Shown: positions 1-64,000 of the stretch, one piece after another
Position numbering within the stretch: the first letter of the stretch is position 1
Layout: each line of letters begins with the position of its first letter
Origin: Bacillus sp. Bos-x628
GTDB lineage: Bacteria; Bacillota; Bacilli; Bacillales; Bacillaceae
Length of the DNA stretch: 64,000 nucleotides
Reading direction: 5' to 3'
Assembly (NCBI RefSeq): GCF_040500475.1
Contig: NZ_CP159358.1
Location: forward strand, 682,001 to 746,000
The notes under the pieces: model-generated
Told to the model about the DNA's origin: nothing
Database searches by the model: none
What the model saw: the letters and a program-made list of their open reading frames with translations, nothing else
Translations under genes and position numbers: made by a program

Positions 1-542
1 CCTGTGGCGCCGGTTATTCCCGTGGTTCCAGTTGGACCCGTGGCGCCGGTTATTCCTGTGGCGCCGGTTATTCCTGTGGCGCCGGTTATTCCCGTGGCGC
101 CGGTTATTCCTGTGGCGCCGGTTGCTCCCGTGGCACCGGTTGCTCCTGTGGCGCCGGTTGCTCCTGTGGCGCCGGTTGCTCCCGTGGTTCCAGTTGGACC
201 CGTGGCGCCGGTTATTCCCGTGGCGCCGGTTATTCCCGTGGTTCCAGTTGGACCCGTGGCACCGGTTATTCCTGTGGCGCCGGTTATTCCCGTGGTTCCA
301 GTTGGACCCGTGGCACCGGTTATTCCCGTGGCGCCGGTTATTCCTGTGGCGCCGGTTATTCCCGTGGTTCCAGTTGGACCCGTGGCGCCGGTTATTCCCG
401 TGGCGCCGGTTATTCCTGTGGCGCCGGTTGCTCCCGTGGCGCCGGTTATTCCCGTGGTTCCGGTTGGACCCGTGGCGCCGGTTGCTCCTGTGGCGCCGGT
501 TGGACCCGCAATTCCCCCACACATATTAAGTTGGGCGCACAT
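1..542 (-). CDS. Collagen-like (BclA-type) spore-surface protein, C-terminus cut by window edge
   Basis: The minus strand encodes a protein opening [10 protein letters not shown], followed at once by about 165 residues of uninterrupted Gly-X-Thr triplets (GAT, GIT, GPT, GTT) running off the left edge. Perfect G-X-Y periodicity is the collagen-like repeat of Bacillus spore filament proteins such as BclA; Thr in every Y position suits O-glycosylation (family knowledge). The leader is very short and has two cysteines. An in-frame stop at 570-572 limits the start to ATG at 542, a GTG at 551 or a TTG at 560; I chose ATG 542, preceded by a GTGAG-type ribosome site. It lies 44 bases downstream of the Ena-like gene and probably shares its transcript. 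By context it could form the tip or surface filament of the appendage; that role is inferred. The C-terminal trimerisation domain, if present, is outside the window. Confidence 0.85.
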
Positions 543-586
543 GTCTCTCACTACTTTCAAACTGTGGAATCATCAAGACATACACT

Positions 587-934
587 CTAATACTGATAAT
601 TCAGAGAAAATGAAACAACAATATTTCCAGTTGAGGTTCCACCAGTCCCTACAATGCCAATCGAATTAATATCATTTAGCGTAATTGATCGACTTTCTCC
701 CGGAGGAACTGTAAAATCTGGAACTGCAGCTCCGTTTACTTCCAGAGTGACAGTAGGTGCTACCGCCACAACTCCATTGTTTTCCACCATAATCGTTCCG
801 TTTATGACAAATGGTGTTCCATCTGTCCATACCACAACTGCATCCGGCGCTGTCGCTGCTAATTCTAATGTGAAGCATACTGCATCATTCACGAAGCCCG
901 TTTGCTCATTACTACACCCGCCTAAAATAGCCAT
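587..934 (-). CDS. Ena-family endospore appendage subunit (DUF3992-type)
   Basis: 115 residues, all-beta in appearance, with a strong AAGGAGG ribosome site 6 bases before ATG 934. Cys7 is followed by a segment FVNDAVC (Cys20) that matches, from memory, FVQDKVC in B. cereus Ena1A; the later pattern GTIMVENNG, VTLEVNG and PPGESRSITLNDINSIGI also follows the Ena jelly-roll. In that family an N-terminal Cys-bearing arm cross-links stacked subunits into micrometre-long fibres on the spore. The C-terminal cysteine of S-type Ena is absent here (SFSLNY where Ena1A has an FC), which points away from S-Ena and perhaps toward the L-Ena/Ena3 type. It sits between the coat-Ena fusion and the collagen gene and has its own sigma-K-like promoter, so mother-cell expression late in sporulation is expected. 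The family assignment is good; the L-type assignment is inference. Confidence 0.8.
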   Translation of the reverse strand: MAILGGCSNEQTGFVNDAVCFTLELAATAPDAVVVWTDGTPFVINGTIMVENNGVVAVAPTVTLEVNGAAVPDFTVPPGESRSITLNDINSIGIVGTGGTSTGNIVVSFSLNYQY

Positions 935-961
935 TTTAACCCTCCTTCAACCTATTCTTGA

Positions 962-989
962 TAGACTATGATCTAGTGATCTACGTCGT
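962..989 (-). promoter_or_regulatory. Sigma-K-type promoter of the Ena-like gene
   Basis: On the minus strand -10 CATAGTCTA (962-970) matches CATAnnnTA fully, with AC as -35 (988-989) at a 17-base spacing. It lies 28 bases before the start codon of the Ena-like gene. An 11-mer TTGTGCGATTA (plus strand, 990-1000) directly abuts the -35. Confidence 0.65.
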
Positions 990-1008
990 TTGTGCGATTA
1001 TCCCAGTT

Positions 1009-1683
1009 TTAAAGCTTTATTTTTTTCCTCCGAACCATATTTAACTGGATGTCTAATAATGCTTGCACGTTTTCTGTTGATTCCTCCTTTGAAATATATA
1101 GTATATCTTCCACTGTTATTGCTCGACTTTCTCCTTTTTTTACACATACGTGATGACTTGTTTTTTTCGTTTGAATCCTAATTGAAATTGGTACATCCTG
1201 ATCACCTTGATGATGTAAAACGACAGTTGCAGTATTACGCAACTTTGTTTCATTACGCCATATTTCAAATGAACTGGATGATGTTGAAAAACAAAGGGGT
1301 ATGCGATGAGTCTCTATATTCCTTAGAATAAGGTCATCATATACTGGCAACTCCACTTCACTGATTCCACATAAGAAGGAGACATCCATCAAAATCCTTG
1401 AACTTGATCGATACAATACTTTTTGACAGCAAGCCGGTCTTGCACAGCATGGTACAAGAAGCTCTAACAACACACAATTGTGATCTTCATTGATGGAAAT
1501 CAAAGAAAAAAAGCAGGTCTTAAACATATTATTTTCAGAGAAAACCCAAGAATAAAAAGGTGCCCCATCTTTAGTCATGAGGAAAAAAGGAAAATCCACT
1601 GAACATTTGTGAGCAAATCTTTCGTCTTTTGTCTTATTTTTTTTCTCTTTTAATCTACTCATCAGCAGGTTTGTCACTTTCAA
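1009..1683 (-). CDS. CotY/CotZ/ExsY-type coat protein fused to an Ena-like domain
   Basis: 224 residues. Residues about 25-115 follow the Cys-rich CotZ/ExsY self-assembling crust/exosporium family: PFFLMTKDGAPF resembles the ExsY segment with TKAGAPF, followed by NCVLLELL, a CC/CC cluster at 79-86, and ILMDVSFLCGI resembling the family's DL/CFC strand. Residues about 118-216 repeat the Ena pattern of the next gene: LCFSTSS (Cys131), TATVVLHHQG and KKGESRAITVEDILYIS. The natural reading is an anchor that joins the spore crust to an Ena fibre. The B. cereus group is reported, as I recall, to carry an L-Ena locus with exsL and l-bclA; this may be the equivalent. The frame opens at TTG 1683; ATG 1662 is equally possible, as neither has a clear ribosome site. 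A perfect sigma-K promoter precedes it. Confidence 0.72.
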   Translation of the reverse strand: MKVTNLLMSRLKEKKNKTKDERFAHKCSVDFPFFLMTKDGAPFYSWVFSENNMFKTCFFSLISINEDHNCVLLELLVPCCARPACCQKVLYRSSSRILMDVSFLCGISEVELPVYDDLILRNIETHRIPLCFSTSSSSFEIWRNETKLRNTATVVLHHQGDQDVPISIRIQTKKTSHHVCVKKGESRAITVEDILYISKEESTENVQALLDIQLNMVRRKKIKL

Positions 1684-1726
1684 TCAGTCCAATTCAATGC
1701 TGTATACTCAGCCATATGGTTCTTTT

Positions 1727-1753
1727 TATCATATGTTCATTTGACTTTATTGT
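1727..1753 (-). promoter_or_regulatory. Sigma-K-type promoter of the coat-Ena fusion gene
   Basis: On the minus strand -10 CATATGATA (1727-1735) and -35 AC (1752-1753) are separated by exactly 16 bases, a full match to the AC-N16-CATAnnnTA consensus. The shared 11-mer TTGTGCGATTA (plus strand, 1750-1760) overlaps this -35. It indicates transcription in the mother cell late in sporulation. Confidence 0.7.
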
Positions 1754-1784
1754 GCGATTACCTAAAACAAAAGCCGTAATCGTT

Positions 1785-2195
1785 TCATGAGCTAAACTTT
1801 TTCATATAATATGATCGAGACACAGTAGCTCTAGGATGAAGCAGATTGTACAGCGTTTTGGCGAAAATAATCAAGCAACCAAAGCCTTTTTGCGAGGTTT
1901 TTAGGACGTCAAAGGACTTTTGTGACGTTTTGAAAATGTCAACCGCCCTGATTGCGGCTGTGGTAGCTTGGGTGGTTTTGTAGATCGCTTTTCCGCCTTT
2001 GAGGATGCGTCGCCCTGCCCAGCTGACGATTGGGATGTAACCTGCTGCTGCCATTCCGCCTGCGGCGACACGCTCTCCTGCGGTGAGATGCTTGCCACTG
2101 ATCGGATCAATCGTGGAAGGCTTTTTGTTTATCTATAAAGCTAATCAACATATCCACATTTCCAGCTAGTTCTTGATAAAAATTTTTAATTATGA
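1785..2195 (-). pseudogene. Decayed copy of an LXG toxin gene
   Basis: The stretch 1870-2110 is a diverged duplicate of the pre-toxin hinge of the intact LXG gene (4440-4700): the reading GYIPIV.WAGR, KGGKAIYKTTQAT and KTSQKSFDVLKTSQKG recurs. At about 2118 the match jumps to the N-terminal LXG part of the intact gene (around 5310), so some 600 bases are missing inside the copy. Frames are broken and the tail reads into unrelated sequence ending near 1785. This is an orphan cassette left by recombination at a polymorphic-toxin locus and encodes no usable toxin. Confidence 0.8.
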
Positions 2196-2215
2196 TCTTT
2201 ATTTTAATAAAGATA

Positions 2216-2244
2216 TTCAGATACCTTACAAATTATTGTATAAT
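2216..2244 (+). promoter_or_regulatory. Sigma-A promoter of the coiled-coil gene
   Basis: TTCAGA (2216-2221), a 17-base spacer and a perfect TATAAT (2239-2244) lie about 20 bases before the ATG at 2265. The ribosome site is AGGAG at 2252-2256. Confidence 0.55.
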
Positions 2245-2264
2245 ACTTTATAGGAGTGATCGAC

Positions 2265-2542
2265 ATGACTGATGAATTTTAAAGTTAATGAAATCTCTAT
2301 CTGAGAAATTCGACAAAGGCTTTGAACAACTTGATAAGAGATTTGATTCGGTTGAAAAGCGTCTTGATAATATTGAGCAGCGTTTAGATATGCTGACAGA
2401 GAAAGAAAGCAATACTAACGAGGGTGTAATCGTTCTCCTTAAGAAAATTGATCAACAAACAAGTGATATTACAAAAGACATTGATTACCTTTCCAAGCAA
2501 GTTGGAAAACACGATATGCTTTTAAACAGATTCAAAAATTAA
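2265..2542 (+). pseudogene. Small coiled-coil protein gene with an early frameshift
   Basis: A good promoter and ribosome site (AGGAG) precede ATG 2265, but that frame stops after MTDEF at a run of four T. Restoring one base in the T run gives MTDEFLKLMKSLSEKF joined to the 84-residue open frame that starts at ATG 2288. The body has heptads (FDKGFEQLDKRFDSVEKRL and so on), fully coiled coil, with no membrane segment or signal. I do not recognise a function; small coiled-coil proteins of this kind are common on Bacillus mobile regions. Translation could restart at ATG 2288, which has no ribosome site of its own. It may be a true mutation or a sequencing error in a homopolymer. A terminator follows. 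Confidence 0.6.
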
Positions 2543-2543
2543 T

Positions 2544-2571
2544 AGGACCCTCTGCGGTCCTTTTTCTTTTT
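2544..2571 (+). terminator. Intrinsic terminator after the coiled-coil gene
   Basis: AGGACC (2544-2549) pairs with GGTCCT (2556-2561) around a 6-base loop and is followed by TTTTCTTTTT. Confidence 0.75.
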
Positions 2572-2641
2572 ATAGATTGAAGGAACATATGCATAAATGA
2601 TAGTAAATTTCTTAAATTTGAGGGAAATGATTGTAGAGAAA

Positions 2642-2666
2642 AATCCCCTGATGGATACAGGGGATT
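2642..2666 (-). terminator. Intrinsic terminator of the LXG/immunity transcript
   Basis: AATCCCCTG (2642-2650) pairs with CAGGGGATT (2658-2666) over a 7-base loop; on the minus strand a TTTTTCT tract follows. It closes the transcript running from the LXG gene through the two downstream genes. Confidence 0.75.
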
Positions 2667-2703
2667 CTTAGATATGCTATTGATCATTATCGTTTTGAAG
2701 GTA

Positions 2704-3369
2704 CTATGAATGGCTTTGTATTCGCTTCCGTATTTTCTGGGTATGATCTTGATTTAAAATCATTGTCAATTCGGCCTCATTTAGAACAGATACCCATCTA
2801 AAGATAATTTCACTATTCAAACCATACTTCAAAAAAAGTGCTTGATAATCTACTTCATAATTATTCTTATCCACCCCTGAGTAAAACAAATCTTTTATAG
2901 ATTCCTCTGAGAGCATAGAACCCCTACTACTGGCAATCATGAAACTAGATTGATACTGATCCATAATTCGCAATGCTTTATCTAAATCAGGTTGAGGAAC
3001 CTTGGCCATACTAACATAAAACTGATTTTTATGTTCATCTAAAAGTAATTCTGGCCCCTTTTCAAAACCTGAAGTATCTATTTCTGATTCAATAGATTTC
3101 CATACTTTTCGGAATCTCTCTATTCGAGAATGTACATCATTTACTTTCTTACTCAGAAATATATAAAAGTGGTAATTAGTCAATTGGTCGCTAAAGATTT
3201 CAATAAGTTGATTTTGACAATAACTTTGAAAATCCTTTATTCCGCCATCATCTAAAAAGTGATATCCATTGATACTATATACACTTAACTGTTCAAGTTC
3301 CTTTATTTCTTGATCTAACCACTTATAGTAGTTAGTAACTTCCCGTTCGAATTCATGTTCTATTTTCAT
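2704..3369 (-). CDS. Hypothetical protein, second gene after the LXG toxin (immunity candidate)
   Basis: 221 residues, soluble, rich in Glu/Lys/Asp and aromatic residues, helical in appearance; no signal peptide, membrane span or motif I recognise. It starts at ATG 3369 with a weak AAGAGAT ribosome site, 20 bases after the DUF2247-like gene, and ends just before the operon terminator. Position downstream of a toxin and its likely immunity gene is typical of extra immunity genes kept from earlier toxin tails, so an immunity role is possible, but that rests on context only. Confidence 0.7.
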   Translation of the reverse strand: MKIEHEFEREVTNYYKWLDQEIKELEQLSVYSINGYHFLDDGGIKDFQSYCQNQLIEIFSDQLTNYHFYIFLSKKVNDVHSRIERFRKVWKSIESEIDTSGFEKGPELLLDEHKNQFYVSMAKVPQPDLDKALRIMDQYQSSFMIASSRGSMLSEESIKDLFYSGVDKNNYEVDYQALFLKYGLNSEIIFRWVSVLNEAELTMILNQDHTQKIRKRIQSHS

Positions 3370-3389
3370 TTGTTATCTCTTGACCAGTA

Positions 3390-3929
3390 TTAAATTTGAT
3401 TCAATTGAGCAAATGCTCTTTCTTTTTGTAGAAACTCCTCAAAAAGGGATAGTAATCTATTTATATTCTCTTCTTTTGAATACAGCAAAGGATTATGACC
3501 ATCTGAAGGAGGCATGTAATGAATAAAAGGTTCCATATCCTCAGGATAACCAAAATCTGCGTACACTTCAGAAAGTTCATCTAACAACTTTTCAGGTGAA
3601 TCTTCATTTTTCTCTTTTAAATGAGCCGTTATACCGTATCTCCACTTTCTTTTTTCAATGTCCCACTGGCTGGACTCTTCTTCTATCAATTCACTATATA
3701 ATTCTATCAATATCATTTGAAGTTTTTTGTAATCCTCATCTTGATCACCAGCTCCCCAAGCTAAATCGAGGATTAGAGAGTTTTCACATTCAGCATGATT
3801 AGATAAAAATTCCATAGCATACTTGCTTATTTCTTTATATGAAATTAAATCTAATCTAATTCCTACATATATAGTTTTCCAATCATAGTGGATTTTATGT
3901 TTTTTTAAGATCTCTATAGTATATTTCAT
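3390..3929 (-). CDS. Probable LXG-toxin immunity protein (DUF2247-like)
   Basis: 179 residues, acidic and soluble. The pattern YDWKTIYVGIRLDLIS, then ISKYAMEFL and LILDLAWGAGDQDE resembles what I remember of the DUF2247 family, which occurs beside secreted polymorphic toxins. It begins 13 bases after the LXG stop codon, the usual place for the cognate immunity gene, and would act in the cytoplasm to neutralise the toxin domain. The family name is from memory and not checked; the immunity role is inferred from position. Confidence 0.65.
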   Translation of the reverse strand: MKYTIEILKKHKIHYDWKTIYVGIRLDLISYKEISKYAMEFLSNHAECENSLILDLAWGAGDQDEDYKKLQMILIELYSELIEEESSQWDIEKRKWRYGITAHLKEKNEDSPEKLLDELSEVYADFGYPEDMEPFIHYMPPSDGHNPLLYSKEENINRLLSLFEEFLQKERAFAQLNQI

Positions 3930-3942
3930 TTTTTCTTCATTC

Positions 3943-5538
3943 CTATCTGTTAGGATTTTGATTAGGAAATCCAGTTATTTCACCTTCTGGAATAAACCTT
4001 CTATGAGTAACCCCCTTATTTGGATCAACAATCCACTCAAAAATACCATTTTGATTTTTTACAGAAATCACTCTTTCAGTTATTCGCAAATCTTTATTAT
4101 AAACATCCTTGTAACTATAATGTTTCATTCCACCCTCAATTTGATATAACTTAACTTTTGTTTTATCACCACCAACCAGATCAAACTCTTTAGCCCATGG
4201 TGTGTAATTATCAATTATATCATTGAAACCATGTTGACCATCTGGCTTTTTCAATGCGCTTCCGACTCTTTTATTATCTAATACAGGATGTTCAATTTTA
4301 TTTTCTTTAACTCCCATTTTACCATGAAACCCTTTCGCCCCAAACGGCAAAAGCATCCCCAGCGCCGCATTCATACTCGCTTCCTGTTGTTCTTTTGAGA
4401 TCTTGTTCCCAAACATGTCTCTGCCAGTGATGGCTTCGCTGAAGCCGTTTGTGGCGGTGAGACCATATAAGCCTTTTTGCGATGTTTTTAGGACGTCAAA
4501 GGACTTTTGTGACGTTTTGTAAATGTCAACCGCACTGATTGCGGCTTTGGTAGCTTGGGTGGTTTTATAGACGGCTTTTCCGCCTTTGAAAATGCGCCCT
4601 GCCCAGCCGACAATTGGGATATAACCTGCTGCTGCCATTCCGCCTGCGGCGACACGCTCTCCTGCGGTGAGATGTTTGCCTGTGATGGGATCAATGCCCG
4701 TTGCGGCTCGTTTGGCGTCATTCACTCCGGTCAGTTCATTCAAAAGCATACCGCCATCATCAAGTGCTTTTTCATACCAAGGACGGTTCGCCAGTGCTTC
4801 CTGTTCTTTCGCAATCTTGCGGGCTTCTTCTTGTTCTTTTTTGTTTTTTAAATATTCAGAAGTTTGCTTCTCAATATCGTCTTTTGCCTTGTAGATTTCG
4901 CTATTTTGATACGCTTTTTTATCAAAATTGATCGGTGAAATGGTTTTTCCGTCATTTGTCGCATTCATCATTTCGGCGTACAATGCCATTGTAGCCTGCT
5001 CTTCAGTCTCTGACAAAGCATATTCAGCTTTTAGATATTGGTCTAATTCGTTTAAATCTTTTACGGTCTTTTTCCGTTCGTCTTCGGCATCCGTTATCTT
5101 TTCATGAAAGATTTGATCATCAAACACATCAAGAGAGATGAGATCATCTATATCCTGAAAAATGGTTTCCAGTGCCTTCTTTTGATCAGATACAATGCTT
5201 TTAGCGTTTTTTAACCCCATCTCTACTTTATTTTCTAAAAAGTGTTCATCAATAAAAGTATCACCGCCGAAATTGGCATCTTCAAGTGTACCCGCAACAC
5301 CTTCGTGAAAGGCTTTTTGTTTATCTATAAAGCTAGTAAGCATGTCCACATTTCCTGCTAGTTCTTGATAAAAACTTTTAATATTGTCGGCACCTTTTCC
5401 AGTGAAATCATCACCTAGATTCGCCACACCTTGTAATGCGTGCTTTAAATCTACCATTTGTTCGCGGAGTTCCTGATAGTGCTTGGCTCTTTCTTCCATA
5501 GCGCTTGTTAGTGCTTTGGCATCAAGTATTTTCCCCAG
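3943..5538 (-). CDS. LXG polymorphic toxin, T7SS-type substrate
   Basis: About 531 residues. The N-terminal ~220 residues are helical LXG domain (GKILDAKALTSAMEERA, FTGKGADNIKSFY); residues ~295-330 hold a Gly/Ala-rich pre-toxin hinge (AAGYIPIVGWAGRIFKGGK); the last ~130 residues form the toxin part (QHGFNDIIDNY, KLYQIEGG, FEWIVDP, GVTHRRFIPEG, GFPNQNPN), whose activity I cannot name. LXG proteins leave by the Yuk/Ess type VII system and kill neighbours. ATG 5499 has no ribosome site and would cut off the conserved LXG start; extending the frame reaches CTG 5538, six bases after GGGAGTGA, so CTG is the likely start or a mutated ATG. No small WXG100-like partner is nearby. The DUF2247-like gene follows by 13 bases. 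Confidence 0.85.
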   Translation of the reverse strand: MGKILDAKALTSAMEERAKHYQELREQMVDLKHALQGVANLGDDFTGKGADNIKSFYQELAGNVDMLTSFIDKQKAFHEGVAGTLEDANFGGDTFIDEHFLENKVEMGLKNAKSIVSDQKKALETIFQDIDDLISLDVFDDQIFHEKITDAEDERKKTVKDLNELDQYLKAEYALSETEEQATMALYAEMMNATNDGKTISPINFDKKAYQNSEIYKAKDDIEKQTSEYLKNKKEQEEARKIAKEQEALANRPWYEKALDDGGMLLNELTGVNDAKRAATGIDPITGKHLTAGERVAAGGMAAAGYIPIVGWAGRIFKGGKAVYKTTQATKAAISAVDIYKTSQKSFDVLKTSQKGLYGLTATNGFSEAITGRDMFGNKISKEQQEASMNAALGMLLPFGAKGFHGKMGVKENKIEHPVLDNKRVGSALKKPDGQHGFNDIIDNYTPWAKEFDLVGGDKTKVKLYQIEGGMKHYSYKDVYNKDLRITERVISVKNQNGIFEWIVDPNKGVTHRRFIPEGEITGFPNQNPNR

Positions 5539-5620
5539 AAGAAGTCACTCCCTCCTATTCATTGATAAGGACAATTTTACCAATGCAAAGATTGCCATTA
5601 AATAGTGAGAAAGATACAAA

Positions 5621-5650
5621 AACAGCACTCGGAATCATACGAGTGCTGTT
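5621..5650 (-). terminator. Strong hairpin upstream of the LXG gene
   Basis: AACAGCACTCG (5621-5631) pairs perfectly with CGAGTGCTGTT (5640-5650). On the minus strand GTTTTTGTATC follows, which fits a terminator isolating the LXG gene from transcripts coming from the right. Confidence 0.55.
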
Positions 5651-5966
5651 GAAAGGGTTCTCTGTAAAGATATATACTACTGAATCAAACGGTTTAGAAG
5701 CAGAGGGTACTTATGAATCGAAGACGAAAGCACATTTCATCAATTCACCCAATGTCTATTACATTATGATTTTTAACTATTTTAAAATTTCCGACAATAT
5801 ATACTTGTTTTTTCTTTGTATTTATTCTCTGCAACTATATAATAAATAGGACAAGAAAGGGGTTTACCGACTTGGATACTGAGAAAGTAATCCCTTATGA
5901 CTTGGTGGCAACCAAACTCGAGAATATATAACACTCGTGTAATAGTGTATAACTATACCAGTTATA

Positions 5967-5975
5967 TGTTATAAT
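5967..5975 (+). promoter_or_regulatory. Extended -10 promoter, candidate for the antitoxin RNA
   Basis: TGTTATAAT is a full extended -10 (TGnTATAAT) on the plus strand; no good -35 is present. It points toward the 3' end of the convergent type I toxin gene at 6061-6147, where the antisense RNA of TxpA/BsrG/BsrE-type systems starts. The antitoxin itself is inferred. Confidence 0.4.
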
Positions 5976-6060
5976 CCGTTTATCATCGGTATAAATTAAA
6001 AGAAACTAGGATCAATGTAAAAATGCTGGCTCTCAAAAATGAACCTCCCCTAGAAATGGT

Positions 6061-6147
6061 CTATTTCTTTTTATAAATATATGTCAACAAAGCAAGAATA
6101 AACATCTCAAACAGAAACATAAGGGACAAAGCTTGAAAAGTTGACAT
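6061..6147 (-). CDS. BsrE-like type I toxin peptide
   Basis: A 28-residue peptide beginning MSTFQALSLM, with one hydrophobic helix (about residues 5-24) and a basic tail ending KKK. The start is almost that of B. subtilis BsrE (MSTFQALMLM, from memory), and ALLTYI recurs near the end of the helix. Such peptides insert in the membrane and are silenced by a convergent antisense RNA (BsrE/SR5, BsrG/SR4, TxpA/RatA). The ribosome site (GAAAGGGGG) is 8 bases before the ATG and lies in the 3' arm of a 12-bp hairpin. The gene lies beside rap-phr and an integrase remnant, the prophage-like setting where this family is usually found. Confidence 0.8.
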   Translation of the reverse strand: MSTFQALSLMFLFEMFILALLTYIYKKK

Positions 6148-6148
6148 A

Positions 6149-6178
6149 GGCTAAACCCCCTTTCAAGGGGATTTAGCC
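6149..6178 (-). promoter_or_regulatory. Hairpin sequestering the toxin ribosome-binding site
   Basis: Arms 6149-6160 and 6167-6178 pair over 12 positions (one G-U in the mRNA) with a 6-base loop; the whole AAGGGGG Shine-Dalgarno sits in the arm next to the start codon. Occluded ribosome sites are a known feature of type I toxin mRNAs. It would keep the peptide poorly translated unless the mRNA is refolded. Confidence 0.65.
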
Positions 6179-6439
6179 AGTAGACCACACTTTGGGTAAA
6201 CCGTTCATTTGTACGTCCTCTTTTATACATGAAAAGATTGGTACCACCCATCTTGTGACTTTAAGAAATGCTTCGTCACAGTCTATACATTTAATGTTTA
6301 CTTCCTCTTTATAAGAGACAATTCTTACTTCAAAGCAAGGACACTCCCACTTATGGCTCTTAGGCTTCCCTTGCGTCGGTTCAGTAATTCTGTAGCTGAT
6401 GGCGTTTCCCCATTCTCTATCGCAGCCATATAATTTGTA
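6173..6439 (-). pseudogene. Zinc-ribbon-like open frame without a start codon
   Basis: 88 open codons after an in-frame TAG at 6440-6442. The reading YGCDREWGNAISYRITEP, then HKWECPCFEVRI and IKCIDCDEAFLKV with C-x-C and C-x-x-C pairs looks like real protein with a small zinc-ribbon. There is no ATG, GTG or TTG near the N-terminal end, and an overlapping frame just upstream also looks coding (IDIDQEVFVIAKHS, MAAIENGETPSATELL), so this is probably a gene broken by a frameshift. The stop codon lies inside the hairpin upstream of the type I toxin. Function unknown. Confidence 0.4.
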
Positions 6440-6493
6440 CTATGCTTTGCAATAACAAACACTTCTTGATCAATATCTATTTGAGCTATCTGC

Positions 6494-6673
6494 TTATCCG
6501 TTTTGAGAAGTTGTGTTTCGATCGATTTTTTGTGGAATGAAAGTTGTATTTCTATTCGAATCCTCCATTGTTGTATTTCGGTTTGATGCTGGTTTAATCA
6601 TACTAGATACTTCATATACACCTGCACCTAAAAAGATAATAGAGCTTATAACAATCATTTTTTTAATACTCAT
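6494..6673 (-). CDS. Phr signal-peptide precursor with three NRNTT/DRNTT copies
   Basis: 59 residues: basic start MSIKK, hydrophobic export segment (6-20), then an exported part carrying NRNTT at 31-35, NRNTT at 40-44 and DRNTT at 51-55. Phr precursors are exported, trimmed to a penta- or hexapeptide, re-imported by Opp and bind the cognate Rap; the B. subtilis PhrH product is (T)DRNTT from memory, so this is PhrH-like in signal. ATG 6673 overlaps the end of rap by 11 bases and its ribosome site AAAGGAGAG lies inside rap, so the two are translated together. Three signal copies in one precursor are unusual compared with classical single-copy Phr proteins. Confidence 0.85.
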   Translation of the reverse strand: MSIKKMIVISSIIFLGAGVYEVSSMIKPASNRNTTMEDSNRNTTFIPQKIDRNTTSQNG

Positions 6674-7781
6674 AAAGACACTCTCCTTTTTGAATATTAT
6701 GTTGGGCTTGAAATGCCATCCTGTAATATTCTGTTGATTTCTCAAACTTTCCTCTTTTTTCATGAATAACTGCAAGATTTTTAGTGAATTCTTCTACGAA
6801 AACAAACAACTGCTTTTCTTCAAATGTCTGAAGCATAGCTTGAATTTCATCCTCATCATTACTTTCATATGTTGTTCTTATAGAACGTATTAATAAAATT
6901 TCGTGTGGATTCTCTTTATGAGAGACAAGTTTCAAAGCTTTATCCACTAATTTGGATGCTTCATCATTTTCTCCTGTCTTATATAGCGCCCAACAAAGGT
7001 TAACATATATGACCGATTTTACATCGTACATACCATCTTCTGATATTTCAAGGGACTCTTGATAATATTGGATAGCCTTTGCATAATCTTGTTTTTTCTC
7101 ATAATTGTTTCCTATATTTAAAAGTGCCTTGGCAATCAACCTATTATCCGCTATTTCTTCAGCAATGGAATAGGCTTTATTCAGATGTATGAATGATTTT
7201 TCATACTGTTTAAAATCATCATAATTTCCTGCTATTACAAATAAGCATTGAATTTTTCTCACTTTATAAAGATCATATTGATCATAGATTTCAAACGCTT
7301 TTAAAATATGATGCATCGAAACATGGGTTTGTTTCATAATATAGTAAGCTTCAGCCACCTTAAAGTGAAACTCGGCTTGCTCAATATCATCTATAACTAG
7401 CGTAAGTTGTTTCTCGGCCATTTTATAGTATTGGATGGCCTGTACATATTCTTTTATGCTGAACTCATACATACCTCTAAAAAAGGCATTGTAATACTGC
7501 AACATGCCGGAAAGTCGGTGATTTGTATTTTCGATTTTATCAGCTAAGTCTGCAATTGACACAGATCGTTTCTCTGAAGGTTTAATATAATCAAGCATCA
7601 ACTGATGACGAAAACACATCAATTGATAGTAGATAAGTAAATCTTGGTCTTCTTCCATTCTCTCAATTTCTTGTTCCACTTCGGCTTTCAAAATCTCTGC
7701 ATCTGGTACACTAAATTGCCGAATCATTTTATACCATTCATTTATTTTCACACCAACATGTGAAGAAAGAACTTTCTCCAT
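6663..7781 (-). CDS. Rap-family regulator (TPR protein)
   Basis: 372 residues from ATG 7781. The N-terminal three-helix bundle (VGVKINEWYKMIRQF, EVEQEIERMEEDQDLLIYYQL) and the C-terminal run of TPR units (FHFKVAEAYYIMKQTHVSMHHI, ALLNIGNNYEKKQDYAKAIQYYQESL) are typical of Rap proteins, which dephosphorylate Spo0F or block ComA or related DNA-binding regulators and are inhibited by the Phr peptide. The partner phr overlaps its 3' end. An upstream in-frame GTG (7790) is too close to AAGGGAG to be the start. No ComA box was seen. The pair lies in the accessory island, as many mobile rap-phr pairs do. The precise target cannot be read from sequence. Confidence 0.9.
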   Translation of the reverse strand: MEKVLSSHVGVKINEWYKMIRQFSVPDAEILKAEVEQEIERMEEDQDLLIYYQLMCFRHQLMLDYIKPSEKRSVSIADLADKIENTNHRLSGMLQYYNAFFRGMYEFSIKEYVQAIQYYKMAEKQLTLVIDDIEQAEFHFKVAEAYYIMKQTHVSMHHILKAFEIYDQYDLYKVRKIQCLFVIAGNYDDFKQYEKSFIHLNKAYSIAEEIADNRLIAKALLNIGNNYEKKQDYAKAIQYYQESLEISEDGMYDVKSVIYVNLCWALYKTGENDEASKLVDKALKLVSHKENPHEILLIRSIRTTYESNDEDEIQAMLQTFEEKQLFVFVEEFTKNLAVIHEKRGKFEKSTEYYRMAFQAQHNIQKGECLYEY

Positions 7782-7979
7782 CTCCCTCACTCTCCCTTTG
7801 AAACCCTTTGTGTAATTTTAACACAATATTTACAGCATATGAAAAGATTGGATATCTGAACTGAAAATTTTCGGTATACCGCAATCGAGATGTCTTACCA
7901 AGCTCATTGCTTGAGTCAATCACTAGAACACATTCTGGACAGAGTGTTTTGATTCAACTAGGAAAAATTCATCTTCTTT

Positions 7980-8610
7980 GCCGTTAGACCATTGAAGAGA
8001 ATTTCATCAAATCCGTGTGATGGAGTTGTATGACCGAAGAAAGATTGAAGTAAGTATAAACAGGGTTTGGAGTATATTAACTCTGAGGATATTGGAAAGT
8101 TCTTGAAAATAGTTCGACAGGATCACTAAATCTACTACATTTTCTTTAAGACTTTGATTGTAACTGGAATGAGGAAAGGGGAAGCGGCTGCTCTTCAAAG
8201 AAAAGATATTGATCTGAAGAACTATAATCATAAATAAATCACTAGATTTCTAGAGAAAACCTGGTGAAGAAGCATTCGGGAACACAAAAACATATCATTC
8301 AGAACGGACAATCAAGATTACTGAATCTCCTACAAAAGAATTGCAATCTCACATGAACATGAGCTAGATCTTGTTTTTGCACAGAAAAAGGAGCTCCTTT
8401 ACCAAAATCCTCCCTGTTCAATGCTCTAAAAAGGATATTGAAGCTGAAATAGCAAATATCCCAATCCATGGACTAAGACATACTCATGCCGTTCTTCTGT
8501 TAGAAGCTGGCCAAAGCATAAAGTTCATCCAAGAAAGATTGGGACATAAAAACATAAGCATCACTTCTGACGTATATGCTCATAATATAAGTGAAAAAAT
8601 TCGAAAATAA
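7980..8610 (+). pseudogene. Remnant of a phage-type tyrosine integrase
   Basis: Broken frames still spell the catalytic domain: EYINSEDIGKFLKIVRQDH, stop, IYYIFFKTLIVTGMRKGEA (first catalytic Arg region), AALQRKDIDLKNY, stop, KTYHSERTIKITE, then an open stretch 8371-8610 with HGLRHTHA, LGHKNI and SDVYAH, the conserved H-x-x-R, H and tyrosine nucleophile. Several in-frame stops and frame changes make it inactive. It faces the 3' end of glnA and probably marks the right end of the element that brought in the LXG, toxin and rap-phr genes. Confidence 0.8.
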
Positions 8611-8636
8611 ATCTATGGACAGTTTCGAGAATTACA

Positions 8637-8663
8637 TCAACTCAATTCTGAGTTGAACTTTTT
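8637..8663 (+). terminator. Terminator after the integrase remnant
   Basis: TCAACTCA (8637-8644) pairs perfectly with TGAGTTGA (8649-8656) over ATTC, followed by ACTTTTT. Confidence 0.65.
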
Positions 8664-8667
8664 GTTG

Positions 8668-8735
8668 AATTTGGTGGTCAAAAAGTGGTCAACCCTTATT
8701 CAGGGTGTGGTCACTATTCATTGGACCACCAAATT
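8668..8735. repeat. Palindromic element between the integrase remnant and glnA
   Basis: Perfect 12-bp arms AATTTGGTGGTC (8668-8679) and GACCACCAAATT (8724-8735) enclose two further TGGTC copies. It may be an integrase-binding or attachment region, or the 3' hairpin of glnA mRNA; the sequence alone does not decide. Confidence 0.5.
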
Positions 8736-8770
8736 TATTTTTAAGACCCTATTAAATCAACGTTTCTCTA

Positions 8771-10105
8771 TTAATACTGAGACATATACTGATCGCGTTC
8801 CCATGGGTGAACTTGGGTGCGGAACATATCCCATTCGATTTCTTTTGCTTCGACGAAGTGCTCGAATAAGTGCTCACCTAGGGCATTCACCATGACTTCG
8901 TTTGATTTTAAATGCTCAAGAGCTTCTGCAAGTGTTGCAGGGAGATCGGCGATGCCGTTTTCAAGGCGCTCTTCTTTGTCCATGACATAGATGTTTCTGT
9001 CGATTGGAGCAGGTGCAGCTAGTTTGTTTTTGATTCCGTCTAGACCTGCTGCAAGTAATACGCTTAGTGCAAGGTAAGGGTTTGCAGATGGGTCAACGCT
9101 TCGCACTTCCACACGTGTGCTGATGCCGCGTGATGCAGGAATACGGATAAGCGGGCTGCGGTTTTGTGCACTCCATGCTACATAGCAAGGCGCTTCATAG
9201 CCTGGAACAAGACGCTTATAAGAGTTGACTGTAGGGTTTGTGACCGCTGTAAAGCTTGTTGCATGCTTCACGATACCAGCGATAAAGTGTCTAGCGGTCT
9301 CGCTTAATTGTAAATCTGCTTTTTCATCATAGAATGCATTTTTCCCATCTTTGAATAATGATAGGTTACAGTGCATACCAGAACCGTTTACACCAAACAA
9401 TGGTTTTGGCATAAATGTCGCATGTAGACCGTGCTTTCTTGCAATCGTTTTGACAACGAGTTTAAAGGTTTGAATGTCATCACAAGAGCGGATAGCGCCT
9501 GCATATTTGAAATCAATTTCATGTTGCCCAGGTGCTACTTCATGGTGAGATGCTTCAATTTCAAAGCCCATCTCTTCCAGTTCAAGTACGATATCACGGC
9601 GACAGTTTTCGCCTAGATCTGTTGGTGCAAGATCAAAGTATCCGCCTTTATCGTTTAATTCAAGGGTCGGTTCACCTTTTTCATCAAGTTTAAATAAGAA
9701 GAATTCTGGCTCGGGTCCAAGGTTGAAATCGCTAAATCCCAGCTCTTCCATTTCTTTCAAGATACGCTTTAAGTTGTTGCGCGGGTCACCATCAAACGGT
9801 GTACCATCTGGTTTATAAATGTCACAAATAAAGCGTGCAACTTTACCTTTTTCTGCTGTCCAAGGGAAAATAACAAATGTATTAAGATCTGGATATAGGT
9901 ACATATCTGATTCTTCAATACGTACAAATCCTTCAATAGATGAACCATCAAACATACATTTGTTATCGAGAGCTTTCTCAAGCTGGCTCACAGGAATCTC
10001 AACATTTTTAATCGTTCCGAGAATGTCTGTAAATTGCAGACGGATGTACTTTACGTTTTCCTCATTTACTAATTTTATGATATCTTCTCTTGTGTATTTT
10101 GCCAT
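8771..10105 (-). CDS. glnA: Glutamine synthetase, type I-alpha
   Basis: 444 residues, the B. subtilis length, nearly identical to Gln[37 protein letters not shown] and [26 protein letters not shown] are present. It joins ammonium to glutamate using ATP as the cytoplasmic dodecamer; in Bacillus the feedback-inhibited enzyme also controls TnrA and GlnR by protein contact (family knowledge). It is the second gene of glnR-glnA, 60 bases after glnR, and so falls under the GlnR operator. ATG 10105 has a GGGGAGGAG-type site upstream. No clear terminator was seen beyond the palindrome at 8668-8735. Confidence 0.97.
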
Positions 10106-10165
10106 TTCGTAAAACTCCTCCCCTACAAAAGGTAAAATGTTTATAGCAATGCTTTTGCTAATCAG

Positions 10166-10576
10166 TTAACGGAAGAACCTTGACATATCCCCTTGCCTAA
10201 AGGTCGTTCCTTGTTGGAAACGTCCTGCCTGAATGAGTTCCTTCTTCAGTAGCTTCCTGAGTTCATCATCTGTCAAGTTGTGCTTTGCTGAGGTTTTCTC
10301 CTTTGTCTGTATTTCAGACGTTGGATTTTCTGCCTCAGCTTTGGCAAACAGTTTCTTAATTCCTGCCATGTTTACACCTTGTTCGATGAGGTTTTTAATC
10401 TCTAGTAATTTATCAACATCATGAAAAGAAAATAATCGGCGATTCCCGTCACTTCTTGCTGGAAATACTAAACCATTTTCCTCATAATAGCGAATTTGTC
10501 TTGCAGACAGTTCTGTTAGCTGCATGACAATCCCAATTGGAAATAAAGGCATTGAGCGGCGAATGTTATCACTCAT
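10166..10576 (-). CDS. glnR: MerR-family nitrogen repressor GlnR
   Basis: 136 residues beginning [15 protein letters not shown], as in B. subtilis. The N-terminal winged helix ([32 protein letters not shown]) is MerR type; the C-terminal tail, ending RQGDMSRFF, is the autoinhibitory segment that contacts feedback-inhibited GlnA. It represses glnRA when nitrogen is plentiful. I chose ATG 10576, with GAGGAGGAG 9 bases upstream, over an 11-residue longer frame. Promoter and operator are visible directly upstream. Confidence 0.96.
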
Positions 10577-10607
10577 CTCAACTGTCTCCTCCTCTTTGCT
10601 TAAATTC

Positions 10608-10636
10608 ATTATATGTCATGTTATATTATGTGTCAA
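10608..10636 (-). promoter_or_regulatory. glnR sigma-A promoter
   Basis: On the minus strand TTGACA (10631-10636), 17-base spacer, TATAAT (10608-10613): a perfect consensus promoter. A second, imperfect GlnR-like half-site pair overlaps it. Confidence 0.85.
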
Positions 10637-10641
10637 CAATA

Positions 10642-10658
10642 TGTTAGGAATATTAACA
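10642..10658 (-). promoter_or_regulatory. GlnR/TnrA operator
   Basis: TGTTAGGAATATTAACA fits TGTNAN7TNACA exactly and lies 5 bases upstream of the -35, the position of the operator in B. subtilis glnRA. Confidence 0.85.
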
Positions 10659-10667
10659 TGTATTTGT

Positions 10668-11948
10668 TTATTTAGATGTCACTTCAATCAAACCTTGATT
10701 CATTAAAGAATCTACTGCGCTGCAAACGGCATTTTTCACATGGGCATATGTGAGTCCGCCTTGAACATATGCCGTATAAGGCGGTCTGATCGGTCCATCA
10801 GCTGATAATTCGATACTCGCTCCTTGCACAAAAGTACCAGCTGCCATAATGACATCATCTTCATAGCCCGGCATATAGCTTGCGTGCGGCGTCACATGAC
10901 TGTTGACAGGGGAAGCATATTGAATCGCTTGGCAAAAAGCAATCATTTTTTTAGGATCTCCAAATTCAACGGATTGAATTAAGTCGGTTCTTTTGGCATT
11001 CCACGCTGGATTTGTTTGAAATCCAAGCTTTTCAAGAAAACGAGCTGTAAAAACTGCTCCCTTTAAACTTTGCGCAACGACATGAGGCGCTAAGAAGAAT
11101 CCTTGGTACATCTCTTGAAGCGCATACAGCGATGCACCCGCTTCACTGCCGATGCCTGGTGATGTCATGCGATATGAGCACGCTTCTACCCATCTTTCTT
11201 TCCCGACAATGTAGCCGCCTGTTTTGGCAAGACCGCCTCCTGGATTTTTAATAAGAGAACCAGCCATTAAATCTGCACCAACATGACAAGGCTCTTGTAA
11301 TTCAGTGAATTCACCGTAACAGTTGTCTACAAAGACAATGATTTCTTCATTAATTGACTTCACGAATGTAATCATTTGCTCGATTTCTTCAATAGTAAAG
11401 GACGGTCTTGAAGCATAGCCTTTGGAGCGTTGGATACCAATCACTTTTGTTTTAGAAGAGATGGTCTCTTTGACTTTTTCAAAATTGACTGACCCATCTT
11501 GAAGTAAATCAACGACCTTGTAGTCAATATGAAAGTCTTTTAATGAGCCTGTCCCTTCTTTTCCGCGGATACCCACTATTTCTTCTAGGGTATCGTACGG
11601 CTTTCCTGTCATATAAATCAATTCATCGCCGGGTCTTAATACACCAAACAACGCTATGGAAATTGCGTGTGTGCCTGAAATAATTTGCGGACGCACAAGA
11701 CCGCTTTCTCCCCCAAATACATCGGCATAAATGTTTTCTAATGTGTTTCTTCCCATATCATCATAGCCATATCCAGTTGTCGGATGAAAATGTGAATCAC
11801 TAACTTTATGCTTTCGGTAACTTTCGAGTACACGCCACTCGTTTTGTTCACTGATTTGATCAATTTGCTGATGCATGCGTAAAATCTCTTGTTCTGTTTC
11901 TGCTGCTACTTTTTCTAACATTTTGCCATGTTTTAATGTGTGAAACAT
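10668..11948 (-). CDS. ynbB: YnbB, PLP-dependent Met-gamma-lyase-like (aluminium resistance family) protein
   Basis: 426 residues of the fold-type I PLP family often annotated as methionine gamma-lyase-related or aluminium resistance protein. Visible marks are GTHAISIALFGVLRPGDEL, FVDNCYGEF and the cofactor lysine region SLIKNPGGGLAKTGGYIVG. The real reaction in Bacillus is not established. It lies between hflX and glnR as in B. subtilis, with ATG 11948 18 bases after the hflX stop, suggesting co-transcription with hflX. Confidence 0.9.
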   Translation of the reverse strand: MFHTLKHGKMLEKVAAETEQEILRMHQQIDQISEQNEWRVLESYRKHKVSDSHFHPTTGYGYDDMGRNTLENIYADVFGGESGLVRPQIISGTHAISIALFGVLRPGDELIYMTGKPYDTLEEIVGIRGKEGTGSLKDFHIDYKVVDLLQDGSVNFEKVKETISSKTKVIGIQRSKGYASRPSFTIEEIEQMITFVKSINEEIIVFVDNCYGEFTELQEPCHVGADLMAGSLIKNPGGGLAKTGGYIVGKERWVEACSYRMTSPGIGSEAGASLYALQEMYQGFFLAPHVVAQSLKGAVFTARFLEKLGFQTNPAWNAKRTDLIQSVEFGDPKKMIAFCQAIQYASPVNSHVTPHASYMPGYEDDVIMAAGTFVQGASIELSADGPIRPPYTAYVQGGLTYAHVKNAVCSAVDSLMNQGLIEVTSK

Positions 11949-11966
11949 TGTTATTCTATTCCTTTC

Positions 11967-13229
11967 CTACAACATATACTTCTTAATGTGACCTAATATC
12001 GTCTGGTCTTCACCGATAAACCCGGTGACCTCGTAAAGTTCGGCGTCTTTTTGAAACTCTAGCGATTCCACAAGTGTTGCTGATTTTAATGCTGATATCA
12101 GCTTTCCTTCATATGCCGGAATGTTCACATGGTAAGGCATTAAAAAGTCTTTTTTCAGCTCTGCCATAATTGTAGCCTTTAACCGCTTGATGTCTTCATC
12201 ATCTCTAGCGCTTATCAAAATATGCCGCTGCTTTGAAGAAGGGATGAAATCCGGACTGATTTGATCTTCTTTATTATAGACGGTCAGCATAGGAATACGG
12301 TCTGCTTCTAATTCCTTTAAAAGCTCATGAACCGTCCGTTCGTGTCCTTCGTAATCCTCATTAGAAGAATCGATCACATGAAGCAAATAGTCTGCTTCCT
12401 TCACTTCCTCAAGTGTGGAGCGAAATGCCGCAATGAGTGTCGTTGGAAGGTCTTGAATAAAACCAACTGTATCTGAAATAAGAACACTGTACCCAGATTC
12501 TAGTGTCATTTTACGTGTCATTGGATCAAGCGTTGCAAAAAGCAAATCTTCTTCATGACTATCTGCATCTGTTAACTGGTTAAACAAAGTGGATTTACCG
12601 GCATTCGTATAACCAACAATGGCAATTTGAAAAACACCATTTTTCTTGCGTCTTTCACGATATCTTGTTCGGTGTTCTTTTACTGCAGACAGCCCCGCGT
12701 GAATTTCATGAATTCGGCTACGAATATGGCGTCTGTCTGTTTCAAGCTTTGTCTCACCAGGACCTCTTGCACCAATACCGCCTCCTTGTCTTGAAAGGCT
12801 GATTCCTTGTCCGCTTAGTCGTGGTAAGGCATATTGAAGCTGAGCAAGCTCAATTTGTAGCTTCCCCTCTCGTGTACGGGCTCTTTTGGCGAAGATATCT
12901 AAAATCAATTGTGTCCGGTCAATAATCTTTACGTCTAAAGCAGTCGCCAAAGCTTTTAACTGGCTTGGAGAAAGCTCATCATTAAATATAATGACATCAC
13001 ATGCTAATTCTGCGCAAAGAACTTCAAGCTCTTCTACTTTCCCTTTTCCAATGTATGTTGCACTGTCTTGTCTATTTCTTTTCTGCGTTATGAAGCTAAC
13101 GGCTTCTCCGCCCGCTGTTTTTGTTAAGGAAGCTAATTCTTCCATCGAGTATTGAAAGCGTTCATCTGTTACATGCGGCAATTGACAGCCGACAAGTATC
13201 GCCTTTTCTTTGTTTTCTTGTTCATTCAA
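11967..13229 (-). CDS. hflX: GTPase HflX (YnbA), ribosome-splitting factor
   Basis: 420 residues if started at TTG 13229 ([18 protein letters not shown]), the B. subtilis YnbA length; the open frame continues 24 codons upstream without homology, and GAAAGGA lies about 11 bases before the TTG. N-terminal HflX domain, then the glycine-rich linker [21 protein letters not shown], then G1 [10 protein letters not shown]3 DTVGF and G4 NKED. HflX binds the 50S subunit and dissociates stalled or stressed ribosomes. It is followed by ynbB. Confidence 0.92.
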
Positions 13230-13356
13230 CGTGAATTGTTTCCTTTCTGTACTTAAGTTTTCAGTAGTACCATCATACCAAACCGCAACCACGCATACCA
13301 CTTATTCGGAAGGTTTATTTTACAATGTCTGCTTAAGAAAAGGATACGCCATATTG

Positions 13357-14313
13357 TTAAGGCGTATCCTCTTTCATTTGAAGATCTTGGCTTTTAATGG
13401 TGAGTAAGTCTTTTTTATCATAATGATCTACAAGTAAAAGCCTCATTGCTTGTGCACGAATCGCTTTTTCAATCGTATTCCGTACAAAACGACCATTACT
13501 GAATTTTGCAGGGCTCGTTGTACTTTTGATTTGCATTAAATAATCTCTTAATTTCCATTCTGCTTCTTGTGTAAACTGATACTCACGGTCTGCCATCATT
13601 CGTTTGGCAATATCCATTAATTGATCAACTGTATAATCAGGAAAATTGATGTTGATCGGAAATCTAGATTGAAGTCCTGGGTTTAATGATAAGAAATGAT
13701 CCATTTCTTTAGAATAGCCCGCCAAGATCAAAATGAATTCATGTTGTTTATCTTCCATATGTTTGACCAGTGTGTCAATGGCTTCTTTTCCAAAATCCTT
13801 CTCTCCTCCGCGCGCAAGAGAGTAAGCTTCGTCAATGAATAAAATACCGCCAAGTGACTTTTTAATTAAATCCCTTGTTTTCTGCGCTGTATGCCCAATG
13901 TACTCTCCGACAAGATCACCACGTTCTGCTTCTATTAAATGACCTTTTGATAAAACATTCATCTCAAAGAAAAGCTTTCCGACGAGTCGGGCTACAGTTG
14001 TTTTCCCTGTACCTGGGTTGCCTTTAAACATCATATGAAGCGTCTGTTTCCCCACTTTCAGTCCTTGTTCCTGCCTTTTTTGGTTCACAAAAATCCAAGC
14101 ATAAATTTCTTTTATATTGCGTTTCATTTCATCCATTCCCACAAGACTATTCATTTCACGCTCTATCTCTCTTAAGATGCTGTGTTTGGCCTCATTTTTC
14201 TGTAAGGCTTCCAGGTATTCTGCCTCTGAATCTGCATCAATCAATACTTGCTTCTGTCCATTAAGTATAATATTGATTTGGCCGTTGTTTTTATATGTGA
14301 CAGCTCGCTCCAA
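13357..14313 (-). CDS. spoVK: Stage V sporulation AAA+ ATPase SpoVK
   Basis: 318 residues from TTG 14313 (LERAVTYKNNGQINI), which has AGAGGTGA five bases upstream and matches the B. subtilis start; the frame runs 20 codons further upstream without homology. One CbxX/CfqX-type AAA+ domain: Walker A GNPGTGKTT, Walker B GGILFIDEAYSLARGG, sensor region NPGLQSRFP. It is needed for spore maturation in the mother cell. A sigma-K-like promoter lies upstream. The neighbours cwlC and hflX are as in B. subtilis. Confidence 0.93.
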   Translation of the reverse strand: MERAVTYKNNGQINIILNGQKQVLIDADSEAEYLEALQKNEAKHSILREIEREMNSLVGMDEMKRNIKEIYAWIFVNQKRQEQGLKVGKQTLHMMFKGNPGTGKTTVARLVGKLFFEMNVLSKGHLIEAERGDLVGEYIGHTAQKTRDLIKKSLGGILFIDEAYSLARGGEKDFGKEAIDTLVKHMEDKQHEFILILAGYSKEMDHFLSLNPGLQSRFPININFPDYTVDQLMDIAKRMMADREYQFTQEAEWKLRDYLMQIKSTTSPAKFSNGRFVRNTIEKAIRAQAMRLLLVDHYDKKDLLTIKSQDLQMKEDTP

Positions 14314-14384
14314 TGTATTCACCTCTCGCTCTTCTCTCTTTATTCTATTCTGGTGGAGCTGTAATCGTGACAATCGCCCGCTTT

Positions 14385-14411
14385 TTCCCTATGACATGCA
14401 TCTTACTTTGT
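14385..14411 (-). promoter_or_regulatory. Candidate sigma-K promoter of spoVK
   Basis: AC (14410-14411), 16 bases, then CATAGGGAA (14385-14393) on the minus strand; one mismatch to CATAnnnTA. spoVK is known to be transcribed by mother-cell sigma factors. Confidence 0.4.
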
Positions 14412-14620
14412 TGTCAAATTGACCCGAGACAACGGATTTTATAGGGAATTCTGCGGTTTCCCAGGAAATGATCTGATGTCTTTATTGTATTCATCCATTT
14501 TGTGCGGACAAACCAACAATTTACTTTTTCTTAGAAAAAATGTAGCTTTTTGATCACAAATTGTGCAGAAAAGAGTGTCAATGAATTCCGCATTTTGTAC
14601 AAGCAATTTTTCTGTTTTCT

Positions 14621-14629
14621 CATAAAATA
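14621..14629 (+). promoter_or_regulatory. Sigma-K -10 element of cwlC
   Basis: CATAAAATA matches CATAnnnTA 20 bases before the cwlC start; the -35 is not a clean AC. cwlC is a sigma-K gene in B. subtilis. Confidence 0.55.
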
Positions 14630-14648
14630 AAGACGAGGTGATGAATAG

Positions 14649-15407
14649 ATGGTTAAAATTTTTATTGATCCGGGCCACGGAGGAACAGATTCTGGAGCTG
14701 TTGCTAATGGACTTTTTGAGAAAAATTTGACACTTCAAATTGCGCTTTTTCTGAGAGATATCCTGATTAGTGAATATGATGGGATTTCCGTCCGCTTAAG
14801 TCGTTCAACTGACCAAACCGTCACTTTATCCGAGCGAACGAATGCTGCAAATAGCTGGAAAGCTGATTATTTCGTATCGATCCATATCAATGCTGGCGGC
14901 GGCACAGGTTTTGAAAGCTACGTGTACCCTGGCGTTTCTGCGCCGACAACCACATATCGCAATGCTCTTCATGATGAAATTGCCCGCTCGGTTGATCTCA
15001 CCGACCGAGGCAAGAAAAATGCGAATTTCCACGTCCTTCGTGAAACTTCTATGTCCGCTATCTTAACAGAGAACGGTTTTATTGATACGACGTCTGATGC
15101 AAATAAGCTCCGTAACGCTTCCTTCCTTCAAAGTATCGCTCGCGCACATGCTTCCGGATTAGAAAAGGCGTTTCAATTGAAAAAAAAAGCAACTAACCTT
15201 TATAAAGTGCAAGTTGGTGCCTTCAAAGTCAAAGCCAATGCAGATGAACTAGCAAACTCGCTTACATCAAAAGGATTTGATGCATTTGTGTTGTTAGAAG
15301 GCGGCTTATTCAGAGTTCAAGCCGGCGCTTTCCGTTCAAAACAAAACGCGGATGAACTCGCTGCAAAAATCAAGCAAGCTGGTCATGACGCATTTGTTTT
15401 CCAATAA
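14649..15407 (+). CDS. cwlC: Sporulation N-acetylmuramoyl-L-alanine amidase CwlC
   Basis: 252 residues. N-terminal Amidase_3 zinc domain (1-180): FIDPGHGGTDSGA, glutamate in FEKNLTL, SIHINAGGG and the catalytic glutamate in ILTENGFID. The C-terminus has two SPOR repeats (YKVQVGAFK, then FRVQAGAFR), which bind denuded glycan. CwlC helps to lyse the mother-cell wall late in sporulation; it has no signal peptide, as in B. subtilis. ATG 14649 follows GAGGTGA. It is the only core gene on the plus strand between spoVK and ymaB and ends in a shared bidirectional terminator. Confidence 0.95.
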   Translation: MVKIFIDPGHGGTDSGAVANGLFEKNLTLQIALFLRDILISEYDGISVRLSRSTDQTVTLSERTNAANSWKADYFVSIHINAGGGTGFESYVYPGVSAPTTTYRNALHDEIARSVDLTDRGKKNANFHVLRETSMSAILTENGFIDTTSDANKLRNASFLQSIARAHASGLEKAFQLKKKATNLYKVQVGAFKVKANADELANSLTSKGFDAFVLLEGGLFRVQAGAFRSKQNADELAAKIKQAGHDAFVFQ

Positions 15408-15418
15408 CTGTTATATTA

Positions 15419-15457
15419 AACAAACCGGCTCTACTAGGGAAGGAGAGCCGGTTTGTT
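15419..15457. terminator. Bidirectional terminator between cwlC and ymaB
   Basis: Perfect 14-bp arms AACAAACCGGCTCT (15419-15432) and AGAGCCGGTTTGTT (15444-15457) between convergent genes. Confidence 0.85.
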
Positions 15458-15468
15458 AATTAGTGGAT

Positions 15469-16086
15469 TTACGCTAAAATGTTCACGACAAATTGAGACC
15501 AAGTTTCGAGACGATCGAAGTATTCAGGCTTTTTCAATTCAGATACTTTCATCCATTTTCCTGAGATTTGATCTGTTTCTCTTACTTCAACGTGAGCACC
15601 AGGTACTAATTCAAGTGCGGATAAAAACCCAATGTGCACACGACCAACACTGTTGTCGTCATCATTGATTAATCCAAGAGTTCGCATATCGAGTTTGTCT
15701 TCCTCTTGAATGGAAAGTTCCTCATCGAGTTCACGATCCGTATTTTTCTTTAGGATCTCAGCAAAGTTTTTGCCTTCGATAAAGTTCATATGACCTCCAA
15801 AACCAAGAGATAACTTATGATGTAATCTTGTTTCTCCGCCGCCTTGAAGTCTTTCATATACATATACTTCATCTTCACGCTTAATCACGACATAAGGGAT
15901 TGGCTGCTTGAAGTCTGGATTTTCTTCCGCATCGCCTCTTCGCATCTGTTCAAAGTGTTCTTCGATTTCTTTCATAATGGTTTTGATCGTTTGCTCTTCA
16001 CTATTTACACCATTAAATGTCAGTGTTTCATTTTGAAATACACATTTGCGCGGTGCAACTAAAATGATTTCATCCATTTTTCCCAT
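15469..16086 (-). CDS. ymaB: YmaB, Nudix-like protein of the nrd operon
   Basis: 205 residues from MGKMDEIILVAPR, the B. subtilis length, with GGAGG 9 bases before ATG 16086; 17 extra upstream codons are not conserved. A Nudix-like segment is visible at LSLGFGGHMN followed by NTDRELDEEL, so a nucleotide-related hydrolase role is plausible, but the substrate is not known. It follows nrdF across a terminator-like hairpin as in B. subtilis. Confidence 0.9.
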   Translation of the reverse strand: MGKMDEIILVAPRKCVFQNETLTFNGVNSEEQTIKTIMKEIEEHFEQMRRGDAEENPDFKQPIPYVVIKREDEVYVYERLQGGGETRLHHKLSLGFGGHMNFIEGKNFAEILKKNTDRELDEELSIQEEDKLDMRTLGLINDDDNSVGRVHIGFLSALELVPGAHVEVRETDQISGKWMKVSELKKPEYFDRLETWSQFVVNILA

Positions 16087-16129
16087 GTTGGGTAACCTCC
16101 AGTATGTAACAAGTTGTAAGAAATGGCAA

Positions 16130-16160
16130 AAAGCCAAAACGAGTCATGCGTTTTGACTTT
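16130..16160 (-). terminator. Hairpin between nrdF and ymaB
   Basis: AAAGCCAAAACG (16130-16141) pairs with CGTTTTGACTTT (16149-16160); on the minus strand the stem ends in GGCTTTTTGCC. It is a probable terminator or attenuator after nrdF. Confidence 0.6.
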
Positions 16161-16170
16161 TTCGTTTAGC

Positions 16171-17151
16171 TTATGATTCATCTCCAAAGAAGAAATCCTC
16201 ATCTTTTAACGGCTCAACTGTTGCTTTTTTATAGCCGTTCCCTTTCATAGAAAAGAAGTCATGTGATTTTGTTTTTGTATTGAGTCCGTTCAATACGATT
16301 GGGTTAATCTCTTCTTCTTCAAAGTAAGGGGCAAATCCAAGATTCATTAACGCTTTATTGGCATTGTAACGAATGAACTTTTTCACGTCATGAGATAAAT
16401 TGACTTGGTCATAAATATCTTCTGTGTAATGAAGTTCATTTTCATAAAGCTCTTTTAGCAACTCAATGGAGAAATCATAAAGCTCTTTTTGCACGTCCGG
16501 TGTTTGTTTGTTGTAAATTTCTTGCGCTAATAATCCAACGTACACCCCGTGAATCGCTTCATCACGCAAAATCAAGTTAATGATTTCACCGCTTTGCATC
16601 AGCTTTCCTTGTCCATAAAAATAAAGCGGGTAATAGAAGCCACTATAAAACAGAAAGCTCTCTAAATAAACAGAAGCAACCATTGCTTTAAATAAAGAAA
16701 GAGGGTCATCTTCTTGAATTGAACGGTAAAGCCCAACAATTCTATCTGCTTTATTTTGCAAGTATTTATTTGTCTTGACCCATTCAAATACTTCAGTAAT
16801 CGTTTCTGTCGGAGCAAGCGTCATAAAGATATTTGAGTATGATTTCGCATGAACCGCATTCTCCATCATCGCCATAAAGTTCAAAACCGCTTTACGCTGA
16901 TGGCCGTTCACATGTTCTGCCACAATCGGCATACCTGTATTTCCTTGTTCTGTATCAAGTAAAGTCAGTCCAGCAAGTACCTTCATGTACGTATCCCGCT
17001 CTTCTTCACTTAAATATTTCCATGTCAAGAGATCACCGTTTAACGAGATCTCTTCTGGAAGCCAGAACTGCTTTACATTTTGATTGTAAAACATTTGTGT
17101 AAAATCATCTTCGTGTATTGACCAGTTGGCTGCATCATAAATTTTTGTCAC
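16171..17151 (-). CDS. nrdF: Class Ib ribonucleotide reductase beta subunit NrdF
   Basis: 326 residues from GTG 17151 ([11 protein letters not shown]), with AAAGGAGAG 6 bases upstream; the frame's extra 10 residues are not conserved. Ferritin-like dimetal-tyrosyl radical subunit: metal ligands appear in [16 protein letters not shown] (with the radical Tyr) and [12 protein letters not shown], and the C-terminal tail contacts NrdE. It generates the Mn(III)2-Y radical, with NrdI supplying oxidant. It starts 17 bases after nrdE and is part of nrdI-nrdE-nrdF. Confidence 0.96.
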
Positions 17152-17168
17152 TTTAAACTCTCCTTTAA

Positions 17169-19635
<2,467 letters not shown>

Positions 19636-19667
19636 CTAGTTTTTAGTATTGTTGATCATTTCGCTAT

Positions 19668-19715
19668 TCACTATATATAGTATACTATGTTTTTTCAAAA
19701 CACAATATATAGTTA
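19668..19715 (-). promoter_or_regulatory. nrdI promoter with tandem NrdR boxes
   Basis: Two cores, CTATATATAG (19671-19680) and CAATATATAG (19703-19712), lie 32 bp apart, three helical turns, as in NrdR-controlled operons. On the minus strand TTGAAA (19693-19698), 17 bases and TATAGT (19670-19675) make a sigma-A promoter whose -10 is inside the first box. Confidence 0.8.
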
Positions 19716-19888
19716 TGCTAAACGAAAAAAATCAACCAACCCGGCCGAACATTCATAGCCGAACTCGTACGTTCAAATAAATAGAGCAGAGCAGCATCCA
19801 AAAAAGAACTGCCCTACTCCTTATTCAACTTAAACCGAAATCTATCATAACATGAAAAAAATTCGCTTAGTAGACTAGACTTTTTATT

Positions 19889-20101
19889 TTATTTTTTGTA
19901 GGCATTGCACTGTAAATCTTCTGACACTTCTGTGATTTCAGCTTCAACACCTAATTCTTTTAGTACAGCTTCAAGCGCAGTGACGATAGATGCTTCTCTC
20001 ACTAATTCTTTCCCATTTACAGAAACACTCGTTCCATATTCGAAACAGGAGTCATCTTCACAAGTTTGTTCCCAGTGATTGATTTTAATGTTGGGCTTCA
20101 T
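19889..20101 (-). CDS. ymzA: YmzA, small conserved protein
   Basis: 70 residues; INHWEQTCEDDSCFEYGTSVSVNGKELVREASIVTAL follows B. subtilis YmzA closely. Start ATG 20101 behind AAAGGATGAG. Function unknown; position between hfq and nrdI is conserved. Three cysteines are present, two close together in the N-terminal third. Confidence 0.85.
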   Translation of the reverse strand: MKPNIKINHWEQTCEDDSCFEYGTSVSVNGKELVREASIVTALEAVLKELGVEAEITEVSEDLQCNAYKK

Positions 20102-20180
20102 CAACTCATCCTTTTCTGTCTAGATGTCTTATACATGTTTATAGTGTAGCGACTTCGCATTCGTTTGTAAATTTACGTGC

Positions 20181-20485
20181 TTACTCCTCATCAAGTCCAT
20201 CATCATATTCTTCGTCTAACTCATCTATTTATTTCGCTGTAACAAGGGTAAGTGTGCCTTCTTATTCATCAAACCGATACATCATTACATCATCGTCCTT
20301 CACAACAGCAAAGTGATTATTTTTTACATCATCCTCGTTATCGTAAGAAGAATCGTTTTGCCAATTTCCTTGTCTCGATTCTATGTCGAGATGGCGCACG
20401 AACCAAATCATGCAACGATGCCGATCAAAAGGAGTAACACTCTAATCCATCTTAATTCAAGCTCTGCATTTTCCGGTAAAATGGA
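20181..20485 (-). pseudogene. ymzC: Decayed ymzC
   Basis: Between hfq and ymzA, where B. subtilis has ymzC, the minus strand still spells ENAELELRWIRVLLLLIGIVA, a stop, FGSCA (former lipobox), then in another frame DVKNNHFAVVKDDDVMMYRFDE, a stop, EGTLTLVTAK, a stop and DELDEEYDDGLDEE. These align with YmzC by eye. At least three stops and one frameshift make it non-functional. Confidence 0.75.
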
Positions 20486-20508
20486 CAGAAAAGTTTCGCG
20501 GCATGCAA

Positions 20509-20594
20509 AATAGCCCCTCTGATCTGACAAAAAACGTAGCGAGTCTCAGCCGGTTTATTGGCAGATGCACGGGGCTATTGAATACTCAATAGCC
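20509..20594 (-). other. Mutually exclusive hairpins downstream of hfq
   Basis: On the minus strand GGCTATT (20588-20594) can pair with AATAGCC inside 20571-20579, and that same segment AATAGCCCC can instead pair with GGGGCTATT at 20509-20517, 53 bases on. The second pairing is followed by TTTTGC. This could be the hfq terminator or an attenuator-like switch before the dead ymzC. Confidence 0.45.
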
Positions 20595-20816
20595 TTATTC
20601 TAGTTCTAGATTTACATTTTTTTGAGGTGCAAATGTAGAAATGGCATGTTTATAGATAAGCTGCTGCTTTCCTTCTGTCTCAAGCAACACCGTGAAATTG
20701 TCAAATCCTTTCACTTGGCCTCGAAGCTGAAAGCCATTTAATAAAAATACAGTGACAAATGTATTGTCTTTGCGGATCTGATTCAAAAATTGGTCCTGAA
20801 TATTAATCGGTTTCAT
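20595..20816 (-). CDS. hfq: RNA-binding protein Hfq
   Basis: 73 residues beginning [18 protein letters not shown], identical in length to B. subtilis Hfq; AAGGAGGA lies 7 bases before ATG 20816, so the 16-residue upstream extension is dropped. Sm1 ([20 protein letters not shown]) and Sm2 (IYKHAISTF) are intact; it forms a hexamer. It follows miaA by 25 bases, as in most bacteria. Confidence 0.97.
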
Positions 20817-20841
20817 GTTTCGTCCTCCTTGATTCTGATAA

Positions 20842-21798
20842 CTACAGTTTCGCTTTAAGTCCAAGCTTTCCTGCTATATATGCGAAAATTTCATCTTTTT
20901 TGTCAGAAAAGTGGCAAGGGGGTGTCATATCAAACCAGGTGACATCCATTTTATTACGAAACCACGTGAACTGACGCTTCGCATATCTTCGGGAATTTTG
21001 CTTTAATTGGTCAATGGCTTCATCAAGTGAGCAGTCGCCTTTGAAATAGGCATACAATTCTTTATAGCCAATCGCTTGAACGGACTGACAATCCTTCAAT
21101 CCTGATTGATATAGCGCTCTCACTTCGTCGATTAAACCATTATCTAACATCATATCAATTCTTTGATGAATGCGCTCGTATAAAAGCGTTCGCTCCATCG
21201 TCAATCCTATAATTGCTGTTTCATAAAGCGGGATTTCTTGATGTCCGTTTTGCATGTCAGACATTGTCTTGCCTGTTGTATGTATGACTTCTAGCGCACG
21301 AATGACGCGGCGCACGTTATTCGGGTGAATCATTTGTGCCGCATCAGGGTCAACTGCCTTTAATTTCTCATGCAGTTGCAATGGACCATATTGCTTCTCA
21401 AAAAGGGTCATTTCCTTTTTAAAAGCCGGGTCACTTTTTTCATCTGTAAATGTGTAATCATATAAAACCGATTGTATATACAGTCCCGTGCCGCCAACAA
21501 TCATTGGAATTTTGCCTCTACCTGCAATCTCTTTGATTTTCAACCGGACTAGCTGCTGAAATTCAGCTACTGAAAATGATTCCTCCGGCTGTTTCATATC
21601 AATCAGATGGTGCGGCACTCCTTCCATTTCTTCCGGGGTGATCTTTGCTGTACCAATATCCATTCCTTTATATATCTGCATAGAATCCCCGCTAATGATT
21701 TCACCATTAAATGCTTTTGCTATATCAATGCTCAGCTTTGTTTTGCCAACAGCCGTCGGACCTACTAACACAATCACTGGTTGTTTCGCTTTTTTCAC
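20842..21798 (-). CDS. miaA: tRNA dimethylallyltransferase MiaA
   Basis: 318 residues. P-loop [47 protein letters not shown] and [13 protein letters not shown] are the standard MiaA motifs. It adds the isopentenyl group to A37 of UNN-reading tRNAs, which MiaB (35287-36813) then methylthiolates. It is upstream of hfq in one transcript. Confidence 0.97.
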
Positions 21799-21863
21799 AT
21801 GACATCACTCTCTTTTACAAACTGCCTACAGTATAGCATAACTTCTCCTATATGCTCCATTGA

Positions 21864-22262
21864 TCACCAGCCGAGTGGTTCATTTCCGACCACTTCGTAT
21901 GTCTTCCCTTTCAAACGATGTTTATGCGTTGGCCGTTCTTCTGAACTATAGACGACACCCCCGTATGGAATGGGAACAGGATCTGTATAGGCAGAATACG
22001 TGACTTCCTCAATTTCGTGATAATGTGTACCATCGACTCTTGGTATAGCAGGTCCTGTAATGCCATAGTATCTGTGAAAATGACCCCTTTCAAATGAGGT
22101 GACCCCTCTATAGAAATGGGTATGCTGATCAGTACTGCTTCCATTAACAGGCTGAGAGAAGCCTTTTATTAAATGATAATGTTCTTCTGTAACGTCCGTA
22201 CGTGCTTTATATATATGAGCGTGCGGCGGACATTTTGCCCAATCAGACGGATACAGGCCCAT
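21864..22262 (-). CDS. ymaF: YmaF, His-rich conserved protein
   Basis: 132 residues from ATG 22262 (MGLYPSDWAKCPPHAHIY); an ATG three codons earlier (22271) sits only 2 bases after GGAGG, so the downstream ATG, 10 bases away, is preferred. The protein carries repeated His motifs at regular distance (EEHYHLI, QHTHFYRG, ERGHFHRYYG, GTHYHEIEE, THKHRLKG), suggesting metal binding. Function unknown. Position next to miaA is as in B. subtilis. Confidence 0.85.
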   Translation of the reverse strand: MGLYPSDWAKCPPHAHIYKARTDVTEEHYHLIKGFSQPVNGSSTDQHTHFYRGVTSFERGHFHRYYGITGPAIPRVDGTHYHEIEEVTYSAYTDPVPIPYGGVVYSSEERPTHKHRLKGKTYEVVGNEPLGW

Positions 22263-22366
22263 TTTCCACATTCCTCCTTATGATAGGCGTTCACCCAAAC
22301 ACATTTAGGCAAAAAGAATACACTGATCTCAGTTACAGTGATTTTATGTGAAAGGAGCCTTTTTTT

Positions 22367-22621
22367 ATGAATCATTTTGATCCGCATTTGATCCAAGAAG
22401 ATGTTAGAAGGCCTTTTGGCTTTGGATTTGGACGCCCTGGATTTGGAAGACCCGGCTTTGGATTTGGGGGACCTGGCTTTGGATTTGGGAGACCTGGATT
22501 TTTCGGTTCTCCGTTTTTAGGTGGTTTTGCTGGCGGCCTGATTGCTGGGTCACTTCTTACTCCAGGATTCGGCTATGGATACCCTTATCCACCACCATAC
22601 CCACCATATCCTTATTATTAA
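22367..22621 (+). CDS. Gly/Phe-rich YmaG-like (probable spore coat) protein
   Basis: 84 residues behind AAAGGAG. The middle is built of GFGFGRPGFGRPG-type repeats, followed by a hydrophobic Gly-rich stretch (GGFAGGLIAGSLLTPG) and a Pro/Tyr-rich tail. It sits where B. subtilis has the inner-coat gene ymaG, divergent from ymaF. The low-complexity make-up fits a coat protein; sequence similarity alone is not decisive. A near sigma-E -10 (AATACACT) lies upstream. Confidence 0.7.
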   Translation: MNHFDPHLIQEDVRRPFGFGFGRPGFGRPGFGFGGPGFGFGRPGFFGSPFLGGFAGGLIAGSLLTPGFGYGYPYPPPYPPYPYY

Positions 22622-22687
22622 TATGACTTTTCAGTGACAACATCAAAATATAAAATCAATCGAATGTCACAAATTTTTTATGGGTGA

Positions 22688-22723
22688 ACATTTACTTTAC
22701 CGACTGTTCAGTAAAGTAGGTGT
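22688..22723 (+). terminator. Terminator after the YmaG-like gene
   Basis: ACATTTACTTTAC (22688-22700) pairs, with G-U pairs, with GTAAAGTAGGTGT (22711-22723), followed by TTTTTTT. The rest of the gap to 22858 shows no gene; the ebrA-ebrB pair found here in B. subtilis is absent. Confidence 0.7.
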
Positions 22724-22857
22724 TTTTTTATATCCAAAACAAAAAAGAGCAGATTTTTAAGGACACTCTTCATATGCCGAGTGATTGTATGAAGCGGGGC
22801 AAAGAAAAACTAGCTAGAAAAAAAGAATGAAGCGATTAAACCGATTGGATCTTATAA

Positions 22858-22898
22858 AAAAAGTCATTTTCTCTTCTTTATGGAGAAAATGACTTTTT
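22858..22898 (-). terminator. Terminator of ymaD
   Basis: AAAAAGTCATTTTCTC (22858-22873) pairs perfectly with GAGAAAATGACTTTTT (22883-22898); a T tract follows on the minus strand. Confidence 0.8.
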
Positions 22899-22902
22899 GA
22901 TT

Positions 22903-23352
22903 TTAGCGGCCTATTTGAATGGTTTCTTCTAAGAGTATGTCCACATTCCCTTTCACAGCCCTTGAGATCATGCATGAGCTTTCGGCTTTATGCGCAAGCT
23001 TGCGAGCCAGTTCAATATCATGAGTTGAAGCCGTTTTTTTGAGAATCATGACAGGTCTATGGATAATCTTTTCATATGTAAAAACACCATTTGTCACATC
23101 CACTATAGCCTCAGAGCTCATGGATAAATCCTCTTTATCTAAATGGCTTCTCTCCATCATGGCCGCAAGTGTAATGATATAACATGCTGCCGCTGCACCT
23201 AAAAGCATCTCATCTGGATTTGTTCCAATACCTGGTCCGTCCATCTCTTTTGGAATCGAGATTTTTGTTTTTAATTGTTCACATGCAATTGTACCAACAT
23301 CGTTACGCATACCAGGCCAGCTTGCCTGAAGATGAAAATGATGACGTGCCAT
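22903..23352 (-). CDS. ymaD: OsmC/Ohr-family protein YmaD
   Basis: 149 residues from ATG 23352 (MARHHFHLQASWPG), with AAAGGAGAG upstream; the 8-residue extension lacks support. The OsmC fold is marked by two cysteines in AAAACYIITLAAMM and AESSCMISRAVKGN, the peroxidatic and resolving positions that reduce organic hydroperoxides. Adjacent to ymaC as in B. subtilis. Confidence 0.87.
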   Translation of the reverse strand: MARHHFHLQASWPGMRNDVGTIACEQLKTKISIPKEMDGPGIGTNPDEMLLGAAAACYIITLAAMMERSHLDKEDLSMSSEAIVDVTNGVFTYEKIIHRPVMILKKTASTHDIELARKLAHKAESSCMISRAVKGNVDILLEETIQIGR

Positions 23353-23428
23353 ATCCGTCTCTCCTTTTGTTATCACTTTTTATAGTGTAACAAGAAAACA
23401 CTTGCTTGTCTTATGATGTGCACAGTCC

Positions 23429-24163
23429 TTATGTATATTCTTCATCCAGCACCGTTCTAATTGCTTTGACATAACGGTAAAATGTTTCATTTTTTGTATT
23501 TGACCGCCTTCGATAATCGAAACTGTCAAATAAAGCTTCACGTTGACTTCTACTAATCTCAAGTTGCACACTCTGCCCTGTTTTCGTAAGATTATTAATA
23601 TTATGATTGCTCGTTCCGCTAAGAGTCGTGTGTGCAACAGCAAGTTCAGCAGAAAAACCGTTTCGCTCTAATGAGTTCACAATTTTCTCAGCTCGGTCGT
23701 AATCAGTCCCGCCGACAAGTGTATGATCTATTCCTTCCTCACCTTTATATCCATGCACTGCTAACACATAATCATGTGCTTTTGCCTGCTCAACTCCGGT
23801 CGGTTCATCAAAGTTTGTACTTGTAATATGAAGTTCTGAAGCATTTTCTCTTAATCCTTCAAATAAATACGTAGAGAATTCGTTATCAAAAAAATGGACG
23901 ATCTCACTGACCCCGCCTTCAATTCTCCCGCCATGGGGTGACATCACAAGAAGACGGCTATTAGGGGCTGGGTTGGATGTAATTTGATAACTGTCACTTG
24001 TTTCGTTTTCTTCAAGTTCTTTAAAATTGCGATAAATATCCGTTGAACCGCTTTCGTCTTCTCCACCTAATGACAATGGCTCATCATGTTCCTTTGCTTG
24101 CATGGTATAATAGACGCCCCAAACAATCGCAAGCAGGAGAAGCAAAGCAAAAAACTTCTTCAT
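23429..24163 (-). CDS. ymaC: Poly-gamma-glutamate hydrolase (YmaC/PghC-like)
   Basis: 244 residues. An N-terminal hydrophobic segment (4-20) works as signal or anchor. The catalytic region has MSPHGGRIEGGVSEIV, LHITSTNFDEP, LAVHGYKG, HTLVGGTDYDRA and VQLEISRSQREALF, the pattern of the zinc-dependent phage/Bacillus gamma-PGA hydrolase family. It would cut gamma-PGA capsule outside the cell. A paralogue lies at 26173-26880. Confidence 0.85.
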   Translation of the reverse strand: MKKFFALLLLLAIVWGVYYTMQAKEHDEPLSLGGEDESGSTDIYRNFKELEENETSDSYQITSNPAPNSRLLVMSPHGGRIEGGVSEIVHFFDNEFSTYLFEGLRENASELHITSTNFDEPTGVEQAKAHDYVLAVHGYKGEEGIDHTLVGGTDYDRAEKIVNSLERNGFSAELAVAHTTLSGTSNHNINNLTKTGQSVQLEISRSQREALFDSFDYRRRSNTKNETFYRYVKAIRTVLDEEYT

Positions 24164-24783
24164 TTCCGTTCTCCTTTAACAGATTTCTAAGCCGTTTCTA
24201 TAATTTATTGAATCATCATGTCTTTTCATTTTTTCCACATTTTCTCTCCGAATTTGATCATAACACTCTAGATCGTGAGATTCCTCAAAAATAAGATAAT
24301 TGCATTTATATACACAGAAACGCCTCCGCTGTTTGAAAACAGAGTTAGAATAGTATGACAAACAAATGAAGTTTTGTTTAAAATGACCTAGTCATATCCA
24401 GTCTGTTTTCTTTAATTCAGCATTTTTCATCATGTTTTCAATTTTTTTTGCCTGTGTCGAATAAGGTTTGTATGAGCATTGACCCTGTCATGATCCCCCT
24501 TTTTTTCTTCATCCATTCTTTAGTTCTCTAAGAAGAACTCTCCTACCTATCATCGGCTAATTCTACATTTTTTCCACCTTTTTCAATTATCCCACAAGAT
24601 GTAAGCGTTTTATTTAAACAATAAGACAGCCGCCAACTTACGGGCCTAATAGCAAACGATTGCAAGCCCAGCAGGCCGTTAAGAAACCAGCACTGTGAAG
24701 CCTAAGGTCCAACCGTTTATGGTGTAACGAAGCCGGACTTCCTTGCATAAGGGTCAATATCGCGCTCTAAGATCATAAAAAAG
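24164..24783. other. Gene-poor stretch with a structured segment
   Basis: About 600 bases without a convincing gene. A 61-codon frame on the minus strand (24176-24361) lacks supporting features. The part 24620-24770 is visibly richer in GC than its surroundings and can form nested stems: CTTACGGGCCT (24637-24647) with AGGCCGTTAAG, enclosing GCAA/TTGC. It could be a non-coding RNA or a decayed gene; I see no family I can name. Confidence 0.4.
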
Positions 24784-24807
24784 CCCTTTACGTTTTTTCG
24801 TAAAGGG
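24784..24807 (-). terminator. Terminator of the orphan rap gene
   Basis: CCCTTTACG (24784-24792) and CGTAAAGGG (24799-24807) pair perfectly; on the minus strand CTTTTTTATG follows. Confidence 0.8.
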
Positions 24808-24867
24808 TGTCATTTTTCCGCTTTGTTTTATGTGTGAAGTCTTTCTTCTAATTGAGTAGTTGACAGG

Positions 24868-26031
24868 TTACGCTTCATTTTCATACATCTCATCTCCTTT
24901 TTGAATGTGCGTACGCGCTTCAATCACAATTTCAAAAAAAGTGGAAGACTCCTTGTACATGTCGCGTTCCTTATAATAATTTGCCGCATCAAGCGCTAAT
25001 TCCTCTAAATCAGCGAACATTTTTTTCCTTTTTAAACCAAATAGGGCTGATATCAGTTTTTCACAGCTGTTTTTCTCCATATAGAGCGCCTGTAAAAATT
25101 GGAATTTCAACTGATAAATCTCATCTTCTAATAAAGACGCCTGTTTCATCCCTTCGGTTACTGCTTGGATCGCCTGCTCTATATCTCCAAGTTTAAAACG
25201 AGTGAGGGCAAGTGAGAACAGTGATTTCATCATCGTCGAGACCTGATCTTTTTGATAAAGTGAAATGGCTTGTTCAAAAAAGACGGAAGCGGTATGGTAA
25301 GTTCCCATACTATAATGACAAGTTCCTAAGTTGTTGAGTGCCATTGCTTTAAAATAGGACATGCACTCTTGTATTTCCAATGCTTCACAGACCTTTAAAG
25401 CCTTTTCTAAATAAGGAAGCGCTTTTTGGTACTGACTTACATCAATCAAATTGCCAGCCATAACGAAATCACATTGAATACTTCTTTTCCCATAAAGCTG
25501 GTGCTTTTTATAAATGTCTCTCGCCTTTTTTGCATAATGCATAGAGAAATAGGTTTGTTTCATATGATAGTATACTTCAGCGATTTTATAGTAAAATTCT
25601 GCTTTTTCAATCTCATCTGTCACCAAAATGAGCTGATGTTCCGCATGCTTGTAGTATGAAATGGCCTCAATATATCGCCGCTGGATAAATGCATACATCC
25701 CATGGAAAAAATGAAAGTAATAGGCCAGTAAGCCTGTCATTTCATCTTCTGCATCTTCTATTTCTTTTGGAAAGGATACAGCGTGAAGCGGCTCACTTCC
25801 AGCGTGGATTGGAGATAAGTGCTGAAGCATCATTTGATGGCGGAAATCCATTAATGAATAATAAAGTAATAAATCTTGATCTTCTTCCATATCACGGATC
25901 TCTTGCTCAACAAGGCGCTTCATTTCTTTAGCTTCTTTTACTTCAAATTTGCAAATATGCGTGTACCATTGATTGATCTTTACACCTACTTCGGAAGATG
26001 GTATTTTGTGTGCCATCCACTTCAGCCCCAT
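24868..26031 (-). CDS. Rap-family regulator without a phr partner
   Basis: Up to 387 residues; ATG 26031 or ATG 26016 (MAHKIPSSEVGVKINQWY), both with weak ribosome sites. Rap layout: helical bundle with EQEIRDMEEDQDLLLYYSLMDFRHQMML, then TPR units (KAEFYYKIAEVYYHMKQTYFSMHYAKKA, ALNNLGTCHYSMGTYHTASVFFEQAI). No signal-peptide gene follows; only about 60 bases lie between its stop and the terminator. It may answer to another gene's Phr or to none, like RapB or RapD of B. subtilis. Paralogous to the rap at 6663-7781. Confidence 0.88.
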   Translation of the reverse strand: MGLKWMAHKIPSSEVGVKINQWYTHICKFEVKEAKEMKRLVEQEIRDMEEDQDLLLYYSLMDFRHQMMLQHLSPIHAGSEPLHAVSFPKEIEDAEDEMTGLLAYYFHFFHGMYAFIQRRYIEAISYYKHAEHQLILVTDEIEKAEFYYKIAEVYYHMKQTYFSMHYAKKARDIYKKHQLYGKRSIQCDFVMAGNLIDVSQYQKALPYLEKALKVCEALEIQECMSYFKAMALNNLGTCHYSMGTYHTASVFFEQAISLYQKDQVSTMMKSLFSLALTRFKLGDIEQAIQAVTEGMKQASLLEDEIYQLKFQFLQALYMEKNSCEKLISALFGLKRKKMFADLEELALDAANYYKERDMYKESSTFFEIVIEARTHIQKGDEMYENEA

Positions 26032-26172
26032 TCTATCATCTCAAACTGATATCTATTATTTTACATAATTTATGATTTTAAGGCAAATTGACATGAATTA
26101 CATATTTTATCTTCAGCTAGCATATTTCTATCCTTTTTACTAAGTTGAAATCGGGTTATTTTGCTCTTTTTT

Positions 26173-26880
26173 CTATGACGACGTATCAAATTCTCTGATT
26201 ACTTCTTTTATTGCATAAATATAGCGCCTAAATGCTTTTTTCTTTCCCTTCCTTGTGTCAAAATTGTCAAAAAAGGCTTCTCTCTGCCCAGTACTAATTT
26301 CAAGTTGAACACTTTCACCACTTGCATTTTGATTATTAATGTTTTTCGGATCTGTTCCAGAAAGCCGCTCACCTTTTTGCACCACCTCTGCAGAAAAACC
26401 TCTATCTTGTAATTCACGCACCATAGCTTTGGCCATCTTTCGGTTCGTTCCCCCAACAAGCGTATGTCTCCTATCACTTTTATAACCGTGTATGGAAATA
26501 GATAATGGATATGTTTTAATCATTTGCACCAAAATCGGTTCATCGAAATTTGTACTTGTAATATGCAGATCGCGGTTGTTGTCCTTTTTCGTTCCTTCAA
26601 ATAAGTAGGTAGAATAACTTTGATTAAATGCTTCTACAATTTCACTTGTTCCTGGTTCAATTTCACCGCCATGGGGTGAAAAAACGAGTAAATCGCTTCC
26701 GCCCTTTTCGTGAAATTCTATTTCATAACCATCTTTTTCATGTCGTATTAGCTGTTTAAAGCTCTCGTATTGATCACCTTTTTCTCGTTCTTTTTTATCC
26801 TCAATAGAATGACTGCATTTCACTGTCAAAAAAACACATACGATTAGAAATATGAGTCCAGTTATTAGTAGCCTTTTCAT
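26173..26880 (-). CDS. Second poly-gamma-glutamate hydrolase paralogue
   Basis: 235 residues from ATG 26880, seven bases after AAAAGGAG. N-terminal membrane/signal segment (LLITGLIFLIVCVFLTVKC), then FSPHGGEIEPGTSEIVEAF, LHITSTNFDEP, SIHGYKS, HTLVGGTNRKMA, VQLEISTGQREAFF: every conserved block of the ymaC product is kept. It is clearly a diverged duplicate of ymaC, separated from it by the orphan rap gene. Confidence 0.83.
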   Translation of the reverse strand: MKRLLITGLIFLIVCVFLTVKCSHSIEDKKEREKGDQYESFKQLIRHEKDGYEIEFHEKGGSDLLVFSPHGGEIEPGTSEIVEAFNQSYSTYLFEGTKKDNNRDLHITSTNFDEPILVQMIKTYPLSISIHGYKSDRRHTLVGGTNRKMAKAMVRELQDRGFSAEVVQKGERLSGTDPKNINNQNASGESVQLEISTGQREAFFDNFDTRKGKKKAFRRYIYAIKEVIREFDTSS

Positions 26881-27117
26881 CTCACAGCTCCTTTTCATTC
26901 TCTTAGGTGCATCTTACCGCATCATTTTACTATCAAATGCTGAAGGTATTCAAAGATTGTTCTGCTCATTTAAATGAATCAGGAAAACTTTCCTGCTTTT
27001 TTATTTTGACTAGGTACTTAAGACTTCTTTTCATTTCCCCTTTTATGTATAATTCCCTTATTTCTGCTGTAAAAAACACTACAAAAATGGGTGAATTCCT
27101 CTTTCTTCATAAAAAAA

Positions 27118-27153
27118 CTGCAAACAAAGTGTTTATCACACACCTGTTTGCAG
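27118..27153 (-). terminator. Terminator of the CarD-like gene
   Basis: CTGCAAACA (27118-27126) pairs with TGTTTGCAG (27145-27153); seven T follow on the minus strand. Confidence 0.8.
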
Positions 27154-27173
27154 CAATCTGTTCATATCAAATA

Positions 27174-27647
27174 TTAGATTTTTAATCCATTCTCTAAAAC
27201 TGTTAGTACTTCATCTTGCGATAACCCTTGTGCAAGTGATATTTCACTCACTAGAATCCCTCTTGCGTCATCAAGCATCTTCTTTTCACTGGAATTTAGT
27301 GCCTTCTTTTGATTTCTTCTCATTAAATCTTTCACAACGTTTGCACCATCTTCAATCGCGCCTGTTTTTAGCTTTTTCATATTCTCATCATATCTCTGCT
27401 TCCAAGTTAGCGTGTCGTCGTTTGTCTCTTCATCAAAATTGTTCATCACAACCTTTAATGTTGCTTGATCTGCAATTGGTCGTATGCCCATTTGATTGAT
27501 TCTGCCCCGAGGGATCATCATTTGCATATGAGGCATTTGAATCAGAAAATATTCCTCCGTCTTACCTAAAATTTCTTTTTCTTCCATTCCTTCAATCACA
27601 CCAGCTCCATGCATTGGATAAACAATTTTATCACCTATTTGAAACAA
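27174..27647 (-). CDS. ydeB: CarD/CdnL-like RNA polymerase-binding regulator (YdeB)
   Basis: 157 residues from TTG 27647 (FQIGDKIVYPMHGAG), eight bases after GGAGG; the GTG at 27656 overlaps that ribosome site, and B. subtilis YdeB begins at the same place. N-terminal Tudor-like RID (VYPMHGAGVIEGMEEKEI, MMIPRGRINQMGIR), C-terminal helical part with LTWKQRYDENMKKLKTG. CarD proteins stabilise open promoter complexes. In B. subtilis ydeB lies elsewhere, so its place here differs. Confidence 0.85.
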   Translation of the reverse strand: MFQIGDKIVYPMHGAGVIEGMEEKEILGKTEEYFLIQMPHMQMMIPRGRINQMGIRPIADQATLKVVMNNFDEETNDDTLTWKQRYDENMKKLKTGAIEDGANVVKDLMRRNQKKALNSSEKKMLDDARGILVSEISLAQGLSQDEVLTVLENGLKI

Positions 27648-27822
27648 ATCCGCCACCTCCGAAAGTATTCACATGATGATTATAACACATTTCATCAAAT
27701 GATAAAAATTTATATTTTATCATGTTATTTTAGAACCAGTCAATTCTTTTTATTTGAAATTGTAAAGAAAAAGCCTTTTTTGCAAAAGAACCGCATCATC
27801 CAGTCCTCTTTGACACTCTTTG

Positions 27823-27831
27823 CATAAACTA
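27823..27831 (+). promoter_or_regulatory. Sigma-K-like -10 for the Cys/His-rich gene
   Basis: CATAAACTA matches CATAnnnTA about 30 bases before the start codon; the -35 is not a clean AC. Confidence 0.4.
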
Positions 27832-27860
27832 ACATTGAGTCACATTTAGGAGGGATGACA

Positions 27861-28094
27861 ATGTGCAACTGCAAGTGCAAACATTCCCACTCAGACTGCT
27901 ATAAAAAACATGACGATAATAAGCATGTTGACCAGTGTAAAGAAAAGAAGTCATATCATAAAAAAGATGATTGGTTTGAGGGTGATTTTTGGGATACTTC
28001 AAGAAGCTACGATCCCCATTATTATCCTAAAAGTGTCTGTTGCAAATGTCAGAAGCGTCGTAAAAAGAAATATGGATTTACATTTAGTGTTTGA
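27861..28094 (+). CDS. Small Cys/His/Lys-rich protein, spore coat candidate
   Basis: 77 residues from ATG 27861, six bases after GGAGGG; the ATG at 27855 is too close. Opens MCNCKCKHSHSDCYKKH, later DQCKEKK, a Trp/Asp-rich middle (DDWFEGDFWD) and KSVCCKCQKRRKKKYG. Cysteines and histidines look like metal or cross-linking residues typical of coat proteins. With a sigma-K-like -10 and a strong terminator it is a monocistronic unit. I do not recognise the family. Confidence 0.65.
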   Translation: MCNCKCKHSHSDCYKKHDDNKHVDQCKEKKSYHKKDDWFEGDFWDTSRSYDPHYYPKSVCCKCQKRRKKKYGFTFSV

Positions 28095-28117
28095 CGCTTC
28101 CATTGCTTAATGCTTTT

Positions 28118-28140
28118 CCGGCTGAAAAGCCGGTTTTTTT
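28118..28140 (+). terminator. Terminator after the Cys/His-rich gene
   Basis: CCGGCT (28118-28123) and AGCCGG (28128-28133) with a GAAA loop, followed by seven T. Confidence 0.85.
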
Positions 28141-28176
28141 CTTTCGTATGGATAGGCTCATGAACATTGCGATCAA

Positions 28177-28185
28177 CATAGTATA
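28177..28185 (+). promoter_or_regulatory. Sigma-K-like -10 for the His-rich gene
   Basis: CATAGTATA matches CATAnnnTA 30 bases before the start codon; no clear AC at -35. Confidence 0.4.
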
Positions 28186-28215
28186 TGGCAAACTGAAAAA
28201 AAGGATGCGATACAA

Positions 28216-28623
28216 ATGAACAACATGAATAGCCAGAATACTCATTACCATCAAGGAAATCCATATCATACATTTGAAAATGTGTATACAGCCAACCATG
28301 AGCATATGATCGCGCCAAATACGCATGGCCCAATGAATATTCCAAACCATTATCATACTGGAAAAAAAGATTCTGATGGAAGTCATTACTCAAGTCATCA
28401 TGCAGCCTACTCTCCATTTGCCCATCAATATAATCCATATTCAGCTTTTCCAATGAATGATGATCATCATCTTCAAGGCTCATATGTTGGATACGGCATG
28501 CCTCCATATCATCCTTACGGTTATCATGATGGCGGCCATATGATGATGGCACCCAACTATCAAATGACAGGTCATGTGAACGGAATGAATCATCCTAATG
28601 CTTTCTTACCCCGATATTACTAA
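28216..28623 (+). CDS. His/Tyr/Asn/Met-rich protein, spore coat candidate
   Basis: 135 residues behind AAAAGGATG. Very rich in His, Tyr, Asn, Pro and Met (NTHYHQGNPYH, HYSSHHAAYSPFAHQYNPY, MPPYHPYGYHDGGHMMM), with few charged residues; such Tyr/His-rich low complexity is common among outer coat and crust proteins. No signal peptide. The opposite strand also stays open over much of it but lacks protein-like character. I know no orthologue in B. subtilis 168 at this place. Sigma-K-like -10 upstream. Confidence 0.68.
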   Translation: MNNMNSQNTHYHQGNPYHTFENVYTANHEHMIAPNTHGPMNIPNHYHTGKKDSDGSHYSSHHAAYSPFAHQYNPYSAFPMNDDHHLQGSYVGYGMPPYHPYGYHDGGHMMMAPNYQMTGHVNGMNHPNAFLPRYY

Positions 28624-28686
28624 ACAAATAGACAAAATAAGGGCAAAACATACCATTTAATCCCATATGTAGATATGGTAGAATTT

Positions 28687-28722
28687 AGGTAAATAATGGA
28701 TAAATTAATCCATTATTTACCT
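28687..28722. repeat. Perfect 15-bp palindrome upstream of the secreted-protein gene
   Basis: AGGTAAATAATGGAT (28687-28701) and ATCCATTATTTACCT (28708-28722) with a 6-base loop. No T tract follows, so it is more likely an operator or a 5' mRNA stem than a terminator; the gene's ATG is 27 bases on. Confidence 0.6.
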
Positions 28723-28748
28723 ATCATCAAACAAGGGGGAAGGAAGAA

Positions 28749-29288
28749 ATGAAAAAAACACTAATGATTCTTACGATGGGGCTGCTTACACTCATCATGG
28801 CTTTATCTGTACCGCTTGCTGCATCCGCTGAAGGAGTCAAAACGGAGGAAGGCAAAGCTTCGACCAATGCAAGACCAGCAGCACTATATGCAAAAATTAC
28901 AGGAATAAGTAAGCAGGAATGGTCGTTTTCTGATATTGAGCTGACATACCGACCAAATTCTGTCCTAAGTATCGGTGCGGTTGAGTTCACATTGCCTACA
29001 GGCTTTCAAGCAACAACGAAAGATATGATCAACGGAAAAGCATTAAAAGACAGCCACATTTTAAACAGCGGAAAAACTGTCCGTATCCCAGCTAGATTCG
29101 ATTTATTTGGAAGTTCACAATATACTTTACAGCTTTCACATAAAGTACTCCCTGCCGCAGGTACATATACGTTCCGCGCAGAAAACCGTACGATCAGCAT
29201 CGGTTCCACATTTTATGCAGAGGATACGATTGATATTATTAAGCGACCCGTTGTGGTCACACCACCAACAAACCCTTGCGGATGCTAA
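28749..29288 (+). CDS. Secreted protein of unknown function
   Basis: 179 residues behind GGGGGAAGGAAG. Clear signal peptide (MKKTLMILTMGLLTLIMALSV, cleavage about ASA-EG at 28). The mature part is beta-rich (AALYAKITGISKQEWSF, LSIGAVEFTLPTGFQ, TVRIPARFDLFGSSQYTLQL, AGTYTFRAENRTI) and ends in Pro/Thr and CGC, so it may be an immunoglobulin-like extracellular domain. I do not recognise a family. It converges on mutL and shares a terminator. Confidence 0.75.
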   Translation: MKKTLMILTMGLLTLIMALSVPLAASAEGVKTEEGKASTNARPAALYAKITGISKQEWSFSDIELTYRPNSVLSIGAVEFTLPTGFQATTKDMINGKALKDSHILNSGKTVRIPARFDLFGSSQYTLQLSHKVLPAAGTYTFRAENRTISIGSTFYAEDTIDIIKRPVVVTPPTNPCGC

Positions 29289-29296
29289 TTGAAATT

Positions 29297-29331
29297 AAAA
29301 AAGCGCTCCTTTGAACTTTGAGCGCTTTTTT
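29297..29331. terminator. Bidirectional terminator between the secreted-protein gene and mutL
   Basis: AAAAAAGCGCTC (29297-29308) pairs perfectly with GAGCGCTTTTTT (29320-29331). Confidence 0.85.
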
Positions 29332-29348
29332 ATTATGGTAAGAGTCCT

Positions 29349-31256
29349 TTACATCACACGTTTAAACATCTTCTCCATTTCATATTTAGAGTAATGAATG
29401 ATAATCGGCCGGCCGTGCGGGCATGTAAAAGGGTCAGTCGTTTGACGGAGCTCGTCTAAGAGAGCCTTTATTTCATCATGACGCAAATGGCGATTTGCTT
29501 TAATAGAGCCTTTACAGCTCATCATAATAGCGGCTTCTTCTCTTAGTTTTTTAATATCAATCCGCTTTTCGTCGAGCACCTGTTGAATAATTTCTTCTAT
29601 CAGTTCAGCTTCTTCCCCCTTTGGAAACCATTGCGGATGTGACCGAACGATATAGCTCCCTGATCCGAAAGGCTCTAAAAATACTCCAACTTTCGCTAAA
29701 GCGTCTTTATGCTCTTCAATAATCAGCATATCGTTTTTTGAGTAATGGAATGTTAGTGGGACGAGCATTTCTTGAACCTCTTGTTCAATTTCGCCTACCT
29801 TCTCACGATAATATTCATATTTGATTCGTTCTTGGGCCGCATGCTGATCAATAATATAAAGTCCTCGTTCATTTTGAGCCAAAATATATGTTCCGTGCAT
29901 TTGACCTATTGGATACATAATAGGAACTCGTTCGGTGTCGTCAACTGATTCAGCCGCCTCTTCTTGCATCACAGATTCCTCTTGTGAAGCAGCAGTTTCA
30001 TATAAATCGACACCAGACACGTAGCTTACGTCTGACTGTTCTTCAAAAGGTGATGATAATGCCGATTGCATATCTTCGGGTTCAGACATGTCGCACGTGT
30101 CTTTCTGATTGGTCTCATAGACAGTCGATTCAAGCGAGGACGATTGATAGGCTATTGGTTTTTGTGTACTTTCTACATTCGCTTGTTTTGAATCGAAGGT
30201 TAAAAACTGCTGCTCGTTTTTCACAGTTGGCATTGGTGCTTTCTTTGGTAACGAAGCACTCGGAATGAGCTGCTGCTTTTGAAACACTTCCTTAATTCCC
30301 TGTTTAATCAGTTCATGAAGTTCCTGCTCTTTACTAAGCCTTACTTCAAGTTTTGATGGATGCACATTCACATCCACTAAAATCGGATCCATCTTCATTT
30401 CAATAAATGTAATCGGATGGCGTCCAATCGGCAGCAACGTGTGATACCCTTCATGGATGGCTTTCACCAGCGGGAAATGCTTGACATATCTGCCGTTTAC
30501 AACTGAAGACATATAATTCCGCGATGCTCTCGTCACTTCTGGTAAGGAAATATACCCTTTTACTTCAAAATCAAGTGATTGTACGTAAAGTGGCAGCATT
30601 TTTTTCGCCACAGCCGTTCCATAAATGGCAGCCAATACATGCCGAACATCCCCGTTTCCATTCGTCTGAAGCAGGACTTTTCCTTGATGACGCAAGCGAA
30701 TTGATACTTCTGGATGAGCAAGTGCAATCCGGTTGACAACATCTGAAATATTACCAAGCTCTGTGTGAACGGTTTTCATGTACTTTAACCGAGCAGGCGT
30801 ATTAAAAAATAAATTTGTTACGAGAATTTCTGTCCCGCGTCTCCCAGATGTCTTTTGCTCTGAAATGATCTTTCCGCCTTGGAGGGCTAAATGCGTTCCA
30901 GCTCCCTCCCCTGTGCTTGTCTTCATTTCTAGATAAGAGACAGAGGCGATACTTGGGAGTGCCTCTCCTCTAAATCCGAGTGTTCTGACGCGAAAAAGAT
31001 CATTTTCATCTTTGATTTTACTCGTTGCATGTCTTTGGAAGGCGAGCTTACAGTCTTCAGCATCTATTCCTACACCATTATCTATCACCCTGATAGAAGA
31101 AAGACCTGCTTCTTCTACATCAATCTCGATCACCGTGCTCTTTGCATCAATCGAATTTTCCACAAGCTCTTTCACAACTGAAGCAGGACGCTCGACGACT
31201 TCACCAGCAGCAATTTTGTTTGATAGGTCATCAGATAACTGAATAATCTTTGCCAT
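29349..31256 (-). CDS. mutL: DNA mismatch repair protein MutL
   Basis: 635 residues. GHKL ATPase motifs at the N-terminus: [41 protein letters not shown]. Acidic linker about 345-440. C-terminal nicking endonuclease motif [13 protein letters not shown], plus SCKGSIKA and TCPHGRPI, as in MutL of bacteria lacking MutH. It acts after MutS. Starts 21 bases after mutS in one operon. Confidence 0.97.
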
Positions 31257-31277
31257 TACCGCTCACCTCACCTTACA

Positions 31278-33851
31278 TTATAATTTCTTTTGCAATTCAA
31301 ATAACTTTGTCATGGCTTCAAGTGGTGTCATATCCATTAAATTAAATGATTTTAGTTCTTCTAAAACCGCTCGATCCTTGTTCTTGAGGACTTGTTTGGT
31401 TTGTGGTTTTTCTTCTATTTCAAAAAAGGAAAGCTGTTTTTTCTCTTGTTTCTCCGTTATTGGTGATGCAGAAACCTTAGGAATGACCTCATGTGTCCCA
31501 CCCTCAAGCTCTGTTAAAATAGTCTGGGCTCTATCAATGATCGCATCAGGCAATTCAGCAAGCTGAGCTACATGTATTCCATAACTTTTATCAGCCGCAC
31601 CTTCTTTGATCTGATGTAAGAAAACCACAGTCCCTTCATGTTCTTCAGCACGCACATGAACATTTTTCAACTCATTTAATTGAGATTCTAGTACAGTTAA
31701 TTCATGATAATGCGTGGAAAAAAGGGTTTTTGCCCCAATATGGTCATGAACAAATTCAATGATCGCCTGCGCAAGCGCCATTCCATCATAGGTGCTTGTT
31801 CCTCGTCCGATTTCATCAAATAAAATCAAGCTATTTTTCGTTGCATGCACCATCGCATTTTTTGCTTCAAGCATTTCCACCATAAAGGTACTCTGTCCTG
31901 AAATCAAATCATCTGCTGCACCAATTCGTGTAAAGATTTGATCAAAAATAGGCAGAGTCGCCTTTGATGCAGGTACAAAACAACCGATTTGAGCAAGAAT
32001 AGAGATGAGGGCCATCTGTCTCATATACGTGCTTTTCCCCGACATGTTTGGTCCTGTAATGAGTAAAATTTGTCTGCCTTTCCCCATCTGGCAGTTGTTC
32101 GGGACATACTCTTGGTGATCCATCACCTTTTCAACAACTGGATGACGTCCATCTACAACATCAACCTCATCATCTGAGAATTCCGGACGGACATAACGAC
32201 GTTTTTCACTCACAGTGGCAAAGCATTGAAGCGCATCAAGCTCACTCATTTGTTTGGCGAGTAATTGTAATCTAGGAATATATCCCTTGACTTCTTCTCG
32301 AAGAGCTGTAAACAATTCATATTCCAATTCGCTAATATTTGATTCTGCCTCAAGAATGAGTGCTTCTTTTTCTTTCAATTCAGGTGTAATGTAGCGCTCT
32401 GCATTGGCGAGCGTTTGTTTTCGTTCATAACGACCTTCCTCTAGCAAATGCGTATTCGCCCTGGTCACTTCGATATAATAGCCGAATACTTTATTAAAAC
32501 CGACTTTTAATGAACGAATGCCAGTATACTCTCTTTCTTGCTGTTCAAGCCGTGCAATCCAGTCCTTCCCATTCCGGCTGGCATCACGATATTCATCTAA
32601 TTTCTCATTGTAGCCGTCTTTAATTAAATTGCCTTCCTTTAAAGTCATTGGCGGATTCTCATAAAGGGCATCATCTAATAATTTCAAGAGATCACCGCAA
32701 GGATCAATGTCATTTGCTCTTGATTTTGCCATTTCTTCTGGTAATGAAAGGACAAGTTCTTTTATGGCTGGTACTTGTTTTAAGGACTCCTTCAGTTGAA
32801 TGAGATCACGAGCATTCACATTCCCAAATGCAACGCGTCCAGCTAAACGCTCAAGGTCATACACTTGCTTTAACCGTTCACGCAAGTCCTCTCGTTCAAA
32901 GAAATGATCCATGAGAATCTGCACCATTTCCTGACGTTCCTTAATTTGCGAAAGTCGAATTAACGGCCGATCAATCCATTGCTTCAACAGTCTTCCGCCC
33001 ATGGCTGTTTTTGTTTCATCTAGCAGCCATAATAAGGAACCCTTCTTGCTTTTTGAACGAATGGTTTCTGTTAATTCAAGGTTTCGCTTAGAATATAAGT
33101 CAATTTTCATGGTTTGTTCAAGTTCAAACACTTGTACCTTCTGCAAGTGGTCAAGACTTCGTTTTTGCGTTCTTCTTAAATAAGTATATAATCTGAGAAA
33201 GGCAGACTTTAAGTGTTGGTCAAGGTGGGAAACGAGCGATTCTGCTTCATTCATCACACCTTCGTTATCTTCGTATGAAATAGTAGCCTGACAGCGCTCT
33301 TTCAGTGTCTTCACCGTTTCCTCACCCAGCTCTTTCGATACAACAATTTCTTTTGCACCGACAGAATAAATTTCAGACACGACCTCATCTAATCGTTCGA
33401 TGAAAGCGACCATGTTTTCACCTGTTGATAAATCAGAGAGCGCCAGACCATAACCATTTTGAAAATAGGAAACAGACGCAATGAAGTTATTCTCATTTTC
33501 ACTTAAACCTTTACTGTCCATTACCGTACCAGGTGTGATGAGCTGAACGACTTCTCTTTTCACCACACCTTTGGCAGTTTTAGGATCTTCCACTTGCTCA
33601 CAAATGGCGACTTTATAGCCTTTGGAAATCAGTTGTTCTATGTATGTGGATGCAGAATGATAAGGAACGCCGCACATGGGAATCGTCCCACCATCTCTGC
33701 TTGTTAATGTAATTTCTAGTTCTTGTGCCGCTTCTTTTGCATCATCAAAAAACATTTCATAAAAATCGCCTAAGCGAAAAAATAAAAAGGCATCTTGGTA
33801 ATCAGCCTTTATCTTTAAATATTGCTGTATCATGGGCGTATAACTTGCCAT
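31278..33851 (-). CDS. mutS: DNA mismatch recognition ATPase MutS
   Basis: 857 residues. The mismatch-reading Phe-X-Glu is in [15 protein letters not shown] near residue 38; the ATPase has [37 protein letters not shown] and STHYHEL. The C-terminal tail ([13 protein letters not shown]) probably holds the beta-clamp binding motif. Located between cotE and mutL as in B. subtilis. Confidence 0.97.
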
Positions 33852-33948
33852 ATTTTTAATCCCTCACTATATTACTTTCTCATTCATACCATCTTATATT
33901 ATATCATAAAAAAACGCCTTGTTTCTGCCTTGACCTAAACACAAAAAA

Positions 33949-33971
33949 ACTAGGGGTACATGCGCCCTAGT
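33949..33971 (-). terminator. Terminator of cotE
   Basis: ACTAGGG (33949-33955) and CCCTAGT (33965-33971) pair; on the minus strand TTTTTTTGTG follows. It separates the sporulation transcript from mutS. Confidence 0.8.
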
Positions 33972-33977
33972 CATCAA

Positions 33978-34523
33978 CTATTCTTCTGGATCACCCGCCA
34001 AAAATTCTGGATGAATATCCTCTAACTCTTCATCTACTTCCTCTTCCCACTCTTCATCGTCTTTTTCTTTCCAATTTGAGTTGACCTCTACCACAACCTT
34101 TGTTTCTCCTACAACCTCAGCGATAAATTCACGCTCTGCCTGAACAACAATTTTATTACCATTTGGAGAAATGGTGACTTCTAAGCAATTGGGCTGTTGA
34201 AGCACTTTGGCAATGACTTCGTGCTCATCATCAAGGAAATTTTTGTCTTTGTATCTCAGCTTGATGATATCTACATACTTCACACGCTCGGTCACAACTT
34301 CTGTTTTTGTGTTGTCAGCGTAAGAATACCACACGTTAATATCAAATGTTCCTTCAATTTCGACTGTTTTACCGACTTTTTCAGCATCATACTTATGATT
34401 AATGATCCAACCGCCTAGTATGCTGGTTGGTTTTTGCGATGGAGAAATGGTGTGTGTGCTTTGGGTGAATTTTCTCCCTTTTGCAACCACCGCTTTTGTA
34501 ATAATCTCTCTGTATTCAGACAT
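33978..34523 (-). CDS. cotE: Outer spore coat morphogenetic protein CotE
   Basis: 181 residues, almost identical to B. subtilis CotE ([54 protein letters not shown]) with the acidic tail [18 protein letters not shown]. It recruits most outer coat proteins around the forespore. Sigma-E and sigma-K promoter elements are visible upstream; GGAGG precedes ATG 34523. Confidence 0.97.
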
Positions 34524-34553
34524 TCCGGCATGCCTCCTTGTTCTTGATCGTTT

Positions 34554-34581
34554 TATCTTATGCTGGGCATTCGTCTAGTGT
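34554..34581 (-). promoter_or_regulatory. Sigma-K promoter of cotE (P2-like)
   Basis: AC (34580-34581), 17 bases, CATAAGATA (34554-34562), a full match to the sigma-K consensus 30 bases before the start codon. Confidence 0.7.
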
Positions 34582-34647
34582 GTCATGATTTTGAGCTTCA
34601 TGTTCAATTAAATTCATTTCTGTTTCAGTGTATGCATGGTTGCCCAT
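34558..34647 (-). CDS. Possible 29-residue peptide upstream of cotE
   Basis: ATG 34647 to TAA 34558 encodes an acidic, His/Asn-rich peptide ([20 protein letters not shown] and on). The frame also stays open some 23 codons upstream without a start. The ribosome site (AAGGCAAG) is weak, and the cotE promoters overlap the frame, so it may be a chance frame; base choice looks protein-like. Confidence 0.3.
34627..34634 (-). promoter_or_regulatory. Sigma-E -10 of cotE (P1-like)
   Basis: CATACACT matches CATACAnT exactly, about 100 bases upstream of cotE; B. subtilis cotE has a sigma-E promoter followed by a sigma-K promoter. Confidence 0.5.
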
Positions 34648-34828
34648 AAACTTGCCTTGAAAATTGGAAAAGTTGGAAAGTGAGAGAATTGGAGCAAAGT
34701 AAATCGGTTTCGGATGTTTGGTGTTTTAAATAAAGGAAGCCATTCTTAACGTGTATGAAATTTTTTTAAAAGAGGAAATGTATGAGGATATCCTTGAATG
34801 TCATAGGTGATGTGAACAATCAACAAAA

Positions 34829-34846
34829 ACCCCGCATCTGCGGGAT
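34829..34846 (-). terminator. Terminator of ymcA
   Basis: CCCGCA (34831-34836) and TGCGGG (34839-34844) with a TC loop; GGTTTTTGTTG follows on the minus strand. The rest of 34663-34828 holds no recognisable gene. Confidence 0.75.
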
Positions 34847-34850
34847 TTTT

Positions 34851-35285
34851 TCATTTAATGGAGCAACTTGGTGATGAGTTTTTCACCTTTGAACCGGTTT
34901 CACCTAATAAGAGGTCACCGCCGGTTGAAAGAATAATTTCATCAGTTACTTGATTTGAAATTGTGTGCGCTACTAGTTGTAGCAATGAATTGACTTCCAT
35001 TTGTGATTCTTTGAATTCTTGAATCACTGGAATGTCATCCAGCTCCTCTTGCAGTGCGTCAATTTTTTCTTCGACCTGCTTTAAGGCTTCATGTTTGCCG
35101 TAATGTTTTAAATTCACAGCTTGTTTTTGAAGCGCCTTAATTTGATTAATAATTGTAGAAATTTTTGTATTTTCATTGATTTGCGCTTCCGCTTTTTTGA
35201 AAAAATCAACTTCTTTTGTATCAGCAATCATTTTAGCGAGCTCTCTTGCACGCTCGACAATCTCTTTCTTTGAATAAAGCGCCAT
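34851..35285 (-). CDS. ymcA: YmcA (RicA), Y-complex subunit
   Basis: 144 residues; helical YlbF/YmcA family (ALYSKKEIVERARELAKMIADTKEVDFFKKAEAQI). The tail SSPSCSIK has the cysteine expected for iron-sulfur binding in the RicA-RicF-RicT complex, which speeds Spo0A phosphorylation and steers RNase Y maturation of mRNAs; rny itself lies at 43985-45550. ATG 35285 is 1 base after miaB's stop, so it is translated with miaB. Confidence 0.92.
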   Translation of the reverse strand: MALYSKKEIVERARELAKMIADTKEVDFFKKAEAQINENTKISTIINQIKALQKQAVNLKHYGKHEALKQVEEKIDALQEELDDIPVIQEFKESQMEVNSLLQLVAHTISNQVTDEIILSTGGDLLLGETGSKVKNSSPSCSIK

Positions 35286-35286
35286 A

Positions 35287-36813
35287 TTAATTCACCTCGA
35301 TAGCTTCTTCAACCATTTCTCCGTCAAGAGACCAAGTTTTCGCTTGAGTAATTTTCACTTTGACGATGTTGCCAATCGCTTCTTTCGGTGCTTTAAAATT
35401 CACAAGCTTGTTCTTACTCGTATATCCGGCTAGGATATCAGGATTGTTTTTACTTTCACCCTCTACTAATACTTCGACAGTCTGCCCTTCATATTCCTTC
35501 ATTTTCTTAGCAGAAATTTCATTTACAAGTGCATTCAGGCGCTGCAGTCGATCTTTCTTCACGCGCATTGGAACATTATCCTTCATTTTTGCTGCAGGTG
35601 TTCCTTCTCTCGGAGAATAAATGAACGTATAAGCCGCATCAAATTCAACCTCACGATAGAGGGATAGCGTTTCTTCAAACTGCTCCTCTGTTTCATTCGG
35701 AAACCCAACAATAATATCTGTTGTGAGGGATGCATTTGGCATTTTTTCTTTGATTTTACGAACAAGATCAAGATAACGCTCACGGTCATATTTTCTTGCC
35801 ATCAGTTTCAGCACAGAAGAACTTCCTGATTGTACCGGCAAGTGGATATGATCCAGCAAGTTGCCGCCTTTGGCAAGCACCTCAATTAAGTGGTCGTCAA
35901 AATCACGCGGATGACTGGTTGTAAAGCGAATACGTGGAATGTCGATTTTACGCAGTTCATCCATGAGATGACCAAGACTGTATTCCATGTCTTCAAAATC
36001 TTTTCCGTATGCATTCACGTTCTGTCCAAGAAGCGTAATTTCCTTATACCCCTCTGCAGCTAACCGTCTGACTTCTTGAATAATTTCTTCTGGCCGGCGG
36101 CTTCTTTCCTTGCCACGAGTGTAAGGGACGATACAATATGTACAGAACTTATCACAACCGTACATAATGTTCACCCAGCCTTTAATTTTACCGTGGCGTG
36201 CTCTCGGAAGGTTTTCAATGACATCTCCTTCTTTCGACCAAACCTCGACCACCATCTCTTTCGATAAATAACATTCAGATAGAAGCTCTGGCAGGCGGTG
36301 AATGTTGTGCGTGCCAAAAATCAGGTCTACAAATGGATGCTTTTTCAAAATGCGGTTTACAACGGATTCTTCTTGTGACATACATCCACAAACACCTAAA
36401 ATTAAGTCTGGCTTCTCACGTTTTAACGCTTTTAAGTGCCCAAGCTCTCCAAACACTTTGTTTTCAGCATTCTCACGAATGGCGCAAGTGTTCAGTAAGA
36501 TGACATTTGCATCTTGAGTAGAGCTTGTCGGCTCATAGCCTAGCGCCATAAAAATACCAGCCATCACTTCTGTATCGTGTTCATTCATTTGACAGCCATA
36601 TGTGCGGATATAAAATTTACGACCTTCCCCTATACCTTTAAACCGCTCGTCAATTTGAAATTGATTGTATTTGACTTCTTCTTTACCCCGTTTTTTTGCA
36701 TCTTTTAACGATGGCGGAATGTAAACAGCTTCAAAATATTGGCTGTAGTCCTTCTCGGATTTTTTGTCCGATGAACTCACTTGTCCGCTCGCTTTTCTCT
36801 GCTTTTCATTCAT
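35287..36813 (-). CDS. miaB: tRNA-2-methylthio-N6-dimethylallyladenosine synthase MiaB
   Basis: 508 residues. N-terminal cluster cysteines in [21 protein letters not shown] and VCGCMSQ; radical SAM CxxxCxxC in [11 protein letters not shown]-terminal TRAM domain ([11 protein letters not shown]). It adds the methylthio group to i6A37 made by MiaA. Followed at 1 base by ymcA. Confidence 0.96.
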
Positions 36814-36960
36814 GAATTTGTACTCCTTTCAAACCAAGCTCCACCCTACAGTATAGACTATTTTCTGATGAATTGAAAATAAATTCATGTGCTGTACTTC
36901 ATTATAAATCTTCTGCTCAATCGGTCAATCTCGTAAAACGATCGACTCTCAAAAGAAAAA

Positions 36961-36975
36961 GAGAGCACTGCTCCC
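36961..36975 (-). terminator. Terminator of tdh-kbl
   Basis: On the minus strand GGGAGC pairs with GCTCTC (one G-U) around a 3-base loop, followed by TTTTTCTTTT. Confidence 0.65.
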
Positions 36976-36977
36976 TT

Positions 36978-38159
36978 TTAATTTAATATCTTTAGTTTTT
37001 TAGCTTCTTCTTCGATAATCGTCAGTGCACGGTCTAGTTCTTCTTTTTTGTGCTCTGCTGTAATGATAGCTCTTATTCTTGCTTTTCCTTTCGCCACAGT
37101 CGGGTAGGCGATACCTTGGGCAAAAACGCCTCGCTCCATTAATGCCTTTGAAAATTGGAACGTAAGCGCCTCATCTCCCACCATGATCGGAATGATTGGT
37201 GTCTCGGTTGGCGCAATAAGAAACCCGAGTTCTACTATCTTCTCTTTGAAATATGTGGCGTTTTCCCAAAGCTTATCAATTCGCTCCGGTTCATCTAATA
37301 GCACATCAATGGCTTCTTCACATGCCATAGTGACAGCAGGAGGATGAGAGGTACTGAATAAAAATGGTCTTGCTTTATGCTTTAAGTAATCAATTAAGAC
37401 AGCAGAACCAGCAACGTAGCCGCCAAGTACGCCAACAGCTTTGCTCAATGTTCCAACTTGAATATGCACTCTGCCATCTAGCTTGAAATGGTTGACAGTC
37501 CCGCGGCCATTTTCGCCAAGTACGCCTGAAGCATGTGCATCATCAACCATTACAAATGCGTCATAGGCTTCTGCTAGCCGTACAATTTCAGGGAGTGGCG
37601 CAATGTCTCCATCCATAGAAAAAACGCCATCTGTCACGATCAGTCGAACACGATAATTCATGGATTTCTTTAAAATTTTCTCAAGTTCCTTCATATTTGA
37701 ATGCGCATATACTTTTTTATCTGCTTTTGTTAATCGGATTCCATCTATAATAGAAGCATGATTCAGCTCATCTGAAATGACAATATCATCTTTTGTTAAG
37801 ATACTTGATAAGACCCCTTGGTTTGTTGTAAAACCTGACTGAAAAACGAGTGCTGCCTCTGTCTTTTTAAACGCAGCAAGCTTTTTTTCAAGTCGTTCAT
37901 GTATAGTCATTGTTCCAGCAATTGTCCGTACTGACCCTGTACCAGCACCAAATTCATCAATCGCTTCTTTCGCCGCTTTCATCAGCCTTGGATGTGAGGT
38001 CAGGCCTAAATAGTTATTGGAGGAGAGTTGTATAACGGATTGTTCATTTAATGTCACTGTAGATGATTGTTTTGAGTCGATCTCTTTTAACGTTTGATGG
38101 GTTCCCTTGTGCTTCATAGATTCTAGCTCATCTTGTAAATATGTGAATTCTTTCATCAT
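36978..38159 (-). CDS. kbl: 2-amino-3-ketobutyrate CoA ligase
   Basis: 393 residues, fold-type I PLP enzyme of the alpha-oxoamine synthase family: SNNYLGLTSHPRL, GTGSVRTIAGT, VDDAHASGVLGENGRG and the cofactor lysine in VGTLSKAVGVLGG. It splits 2-amino-3-ketobutyrate with CoA to glycine and acetyl-CoA, the second step of threonine breakdown. Overlaps tdh by 4 bases (ATGA). Confidence 0.95.
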   Translation of the reverse strand: MMKEFTYLQDELESMKHKGTHQTLKEIDSKQSSTVTLNEQSVIQLSSNNYLGLTSHPRLMKAAKEAIDEFGAGTGSVRTIAGTMTIHERLEKKLAAFKKTEAALVFQSGFTTNQGVLSSILTKDDIVISDELNHASIIDGIRLTKADKKVYAHSNMKELEKILKKSMNYRVRLIVTDGVFSMDGDIAPLPEIVRLAEAYDAFVMVDDAHASGVLGENGRGTVNHFKLDGRVHIQVGTLSKAVGVLGGYVAGSAVLIDYLKHKARPFLFSTSHPPAVTMACEEAIDVLLDEPERIDKLWENATYFKEKIVELGFLIAPTETPIIPIMVGDEALTFQFSKALMERGVFAQGIAYPTVAKGKARIRAIITAEHKKEELDRALTIIEEEAKKLKILN

Positions 38160-39220
38160 TTCTTCCCCCTTTCATGTGATGGCATCATGAGTACGACCTT
38201 TCCACAAGTACCATTTCTCATCAATTCAAACCCCTTTTCGAAATCTTCAAATGGCAAAGTATGTGTGACAACCGGTTTAACATCAATCGTATTCGTTTTT
38301 AAAAGTTCAGATACTTGGTGCCATGTTTCAAACATTTTTCTGCCAGTAATCCCTTGAACCGTCAGTCCCCTGAATACAATGTGATTCGTAATGTCAATTG
38401 TCACCGGCCGCTCTGGAAGACTTAAAATATTGATTTTGCCCCCGTTTGCACAAGCTTCAAGTGCTTGGTTAATGGCTCTAGGATGACCGGACATTTCACA
38501 AATCACGTCTGCCCCTTCCATCCGCGTATGCTGTTTGATGAACGTGACAGGATCATCTTTTCCAACATCAATGATATGATCTGCACCCATTTTGTCAGCG
38601 AGCTTCAACCTGTATTCATTTTTATCAATGGCAAACACTCGAATAGCTCCAGAGGCTTTTGCCACCGCTATTGCCATTAAGCCAATGGGTCCGCAGCCAA
38701 AAATCGCAACTGATTTTCCTGAAACAGACGTGTGTAAGACCGTATGAACCGCATTCCCAAGCGGTTCTTGAATGGAAGCAATCTCCTCAGGCATATCTAC
38801 TGGATGATGCCACACATTTTGTTCAGGCACTTTGACATATTCAGCAAAACAGCCGTCAATGTCTACTCCTAAAATTTTCGTTTCATGACACAAATGCTGC
38901 TGCCCTGTTAAACACATATAGCATTGATTACAAACAATATGAGTCTCAGCCGACACAAAATCCCCCACTTTTGCGCGTGTTACCTGCTGTCCTACCTTCA
39001 CAATTTCCCCTGTAAATTCATGTCCAAAAATATACGGTGCTTTGACTCTCTTCTTTGCCCAATCGTCCCAATTATAAATATGCACATCTGTTCCGCAAAT
39101 TGATGTGGCTTTTACTTGAATCAACACTTCATGTTCATTGATTTCAGGAATAGGCATTTCAGCCAATACCGCTCCGTAAGCGCTTTCTTTTTTAACAATT
39201 GCTTTCATCGTTCCGCACAT
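38156..39220 (-). CDS. tdh: L-threonine 3-dehydrogenase
   Basis: Zinc-dependent medium-chain dehydrogenase: SICGTDVHIYNW, GHEFTGEIVKVG, structural zinc CNQCYMCLTGQQHLC, nucleotide fold FGCGPIGLMA. It oxidises threonine to 2-amino-3-ketobutyrate, the substrate of Kbl. About 354 residues if started at ATG 39220, nine bases after AAGGGG; ATG 39208 (MKAIVKKESAYG) is the other candidate. Translationally coupled to kbl. Confidence 0.93.
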   Translation of the reverse strand: MCGTMKAIVKKESAYGAVLAEMPIPEINEHEVLIQVKATSICGTDVHIYNWDDWAKKRVKAPYIFGHEFTGEIVKVGQQVTRAKVGDFVSAETHIVCNQCYMCLTGQQHLCHETKILGVDIDGCFAEYVKVPEQNVWHHPVDMPEEIASIQEPLGNAVHTVLHTSVSGKSVAIFGCGPIGLMAIAVAKASGAIRVFAIDKNEYRLKLADKMGADHIIDVGKDDPVTFIKQHTRMEGADVICEMSGHPRAINQALEACANGGKINILSLPERPVTIDITNHIVFRGLTVQGITGRKMFETWHQVSELLKTNTIDVKPVVTHTLPFEDFEKGFELMRNGTCGKVVLMMPSHERGKK

Positions 39221-39360
39221 GACGCACATCCCCTTCGCAAAAAACTTCTCCCAATCAGATTTTAACACGTCTTATTTTAGTCGTAAATACCACTGTCCTC
39301 TTGAAAAAGACAAATGATCACGCCTGAAGATTTTTTCAGAAATTTTTTCTAAAAAAAAAA

Positions 39361-39388
39361 GCAAATCTCCGAATGATAGGAGATTTGC
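39361..39388 (-). terminator. Terminator of the RND exporter gene
   Basis: GCAAATCTCC (39361-39370) and GGAGATTTGC (39379-39388) pair perfectly; ten T follow on the minus strand. Confidence 0.9.
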
Positions 39389-39395
39389 CTGATTG

Positions 39396-42300
39396 TTATC
39401 TTCTTTTTGAAACGGTGACATAAAGTGCTGGTACAATGAGCAGTGTGAGAACCGTAGAGAAAAAGACGCCTGATACAATACAGATTGCAAGCGGCTTAAA
39501 AAGTGGATCATCACTTAAAGCTATAGGCATTAATGCTACAAGTGCTGTAAATGCGGTGAGCAAAATTGGTCTCATTCTTGCTCTACCTGCTTCAATTACA
39601 GCTGTATGTTGATCAAGCCCAAGCTTACGCCGTTGCTCAATAAATTCGAACAGAACAACAGCATTTCGCACCACAATGCCTGCTAATGACACGATACCCA
39701 TAGTCGCCATAAAGCTGAATGGGGTTTGTGTAACAAACAGTCCAATAATAGCACCTGAGATGGCCAAGTAAACAGTGCCTAGAACTAAAAGAGGGAGTAT
39801 TAGCGAATTGAATTGAAATGCAATGGTCACATAAATAAGAAGCAGCACCACTCCAAATAAAAGGCTAATTTCAATGAAGAATTGCGTCTGGTCATCGTTT
39901 TCTCCTCCTTGAGATATGGTTATACCTTGTGAGACATCACTTTTTTCAACTTTACTCACGGCATCTTTCATATCGTCTTTAAACGTATCTGACGTTCCGG
40001 GGTACGCTTTTATCGTAATCGTTGGGATACCATTCTCATGAGGAATGCTCTCGTATTGCTCCGTTTCTTTTTCTTTCACATAACGACTTAGTGGTTCAAG
40101 AGACGGCACAGCGCCACCATTTGCATTGACAGGTACTTTCATTTCATTCAGTTTCATACCATTTTGATGTGTGCTCATCTCCTGTTTAACCAATAGATCT
40201 ATGTCATCTGTTCCTTGTTTAAAGGTACCTATTGGGATTCCTTCGGTCACAAGACCTAACTGTCTGCTCACAAACTGAGCGCTTAAACCGTCTTCTGCCA
40301 TTCGGTTACGGTTTAATTCAAATGATATGGTTTTCACTGGTTGATTGACATTGTCAGTGATCAGACTAGCACCATTTTCCTTCATTTCTTTTGTCAGCTT
40401 TTCTTTCACATCAATCAGTTTTGAAAATTGATCACCCGCTATAGATACGGTCACTGGCGCCCCTGTTGGTGGTCCTTGAACAATGGTTTTCATAAAGATT
40501 TCAGCATCTTTAAATTTCTCTCGTAAAGGCTCTGTCATACGGTCGATCAGCGCTGTACTTGTCATCTGATCATTGTCTACTCTCACCACAACTTGGCCTG
40601 TATGGTCACTCGCATTTGAGATGCTTTCATTAAATAAGTTCGGCAGTCCGCCACCTGCAAATATTGCGGTCTCTTCGATTCCTTTTTGCTGTTTGATTTC
40701 TTGTTCAATTTTCTCAAGTGTTTTATTTGTTTTCTCTAAAGTCGTTTCACTTGGAAGTGTGACCGTAACGACCACTTCTTTTTTATGAGCAGCAGGGAAA
40801 AATTCAAATGGAGTGACGAATATCAGTAAAAATGCAAATGTCGCAACGAATAGACCCGTTAATCCGATAAGAAGCGGTCGTTTGACGATCTTTGTCAGCA
40901 TGCGATCCGCATAAAAATCTGCTAGTTTTTTGAATGGTTTTCCTAAAAATCCTGGTTCCTTTTGAACCGTCTTGTCCTTTCTTCTCCTGTTGACTGTATA
41001 TTGATAGACTGGAACAAGCGTCAGCGAGATGACCATAGATGCAAGCACAGTCGTCACAAGAACGGAAGGTAATGCACGAATAAATGAACCGTTCGCACCT
41101 GATAGGAAAACGAGCGGTAAGAAGGCAAATACGACGGCAAGTGTCGATGTTAAAATGGACCCAGCAACCTCTTTTACTCCCGCAATGGTGCCCTTTAGCG
41201 GACTTTCGTATTTTTTCATCTGCCTCAAAATATTATCGTTGACAACAATGGCATCATCAACGAGTATTCCTAATGCAATAATGAAGCCAATGATGGAGAT
41301 TTGATTGAGGTCAACTTGTAAAAATGGAAGTGGAATCGTCCCGATGGTAATCGATAATGGGATGGCTAGAGAAACGATAAACGCACCGCCAATTGTCAGC
41401 CCAAGTGTCGTCACAACGATAACAGCAATGACGGCAATGATGGCTTCTTTGATTAAATCGTTAAAGATCTTATTTACTTCGCTTTTTTGCGAATAGTAGT
41501 TTACCCACTCAACGCCATTTGGTAGCTGCTTCTCTTTTTCAATGACGTTACTTACTTTGTCATACATCTTAGGGATATCAAGACCTGGTTTTATATTGAC
41601 AGTAAACGAATATGCTGGTTTACCATTATACGAAACAATATCATTTTTCTCTTTCTCCACTTCTTTTAAAGTGCCAAGCTGGCTAATAGGCACAGTCTCT
41701 CGATTCGTTTTTGAGAAAAGCTCAACCTTTTTCACTTGATCTAAACGATCATAGGCATCAATTGATAGCTTCACCTTTTCTCCAGATGTGCGAATGTCAC
41801 CTAAAGGAGACGTGACAAATTCCTGATTGATGGCATTGATGACATCGTTAACATTTAAACCTTCATTTGCTAACTTATTGGAGTCAACATTCAATATAGC
41901 TTGCTTTTCATTGAAACCTTTGATAACAACACCGTCAACACCTTTGATGTCTTCTACTTTTTCCTTTAGTGAACGCAGTGCTTCCTGACTTTTCATTAAG
42001 TCGGATGTTTTGCTTGCTACCAGCATATATGAACCAACTGGAACCTGACCAAATTCATCCTTCACATCTGGTTCCATGACGCCGTCAGGAAAAGAAACAT
42101 TTGTGATTTCATTTTTAATTTGACTTGCAACCTTTTGAAAATCTGCTTGATCATCAATTTTCACCACAATATTGGAAAAGCCAATTGCAGATACAGAACT
42201 CGTTTTCTCCACACCATTGACATCAGATATAGCTGATTCAAGCTTATTAGTTACATCTGTTTCCACCTTTTTCGCATCTGCACCAGGAAAAACGGTTGAA

Positions 42301-42434
42301 ATGGTGACGATATTCGCTTGGAATTCAGGGAGTTCTCGTTTAGGAAGCTGTGTGAACAAGTAACCGCCTACAATGAGAACGATAAAAAATAAAATAAAAA
42401 CAAGCTTTCCTCTTTTTAAAAAAGCTTTAATCAT
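39396..42434 (-). CDS. RND-family multidrug-type exporter
   Basis: 1012 residues with the two-repeat RND layout: a membrane segment at 12-30, a large extracytoplasmic loop (30-330), a membrane block (330-550), a second loop and a second membrane block. TM4 has the proton-relay aspartates in GILVDDAIVVNDN, and the second block has GIVSLAGIVVRNAVVLFEF. It resembles the Gram-positive HAE-1-like exporters such as SwrC, but differs in its N-terminal part, so I do not assign that name. No membrane fusion partner or regulator is adjacent. It is inserted between spoVS and tdh, which are neighbours in B. subtilis. A palindrome lies upstream. Confidence 0.88.
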   Translation of the reverse strand: MIKAFLKRGKLVFILFFIVLIVGGYLFTQLPKRELPEFQANIVTISTVFPGADAKKVETDVTNKLESAISDVNGVEKTSSVSAIGFSNIVVKIDDQADFQKVASQIKNEITNVSFPDGVMEPDVKDEFGQVPVGSYMLVASKTSDLMKSQEALRSLKEKVEDIKGVDGVVIKGFNEKQAILNVDSNKLANEGLNVNDVINAINQEFVTSPLGDIRTSGEKVKLSIDAYDRLDQVKKVELFSKTNRETVPISQLGTLKEVEKEKNDIVSYNGKPAYSFTVNIKPGLDIPKMYDKVSNVIEKEKQLPNGVEWVNYYSQKSEVNKIFNDLIKEAIIAVIAVIVVTTLGLTIGGAFIVSLAIPLSITIGTIPLPFLQVDLNQISIIGFIIALGILVDDAIVVNDNILRQMKKYESPLKGTIAGVKEVAGSILTSTLAVVFAFLPLVFLSGANGSFIRALPSVLVTTVLASMVISLTLVPVYQYTVNRRRKDKTVQKEPGFLGKPFKKLADFYADRMLTKIVKRPLLIGLTGLFVATFAFLLIFVTPFEFFPAAHKKEVVVTVTLPSETTLEKTNKTLEKIEQEIKQQKGIEETAIFAGGGLPNLFNESISNASDHTGQVVVRVDNDQMTSTALIDRMTEPLREKFKDAEIFMKTIVQGPPTGAPVTVSIAGDQFSKLIDVKEKLTKEMKENGASLITDNVNQPVKTISFELNRNRMAEDGLSAQFVSRQLGLVTEGIPIGTFKQGTDDIDLLVKQEMSTHQNGMKLNEMKVPVNANGGAVPSLEPLSRYVKEKETEQYESIPHENGIPTITIKAYPGTSDTFKDDMKDAVSKVEKSDVSQGITISQGGENDDQTQFFIEISLLFGVVLLLIYVTIAFQFNSLILPLLVLGTVYLAISGAIIGLFVTQTPFSFMATMGIVSLAGIVVRNAVVLFEFIEQRRKLGLDQHTAVIEAGRARMRPILLTAFTALVALMPIALSDDPLFKPLAICIVSGVFFSTVLTLLIVPALYVTVSKRR

Positions 42435-42462
42435 TATTTCACCTACTTAAATATTTATTTTT

Positions 42463-42484
42463 AATGAATTATTTTTAACTCATT
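42463..42484. promoter_or_regulatory. Operator-like palindrome upstream of the RND exporter
   Basis: AATGAATTA and TAACTCATT (arms with one mismatch) around TTTT, 29 bases before the exporter start. The form suits a TetR/MarR-type operator; the regulator is not in the window's neighbourhood. Confidence 0.4.
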
Positions 42485-42592
42485 ATTAATTTATCATCTT
42501 GGTGAAAAAATGCAAGCTCTCATATGTAGTCTTTTGAACCATTTTGTGAAACAAATATGTTATATGAGAAATGTATAGCGGTAAACAAAAAC

Positions 42593-42619
42593 AACCTGCT
42601 TACATGATGTAAGCAGGTT
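42593..42619 (-). terminator. Terminator of spoVS
   Basis: AACCTGCTTAC (42593-42603) and GTAAGCAGGTT (42609-42619); GTTTTTGTTT follows on the minus strand. Confidence 0.85.
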
Positions 42620-42638
42620 GAAAATAATAAAATTAGAA

Positions 42639-42899
42639 TTATCGTGGCTCAACAATCAATTTGATCGCTGTTCTTTCTTCTCCATCGATAAGAATGTCAG
42701 TAAAGGCTGGAATGCATATCAAATCCACTCCGCTTGGTGCAACAAATCCCCTTGCAATGGCGACAGCCTTGACTGCCTGATTCAGAGCTCCAGCGCCTAT
42801 TGCTTGTATTTCTGCTGCACCGCGTTCACGTAAAACGCCGGCTAATGCTCCTGCTACTGAATTCGGATTTGACTTTGCTGAAACTTTTAAAATTTCCAT
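42639..42899 (-). CDS. spoVS: Stage V sporulation protein S
   Basis: 86 residues, essentially identical to B. subtilis SpoVS (MEILKVSAKSNPNSVAGALA). An Alba-like small protein acting early in sporulation and needed for coat assembly and stage V. GGGGGAG precedes ATG 42899. A sigma-H promoter is visible some 140 bases upstream, with a long 5' leader hairpin between. Confidence 0.97.
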   Translation of the reverse strand: MEILKVSAKSNPNSVAGALAGVLRERGAAEIQAIGAGALNQAVKAVAIARGFVAPSGVDLICIPAFTDILIDGEERTAIKLIVEPR

Positions 42900-42964
42900 T
42901 TCTGCTCCCCCTTAAATTTACAATGGATAAGTGAGTGTTCATTAGAACAATCTTTGTTAGATGG

Positions 42965-43011
42965 TGCTATTTTTTTGAAAATCCATCCCCAAAATGTTTT
43001 TCAAAAATAGC
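42965..43011 (-). other. Leader hairpin of spoVS mRNA
   Basis: Inverted repeat TGCTATTTTTTTGAAAA (42965-42981) with TTTTCAAAAATAGCA (42997-43011), inside the predicted 5' leader between promoter and start. May affect mRNA stability or act as a weak attenuator. Confidence 0.4.
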
Positions 43012-43034
43012 AGGGTACTTACCATTTTTACTAT

Positions 43035-43062
43035 ATTCACGATAGAGGGTGCATATTCCTTC
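43035..43062 (-). promoter_or_regulatory. Sigma-H promoter of spoVS
   Basis: GAAGGAATA (43054-43062) fits RnAGGAwWW and GAAT (43035-43038) fits the -10 RnnGAAT core at the usual distance. spoVS is a sigma-H gene in B. subtilis. Confidence 0.6.
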
Positions 43063-43101
43063 TTTCTGATTAATATTTTTCTGAAATAAATAAGTGAACG
43101 T

Positions 43102-43896
43102 TTATTCAAAGAACATATGGTCATCATTTATCAAAATTCGATCAATTTTGACAGCTTTTTTCGACTGTTCGTCAATTTCTACGATAACAGCACTTAACGT
43201 TGTCCGGCCTTCCGCCATTTCAAATCGTACAGGCAAGCTTGTTTTGAATCGTTTAATGATGGTTTCCCGGTCTACACCTAAAATGCCATCATAAGGACCG
43301 GTCATGCCAACATCTGAAATATAAGCGGTTCCTTTTGGAAGCACCCGATTATCAGCTGTTTGAACGTGTGTATGCGTTCCAACGACACAAGATGCACGAC
43401 CATCCGTGTACCAGCCCATTGCTAGCTTTTCACTAGTCGCTTCACCATGAAAATCAATAAAAATAAAAGGTGTCCGTTTTGAAGCTTCCGCAAGAAGTTC
43501 ATCTACTTTTTGAAATGGGCAATCAATTGGCGGTAAAAATGTGCGTCCCTGCAAGTTCATCACAGCAAGTTCTTTTCCTTGTTTTTGAATAAACGTTAAC
43601 CCTTTTCCAGGTGTACCTTCCGGGAAATTAGCTGGACGGACAATATTCGCTGCATCATCGATAAAGTCGAAAATGTCTCTTTTATCCCATGTGTGGTTTC
43701 CCATTGTAAGCACGTCAGCCCCTGCTTGTAATAGTTCGTGATATATCTTTTCTGTCAGACCCTTTCCATGAGCAGCATTCTCTCCGTTTACAATTGTAAA
43801 GTGAGGCTGGTATTTTCTTTTAAGCTTTGGCAAATATTCTTTTAACATGTCTCTTCCAGGTGAACCGACTATATCTCCAACAAATAAAATTTTCAT
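43102..43896 (-). CDS. ymdB: YmdB, metallophosphoesterase
   Basis: 264 residues. Dimetal phosphoesterase motifs: GDIVGSPGR, NGENAAHGKG, GNHTWDKR, DFHGEATSEK, GTHTHVQTAD. In B. subtilis it cleaves 2',3'-cyclic nucleotides and affects biofilm/motility choice and intercellular nanotubes (literature knowledge). Downstream of rny as in B. subtilis. Confidence 0.95.
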   Translation of the reverse strand: MKILFVGDIVGSPGRDMLKEYLPKLKRKYQPHFTIVNGENAAHGKGLTEKIYHELLQAGADVLTMGNHTWDKRDIFDFIDDAANIVRPANFPEGTPGKGLTFIQKQGKELAVMNLQGRTFLPPIDCPFQKVDELLAEASKRTPFIFIDFHGEATSEKLAMGWYTDGRASCVVGTHTHVQTADNRVLPKGTAYISDVGMTGPYDGILGVDRETIIKRFKTSLPVRFEMAEGRTTLSAVIVEIDEQSKKAVKIDRILINDDHMFFE

Positions 43897-43963
43897 GCGT
43901 TTTGAACCCTTTCTCTGATAAAGTGACGTTCTATAAGTGTTGCATATCTACATAAAAAAATAA

Positions 43964-43984
43964 AGCGGCGCTAAGCGCACCGCT
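43964..43984 (-). terminator. Terminator between rny and ymdB
   Basis: AGCGGCGC (43964-43971) and GCGCACCGCT (43975-43984) pair with a small bulge; TTTATTTTTTT follows on the minus strand. Confidence 0.7.
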
Positions 43985-45550
43985 CTATTTTGCATACTCT
44001 ACTGCGCGAGTTTCTCGAATGACCGTAACCTTAATATGGCCAGGGTAATCAAGCTCGTCCTCAATTCGCTTACGAATATCCCTTGCTAGACGGTGAGCTT
44101 CAAGATCATTAATTGAATCTGGCTTCACCATTATACGTACTTCACGTCCAGCCTGTATTGCAAACGATTTTTCAACACCTTCATAAGATTCAGAGATATC
44201 TTCTAGCTTTTCAAGTCTCCGAATGTAATTTTCAAGCGTCTCACTTCTTGCACCAGGGCGTGCTGCAGATAAAGCATCCGCTGCAGCAACAAGAACAGCG
44301 ATAATCGATGTCGGTTCTTGGTCACCATGGTGAGAGGCAATACTGTTGATGACAACAGGATGCTCTTTATATTTCGTCGCAAGCTCAACGCCAATTTCTA
44401 CGTGGCTTCCTTCTACTTCATGATCAATGGCTTTCCCGATGTCATGCAGAAGACCTGCTCGTTTCGCAAGCTTCGCATCTTCTCCAAGCTCTGAAGCCAT
44501 GAGACCTGCTAAATGTGCAACCTCAATTGAATGCTTCAGGACATTTTGTCCATAGCTTGTACGGAATTTCAAGCGTCCGAGAATTTTGATAAGATCCGGA
44601 TGCAAACCATGAACACCGACTTCAAATGTCGTTTGTTCACCCATTTCCCGAATATAATCATCGACTTCGCGGCGAGATTTTTCTACCATTTCTTCAATTC
44701 GTGCAGGATGAATGCGGCCATCCTGGACTAGCTTATCGAGAGCTATCCTTGCTGTTTCACGTCTAATCGGATCAAAGCCCGATAATATAACAGCTTCAGG
44801 TGTATCATCAATGATCAGATCAATACCTGTTAACGTTTCTAACGTACGGATATTTCGTCCTTCACGTCCGATAATACGACCTTTCATCTCATCATTTGGA
44901 AGATTGACGACAGATACCGTTGTTTCAGCTACATGATCAGCCGCACAACGCTGTAACGCAAGTGAAAGAATGTTTTTCGCTTTTTTATCAGCTTCTTCTT
45001 TCGCTCGGTTTTCGGATTCTTTCGTCATGACTGCAATGTCGTGGGAAAGCTCATTTTCAACTTGATCCAGAATGATTTGTTTCGCTTCATCTCGAGTTAG
45101 ACTAGAAATACGTTCTAACTCAGCTTTCTGCAAACGAATCATATCATCCACTTTGCTTTCCATCTCTTCAATATGTTGTTGTCGTTCATGCAGAGAATGA
45201 TCTTTCTTCTCCAACAGGGACTCCCGTTTATCTAAAGATTCGTCTTTGCGATCAAGATTTTCCTCTTTTTGAAGTAAACGGTTTTCTTGTCTTTGAAGCT
45301 CATTACGCCTTTCACGAACTTCTTGCTCCGCTTCTACACGAAACGAATGAATTTCATCTTTCGCTTCCAAGAGCGCTTCTTTCTTCAATGCTTCCGCATC
45401 ACGCTTTGCATCCTCAACAATTTGTTCGGCCAAGTTTCTTGCGCCGGATATTTTTGCTTCTGCAATGGTTTTACGAACAAAGTAGCCAACAACTAAACAG
45501 ATTAGGCTCAGCAAAATGGAGATGATCGTAAACATCATCGTAGGCGACAT
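43985..45550 (-). CDS. rny: RNase Y
   Basis: 521 residues. Single N-terminal membrane helix (5-25), long charged coiled coil (30-200: [25 protein letters not shown]), KH domain ([21 protein letters not shown]) and HD domain with [15 protein letters not shown]. Main membrane-bound endonuclease starting mRNA decay; its specificity is tuned by the Y-complex, of which YmcA is encoded at 34851-35285. GAGGAGGTG precedes ATG 45550. Confidence 0.97.
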
Positions 45551-45718
45551 TTTTTCACCTCCTCTTGCTATGAACTTGGTTTTACAAATAAAGTGTCGGC
45601 GTGTACATTGTCTTGTGTCTCAACATACAGGACCTTCACAGGGAATGAGATTCTCACTGCCCTTGTCAAGTTTAAATTAGTTATCAATCATGTTAAGAAA
45701 AACAAGTGATACATTTCC

Positions 45719-45747
45719 ATTGTAATTGTGTCGGAAATACTTGTCAA
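45719..45747 (-). promoter_or_regulatory. Sigma-A promoter of rny
   Basis: TTGACA (45742-45747), 17 bases, TACAAT (45719-45724). It gives a leader of about 160 bases; no riboswitch fold is recognised in it. The remainder of 45551-45829 holds no gene. Confidence 0.7.
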
Positions 45748-45829
45748 GCTAGTCAGACTGAGGTGCAAGTCGTTATTTCAAGCAAAGACAGAACTTTTGT
45801 GCTACTGACTATCATGCTATTGTAAAAAA

Positions 45830-45849
45830 AAGACGCTTTTCAGCGTCTT
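45830..45849 (-). terminator. Terminator of recA
   Basis: AAGACGCT (45830-45837) and AGCGTCTT (45842-45849); TTTTTTT follows on the minus strand. Confidence 0.85.
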
Positions 45850-45857
45850 GCATCTTT

Positions 45858-46898
45858 TTACTCATTAAATTCCAATTCTTCTTGTTCTTCTTCAATTGGT
45901 TTCACTCCGTTTGTATTTAAACCGTAGTGTTCCCTGATTTGTTCTTGAATCATTAGAAGGATATCTTTGTTTTCTTTCAGGAACTGTTTCGCATTTTCGC
46001 GGCCTTGTCCAAGGCGTTCCTCTTGGTAAGAATACCAAGCACCGCTCTTTTGTACAATATCTAGTTCGCTTCCAAGATCGATGATTTCTCCCTCTTTGGA
46101 GATCCCTTCACCGTACATGATATCTACTTCAGCAACACGAAATGGTGGTGCAACTTTGTTTTTCACTACTTTAATTCTTGTTTTATTCCCCATAATGTCA
46201 TTGCCTTGTTTCAGCTGTTCAGCACGACGCACTTCTAAACGAACAGAAGAATAAAACTTTAATGCTCGTCCGCCAGGAGTTGTTTCAGGGTTCCCAAACA
46301 TGACGCCTACTTTTTCACGAATTTGGTTGATAAAGATCGCAATTGTTTTCGATTTGTTGATTGCACCTGATAGTTTACGAAGTGCTTGAGACATCAAACG
46401 TGCTTGAAGACCAACGTGTGAATCACCCATGTCTCCTTCAATCTCTGCTTTTGGTACAAGAGCAGCAACTGAGTCAATGACAACAATATCAACTGCACCA
46501 CTGCGGACAAGTGCCTCTGCAATTTCAAGTGCTTGTTCTCCTGTATCCGGCTGAGACAGTAAAAGCTCATCGATATTGACACCTACCTTTTGAGCATAAA
46601 CAGGATCAAGTGCATGCTCTGCATCAATAAATGCGGCTTGTCCTCCCTGTTGCTGAACCTCTGCAATCGCATGAAGAGCCACTGTTGTTTTACCAGAACT
46701 CTCTGGACCGTAAACTTCAATAATACGACCGCGAGGATATCCACCTATCCCCAGCGCAGTATCAAGTGCTAATGAACCACTAGGCACTGTTGAAATTTGT
46801 GTATCTGTTTTCTCTCCTAGTTTCATAATAGAGCCTTTACCAAACTGTTTTTCTATTTGTTTAAGAGCCATATCTAAGGCTGCTTGACGATCACTCAT
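45858..46898 (-). CDS. recA: Recombinase RecA
   Basis: 346 residues. Walker [51 protein letters not shown]2 region [15 protein letters not shown]. Drives strand exchange and LexA self-cleavage. No intron or intein. LexA box and promoter are visible upstream. Confidence 0.98.
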
Positions 46899-46934
46899 TC
46901 TATTGTTTCCTCCTTTATCAATTCCACTATTTAT

Positions 46935-46985
46935 ACTATACCTTGTTTCACATCGTTTGCCAAGAAAAAAACGAACACATATTCG
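46935..46985 (-). promoter_or_regulatory. recA promoter and LexA operator
   Basis: On the minus strand TTGGCA (46958-46963), 17 bases, TATAGT (46935-46940); just upstream is CGAATATGTGTTCG (46972-46985), one base from the B. subtilis recA Cheo box as I remember it. Confidence 0.85.
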
Positions 46986-47076
46986 ACTTTTTTCTTAGCA
47001 CATTATTTGAGAAAAGATTGATTTCTATTAGAAGAAACGTTCTTTTATAAAGGAGTAAACCTAGCAAAAATCGAAA

Positions 47077-48327
47077 TTAACTTTCTTTTAATAATGTGAG
47101 TAGGTGGTGTAAGCCATATTTCACAGCGCGCTTCCGAATGCCTGATCGACTGCCCGTAAACACCCATTCAAAGACGTCTGTCTGATCTTTTGTTGAAAGA
47201 CCGATAAACACTTTTCCTACAGGCTGTCCTTCCTGAATATCAGGCCCTGCAACACCAGTAAAGCTAATTCCGATATCACTTCCGGTTAGCTTTCTTACGC
47301 CCTCAGCGAGTTCAAAGGCACACTCTTTGCTTACAGCACCATGGGTAGAAAGTGTTTCCTCCCGGCAGCCTACCACATGCTGTTTCACTTGGTTTGTGTA
47401 ACAAACAACACTTCCATTAAAAATAGACGAAGCTCCTTCGAGATCTGTGAGCCATTCAGAGAACATTCCGCCTGTGAAGCTTTCAGCTGCAGCCACTGTT
47501 TTCTCATGTGTATGTAAAGCCTTTGATACCTCACGGACAAGAGATGTATCACCATATCCGTAGAAATATTCCCCTACGCGCTCTAATATTTGTGATTCTG
47601 TTTCCTTTAAGAGTCGTTCTGTTTCTTTTTCATTTTCATGTTTTGCCGTCAGTCTCAGCGTCACTTCACCATCGGCTGCTAGCGGTGCAATTGTTGGATT
47701 GGTCTGAGCGTCGATTAAATCTTCGAGATCTGTTTCAAGCTGTGATTCACCAATTCCGAAGAAACGCAGAACAACAGACACGATTTTTTCCTTTAAGCCA
47801 AGCTTCTCTGAAATAAGCGGCTTTGCTTCGTTTTCAAACATCGGGTGCAGTTCACTAGGCGGACCAGGTAGCAGGATATAAAAAGTATCTCCCTCTTGGA
47901 TAAACATACCTGGTGCCATCCCAAACCGGTTGACAAGTACCTCAGAACCCTCTAGAACCAGTGCCTGCTTGCGATTGTTCGGTGACATGTTACGTCCTGT
48001 CTTTTGAAAGTAGTCTTGAATTGATTCAAAAGCTTCTTCATTTAAAACAAGCTCTTTACCGAGCATATTTGCAATTGTTTCTTTTGTTAAATCGTCTTTT
48101 GTCGGTCCAAGACCACCTGAGAAAATAATCAAATTAGACCTTTCTTGTGCCACACGAATGGCCTGTTTTAAACGCTCTGGGTTGTCACCGACTGCTGTGT
48201 GGTAATAAACATTCACACCAATTTCAGCTAGTTGTTTGCTGATATATTGTGCATTCGTATTCGTAATTTGCCCTAGCAAAAGTTCGGAACCGACTGCAAT
48301 GATTTCTGCTTTTCTCTCTGAATTCAA
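47077..48327 (-). CDS. cinA: CinA, competence/damage-inducible protein
   Basis: 416 residues from TTG 48327 ([19 protein letters not shown]), ten bases after AAGGA; GTG 48336 is too near that site. N-terminal MoCF-type domain with [13 protein letters not shown] and [14 protein letters not shown]-terminal CinA amidase domain with [18 protein letters not shown] and SFTGVAGPD, which deamidates nicotinamide mononucleotide. Upstream of recA, as is usual in Firmicutes, and reported as co-transcribed in competence. Confidence 0.94.
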
Positions 48328-48343
48328 AGCGTACACGTCCTTT

Positions 48344-48925
48344 TTAATTAGAATTCTTTAAAGCTTCCCAGTTTTTCGCAAAGTAATCCCAGCCTGAGAC
48401 AACCGTGAAGAACACTGCTACCCACATGGCAAGATGACCGAACGGGAATGATACAAGTTCAAACGGCAGGTTATGCAATAGAAGTGCCGAAATCGCAATG
48501 ATTTGCGCCCATGTTTTCACTTTTCCAAGCATATTGGCCGCTACCACTTCACCGTCTCCGGCTAATACGAGCCTTAGACCTGTCACAGCAAATTCACGGC
48601 TAATGATGACAATCGCCATCCATGCAGGCGTAAGGTGATATTGAACCAGTATAATTAAAGCAGCTGAAACAAGCAATTTATCTGCAAGCGGATCTAAAAA
48701 TTTACCGAAATTCGTTACTAAATTTAGCTTGCGTGCGTAGTAACCATCAATCCAATCGGTTGTTGATGCAACAATAAACAAGATGGCCCCGACAAGGTGA
48801 GTCACTTCAATACTCACGTCACCAAAGCGTGCAACACCCCAATCTAAAGGAGCGAGCATAATCATCATAAAAACTGGGATCAAAGCGATCCTAGAAAGTG
48901 TAATTTTATTCGGTAAGTTAAACAT
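48344..48925 (-). CDS. pgsA: CDP-diacylglycerol-glycerol-3-phosphate 3-phosphatidyltransferase
   Basis: 193 residues from ATG 48925 ([13 protein letters not shown]), the B. subtilis length, behind GGAGGA. Integral membrane protein with the CDP-alcohol phosphotransferase signature [27 protein letters not shown]. Makes phosphatidylglycerol phosphate. Stop lies 16 bases before the cinA start. Confidence 0.96.
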
Positions 48926-48977
48926 AAAAACCAATCCTCCAATCATGCATTTTATGTATATCGTAGTAGGAACAAAA

Positions 48978-49010
48978 GAAAAGTCATCTACTTGCTTAAG
49001 ATGACTTTTC
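48978..49010 (-). terminator. Terminator at the end of rodZ
   Basis: GAAAAGTCATCT (48978-48989) and AGATGACTTTTC (48999-49010) pair perfectly; the rodZ stop codon is in the loop, so the last rodZ codons form one arm. Confidence 0.75.
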
Positions 49011-49895
49011 CTTTTCTTTATTCACAATCACGATGTTTTGTGTCATTGTGTTCTTAGGATCTAATTCATACTTGAGCGCCTCGTCATTGACCTTGATGTC
49101 AATTCCAGTCGCATTTCCGAGACGAATATCTACTTTCGATAGCTCAGATAAATCTGTTTTAAACGAATCTCCATCCTTAAGTTCACCCATCTTCAACACT
49201 TTTCCAGACTGGTCTCTTACACGTAGCCATGAAGTTTGTGTTGCAGAAATGGTTAACTCCATTTCATCTGAACCGGACACTTCGTAGGTCGTCGTCGCAC
49301 CTTCTGTATTTGTCGCCTTGATGGAAACAGCTTCATCGTCTTTTGATGAATCGTCTTTTTTGGACGTTTCTTTTTTATTCTCTGAAGATGCCTTTTCTTT
49401 TTTCTTTTGATCCTTCGCCAGTGATGAATCTTCTGATACTTCATATTTTGATTCTGATTGTTGCAAATCCGTCTGATGATTCTTCTGCCCGCTATCATGA
49501 TTGACCGCTTGAATGATGACATAAATGATCGCTATGACAACGAGAATGCCTCCAACAATCAAAATGGTCGGCAACAGCTCTAACACCTTTGAAGCAGGCT
49601 TTGGCAACTCTCTTTGCGGTTTAATATTCGATAATTTATCAGATACTTCATCATTATATGTGCTTGGCACATCTTTACGAAATTCTTCGAACAATTGTTC
49701 ATGATTCAGTCCAACGGCTTCGGCATATTGTTTAATAAACGCTCTGACGTAAAATTTACCTGGAATAATATCATAGTTTCCTTGTTCGATTGCTTGTAAA
49801 TAGCGCTTTTGGATTTTGGTAGCCGTCTGAAGATCCTCCAGCGACATCCCTTTTTCCTCTCTGGCCTCAATGAGCCGTTTTCCCAATTCAGTCAA
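48996..49895 (-). CDS. rodZ: Cell-shape protein RodZ (YmfM)
   Basis: 299 residues from TTG 49895 (LTELGKRLIEAREEKG), six bases after AGGTG. Cytoplasmic N-terminal helix-turn-helix (SLEDLQTATKIQKRYLQAIEQGNYDIIPG), one membrane helix (about 110-132, LLPTILIVGGILVVIAIIYVI), a Ser/Lys-rich linker, and an extracytoplasmic beta domain (TTYEVSGSDEMELTISATQTSW). It links MreB to the wall-elongation machinery. Confidence 0.93.
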   Translation of the reverse strand: MTELGKRLIEAREEKGMSLEDLQTATKIQKRYLQAIEQGNYDIIPGKFYVRAFIKQYAEAVGLNHEQLFEEFRKDVPSTYNDEVSDKLSNIKPQRELPKPASKVLELLPTILIVGGILVVIAIIYVIIQAVNHDSGQKNHQTDLQQSESKYEVSEDSSLAKDQKKKEKASSENKKETSKKDDSSKDDEAVSIKATNTEGATTTYEVSGSDEMELTISATQTSWLRVRDQSGKVLKMGELKDGDSFKTDLSELSKVDIRLGNATGIDIKVNDEALKYELDPKNTMTQNIVIVNKEKEKSS

Positions 49896-49918
49896 AACAA
49901 ACACCTACCATTACCATA

Positions 49919-50710
49919 TTAAAAATCGAAGCCCGAAAAACCAGAATGGTCAAATACTTGTGGCTCTTCAGCATGCTCGTATGTAATTTCTTCATCTGCA
50001 TTATTTCGCAGTTCAATGATGTAATCGAAATCATCCATTGTATATTCTGAATTTTGAATAAAGATATCTGGATGTTCAACCACTTTAGTTGCCGGCAGTC
50101 TCATGATTTCTCTTAAAAGTTGCAAATGCTTTTCTGAACCTCTTCTTGTTGAAACAATCCCATCAATAATGAATACGTTATCTGGGCTATATTCGTCTGC
50201 AATGAGCTGACTGCGAATGGTCTGCTTTAAAAGGGTAGACGACACAAACAGCCATCTTTTACTTGCACATACACTTGAAGCCACAATCGACTCTGTTTTT
50301 CCAACACGCGGCATCCCACGAATTCCAATCAATTTATGCCCTTCTTTTTTAAATAACTCAGCCATGAAGTCAACCAGAAGACCGAGCTCGTCCCTTTCAA
50401 AACGGAACGTCTTTTTATCATCAGCATCACGCTGTATGTATCTTCCATGACGAACAGCCAAACGGTCACGAAGTTTTGGCTGTCTTAATTTTGTTACTTT
50501 TATCGTTTCCATTGTATTTAAAATTGATTCAAGGCGCTTAATTTGGTCAGTATGATCACAGCGTAAAAGCATTCCGCGTCTTGATACATCAACACCATTT
50601 ATTGTCACAATATTGATTGAAAGCATCCCCATTAAAGAAGAAATGTCTCCTAAAAGACCGGGACGGTTTACTTGTATCTCATATTCAAAATACCATTCGA
50701 GCTTTGCCAA
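49919..50710 (-). CDS. ymfK: YmfK, ACT-like and P-loop-like conserved protein
   Basis: 263 residues of the DUF3388 family. N-terminal ACT-like part (FEYEIQVNRPGLLGDISSLMGMLSINIVTINGVD), then a nucleotide-binding-like loop IRGMPRVGKTESIVA and IIDGIVSTRRGS. Function unknown; conserved order with ymfJ and rodZ. Confidence 0.88.
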   Translation of the reverse strand: MAKLEWYFEYEIQVNRPGLLGDISSLMGMLSINIVTINGVDVSRRGMLLRCDHTDQIKRLESILNTMETIKVTKLRQPKLRDRLAVRHGRYIQRDADDKKTFRFERDELGLLVDFMAELFKKEGHKLIGIRGMPRVGKTESIVASSVCASKRWLFVSSTLLKQTIRSQLIADEYSPDNVFIIDGIVSTRRGSEKHLQLLREIMRLPATKVVEHPDIFIQNSEYTMDDFDYIIELRNNADEEITYEHAEEPQVFDHSGFSGFDF

Positions 50711-50809
50711 ATGATATTACCCCCTTCATTGTGGCAAATTTTTACCTTCCTTTATCATAAAGCATTTTCACATTTTTAGAAAGCACAATGTTGCTAAACG
50801 GTTAAAATA

Positions 50810-50838
50810 AAAAGAGAGGCACGAACGTCCCCTCTTTT
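50810..50838 (-). terminator. Terminator of ymfJ
   Basis: AAAAGAGAGG (50810-50819) and CCCTCTTTT (50830-50838); TATTTT follows on the minus strand. Confidence 0.7.
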
Positions 50839-50841
50839 GAC

Positions 50842-51099
50842 TTAGTGCGTGCTATTATTTTCAACAAGCTTGACCATCATGTTTGCAATGGCACGCTGCT
50901 CATCTTCTGATGCAACGCTCCAAAGGTCAGCAAGCACTCTTTCCTGCTCGTTTTTTGCCTCAACTTCATTGGCAAGATAACCGCCAATTTCATACGCAAG
51001 GTTATTGATTGTATCATCTGACAAACCTTTATCCTGCGCATGGTTTAAACGGTCACCTAAAAAGTTTTTCCAATGATCCCAGTTCTCAAGTACAGACAT
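50842..51099 (-). CDS. ymfJ: YmfJ, DUF3243 protein
   Basis: 85 residues: SVLENWDHWKNFLGDRLNHAQDKGLSDDTINNLAYEIGGYLA follows B. subtilis YmfJ. Small helical cytoplasmic protein; its role is not clear. GGAGG precedes ATG 51099. Confidence 0.9.
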   Translation of the reverse strand: MSVLENWDHWKNFLGDRLNHAQDKGLSDDTINNLAYEIGGYLANEVEAKNEQERVLADLWSVASEDEQRAIANMMVKLVENNSTH

Positions 51100-51172
51100 G
51101 TCGATTCCTCCATTCGAAAAGATGAATTACAGCCATAGCTTTTGTCATGGAGAGATGAATTATACACGTTTT

Positions 51173-51901
51173 TTAACAGTACCAGCCGCCGTTGACTGAT
51201 AAAATTTGTCCTGTAATATAACTTGACTTTTCTGAGGTGAGAAAACAAATAGCATCTGCAATTTCTTCAGGAGCTGCAAGTCTGCCGAGCGGGATCTCTT
51301 CTTCGAGCACTGTTAAGTCTTCTGCTGAAAAAGTGCTTAACATGTCTGTATGAACGGCTCCAGGTGAGACTGCATTTGCTCTAATTCCACTTGGCGCAAG
51401 CTCTTTAGCCAAACCTTTTATAAAGGCATTTTGCGCCCCTTTCACCATGCTGTATAGCACTTCACACGATGCGCCAGTTTCCCCCCAGATGGAGCTCACC
51501 GCAATGATGACACCCGCTTTTTTTTGAATCATTGCTGGCAGTAGTAATTGTGTGAGTTCATAAGGACTTGTTACATGGAGCTGCACCATTTCGGCAAGTG
51601 TCTCTTTTGAAGTGTCCGTCACTAAGCCAATATGACTTTTGCCGCTATTGAAAATTAAAATATCAGGAGAATGCGGCAGACAGCTGACAAGTTCATCTGC
51701 CCCGCTTGTTGTTGATAAATCAGCTTGAACCACATGTGTTTGAATGTTGTACATCTCTTTCAGATGAGCGGCGAGACGTATGGCCGCCTGATCATTTTGA
51801 TGATAATGCAACATGAGATGGTGGCCTTCTTGAGCAAGCCTTTTTGCTGTCGCTTGCCCAATTCCACCACTGGCACCAGTTATAAGCGCCCAACTGCTCA
51901 T
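51173..51901 (-). CDS. ymfI: YmfI, short-chain reductase for EF-P modification
   Basis: 242 residues. NADP-binding TGASGGIGQATAKRL, ILIFNSGKS, catalytic Ser in SSIWGE and YxxxK in YSMVKGA. In B. subtilis YmfI is required for the 5-aminopentanol modification of elongation factor P (literature knowledge). In B. subtilis it follows ymfH directly; here the MmpL/MarR pair separates them. Confidence 0.9.
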   Translation of the reverse strand: MSSWALITGASGGIGQATAKRLAQEGHHLMLHYHQNDQAAIRLAAHLKEMYNIQTHVVQADLSTTSGADELVSCLPHSPDILIFNSGKSHIGLVTDTSKETLAEMVQLHVTSPYELTQLLLPAMIQKKAGVIIAVSSIWGETGASCEVLYSMVKGAQNAFIKGLAKELAPSGIRANAVSPGAVHTDMLSTFSAEDLTVLEEEIPLGRLAAPEEIADAICFLTSEKSSYITGQILSVNGGWYC

Positions 51902-51931
51902 AGAACGTTCCTACTTTCTTTATGAATTGCC

Positions 51932-54900
51932 TTACTCTTTTCGTTTAAATGGGAACCAGTTTGCTGATCCGAACATTCGCACCATAACAGGTACGAACAA
52001 TGGTAGCACAATGAGTGCATACAGTAAAAGTCCCGTTAACACAAGTGTTGCAATTTGTAAAAGAGATAACACACCTGACGGCAACATAGCCGCAAATGTA
52101 CCTGCTAAAATGACAGCAGCTGATATGATCACAGAACCCATATTCTTCATGGATTCGGTCATCGCCAGTTGTGTATCTTTTGTTTTGTATTCGTTAAACC
52201 GCTCCATTAAGAAGATCGAATAGTCAACACCAAGAGCCATCAGAATGACAAAGCCGAAGAATGGGACAGCCCAGTTGATGCCTGGATATCCAAAGAAGTG
52301 AGTGAAAATAAACTCGGTCACACCTATCGCTGTAAAGTAAGTCAAAATAAGAGATGCGACCAAATAAAGCGGCATCACAAGAGAACGGAACAGCATCACC
52401 AATATGAGAAATATGCCGATCATCATATAAAGTACCGTTTTATTAAAGTCTTGATTTGACAACTGTTTTAAATCAGCATTCATACTTGAAACACCCGCAA
52501 CACCAAAAGATGCATCTTTTAAATTTGTTTCAGGGAGCACACGCTCGACTGAAGCTTCTACTTGTTTAATCGTCGTCATGGCGTCATTGCCATATGGATT
52601 TTTTTCTAAAATGACATCAATCTTTGTCATCTTTCGATCATCAGACATGTATGAATCAAATACTTGCTTGAATGCTTTATTTTTCAGTATTTTTTTCGGA
52701 ATAAACCAGCCGGCCATGTCTTGATCTGGTGCATTGTTCAATTCATCTAAGTAGTCGCCAGCACCCATTAAACCGCTTGAAACCTTCTCAAGTCCTTCTA
52801 CACTTGCATTGAGACCATCAGTCAATTTGATGAGATCTTCACCAAAACCTGCAATCTTTTCTTTCATTTGTTTTTGACCTTCTACGATTTTACCTGCACC
52901 ATTTTCAAGCTGTGGTAAACTGTTTGCCAACTGCTCTTGTCCTTTAGCGGTTTGATCAAGCCCATTTTCAATTTTGTCTAAACCTGCAATGAGCTGATTA
53001 ATTTTATTCGTAAAGACTTTTTGCTGCTCTGATGCTTTTGCGATAAAGGCATCAGCAGTTTCAAGCTGTTTTTTCGCTTCTTTTGCTTGTTTTGCGTAAC
53101 TGTCTGCCTGTTTGGACCCTTCTTGTAAGATAGTAGATAGTTCCTTGTATGAAGATTTGATGGTTTGATACGATTGATTCTCTTTTACCTGTGGAATTTG
53201 CTCTTCGAGTGTACTGAATTGTTTATTTGCTTGACTGATCAGTGCTTTCACATCATTTGCTACAGATGATGCGGTGTCTACCTGCGATAATACCGCCTTT
53301 AATTCCTTGGAAATGCTCCTATAAAGAGTGACTTGCTGATTCACTTGAGCAACTTGAGCGGTTAATTCTTTTTTAGCGTCCTTTATTTCCTCTTTAATCG
53401 TTGCTACACCTTGTTTGTTTTGGTCGATTCCGTCTTTTAGTTTTCTTAACGTTTTTTCGACATGTTGAATGCCAGTTTGCACGGATTTTGTACCAGAAAT
53501 TAATTGATTAATGCCTTTTCCTGATGATTTGATTTGTGGTGTTTGGTCTTCAATGGATTTACTCGCCTTCGCAAGGCCGTCTTTGATTTTTTTCAATCCT
53601 TCATTGCTGGACTCAAGTCCGTTATTCAATTGTTTGGCTTGTGACTTCACGTACAGATCACTCAGCCCTTTACCGACTGGACGTGTCGCACTTCTGACTT
53701 TACTCACGCCATCTGTTTGTTCAATGGCACGGCTTAATTTTTCAACTGCGATCAGCCCTTCGTTATTGTCAAGGAGATTAGATGATTTCACAACAACAGT
53801 TGCTGGGAGCGCTTCACCTGGTCCAAATTTGTCAGAAATCGTATTGAATGCATTGACAGATTCATACTTATTACCGATTTCATCCAAGCTGTTATAGGAA
53901 AGTGTTCCTTTATACATGAGAATAGGAGGAAGTGTCATCATCCCGACAATTAATAAGCTGAAAAGTGGTTTCTTGAAGGAGAAACGACCTGCTGTTTCCC
54001 ACATTTTTGATTGTGGATGGGCAATATCACCTTTAATCGGCCAAAATAAAACTTTTCCTAAAACGGCCATAAAGAATGGAACGACGGTGAGCAGTGCCAC
54101 AATTAGCACAGCGACACCAACTGCGACCGCGACAGCTGATTTATAAAGCTGAAATTGTGCTAGACCAATACATGTAAAACCGATAAGAACAGCAATTCCG
54201 CTAAACAAGACCGTCTTCCCTGCTGTTTGATACGTGATAAGGATGGCCTCAATTTTGTCTTTCCCATGCGCTATCTCTTCTTTAAATCGGCTTAAGAGTA
54301 AGATGCAGTAGTCAGTTCCAATCCCAAACATGATGGCAACCATAAAGATTTGGGTAAAAGTAGAGAGCGGAAAGTCTGCATATTTGACTAAGTAAGCGAC
54401 AATCGATTGACTGACCAGATAAGAAAGTGCCACTGTCACTAAAGGAACAAGAGGCGCTACTGCTGATCTGAAGACGAGCACAAGTACGACTAAAATAAAT
54501 CCAATTGTAATGAATTCAGTCTTTTTCAAACCTTCTTGAGAGCTTGTGATGACATCATCATCAATTAACGGCTGTCCTGTCATTTCATACTTCAGATTCA
54601 GGCTCTTTAGCTTTTTGTTCACTTTCTCTTTAAAATCAGATGCCTTTATCTTGTTTGAATCATATGTAACAGGAACAAGCAAGGTCGATTGGTCTTTTGA
54701 GAGTAGCTGCTTTTTGATATCTTTGTTTGCTTCAAAATAAGAAGTGATGTCTTCTACGTGGAGGTCTGCATCTTTTTCTAACATCTGCAATGCCTTTTTT
54801 AAAGAAGGCTCTCTTTCTGTGACAAGATTCTTCTCTTGAAAAACAATCACGAGTGACTTTTCGGTATCTCCGTTTTCAGACATTTTCTTTATTAATTGAT

Positions 54901-55051
54901 TCGCATATGAGGACGGATAACCATCAGGTACGGAAATTTGCCCTTTTTCTTTTGTTAATTGCGCCATATGAGGAGCGGTGATCAATAATACTGCCGCTAA
55001 TGCGCCCCAAAGGACCGTGATAAGCCATCTACCCTTTATGATTGCTCTCAT
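51932..55051 (-). CDS. MmpL-family transporter, copy 1
   Basis: 1039 residues from ATG 55051 (MRAIIKGRWLITVLWG), which overlaps the marR stop by 23 bases; a 16-residue longer frame would lie further inside marR. MMPL layout: TM1, extracytoplasmic loop, TM2-6 with FGIGTDYCILLLSRFKEEI, a long coiled-coil insert (about 480-730), then TM7-12 with MALGVDYSIFLMERFNEY. The two TM-region G-x-D-Y motifs are proton-relay residues. Likely exports lipids, drugs or peptides. It is absent between ymfH and ymfI in B. subtilis 168. A same-length paralogue lies at 58375-61494. Confidence 0.88.
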   Translation of the reverse strand: MRAIIKGRWLITVLWGALAAVLLITAPHMAQLTKEKGQISVPDGYPSSYANQLIKKMSENGDTEKSLVIVFQEKNLVTEREPSLKKALQMLEKDADLHVEDITSYFEANKDIKKQLLSKDQSTLLVPVTYDSNKIKASDFKEKVNKKLKSLNLKYEMTGQPLIDDDVITSSQEGLKKTEFITIGFILVVLVLVFRSAVAPLVPLVTVALSYLVSQSIVAYLVKYADFPLSTFTQIFMVAIMFGIGTDYCILLLSRFKEEIAHGKDKIEAILITYQTAGKTVLFSGIAVLIGFTCIGLAQFQLYKSAVAVAVGVAVLIVALLTVVPFFMAVLGKVLFWPIKGDIAHPQSKMWETAGRFSFKKPLFSLLIVGMMTLPPILMYKGTLSYNSLDEIGNKYESVNAFNTISDKFGPGEALPATVVVKSSNLLDNNEGLIAVEKLSRAIEQTDGVSKVRSATRPVGKGLSDLYVKSQAKQLNNGLESSNEGLKKIKDGLAKASKSIEDQTPQIKSSGKGINQLISGTKSVQTGIQHVEKTLRKLKDGIDQNKQGVATIKEEIKDAKKELTAQVAQVNQQVTLYRSISKELKAVLSQVDTASSVANDVKALISQANKQFSTLEEQIPQVKENQSYQTIKSSYKELSTILQEGSKQADSYAKQAKEAKKQLETADAFIAKASEQQKVFTNKINQLIAGLDKIENGLDQTAKGQEQLANSLPQLENGAGKIVEGQKQMKEKIAGFGEDLIKLTDGLNASVEGLEKVSSGLMGAGDYLDELNNAPDQDMAGWFIPKKILKNKAFKQVFDSYMSDDRKMTKIDVILEKNPYGNDAMTTIKQVEASVERVLPETNLKDASFGVAGVSSMNADLKQLSNQDFNKTVLYMMIGIFLILVMLFRSLVMPLYLVASLILTYFTAIGVTEFIFTHFFGYPGINWAVPFFGFVILMALGVDYSIFLMERFNEYKTKDTQLAMTESMKNMGSVIISAAVILAGTFAAMLPSGVLSLLQIATLVLTGLLLYALIVLPLFVPVMVRMFGSANWFPFKRKE

Positions 55052-55505
55052 TAGTGCCTTGTGCCTCCTCTTCGATGATAATCTGATAAAGCTTTTCATA
55101 TGTTTGGATAAACAATTCTATTTCCTTTTCTTCAAACTTTTCAAAATAAGAACGAACAAGATCTTGAAGCTGCTTCTCCATTCTTCCCACGACATCTTTC
55201 CCCTCTGTGGTCACATATAAGTGAACATTTCTTCTATCGACTTGATCGTGCTGACGAATGATATAGTTTTTATTAAAAAGACGATTTGTCATGGATGTCA
55301 CAGCACTTTTATTGACATTACATTCAGCGGCCAATTCTGTTGATGTGCACCCAGGATGTAAGTTGATGTAACGAAGCGAGAAATATTGATCGAGTGTAAG
55401 TTCTTTATCAAGCTTTTCGGTGATCAAGCTTGATACTTTTCTCTCCATCATGAGATATACATCTGCATATCTTTGAATAAGCTGTGCAATTTTTTGTTGT
55501 TCCAT
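55029..55505 (-). CDS. MarR-family regulator of the MmpL transporter
   Basis: 158 residues. Winged helix (LTLDQYFSLRYINLHPGCTSTELAAECNVNKSAVTSMTNRLFNKNYIIRQHDQVDRRNVHLYVT) flanked by dimerising helices. It overlaps the transporter gene, so the pair is translated together; a palindrome over the -10 upstream points to autorepression relieved by a ligand. Confidence 0.9.
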   Translation of the reverse strand: MEQQKIAQLIQRYADVYLMMERKVSSLITEKLDKELTLDQYFSLRYINLHPGCTSTELAAECNVNKSAVTSMTNRLFNKNYIIRQHDQVDRRNVHLYVTTEGKDVVGRMEKQLQDLVRSYFEKFEEKEIELFIQTYEKLYQIIIEEEAQGTNESNHKG

Positions 55506-55529
55506 ATGCTGCCCCTTTTAGTTTAAGTG

Positions 55530-55572
55530 TTGAACTATTAAAGAGTTTAACTAATAAGTAAAACAGTGTCAA
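55530..55572 (-). promoter_or_regulatory. marR-mmpL promoter with operator palindrome
   Basis: TTGACA (55567-55572), 17 bases, TAAACT (55544-55549). The palindrome TTGAACT (55530-55536)/AGTTTAA (55544-55550) covers the -10, a typical MarR repression site. Confidence 0.65.
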
Positions 55573-55623
55573 TCATCATCTTCAAAAAGTTCAACTGCTT
55601 TAGTTTGTCACAATGAACACAAA

Positions 55624-55656
55624 AAAGACAAACCCTATTTACGCGAGTTTGTCTTT
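55624..55656 (-). terminator. Terminator of ymfH
   Basis: AAAGACAAAC (55624-55633) and GTTTGTCTTT (55647-55656) pair perfectly; TTTTTTGTG follows on the minus strand. Confidence 0.85.
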
Positions 55657-55663
55657 CTATGAA

Positions 55664-56956
55664 TTAACGTGTTTTGGGGACGACTTTGAATACTGACATT
55701 CGTTTTTCATCAATTTCTTCATCTAATATCTGCTGAATATCTTGTAAATTCAATTGCTCTAATACTGGAACGACATCGAATAAACTCATCTCTAGAAACG
55801 CATATCTTGTGAATTGATTTGCAATGTATTCTGGAGAGTTCATGGCTTTTAAAAAGCTGCCAATTTTTTTCTTGCGGGCGAGCTCAATCTTATCTTCTGT
55901 GATGAGGCTCTTTGCTTGAAGAAGAGTTTGTTTCAATTCAGCTGCGAGCTGATCGGGATCGTTTGTATCTCCGCCAACTGAAGTAAAACCAAATCCGCCT
56001 TCTTCCGTATAGTCGTAACTGAATGTCTCATCAATCAAGCCTTTTTCATACATCCGCTCATATTGCAGCGAACTTTTGCCAAATAACGTCTCTAAGATGA
56101 TATTCATTCCAAGCTCATGCTTTAAAAGCTGTTTGCCTTTTTTATGTGGATTCTTTGTTTTTAAACCAAACATACACTTAGAACCTTGAACGTTCATTTT
56201 GAGCTCATATTCTTGACGATATACATTCTCAGGTTCATTGATTTCTTTCCGCTTAATATCAGGCTGGTCTGTAAAAGGTTTTTTCGCTTGATTCGCTCTT
56301 ACTTGATCTAATATTTGCTTAGGATCAACAGGACCGACAACGAAAAGTAGCATATTGCTCGGATGATAGAACGTTTCATAACATTCATACAAATGATCCT
56401 TTGTGATGGGTGCAATGCTTTCTACTGTTCCAGCAATGTCGATTCTGACTGGATGCTCTTGATATAAATTTTCAATGAGCCCAAAAAATAAGCGCCAGTC
56501 TGGGTTATCGTCATACATGTTGATTTCCTGACCGATGATTCCTTTTTCTTTTTCAACCGTTTTTTCGGTAAAATAGGGGTCTTGAACAAAGTCAATGAGC
56601 GTCTCAAGGTTTTGCTTGACATTTGTGGTACTTGAGAATAAGTAGGTCGTTCTCGTAAACGTTGTAAAAGCATTTGCAGATGCACCTTGTTTACTAAAAG
56701 TATGGAATACATCGCCATCTTCTTTTTCAAACAGCTTATGCTCTAAAAAATGGGCAATGCCATCTGGAACACGTATCATCTTCTCCTGACCAAGTGGCAC
56801 AAATTCGTTATCGACTGAGCCATATTTGGTTGTAAAGCTTGCATATGTTTTGTTAAACCCATGCTTTGGCAGCACGTAAACGTCTAATCCATTGTCCATT
56901 TTTTCGTGATACATCGTTTCTTGTAGCTGATCGAATTGAATTGTTTTCACCGTCAT
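55664..56956 (-). CDS. ymfH: YmfH, M16-family zinc peptidase
   Basis: 430 residues from ATG 56956 (MTVKTIQFDQLQETMYHEK) behind CGGAGGG. Catalytic HxxEH in GIAHFLEHKLFE and the downstream glutamate in GIIGQEINMYDD mark an active M16 peptidase. Overlaps ymfF by 4 bases; the two probably form the active/inactive pair of a heterodimeric insulinase-like protease, as AlbE/AlbF. Confidence 0.92.
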   Translation of the reverse strand: MTVKTIQFDQLQETMYHEKMDNGLDVYVLPKHGFNKTYASFTTKYGSVDNEFVPLGQEKMIRVPDGIAHFLEHKLFEKEDGDVFHTFSKQGASANAFTTFTRTTYLFSSTTNVKQNLETLIDFVQDPYFTEKTVEKEKGIIGQEINMYDDNPDWRLFFGLIENLYQEHPVRIDIAGTVESIAPITKDHLYECYETFYHPSNMLLFVVGPVDPKQILDQVRANQAKKPFTDQPDIKRKEINEPENVYRQEYELKMNVQGSKCMFGLKTKNPHKKGKQLLKHELGMNIILETLFGKSSLQYERMYEKGLIDETFSYDYTEEGGFGFTSVGGDTNDPDQLAAELKQTLLQAKSLITEDKIELARKKKIGSFLKAMNSPEYIANQFTRYAFLEMSLFDVVPVLEQLNLQDIQQILDEEIDEKRMSVFKVVPKTR

Positions 56957-58233
56957 GAAGCACCCTCCGTTCCTTTCAGAAAATAGGTCGTATCCCATTC
57001 GATTTTCTGACCCACTTTGATCATATCCTCTTTTGTCACGCGCTCTAACGCTTCTAAAAAGGAATCAAGGGTCTCTCCTGTTGGAATGACCGCATGCTGA
57101 TATAGATATTCCGCTGTACCATAAGGCGTATCAATGGTTTCTAGCAGTTGATTTTTGACGACGGCCTTTGTTTGTTCAATAGCCTCATCTGTAAAATCAC
57201 CTTTTTGCATAGCTTCAAATTGCTCTTTAATGATGTCGACAGCTTGGTGATAGTTCGCTACTTCAATTCCAGACATGACCATCATCAAACCTTTAAAGCT
57301 CTCAAGCCTTGACACAGCATAGTACGCAAGACTTGCTTTTTCACGAACATTGATAAAAAGTTTTGAATGTGAGAAGCCGCCAAATAGACCATTAAATAAG
57401 TGCAGCGCTGGATAATCTTGATCGGCGATTGTTGTATGTGTGCGAAAGCCGATATTCAGCTTGCCTTGTTTGACATCTTCTTCATCGATGACTTCTTTTG
57501 GTTCTGCATGTGACCTTGATGAATCCGCATCTTTTTTAACCGGCTCTCTGTCACTTGTTTTGAAATATTCAGTGACCATCCGCTTGATATCTTGCTCGTC
57601 AACGTCTCCCACAACATAGAGATCAAGCTGATCTGAATGAAGAGCATGCTTATAAGCTTCATAAAGAGTGCCCTCAGTGATCGCATCTAGGTCGTCCATT
57701 TCACCATGAACGTGCAGAGCATACGGCTCACCTTTACACATCTCTTGAACTAGTCGTAAATTTGAATAACGCATCTTATCATCATAAACAGCCTGAATGC
57801 GTTGCTTTAATGTTCGTTTCTCTTGATCTACATATAATTTGCTAAACACCCCTTCTTCAAGATATGGGTGGAATAGAAGGTCAGCCAATAATGATATCCC
57901 TTTTTCTAGTAAAGGGGACTGATCTTTTAAATATTTTTCATTCGCCATTTCAAGACGGAATGTAATGACATGATTCTCACCTTTTTTCGCCATGTCTGCC
58001 GAAACCGTCGCACCATAAAGCTCGTCAAAATAAGCCCGCAATTCTCCTGTTTTCGGCCATTTTTCTGTTCCCCTTAAAAGCACATGGGGAAAAAGGGAAC
58101 GCATGGTCACGTCATCTTTAGATAAAGGCGCAAGCATTTTAAAAAGAATAGTCACTGTTTTAAATTTTTCTGTTTTGACAATATGTGTATTCAGACCAGC
58201 TGTCTTGAATGTGTTCTCTTGTAAATATGTCAT
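56953..58233 (-). CDS. ymfF: YmfF, M16-family peptidase-like partner
   Basis: 426 residues. The M16 fold is visible (TVSADMAKKGENHVITFRLEMANEKYL, NIGFRTHTTIADQDYPALHLFNGLFGG), but the place of HxxEH reads FPHVLLRGTEKWP, so the zinc site is missing and it should be the non-catalytic partner of YmfH. ATG 58233 follows AAAGGAGG. B. subtilis has the same pair. Confidence 0.9.
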   Translation of the reverse strand: MTYLQENTFKTAGLNTHIVKTEKFKTVTILFKMLAPLSKDDVTMRSLFPHVLLRGTEKWPKTGELRAYFDELYGATVSADMAKKGENHVITFRLEMANEKYLKDQSPLLEKGISLLADLLFHPYLEEGVFSKLYVDQEKRTLKQRIQAVYDDKMRYSNLRLVQEMCKGEPYALHVHGEMDDLDAITEGTLYEAYKHALHSDQLDLYVVGDVDEQDIKRMVTEYFKTSDREPVKKDADSSRSHAEPKEVIDEEDVKQGKLNIGFRTHTTIADQDYPALHLFNGLFGGFSHSKLFINVREKASLAYYAVSRLESFKGLMMVMSGIEVANYHQAVDIIKEQFEAMQKGDFTDEAIEQTKAVVKNQLLETIDTPYGTAEYLYQHAVIPTGETLDSFLEALERVTKEDMIKVGQKIEWDTTYFLKGTEGAS

Positions 58234-58348
58234 GAGAAACCTCCTTTGTTCATCCTATTTATTATGTATTAGAACATAGCTGATCTATACGCAACTCAGC
58301 CATTTAATAGTCATTATATCAATCAGAGGAAAGGATAGGAAATAAAAA

Positions 58349-58370
58349 CGCCTCTGCATAAGCAGAGACG
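58349..58370 (-). terminator. Terminator of MmpL copy 2
   Basis: CGCCTCTGC (58349-58357) and GCAGAGACG (58362-58370) with one mismatch; GTTTTTATTT follows on the minus strand. Confidence 0.75.
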
Positions 58371-58374
58371 CGGG

Positions 58375-61300
58375 CTACGATTTCATCCTGAACGGCCACC
58401 AATTCCATTTGCCGAAAATATGGACCATAACCGGAACAAATAGCGGCAGAACAACAAAAGCATATAACAAAAGACCAATGAGCACAACTGTTGCTATCTC
58501 AACAAGAGATAAAACACCTGATGGCAGCATAGCTGCAAAGGTGCCACCTAAAATGGCAACTGCTGAAATAATGACTGAGCCCATATTTCTCATTGCTGAT
58601 ATCATCGATGCTTGAACATGTTCTCCCTTCCATTCATTAAAACGATCCATGAGGAAGATGGAATAATCAATCCCAAGCGTGACGAGAATGACAAAGCTGA
58701 AAAACGGCACAGCCCAACTTACACCATCATAGCCAAAGAAGGTTTTAAATATCCATTCTGTTAAACCGATGGATGTAAAATACGTTAAGATCATTGATAG
58801 TGTTAAGTATATAGGCATGACAATAGAACGTAACAATAAAATTAAAATAAAGAAAATTCCCATTAACATAAATATAACGGTTCGAATAAAATCACCGTCG
58901 GATGTTTCTTTTAAATCAACATTTAAGCTTGATATACCTGATACACCATAGTTCGCATTTTTCAATCCGCTCTCTGGCAAAAATAGATCAAGTGTATTCT
59001 CAATTTTTGCCACACCTTCCATCGCTTCATTGCTATATGGATTTACATTCAAAATGACTTCAAATGTCGTTAATTTGCGATCTGGAGACATATAGGTATG
59101 AAAAATTTGCTTAAAATCATGTCGTTTTAACACTTCTTTAGGAATAAACCAGCCGGTTACTTCTTCATCGGGTGCCTGTTGGAGCTGCTTTAAATAGCTA
59201 TCAGCCTCTGTGAAGCCGTTTTTAACTTGCTCTAACCCTTCAATACTTTCATCTAAACCATCTGTTAATAAATTGAGCTTAGATGAAAATTGGCTAAATC
59301 CTTTTTTTAATGATTTTTGACCATCTGCTAGCTGGTCTGCTCCATTTTCTATTTTAGGCATTTCTTTAATTAATTGTTTTTGTCCTTTGTTCGTTTGATC
59401 AAGACCATCATAAATTTGATCAAGCCCTGTCATTAAATCGTGTACTTGTCGTTTCACTTCTTTCTGTTTACTTTTCAATGCTTGAATGACCTGATTTGCT
59501 TTTTTGATCTTTTGTTCAAAAGCTGATGCTTCATCTTCATATAAGCTCATTTGGTCTTCTGCTTGTTTTAGCATTTCTTTTGTTTCCCTGAATACCTTCT
59601 TAATGTCCTTATATTCATCCATGTCTTTGAGTTTTGGAACACGCTTTTCAAGCGTTTCAAATGATAGATTCTCATAAGACTTTTTCACTTTTTTGATCGT
59701 GGTCATAAGTTCCTGATTTGATTTCTCATGGCGTTCAAACGTGTTGACCATTGTTTGAAGCTCTTTAATCATTGCTTCACTGCTATAATATTCTTGTTCT
59801 AGTTCTTTTTTCGCTTCTTTGATTTTTTGTCTGATGGTACCGACACCGTCTTTGCTGCGCTTAACCCCATCTTCTAAAGCAATCAGTGATTCTCTTACTT
59901 CTCCAATTCCATTTTTGATGGCTTTTGTTCCATGAATCAACTTGTCAATTCCTTTAGTGGAGTCTTCAATCTTTGGCTTTTGTTTGATAAGAGCTAAGTT
60001 TGTTTCTGTCAATCCATCAGAGATTTTCCCTATTCCTTCATTTCCTTTTCCAAGCTCTCCACCTAGGTCTTTCGCTTGAGAAGTGACGTACAGTTGACTT
60101 AAACCATCTCCAACCGGTCTTGTGACACTTCGAACTGTTTTTACTTCTTCAATGTCATTTAACTTACGAGTGAGCTTTTCAATAATGACGATCTTTTCCT
60201 GATTATCTAGCTCGTTTTCACTTTCAACAAGAACATTCAGCGGCAATGCTTCTCCGTATCCAAATTGATCTGAAATTGTATTAAACGCACGGACTGATTC
60301 ATACTTTGTCCCAATTTCATTTAAACTGTTATAAGAAAGTGTTCCATCATACATGAGAATTGGCGGAACTGTGATAAGGGCTACTAAACCTAAGCTGATG
60401 AGCGGTCTCTTAAATGAAAACCGACCTGCAAGCTCCCATATTTTACTTTGCGGATGACGGATATTTTCTCTTTTAGATGGCCAAAAAAGAGATTTTCCGA
60501 AAACCGACATAAAAAAAGGAACAATCGTGACAAGAGCGATCAGCAAAATGCCAACTCCCACCGCAACACTGACAGCGGATTGATACAGTTGAAATTTGGC
60601 AAAACCAATGCTTGAGAAACCGACTAATACGGCTAACCCGCTGAAAAACACCGTTTTGCCTGCACATTTATAAGTGATGATGATCGATTCTTGCACATCA
60701 CGTCCTTGCCCTATCTCCTCTTTAAAACGGCTTAAAAGCAAGATACAATAATCTGTTCCTATACCGAACATAATCGCTACCATAAAAATCTGAGTGAAAT
60801 TAGATAGAGGAAATTGCGTATATTCCACGAGAAAAGCCACAACACACCGACTTACCGCGTAAGAAATTCCAATCGTAATCAGTGGAACAACAGGTGCTAA
60901 TATTGATCTGAACACAATAATTAAAATAAAAAAAATAAAGATCATCGTTATAAGTTCAGTTTTCTTCAGACCTTGTTGAGAGCTTTTAATGACATCTGAA
61001 TCCACAAATTTTTGACCCGTCATTTCAAATGAAACGTTGTAGGGCTTTAAAACTTCCTCAATTTGTTCTTTAATCTTCACAGCTTTTGTTTCATAATGGT
61101 CGAATTTGAATGGAACAAGAAGTGTACTTTTATCTTTTGATAAAAGTTGTTTTTGAATGTCCGGATCTACATGAAAATATGAAGTAATTCCGTCAATGTG
61201 GAGTTCTGGGGCATGCGTGATGAGTGCAGCTAAAGCCTTTTTTAATTCCTGCTCTTTTGCAGGGAACAGATGTTGTTCGGAGAATACAATCACACCAGTG

Positions 61301-61494
61301 TCTTTTTTTCCTTTATGATCTGATAGCTTATCCAATAATTGAAGTGCTTCTGCTGTAGGTGTCCCATCTGGAACATTTAATTGCCCTTTTTCCCTCGTTA
61401 ATTCCTCTAAATCGGGTGCAGTAATAAACAAAATAACGGCTGTTATCATCCACACCACTAATATCATCCATCTTGCTTTAATGATTTGCAACAT
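58375..61494 (-). CDS. MmpL-family transporter, copy 2
   Basis: 1039 residues, the same length as copy 1 and alike throughout: MLQIIKARWMILVVWM, FGIGTDYCILLLSRFKEEIGQG, GEALPLNVLVESEN, the coiled-coil insert (about 480-730) and VTLGIDYSIFLMDRFNEW. Twelve membrane segments expected. AAGGAG lies about 14 bases before ATG 61494, a long gap. No intact MarR gene precedes it, but its upstream promoter matches that of the marR copy. It lies between ymfF and ymfD. Confidence 0.88.
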   Translation of the reverse strand: MLQIIKARWMILVVWMITAVILFITAPDLEELTREKGQLNVPDGTPTAEALQLLDKLSDHKGKKDTGVIVFSEQHLFPAKEQELKKALAALITHAPELHIDGITSYFHVDPDIQKQLLSKDKSTLLVPFKFDHYETKAVKIKEQIEEVLKPYNVSFEMTGQKFVDSDVIKSSQQGLKKTELITMIFIFFILIIVFRSILAPVVPLITIGISYAVSRCVVAFLVEYTQFPLSNFTQIFMVAIMFGIGTDYCILLLSRFKEEIGQGRDVQESIIITYKCAGKTVFFSGLAVLVGFSSIGFAKFQLYQSAVSVAVGVGILLIALVTIVPFFMSVFGKSLFWPSKRENIRHPQSKIWELAGRFSFKRPLISLGLVALITVPPILMYDGTLSYNSLNEIGTKYESVRAFNTISDQFGYGEALPLNVLVESENELDNQEKIVIIEKLTRKLNDIEEVKTVRSVTRPVGDGLSQLYVTSQAKDLGGELGKGNEGIGKISDGLTETNLALIKQKPKIEDSTKGIDKLIHGTKAIKNGIGEVRESLIALEDGVKRSKDGVGTIRQKIKEAKKELEQEYYSSEAMIKELQTMVNTFERHEKSNQELMTTIKKVKKSYENLSFETLEKRVPKLKDMDEYKDIKKVFRETKEMLKQAEDQMSLYEDEASAFEQKIKKANQVIQALKSKQKEVKRQVHDLMTGLDQIYDGLDQTNKGQKQLIKEMPKIENGADQLADGQKSLKKGFSQFSSKLNLLTDGLDESIEGLEQVKNGFTEADSYLKQLQQAPDEEVTGWFIPKEVLKRHDFKQIFHTYMSPDRKLTTFEVILNVNPYSNEAMEGVAKIENTLDLFLPESGLKNANYGVSGISSLNVDLKETSDGDFIRTVIFMLMGIFFILILLLRSIVMPIYLTLSMILTYFTSIGLTEWIFKTFFGYDGVSWAVPFFSFVILVTLGIDYSIFLMDRFNEWKGEHVQASMISAMRNMGSVIISAVAILGGTFAAMLPSGVLSLVEIATVVLIGLLLYAFVVLPLFVPVMVHIFGKWNWWPFRMKS

Positions 61495-61538
61495 AGCTGC
61501 TTCAAGCTCCTTCTAATTCATCAATCAATTTACTGTTT

Positions 61539-61691
61539 TTATAAATATGTCTGAAGTGCTGACTGCGACTTACAACTTGCTAATGGCAGGATGACCGATT
61601 CAATTGTCCTGTCGTGTTGAAGAAGCAGCCCTTTATTATCCATCCACGACTCTACTTCTGCCAATATAAAGACAGAGAAGAAATCTTCCAC
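61539..61691 (-). CDS. Possible 50-residue protein or remnant upstream of MmpL copy 2
   Basis: GTG 61691 to TAA 61539: opens MEDFFSVFILAEVESWMDNK, ends SQSALQTYL; the next frame continues KNSKLIDELEGA up to 61504, so a frameshifted longer protein is likely. GGAG touches the GTG with no spacing. Its place matches the marR of copy 1, but I cannot show MarR homology. The remnant of a regulator is the simplest reading. Confidence 0.35.
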   Translation of the reverse strand: MEDFFSVFILAEVESWMDNKGLLLQHDRTIESVILPLASCKSQSALQTYL

Positions 61692-61730
61692 CTCCTATTT
61701 GGGATAATTTAATAGATATTACTATACTTT

Positions 61731-61759
61731 AGTTTAACTATCAAAAATTTACATGTCAA
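61731..61759 (-). promoter_or_regulatory. Promoter of MmpL copy 2
   Basis: TTGACA (61754-61759), 17 bases, TAAACT (61731-61736); both hexamers, the spacer length and the flank ATAGTTAAACT-like context equal those of the marR-mmpL promoter at 55544-55572. Confidence 0.6.
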
Positions 61760-61770
61760 TTTATAAAAAA

Positions 61771-61800
61771 GAAAAAAGATGGCAAAATACCGTCTTTTTT
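61771..61800 (-). terminator. Terminator of ymfD
   Basis: AAAAAAGATGG (61772-61782) and CCGTCTTTTTT (61790-61800) pair with one G-U; a T tract follows on the minus strand. Confidence 0.75.
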
Positions 61801-61806
61801 CTAAGT

Positions 61807-63039
61807 TTAAACCGTATTCAATTGTTCACTTTCATCCTTTTTATCGGGCTGGATGAAAAAGAGAACCAAAAATAATGAAATCAGACTACAAATGGTTGAG
61901 AGAATAAAGACGATGGAGTCTCCTTTATCCATGAGATACGCATAAATCGGCGGTCCCAAAGCTACGCCGATAAACCGCATACTACTGTAAAATGACGTAA
62001 TGGTCCCGCACTGCTCTTTTTCAATTCCTTCTGTAATCAGTGCATCAAGTGCAGGTAGTACAATGCCTATCCCAACCCCGCCAATGCTCAAACATATAAA
62101 TAATAAGTAGAAACTGTGATTCCACCACAAAAAGATATAAGAAAGAGATAATAAGGCCATTCCCACGATTAAAAACAATCTCATTTTTCCCTTCTCTTTT
62201 CCGATGGTCTTTCCAGCAACGAAGGAACTAATAGACAAAAAAAGGAGCGGGATACTAAGAAGGAGCCCTTTTTTGACCCCTTTAATTTGATAAGCCGCCT
62301 CTAAGTTGTCAGATAAATAAAAGAGCACACCAAATAGAAGAAACATAATAAAACCGCCAATTGCAAAAATAGAATAAAGCCAGCGTCCATCATGTTTAAA
62401 AATGGTCTTTGTTGATTTCAAAAATTCTTTAAATGAAGGCGCATTCTCTTCTTTTTTAGCGGATTCAACCATAAACAAGACCATGAGAAAGCTTGTAATT
62501 GAGAAAAACGGAATGAACCAAAACGGCATAAACCAAAACCAAGAAGCAAGCAGTGCTCCGATAATTGGACTTAGTACTTTTCCAGCAGTATTGGATGTTT
62601 CAATCGCACCAAGCCCTGCACTCACCTCTTTATCATCATGAAATAAGTCTCCTATAAACGGCATGACAACAGGAGCCGCTCCTGCTGATCCAACACCTTG
62701 AAGTACCCTGCCGAATAAAATCCACATGTATGGTTCTTTCATAATGGTTGAAGCAACGGCTGCAACAGCTCCTCCAAGACCAGCAATTAAAAGGCATGGA
62801 AGTAGCACCTTTTTCCTCCCAATACGATCAGATAAATACCCTGCAATTGGAATGCATAAGATCGCGACAACGGAATATACCGTAATAATGAGTGAGACCT
62901 GAAAGGAAGTAATTGAAAGTTTCTTTTCTATCTCTGGCAATACTGGTATTAACATCGAGTTCCCAAGTGTCATGATTAAAGGCACTGATGATAATGCAAT
63001 AATATTTTTTTTACTGACTGTTTTCTCGCCCAACATCAT
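61807..63039 (-). CDS. ymfD: Major facilitator exporter YmfD
   Basis: 410 residues, 12 membrane segments, MFS motif A in GYLSDRIGRKKVLLP and an antiporter-type motif in GRVLQGVGSAGAAPVVMPFIGDLF. B. subtilis YmfD is reported as a bacillibactin exporter; the same position between ymfC and ymfF supports orthology, though the substrate is not readable from sequence. ATG 63039 with GGTGA closely upstream; ATG 63036 is equally possible. Confidence 0.88.
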   Translation of the reverse strand: MMLGEKTVSKKNIIALSSVPLIMTLGNSMLIPVLPEIEKKLSITSFQVSLIITVYSVVAILCIPIAGYLSDRIGRKKVLLPCLLIAGLGGAVAAVASTIMKEPYMWILFGRVLQGVGSAGAAPVVMPFIGDLFHDDKEVSAGLGAIETSNTAGKVLSPIIGALLASWFWFMPFWFIPFFSITSFLMVLFMVESAKKEENAPSFKEFLKSTKTIFKHDGRWLYSIFAIGGFIMFLLFGVLFYLSDNLEAAYQIKGVKKGLLLSIPLLFLSISSFVAGKTIGKEKGKMRLFLIVGMALLSLSYIFLWWNHSFYLLFICLSIGGVGIGIVLPALDALITEGIEKEQCGTITSFYSSMRFIGVALGPPIYAYLMDKGDSIVFILSTICSLISLFLVLFFIQPDKKDESEQLNTV

Positions 63040-63115
63040 TCACCCAATTCTATATACTGTTACCTTTTAGTGTGGCAAGTTTTATGGTTATTATGTACGG
63101 GCAAAAAAACAAAAG

Positions 63116-63139
63116 GCAACCGCTTATGAAAGCGCCTGC
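63116..63139 (-). terminator. Terminator of ymfC
   Basis: Imperfect stem CGCTT/AAGCG with GCA/TGC below it; TTTTGTTTTTTT follows on the minus strand. Confidence 0.65.
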
Positions 63140-63143
63140 TTTG

Positions 63144-63869
63144 TTAAAATCGTTTACGAATGACATGAAAACTGAATTTATCCGCTCGAAAGTAGTTCAG
63201 CGAGTATAAAACCGGCTGATCATCTTGATCATAGTGCATTTGTTTCAGTAACAGAAGAGCAGTTTCAGGATCACATTCTAGTATAGGAGAAACTTGATCA
63301 TGATAGCCAATCGGTTCAATGTCGGCAACTGCATATTTAATCCCGCTATGTGGTTCTCTGCCAAACAGCTCAAAAAGTGATTTGTCCTCATGAGTAAAAG
63401 AAGCGGGTAAATGTTTGACAGGAATTTTATCCAAACAATATACGACTGGTTGTCCATCTGCCGTTCGAACGCGCTCCATTGAAAAGATCTCATCAGATTC
63501 ATCACACTGAAAACGGATGACGTCATTCTCTGTTGGCTCCCCTTCTTGCGAGGATAAGAAGATTGTTCCAGGTGTCATATTCACCTGCTCAATCATTTTC
63601 GTGACACTGGTGAGCTGTTCAATGCCTGTTGAAAAGAGGGGTCTTGAATTGACAAAAGTCCCTACTCCATGCCTTCTAATCAAATACTTTTCTTCTTCTA
63701 ATATACGAAGGGCTTCACGCAGTGTCGCTCTGCTCACTCCTAAAAGTTTTGAGAGCTCGAACTCTGAGGGCAGTTTTTCTTTTTCGGCATATACACCTGT
63801 TTGAATATCTTCTTTAATACGGTCAATCACTTTCAAATATAAATGTCGATTGTCTGTTTTGGTAGACAT
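63144..63869 (-). CDS. ymfC: GntR/HutC-family regulator YmfC
   Basis: 241 residues from ATG 63869 ([22 protein letters not shown]), five bases after GGAGGG; a 7-residue extension is not supported. N-terminal winged helix ([43 protein letters not shown]), C-terminal UTRA effector domain ([23 protein letters not shown]). Ligand unknown. In B. subtilis it follows spoIIIE, which would lie just beyond the right edge. Confidence 0.9.
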
Positions 63870-64000
63870 GTTTTCCCTCCGTCTAATCAACGCAAATGAT
63901 AAGATGAGAAATCTCTGTTCCGAGATAAGATGAAAATAACTATATCATGTTTTGAAAAATAAATAAATAGCCCGACATCCAGTTGACATAATTATTATAT

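Follow-up and report, generated by a model that had tools for sequence, protein, structure and literature searches.

The L-ENA of Bacillus paranthracis (exsL, l-bclA and ena3A) is an endospore appendage in the form of a ladder fibre of stacked heptameric rings. In this system, ExsL tethers the fibre and is built into ExsY sheets by way of its CotZ domain, the tip is encoded by l-bclA, bclA and ena3A form a bicistron with exsL upstream, and sigma-K control of ena genes has been called likely, as stated in extracts of PMC12921279. L-ENAs are absent in an exsY mutant (extract of PMC12628813), and a CC motif lies in the N-terminal connectors of the Ena protomers and in the L-BclA tip (extract of PMC11952670). 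The S-ENA is built of Ena1A/B-type subunits on an Ena1C anchor, which is described in the same extracts of PMC12921279 as having no CotZ domain, and its connector cysteine couples to another subunit. In addition, the F-ENA, reported to be widespread in Bacilli and Clostridia, has an anchor, which in Bacillus is a collagen-like protein, and a BclA-type tip that docks by imitating the contacts between subunits (extracts of PMC11952670).

We identified an exsL-ena3-bclA unit on the minus strand at the left edge of the window, the whole stretch of 64,000 nucleotides that was analysed (C1:682001-746000). The genome measures 3.33 Mb, and the contig carrying the unit 3.2 Mb. The features of the locus, in window coordinates, are:

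1..542, minus strand: bclA-like tip gene, ATG at 542, first 180 codons in the window; Pfam Collagen 168.5 bits, BclA_C 145.3 bits
587..934, minus strand: ena3-like fibre subunit, 115 aa; Pfam Enas 94.3 bits, PDB 8pdz Ena3A 1.6e-35, AlphaFold2 model
940..946, minus strand: ribosome-binding sequence AGGAGGG of ena; AGGAGG in 10/10 aligned copies
962..970, minus strand: sigma-K-like -10 element CATAGTCTA before ena; CATAGTCTA in 8/10 copies, no conserved -35
1009..1662, minus strand: exsL-like anchor, 217 aa, with a CotZ/ExsY-type N-terminal part and an Ena-type C-terminal domain; NF040827 311.4 bits
1727..1754, minus strand: sigma-K-like promoter CACA-N15-CATATGATA, 64 nt before the exsL ATG, seen in aligned copies

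The three adjoining minus-strand genes claimed in the original prediction are present, separated by gaps of 74 and 44 nt, and all three proteins have family matches, which upholds the claim of a complete anchor, fibre and tip gene set. Since the E-values are 6.1e-27 and 6e-06 for Enas (subunit and anchor), 2.6e-93 for NF040827 and 1.1e-42 for BclA_C, the three-gene match is far from chance. We conclude that the B. pumilus group has a genuine L-ENA-type locus and that this locus is conserved. The open frame of the anchor extends over 1009-1683 (224 aa); the ATG at 1662 (217 aa) is the likelier start because 217 aa is the length of 18 of the 30 anchor proteins found, the window's own counted, and because the aligned copies support it.

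The fibre subunit matched Pfam Enas with 94.3 bits (E 6.1e-27). Among PDB sequences the Ena3A chain of 8pdz was the best match (1.6e-35), followed by 7a02 (3.5e-05) and 9t3p (0.56). An AlphaFold2 model made from a 16-row alignment (mean pLDDT 84.4) returned 8pdz first in a fold search, with a TM of 0.86 and 58% identity in the fold alignment, and after it Ena1B, Ena1C and Ena2A at TM 0.68-0.71. The free Ena-like subunit proposed at 587-934 accordingly has significant matches by profile and by fold, with the Ena3A of the L-ENA as its closest solved structure, and is by sequence and fold a major subunit of the Ena3A type. In an Ena tree from a short alignment, with many unresolved forks and a bootstrap that had not settled, a branch with 100/98 support separates the pumilus-group subunits, together with one protein labelled Niallia, from the Ena3A clade of the cereus type.

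The anchor matched NF040827, "CotZ-related putative spore coat protein", over residues 15-224 of the 224-aa frame (311.4 bits, 2.6e-93). Its C-terminus matched Pfam Enas at residues 137-198 with 26.7 bits, over the cut-off of 22 (E 6e-06), and in a profile-profile comparison 66 Ena-profile columns fell on the same end (E 5.6e-06). The N-terminus gave a weak match to Pfam CotZ (22.1 bits, under the curated cut-off of 24). The protein therefore has the ExsL architecture, an N-terminal CotZ part with a C-terminal DUF3992/Enas domain, the CotZ part being sub-threshold by Pfam alone and carried by NF040827 at 311 bits; a CotZ/ExsY-like anchor with an Ena-like C-terminus had been expected here. The suggested match of this C-terminus to Ena stood by profile and did not reach significance by fold because the predicted structure of ExsL is poor (pLDDT 57.9): 8pdz came first at E 0.017, and none of the matches of the search with this model reached E 0.001. 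An attempt to locate the anchor-fibre interface from the model was dropped for the same poor quality. We also rejected a conserved ExsL cysteine as acceptor for the first ring. In an alignment of 15 anchors the Ena half has no invariant cysteine, and several anchors have D or G in place of the cysteine that, by eye, lies near C20, so a covalent link between anchor and fibre is unsupported.

The genome has a crust-type cluster with CotY- and CotZ-like proteins and two Coat_X-domain proteins, in line with the earlier placement of the locus in a lineage with a crust. It contains three CotZ-family matches, namely the full CotY-like and CotZ-like proteins and ExsL, and no further CotZ/ExsY-family match was found in the genome. 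When ExsL was aligned with CotY and CotZ, the three proteins had common cysteines in a C-A/V-x-L-x-x-L stretch and in an F/L-C-A/G stretch. From these sequences, ExsL would naturally be expected to enter the crust.

The tip protein is complete in the genome (471 aa), its gene ending at C1:681127, beyond the left edge of the window. A 12-residue leader with two cysteines is followed by 108 perfect Gly-X-Y triplets with Thr at 98% of the Y positions, and the C-terminal end, which falls outside the window, is a BclA_C domain (145.3 bits, 1.1e-42). The short Cys leader, collagen repeats and BclA_C/C1q-like end are those of L-BclA. A collagen-like Gly-X-Thr protein with a Cys-containing leader was part of the original prediction; the repeats proved correct, and the leader has 12 residues by count rather than ten. 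Elsewhere in the genome (C1:3103000-3107000) lies a gene for another collagen-like protein, which has 654 aa and a Cys-rich leader; this protein gave 46.7 bits for BclA_C in the genome search, and the protein scan shows Collagen only.

The tip leader resembles the start of the subunit, MAILGGC. Among the 53 frames in the window that reach 100 aa, the motif A-x-[LI]-x-x-C falls within the first 20 residues in two, ena and the tip gene. We compared ten tip-subunit pairs, four from our own ten copies of the unit and six others, and found the motif in 6 tips and 9 subunits; four of the six tips with the motif as first written belong to the window's own clade. The cereus-type, Priestia and Peribacillus tips have P-L-G-x-C in its place, and the tip of genome G199 has neither form. 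The CC motif is absent from both the window subunit and the tip leader, in which the N-terminal connectors differ from those of the L-ENA. Likeness of tip and connector is a known idea, since the shared CC is already described (extract of PMC11952670), and it holds here without the CC.

A plasmid search found the L-ENA set in record CP079755.1 (L067), where exsL, l-bclA and ena3A follow one another in this sequence, next to genes for a recombinase and a Spo0E-type protein; in this record the L-Ena type lies beside l-bclA and exsL, as stated in the original prediction. From residue 2 onward its Ena, by eye, reads like the 8pdz chain. The NF040827 score of its anchor, 152.9 bits, is above the cut-off of 90, and its tip gave 149.8 bits for BclA_C. 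The three families of the window are therefore those of the L-ENA set, with a CotZ-Ena anchor and a BclA_C collagen tip in common. The record is filed as a plasmid of Klebsiella grimontii, with the ena3 cluster in the stretch 5263-17604 and a frame that by eye is transposase-like also beside it. It is probably Bacillus DNA, because a B. cereus-type ena3 cluster lies there beside a recombinase and a Spo0E-type gene.

The two systems also differ. The order is exsL-ena-bclA here (10/10 copies) and exsL-bclA-ena in the L-ENA of L067, and we treated gene order as an accessory feature. The window subunit has two cysteines compared with seven in the Ena3A of the L-ENA, and it belongs to its own clade of the Ena tree, apart from the cereus L-ENA Ena3A. 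The unit lies on a 3.2 Mb contig, unlike the L-ENA cluster of Bacillus paranthracis, and the genome has a CotX/V-CotY/Z crust-type cluster, whereas the L-ENA is attached to the exosporium through the ExsY sheet.

We found the unit in nine of 44 genomes of the genus, in ten copies, of which one tip gene (in G004) is cut by a contig end; the tip gene starts with MCAQLN in all ten. NF040827 had a match in 12/44 genomes, over its cut-off in 10/44, and PF13157 (Enas) in 9/44, and neither was found in any of 14 control genomes. The other three genomes carry remnants: in G019 an anchor match with eight stops and without an Enas match, and in G034 and G017 anchor fragments only, with a BclA-like end in G017. 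At the order level, NF040827 was passed by 6/397 genomes, Enas was over its cut-off in 80/397 genomes (40/135 genera), and an Ena3-type match at 1e-15 or better occurred in 14/397 genomes (8/135 genera). Because of these order-level matches, Ena proteins extend more widely than would follow from an extract of the 2021 review PMC8619143, in which the Ena1/Ena2 clusters are confined to the B. cereus group. A search with the anchor protein alone reached only one relative, B. zhangzhouensis; an alignment query would reach further. NCBI already names the proteins of the unit singly, and among the B. pumilus and ENA literature matches listed, a scope outside which the primary L-ENA paper falls, there was no report of an L-ENA-type unit in the B. 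pumilus group.

Genome G018 carries two diverged exsL-ena-bclA copies about 48 kb apart on contig C2, and the subunit of the second branches near those of Niallia and G015. Genome G015 has a second group of Enas-domain genes (C20:42500-48500), with four matches and a BclA_C-like protein nearby, which may represent a cluster of S-ENA-like type outside the B. cereus group. In G181 (C3:151000-160500), two Ena3-type genes are followed by a short protein whose leader, MAQLNPCC, resembles the Ena connector. The protein did not match the BclA_C model built here and may be a different tip protein.

We compared the surroundings of the unit over 13 stretches, some of them short, made up of the ten copies and the three remnant sites. 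Conservation among relatives is that of the three genes as a unit (9/44), and the flanking genes are not coat genes; neither of the outcomes named as refuting the original prediction was obtained. The neighbours, which we recognised by eye and take to be DUF1801-like, PAP2-like, ligD-like and ku-like genes, occur in 9, 7, 9 and 8 of the stretches, respectively, and a downstream Rap-type gene in 9; in this genome the Rap-type gene is RapH_N. The copy in G015 and one of those in G018 lie elsewhere, because only the three genes are common with the other copies. The right-hand side of the window differs from its relatives in that the DUF1801-like and PAP2-like neighbours are missing, and an LXG/pre-toxin gene and short frames directly upstream of exsL stand in their place (window 1785-2110 and 3943-5499). 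The short frames repeat, by eye, part of the LXG/pre-toxin gene and have no Pfam match. Further along are an Rfam BsrG match (RF01412, window 6061-6180, minus strand, 57.5 bits) and, by eye, the C-terminal end of a tyrosine recombinase (window 8371-8610, HGLRHTHA...GHKNI).

Upstream of exsL, CACA-N15-CATAnnnTA lies 57-68 nt before the ATG in 10/10 copies, and it is kept in G015 and in the second G018 copy, where the upstream regions are otherwise hardly alignable. A looser form (N14-16) occurs twice in the 64-kb window against 0.34 expected, a count of two being reached by 3/100 shuffles. Before ena, CATAGTCTA lies at 26-27 nt in 8/10 copies, is absent in one copy and different in another, and the -35 is not conserved; a sigma-K promoter for ena is half supported by these sequences. 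Both elements were called with what we take to be the sigma-K consensus. In L067, CATATAATA lies 35 nt upstream of ena3A. When the locus was scanned for terminators and sigma-70-type elements, matches were no more frequent than in shuffled sequence, and a search of the upstream alignments by eye yielded no GerE box that we would claim.

Median dN/dS was 0.185 for exsL (29/45 pairs), 0.068 for ena (29/45 pairs) and 0.081 for BclA_C (16/28 pairs), counting only pairs with dS of 0.05-1.5 and, for BclA_C, the 8/10 copies in which it was read. The only cysteines of the window subunit are C7 and C20. We counted cysteines in 76 Ena sequences, obtained by omitting 13 of 88 Ena proteins for length and adding the Ena3A of L067. 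C7 is present in 69/76 and C20 in 74/76; the two sequences that lack C20 lack C7 as well, and C7 is missing from five more, of which three have a cysteine at 6 or 8 and two are shortened at the N-terminus. The pair C21 and C81 occurs in 15 sequences and is missing altogether from 60, and C21 stands alone in one (Fisher p 6e-15, relatedness ignored). C8 is present in 26/76 homologues, so the CC motif is variable. We read C7-C20 as the probable basic link of the family and C21-C81 as an optional brace, the pumilus-group clade retaining the basic link alone. That C7-C20 is the axial bond, with its pairing and its direction between rings, is likewise a prediction.

Taken in full, the best explanation is that the locus encodes an L-ENA-type endospore appendage, a predicted fibre that we regard as probable. 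Sigma-K would activate the unit in the mother cell at a late stage, and the CotZ-type half of ExsL would build into the CotY/CotZ crust lattice. Ena3 subunits would then form rings that stack outward, with each N-terminal connector bringing Cys7 to the Cys20 of a subunit in the next ring, in what would be the sole axial disulfide. Mimicry of the Ena connector, A-x-L-G-x-C, by the tip leader, A-Q-L-N-x-C, would let a trimeric BclA tip dock on the last ring, and the resulting fibres with a collagen ruffle may promote spore-spore and spore-surface contact. The more specific proposal, that a lineage without an exosporium has L-ENA-type fibres rooted in the crust (CotY/CotZ via ExsL), held by the single C7-C20 axial disulfide and capped by a tip whose leader copies the connector, is in our view evenly balanced between true and false. 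The fibre, its anchorage in the crust and its single-bond chemistry are predictions.

The same genes could instead form a spore surface layer or nap, in which Ena3 rings and BclA sit on the crust through ExsL as short knobs and not as extended fibres. Such a layer would agree with the single cysteine pair left in the subunit, with the second collagen-like gene of the genome and with the review PMC8619143, an extract of which states that no species of the B. subtilis group has been seen to carry Enas on its spores. Also speaking against fibres, B. subtilis spores are still called "devoid of ENAs" in an extract of PMC11952670, where F-ENA is reported widely in Firmicutes. AFM and TEM of spores of B. 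pumilus ATCC 27142, a strain that may or may not carry the locus, are described in an extract of PMC6089432 that reports coat ridges and mentions no fibres. PMC8619143 also cites work on adhesion in which a B. pumilus strain and Ena numbers were included. However, the free subunit, which is more strongly constrained than the anchor, retains both its connector and C7/C20, and its closest solved relative, 8pdz, is a fibre by its title; we consider a nap unlikely.

It is much less probable still that the unit is a relic, decaying in the lineage and no longer expressed or assembled. Decay is visible in the genus, where the NF040827 match in 12/44 genomes exceeds the Enas match in 9/44 and the other three have fragments or stops, and the DUF1801-like and PAP2-like neighbours of the relatives are missing in the window. 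In this genome, however, all three frames are intact, each dN/dS to other species is low and the promoter element is kept. An appendage of the S-ENA or F-ENA type in place of the L-ENA type, which the name "S-Ena type endospore appendage" given to some relatives in NCBI-type annotation might suggest, is the most improbable of all, given that Ena3A matches the subunit far better (1.6e-35; TM 0.86) than the Ena1B of the S-ENA (3.5e-05; TM 0.70), with which it has the Enas family and a similar fold in common, that NF040827 is passed by the window anchor as by the anchor beside the 8pdz Ena3A, and that the two PF13157 matches of the genome are the subunit and the ExsL domain rather than Ena1A/B-type subunits with an Ena1C anchor. 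The F-ENA resembles the L-ENA-type reading in its anchor and its BclA-type tip, and differs in that the anchor here is CotZ-Ena and not collagen-like; the Enas match and this anchor speak for a type other than F-ENA.

In conclusion, the L-ENA-type gene set of the B. pumilus group is complete, conserved and under selection; with it, Enas outside the B. cereus group become directly testable in harmless strains, and a natural fibre subunit with few cysteines offers a means to dissect assembly. If our reading is true, C7-C20 alone would represent the simplest cross-linking among Ena3-family fibres. The locus also leads to the prediction that a crust can anchor fibres as the exosporium does.
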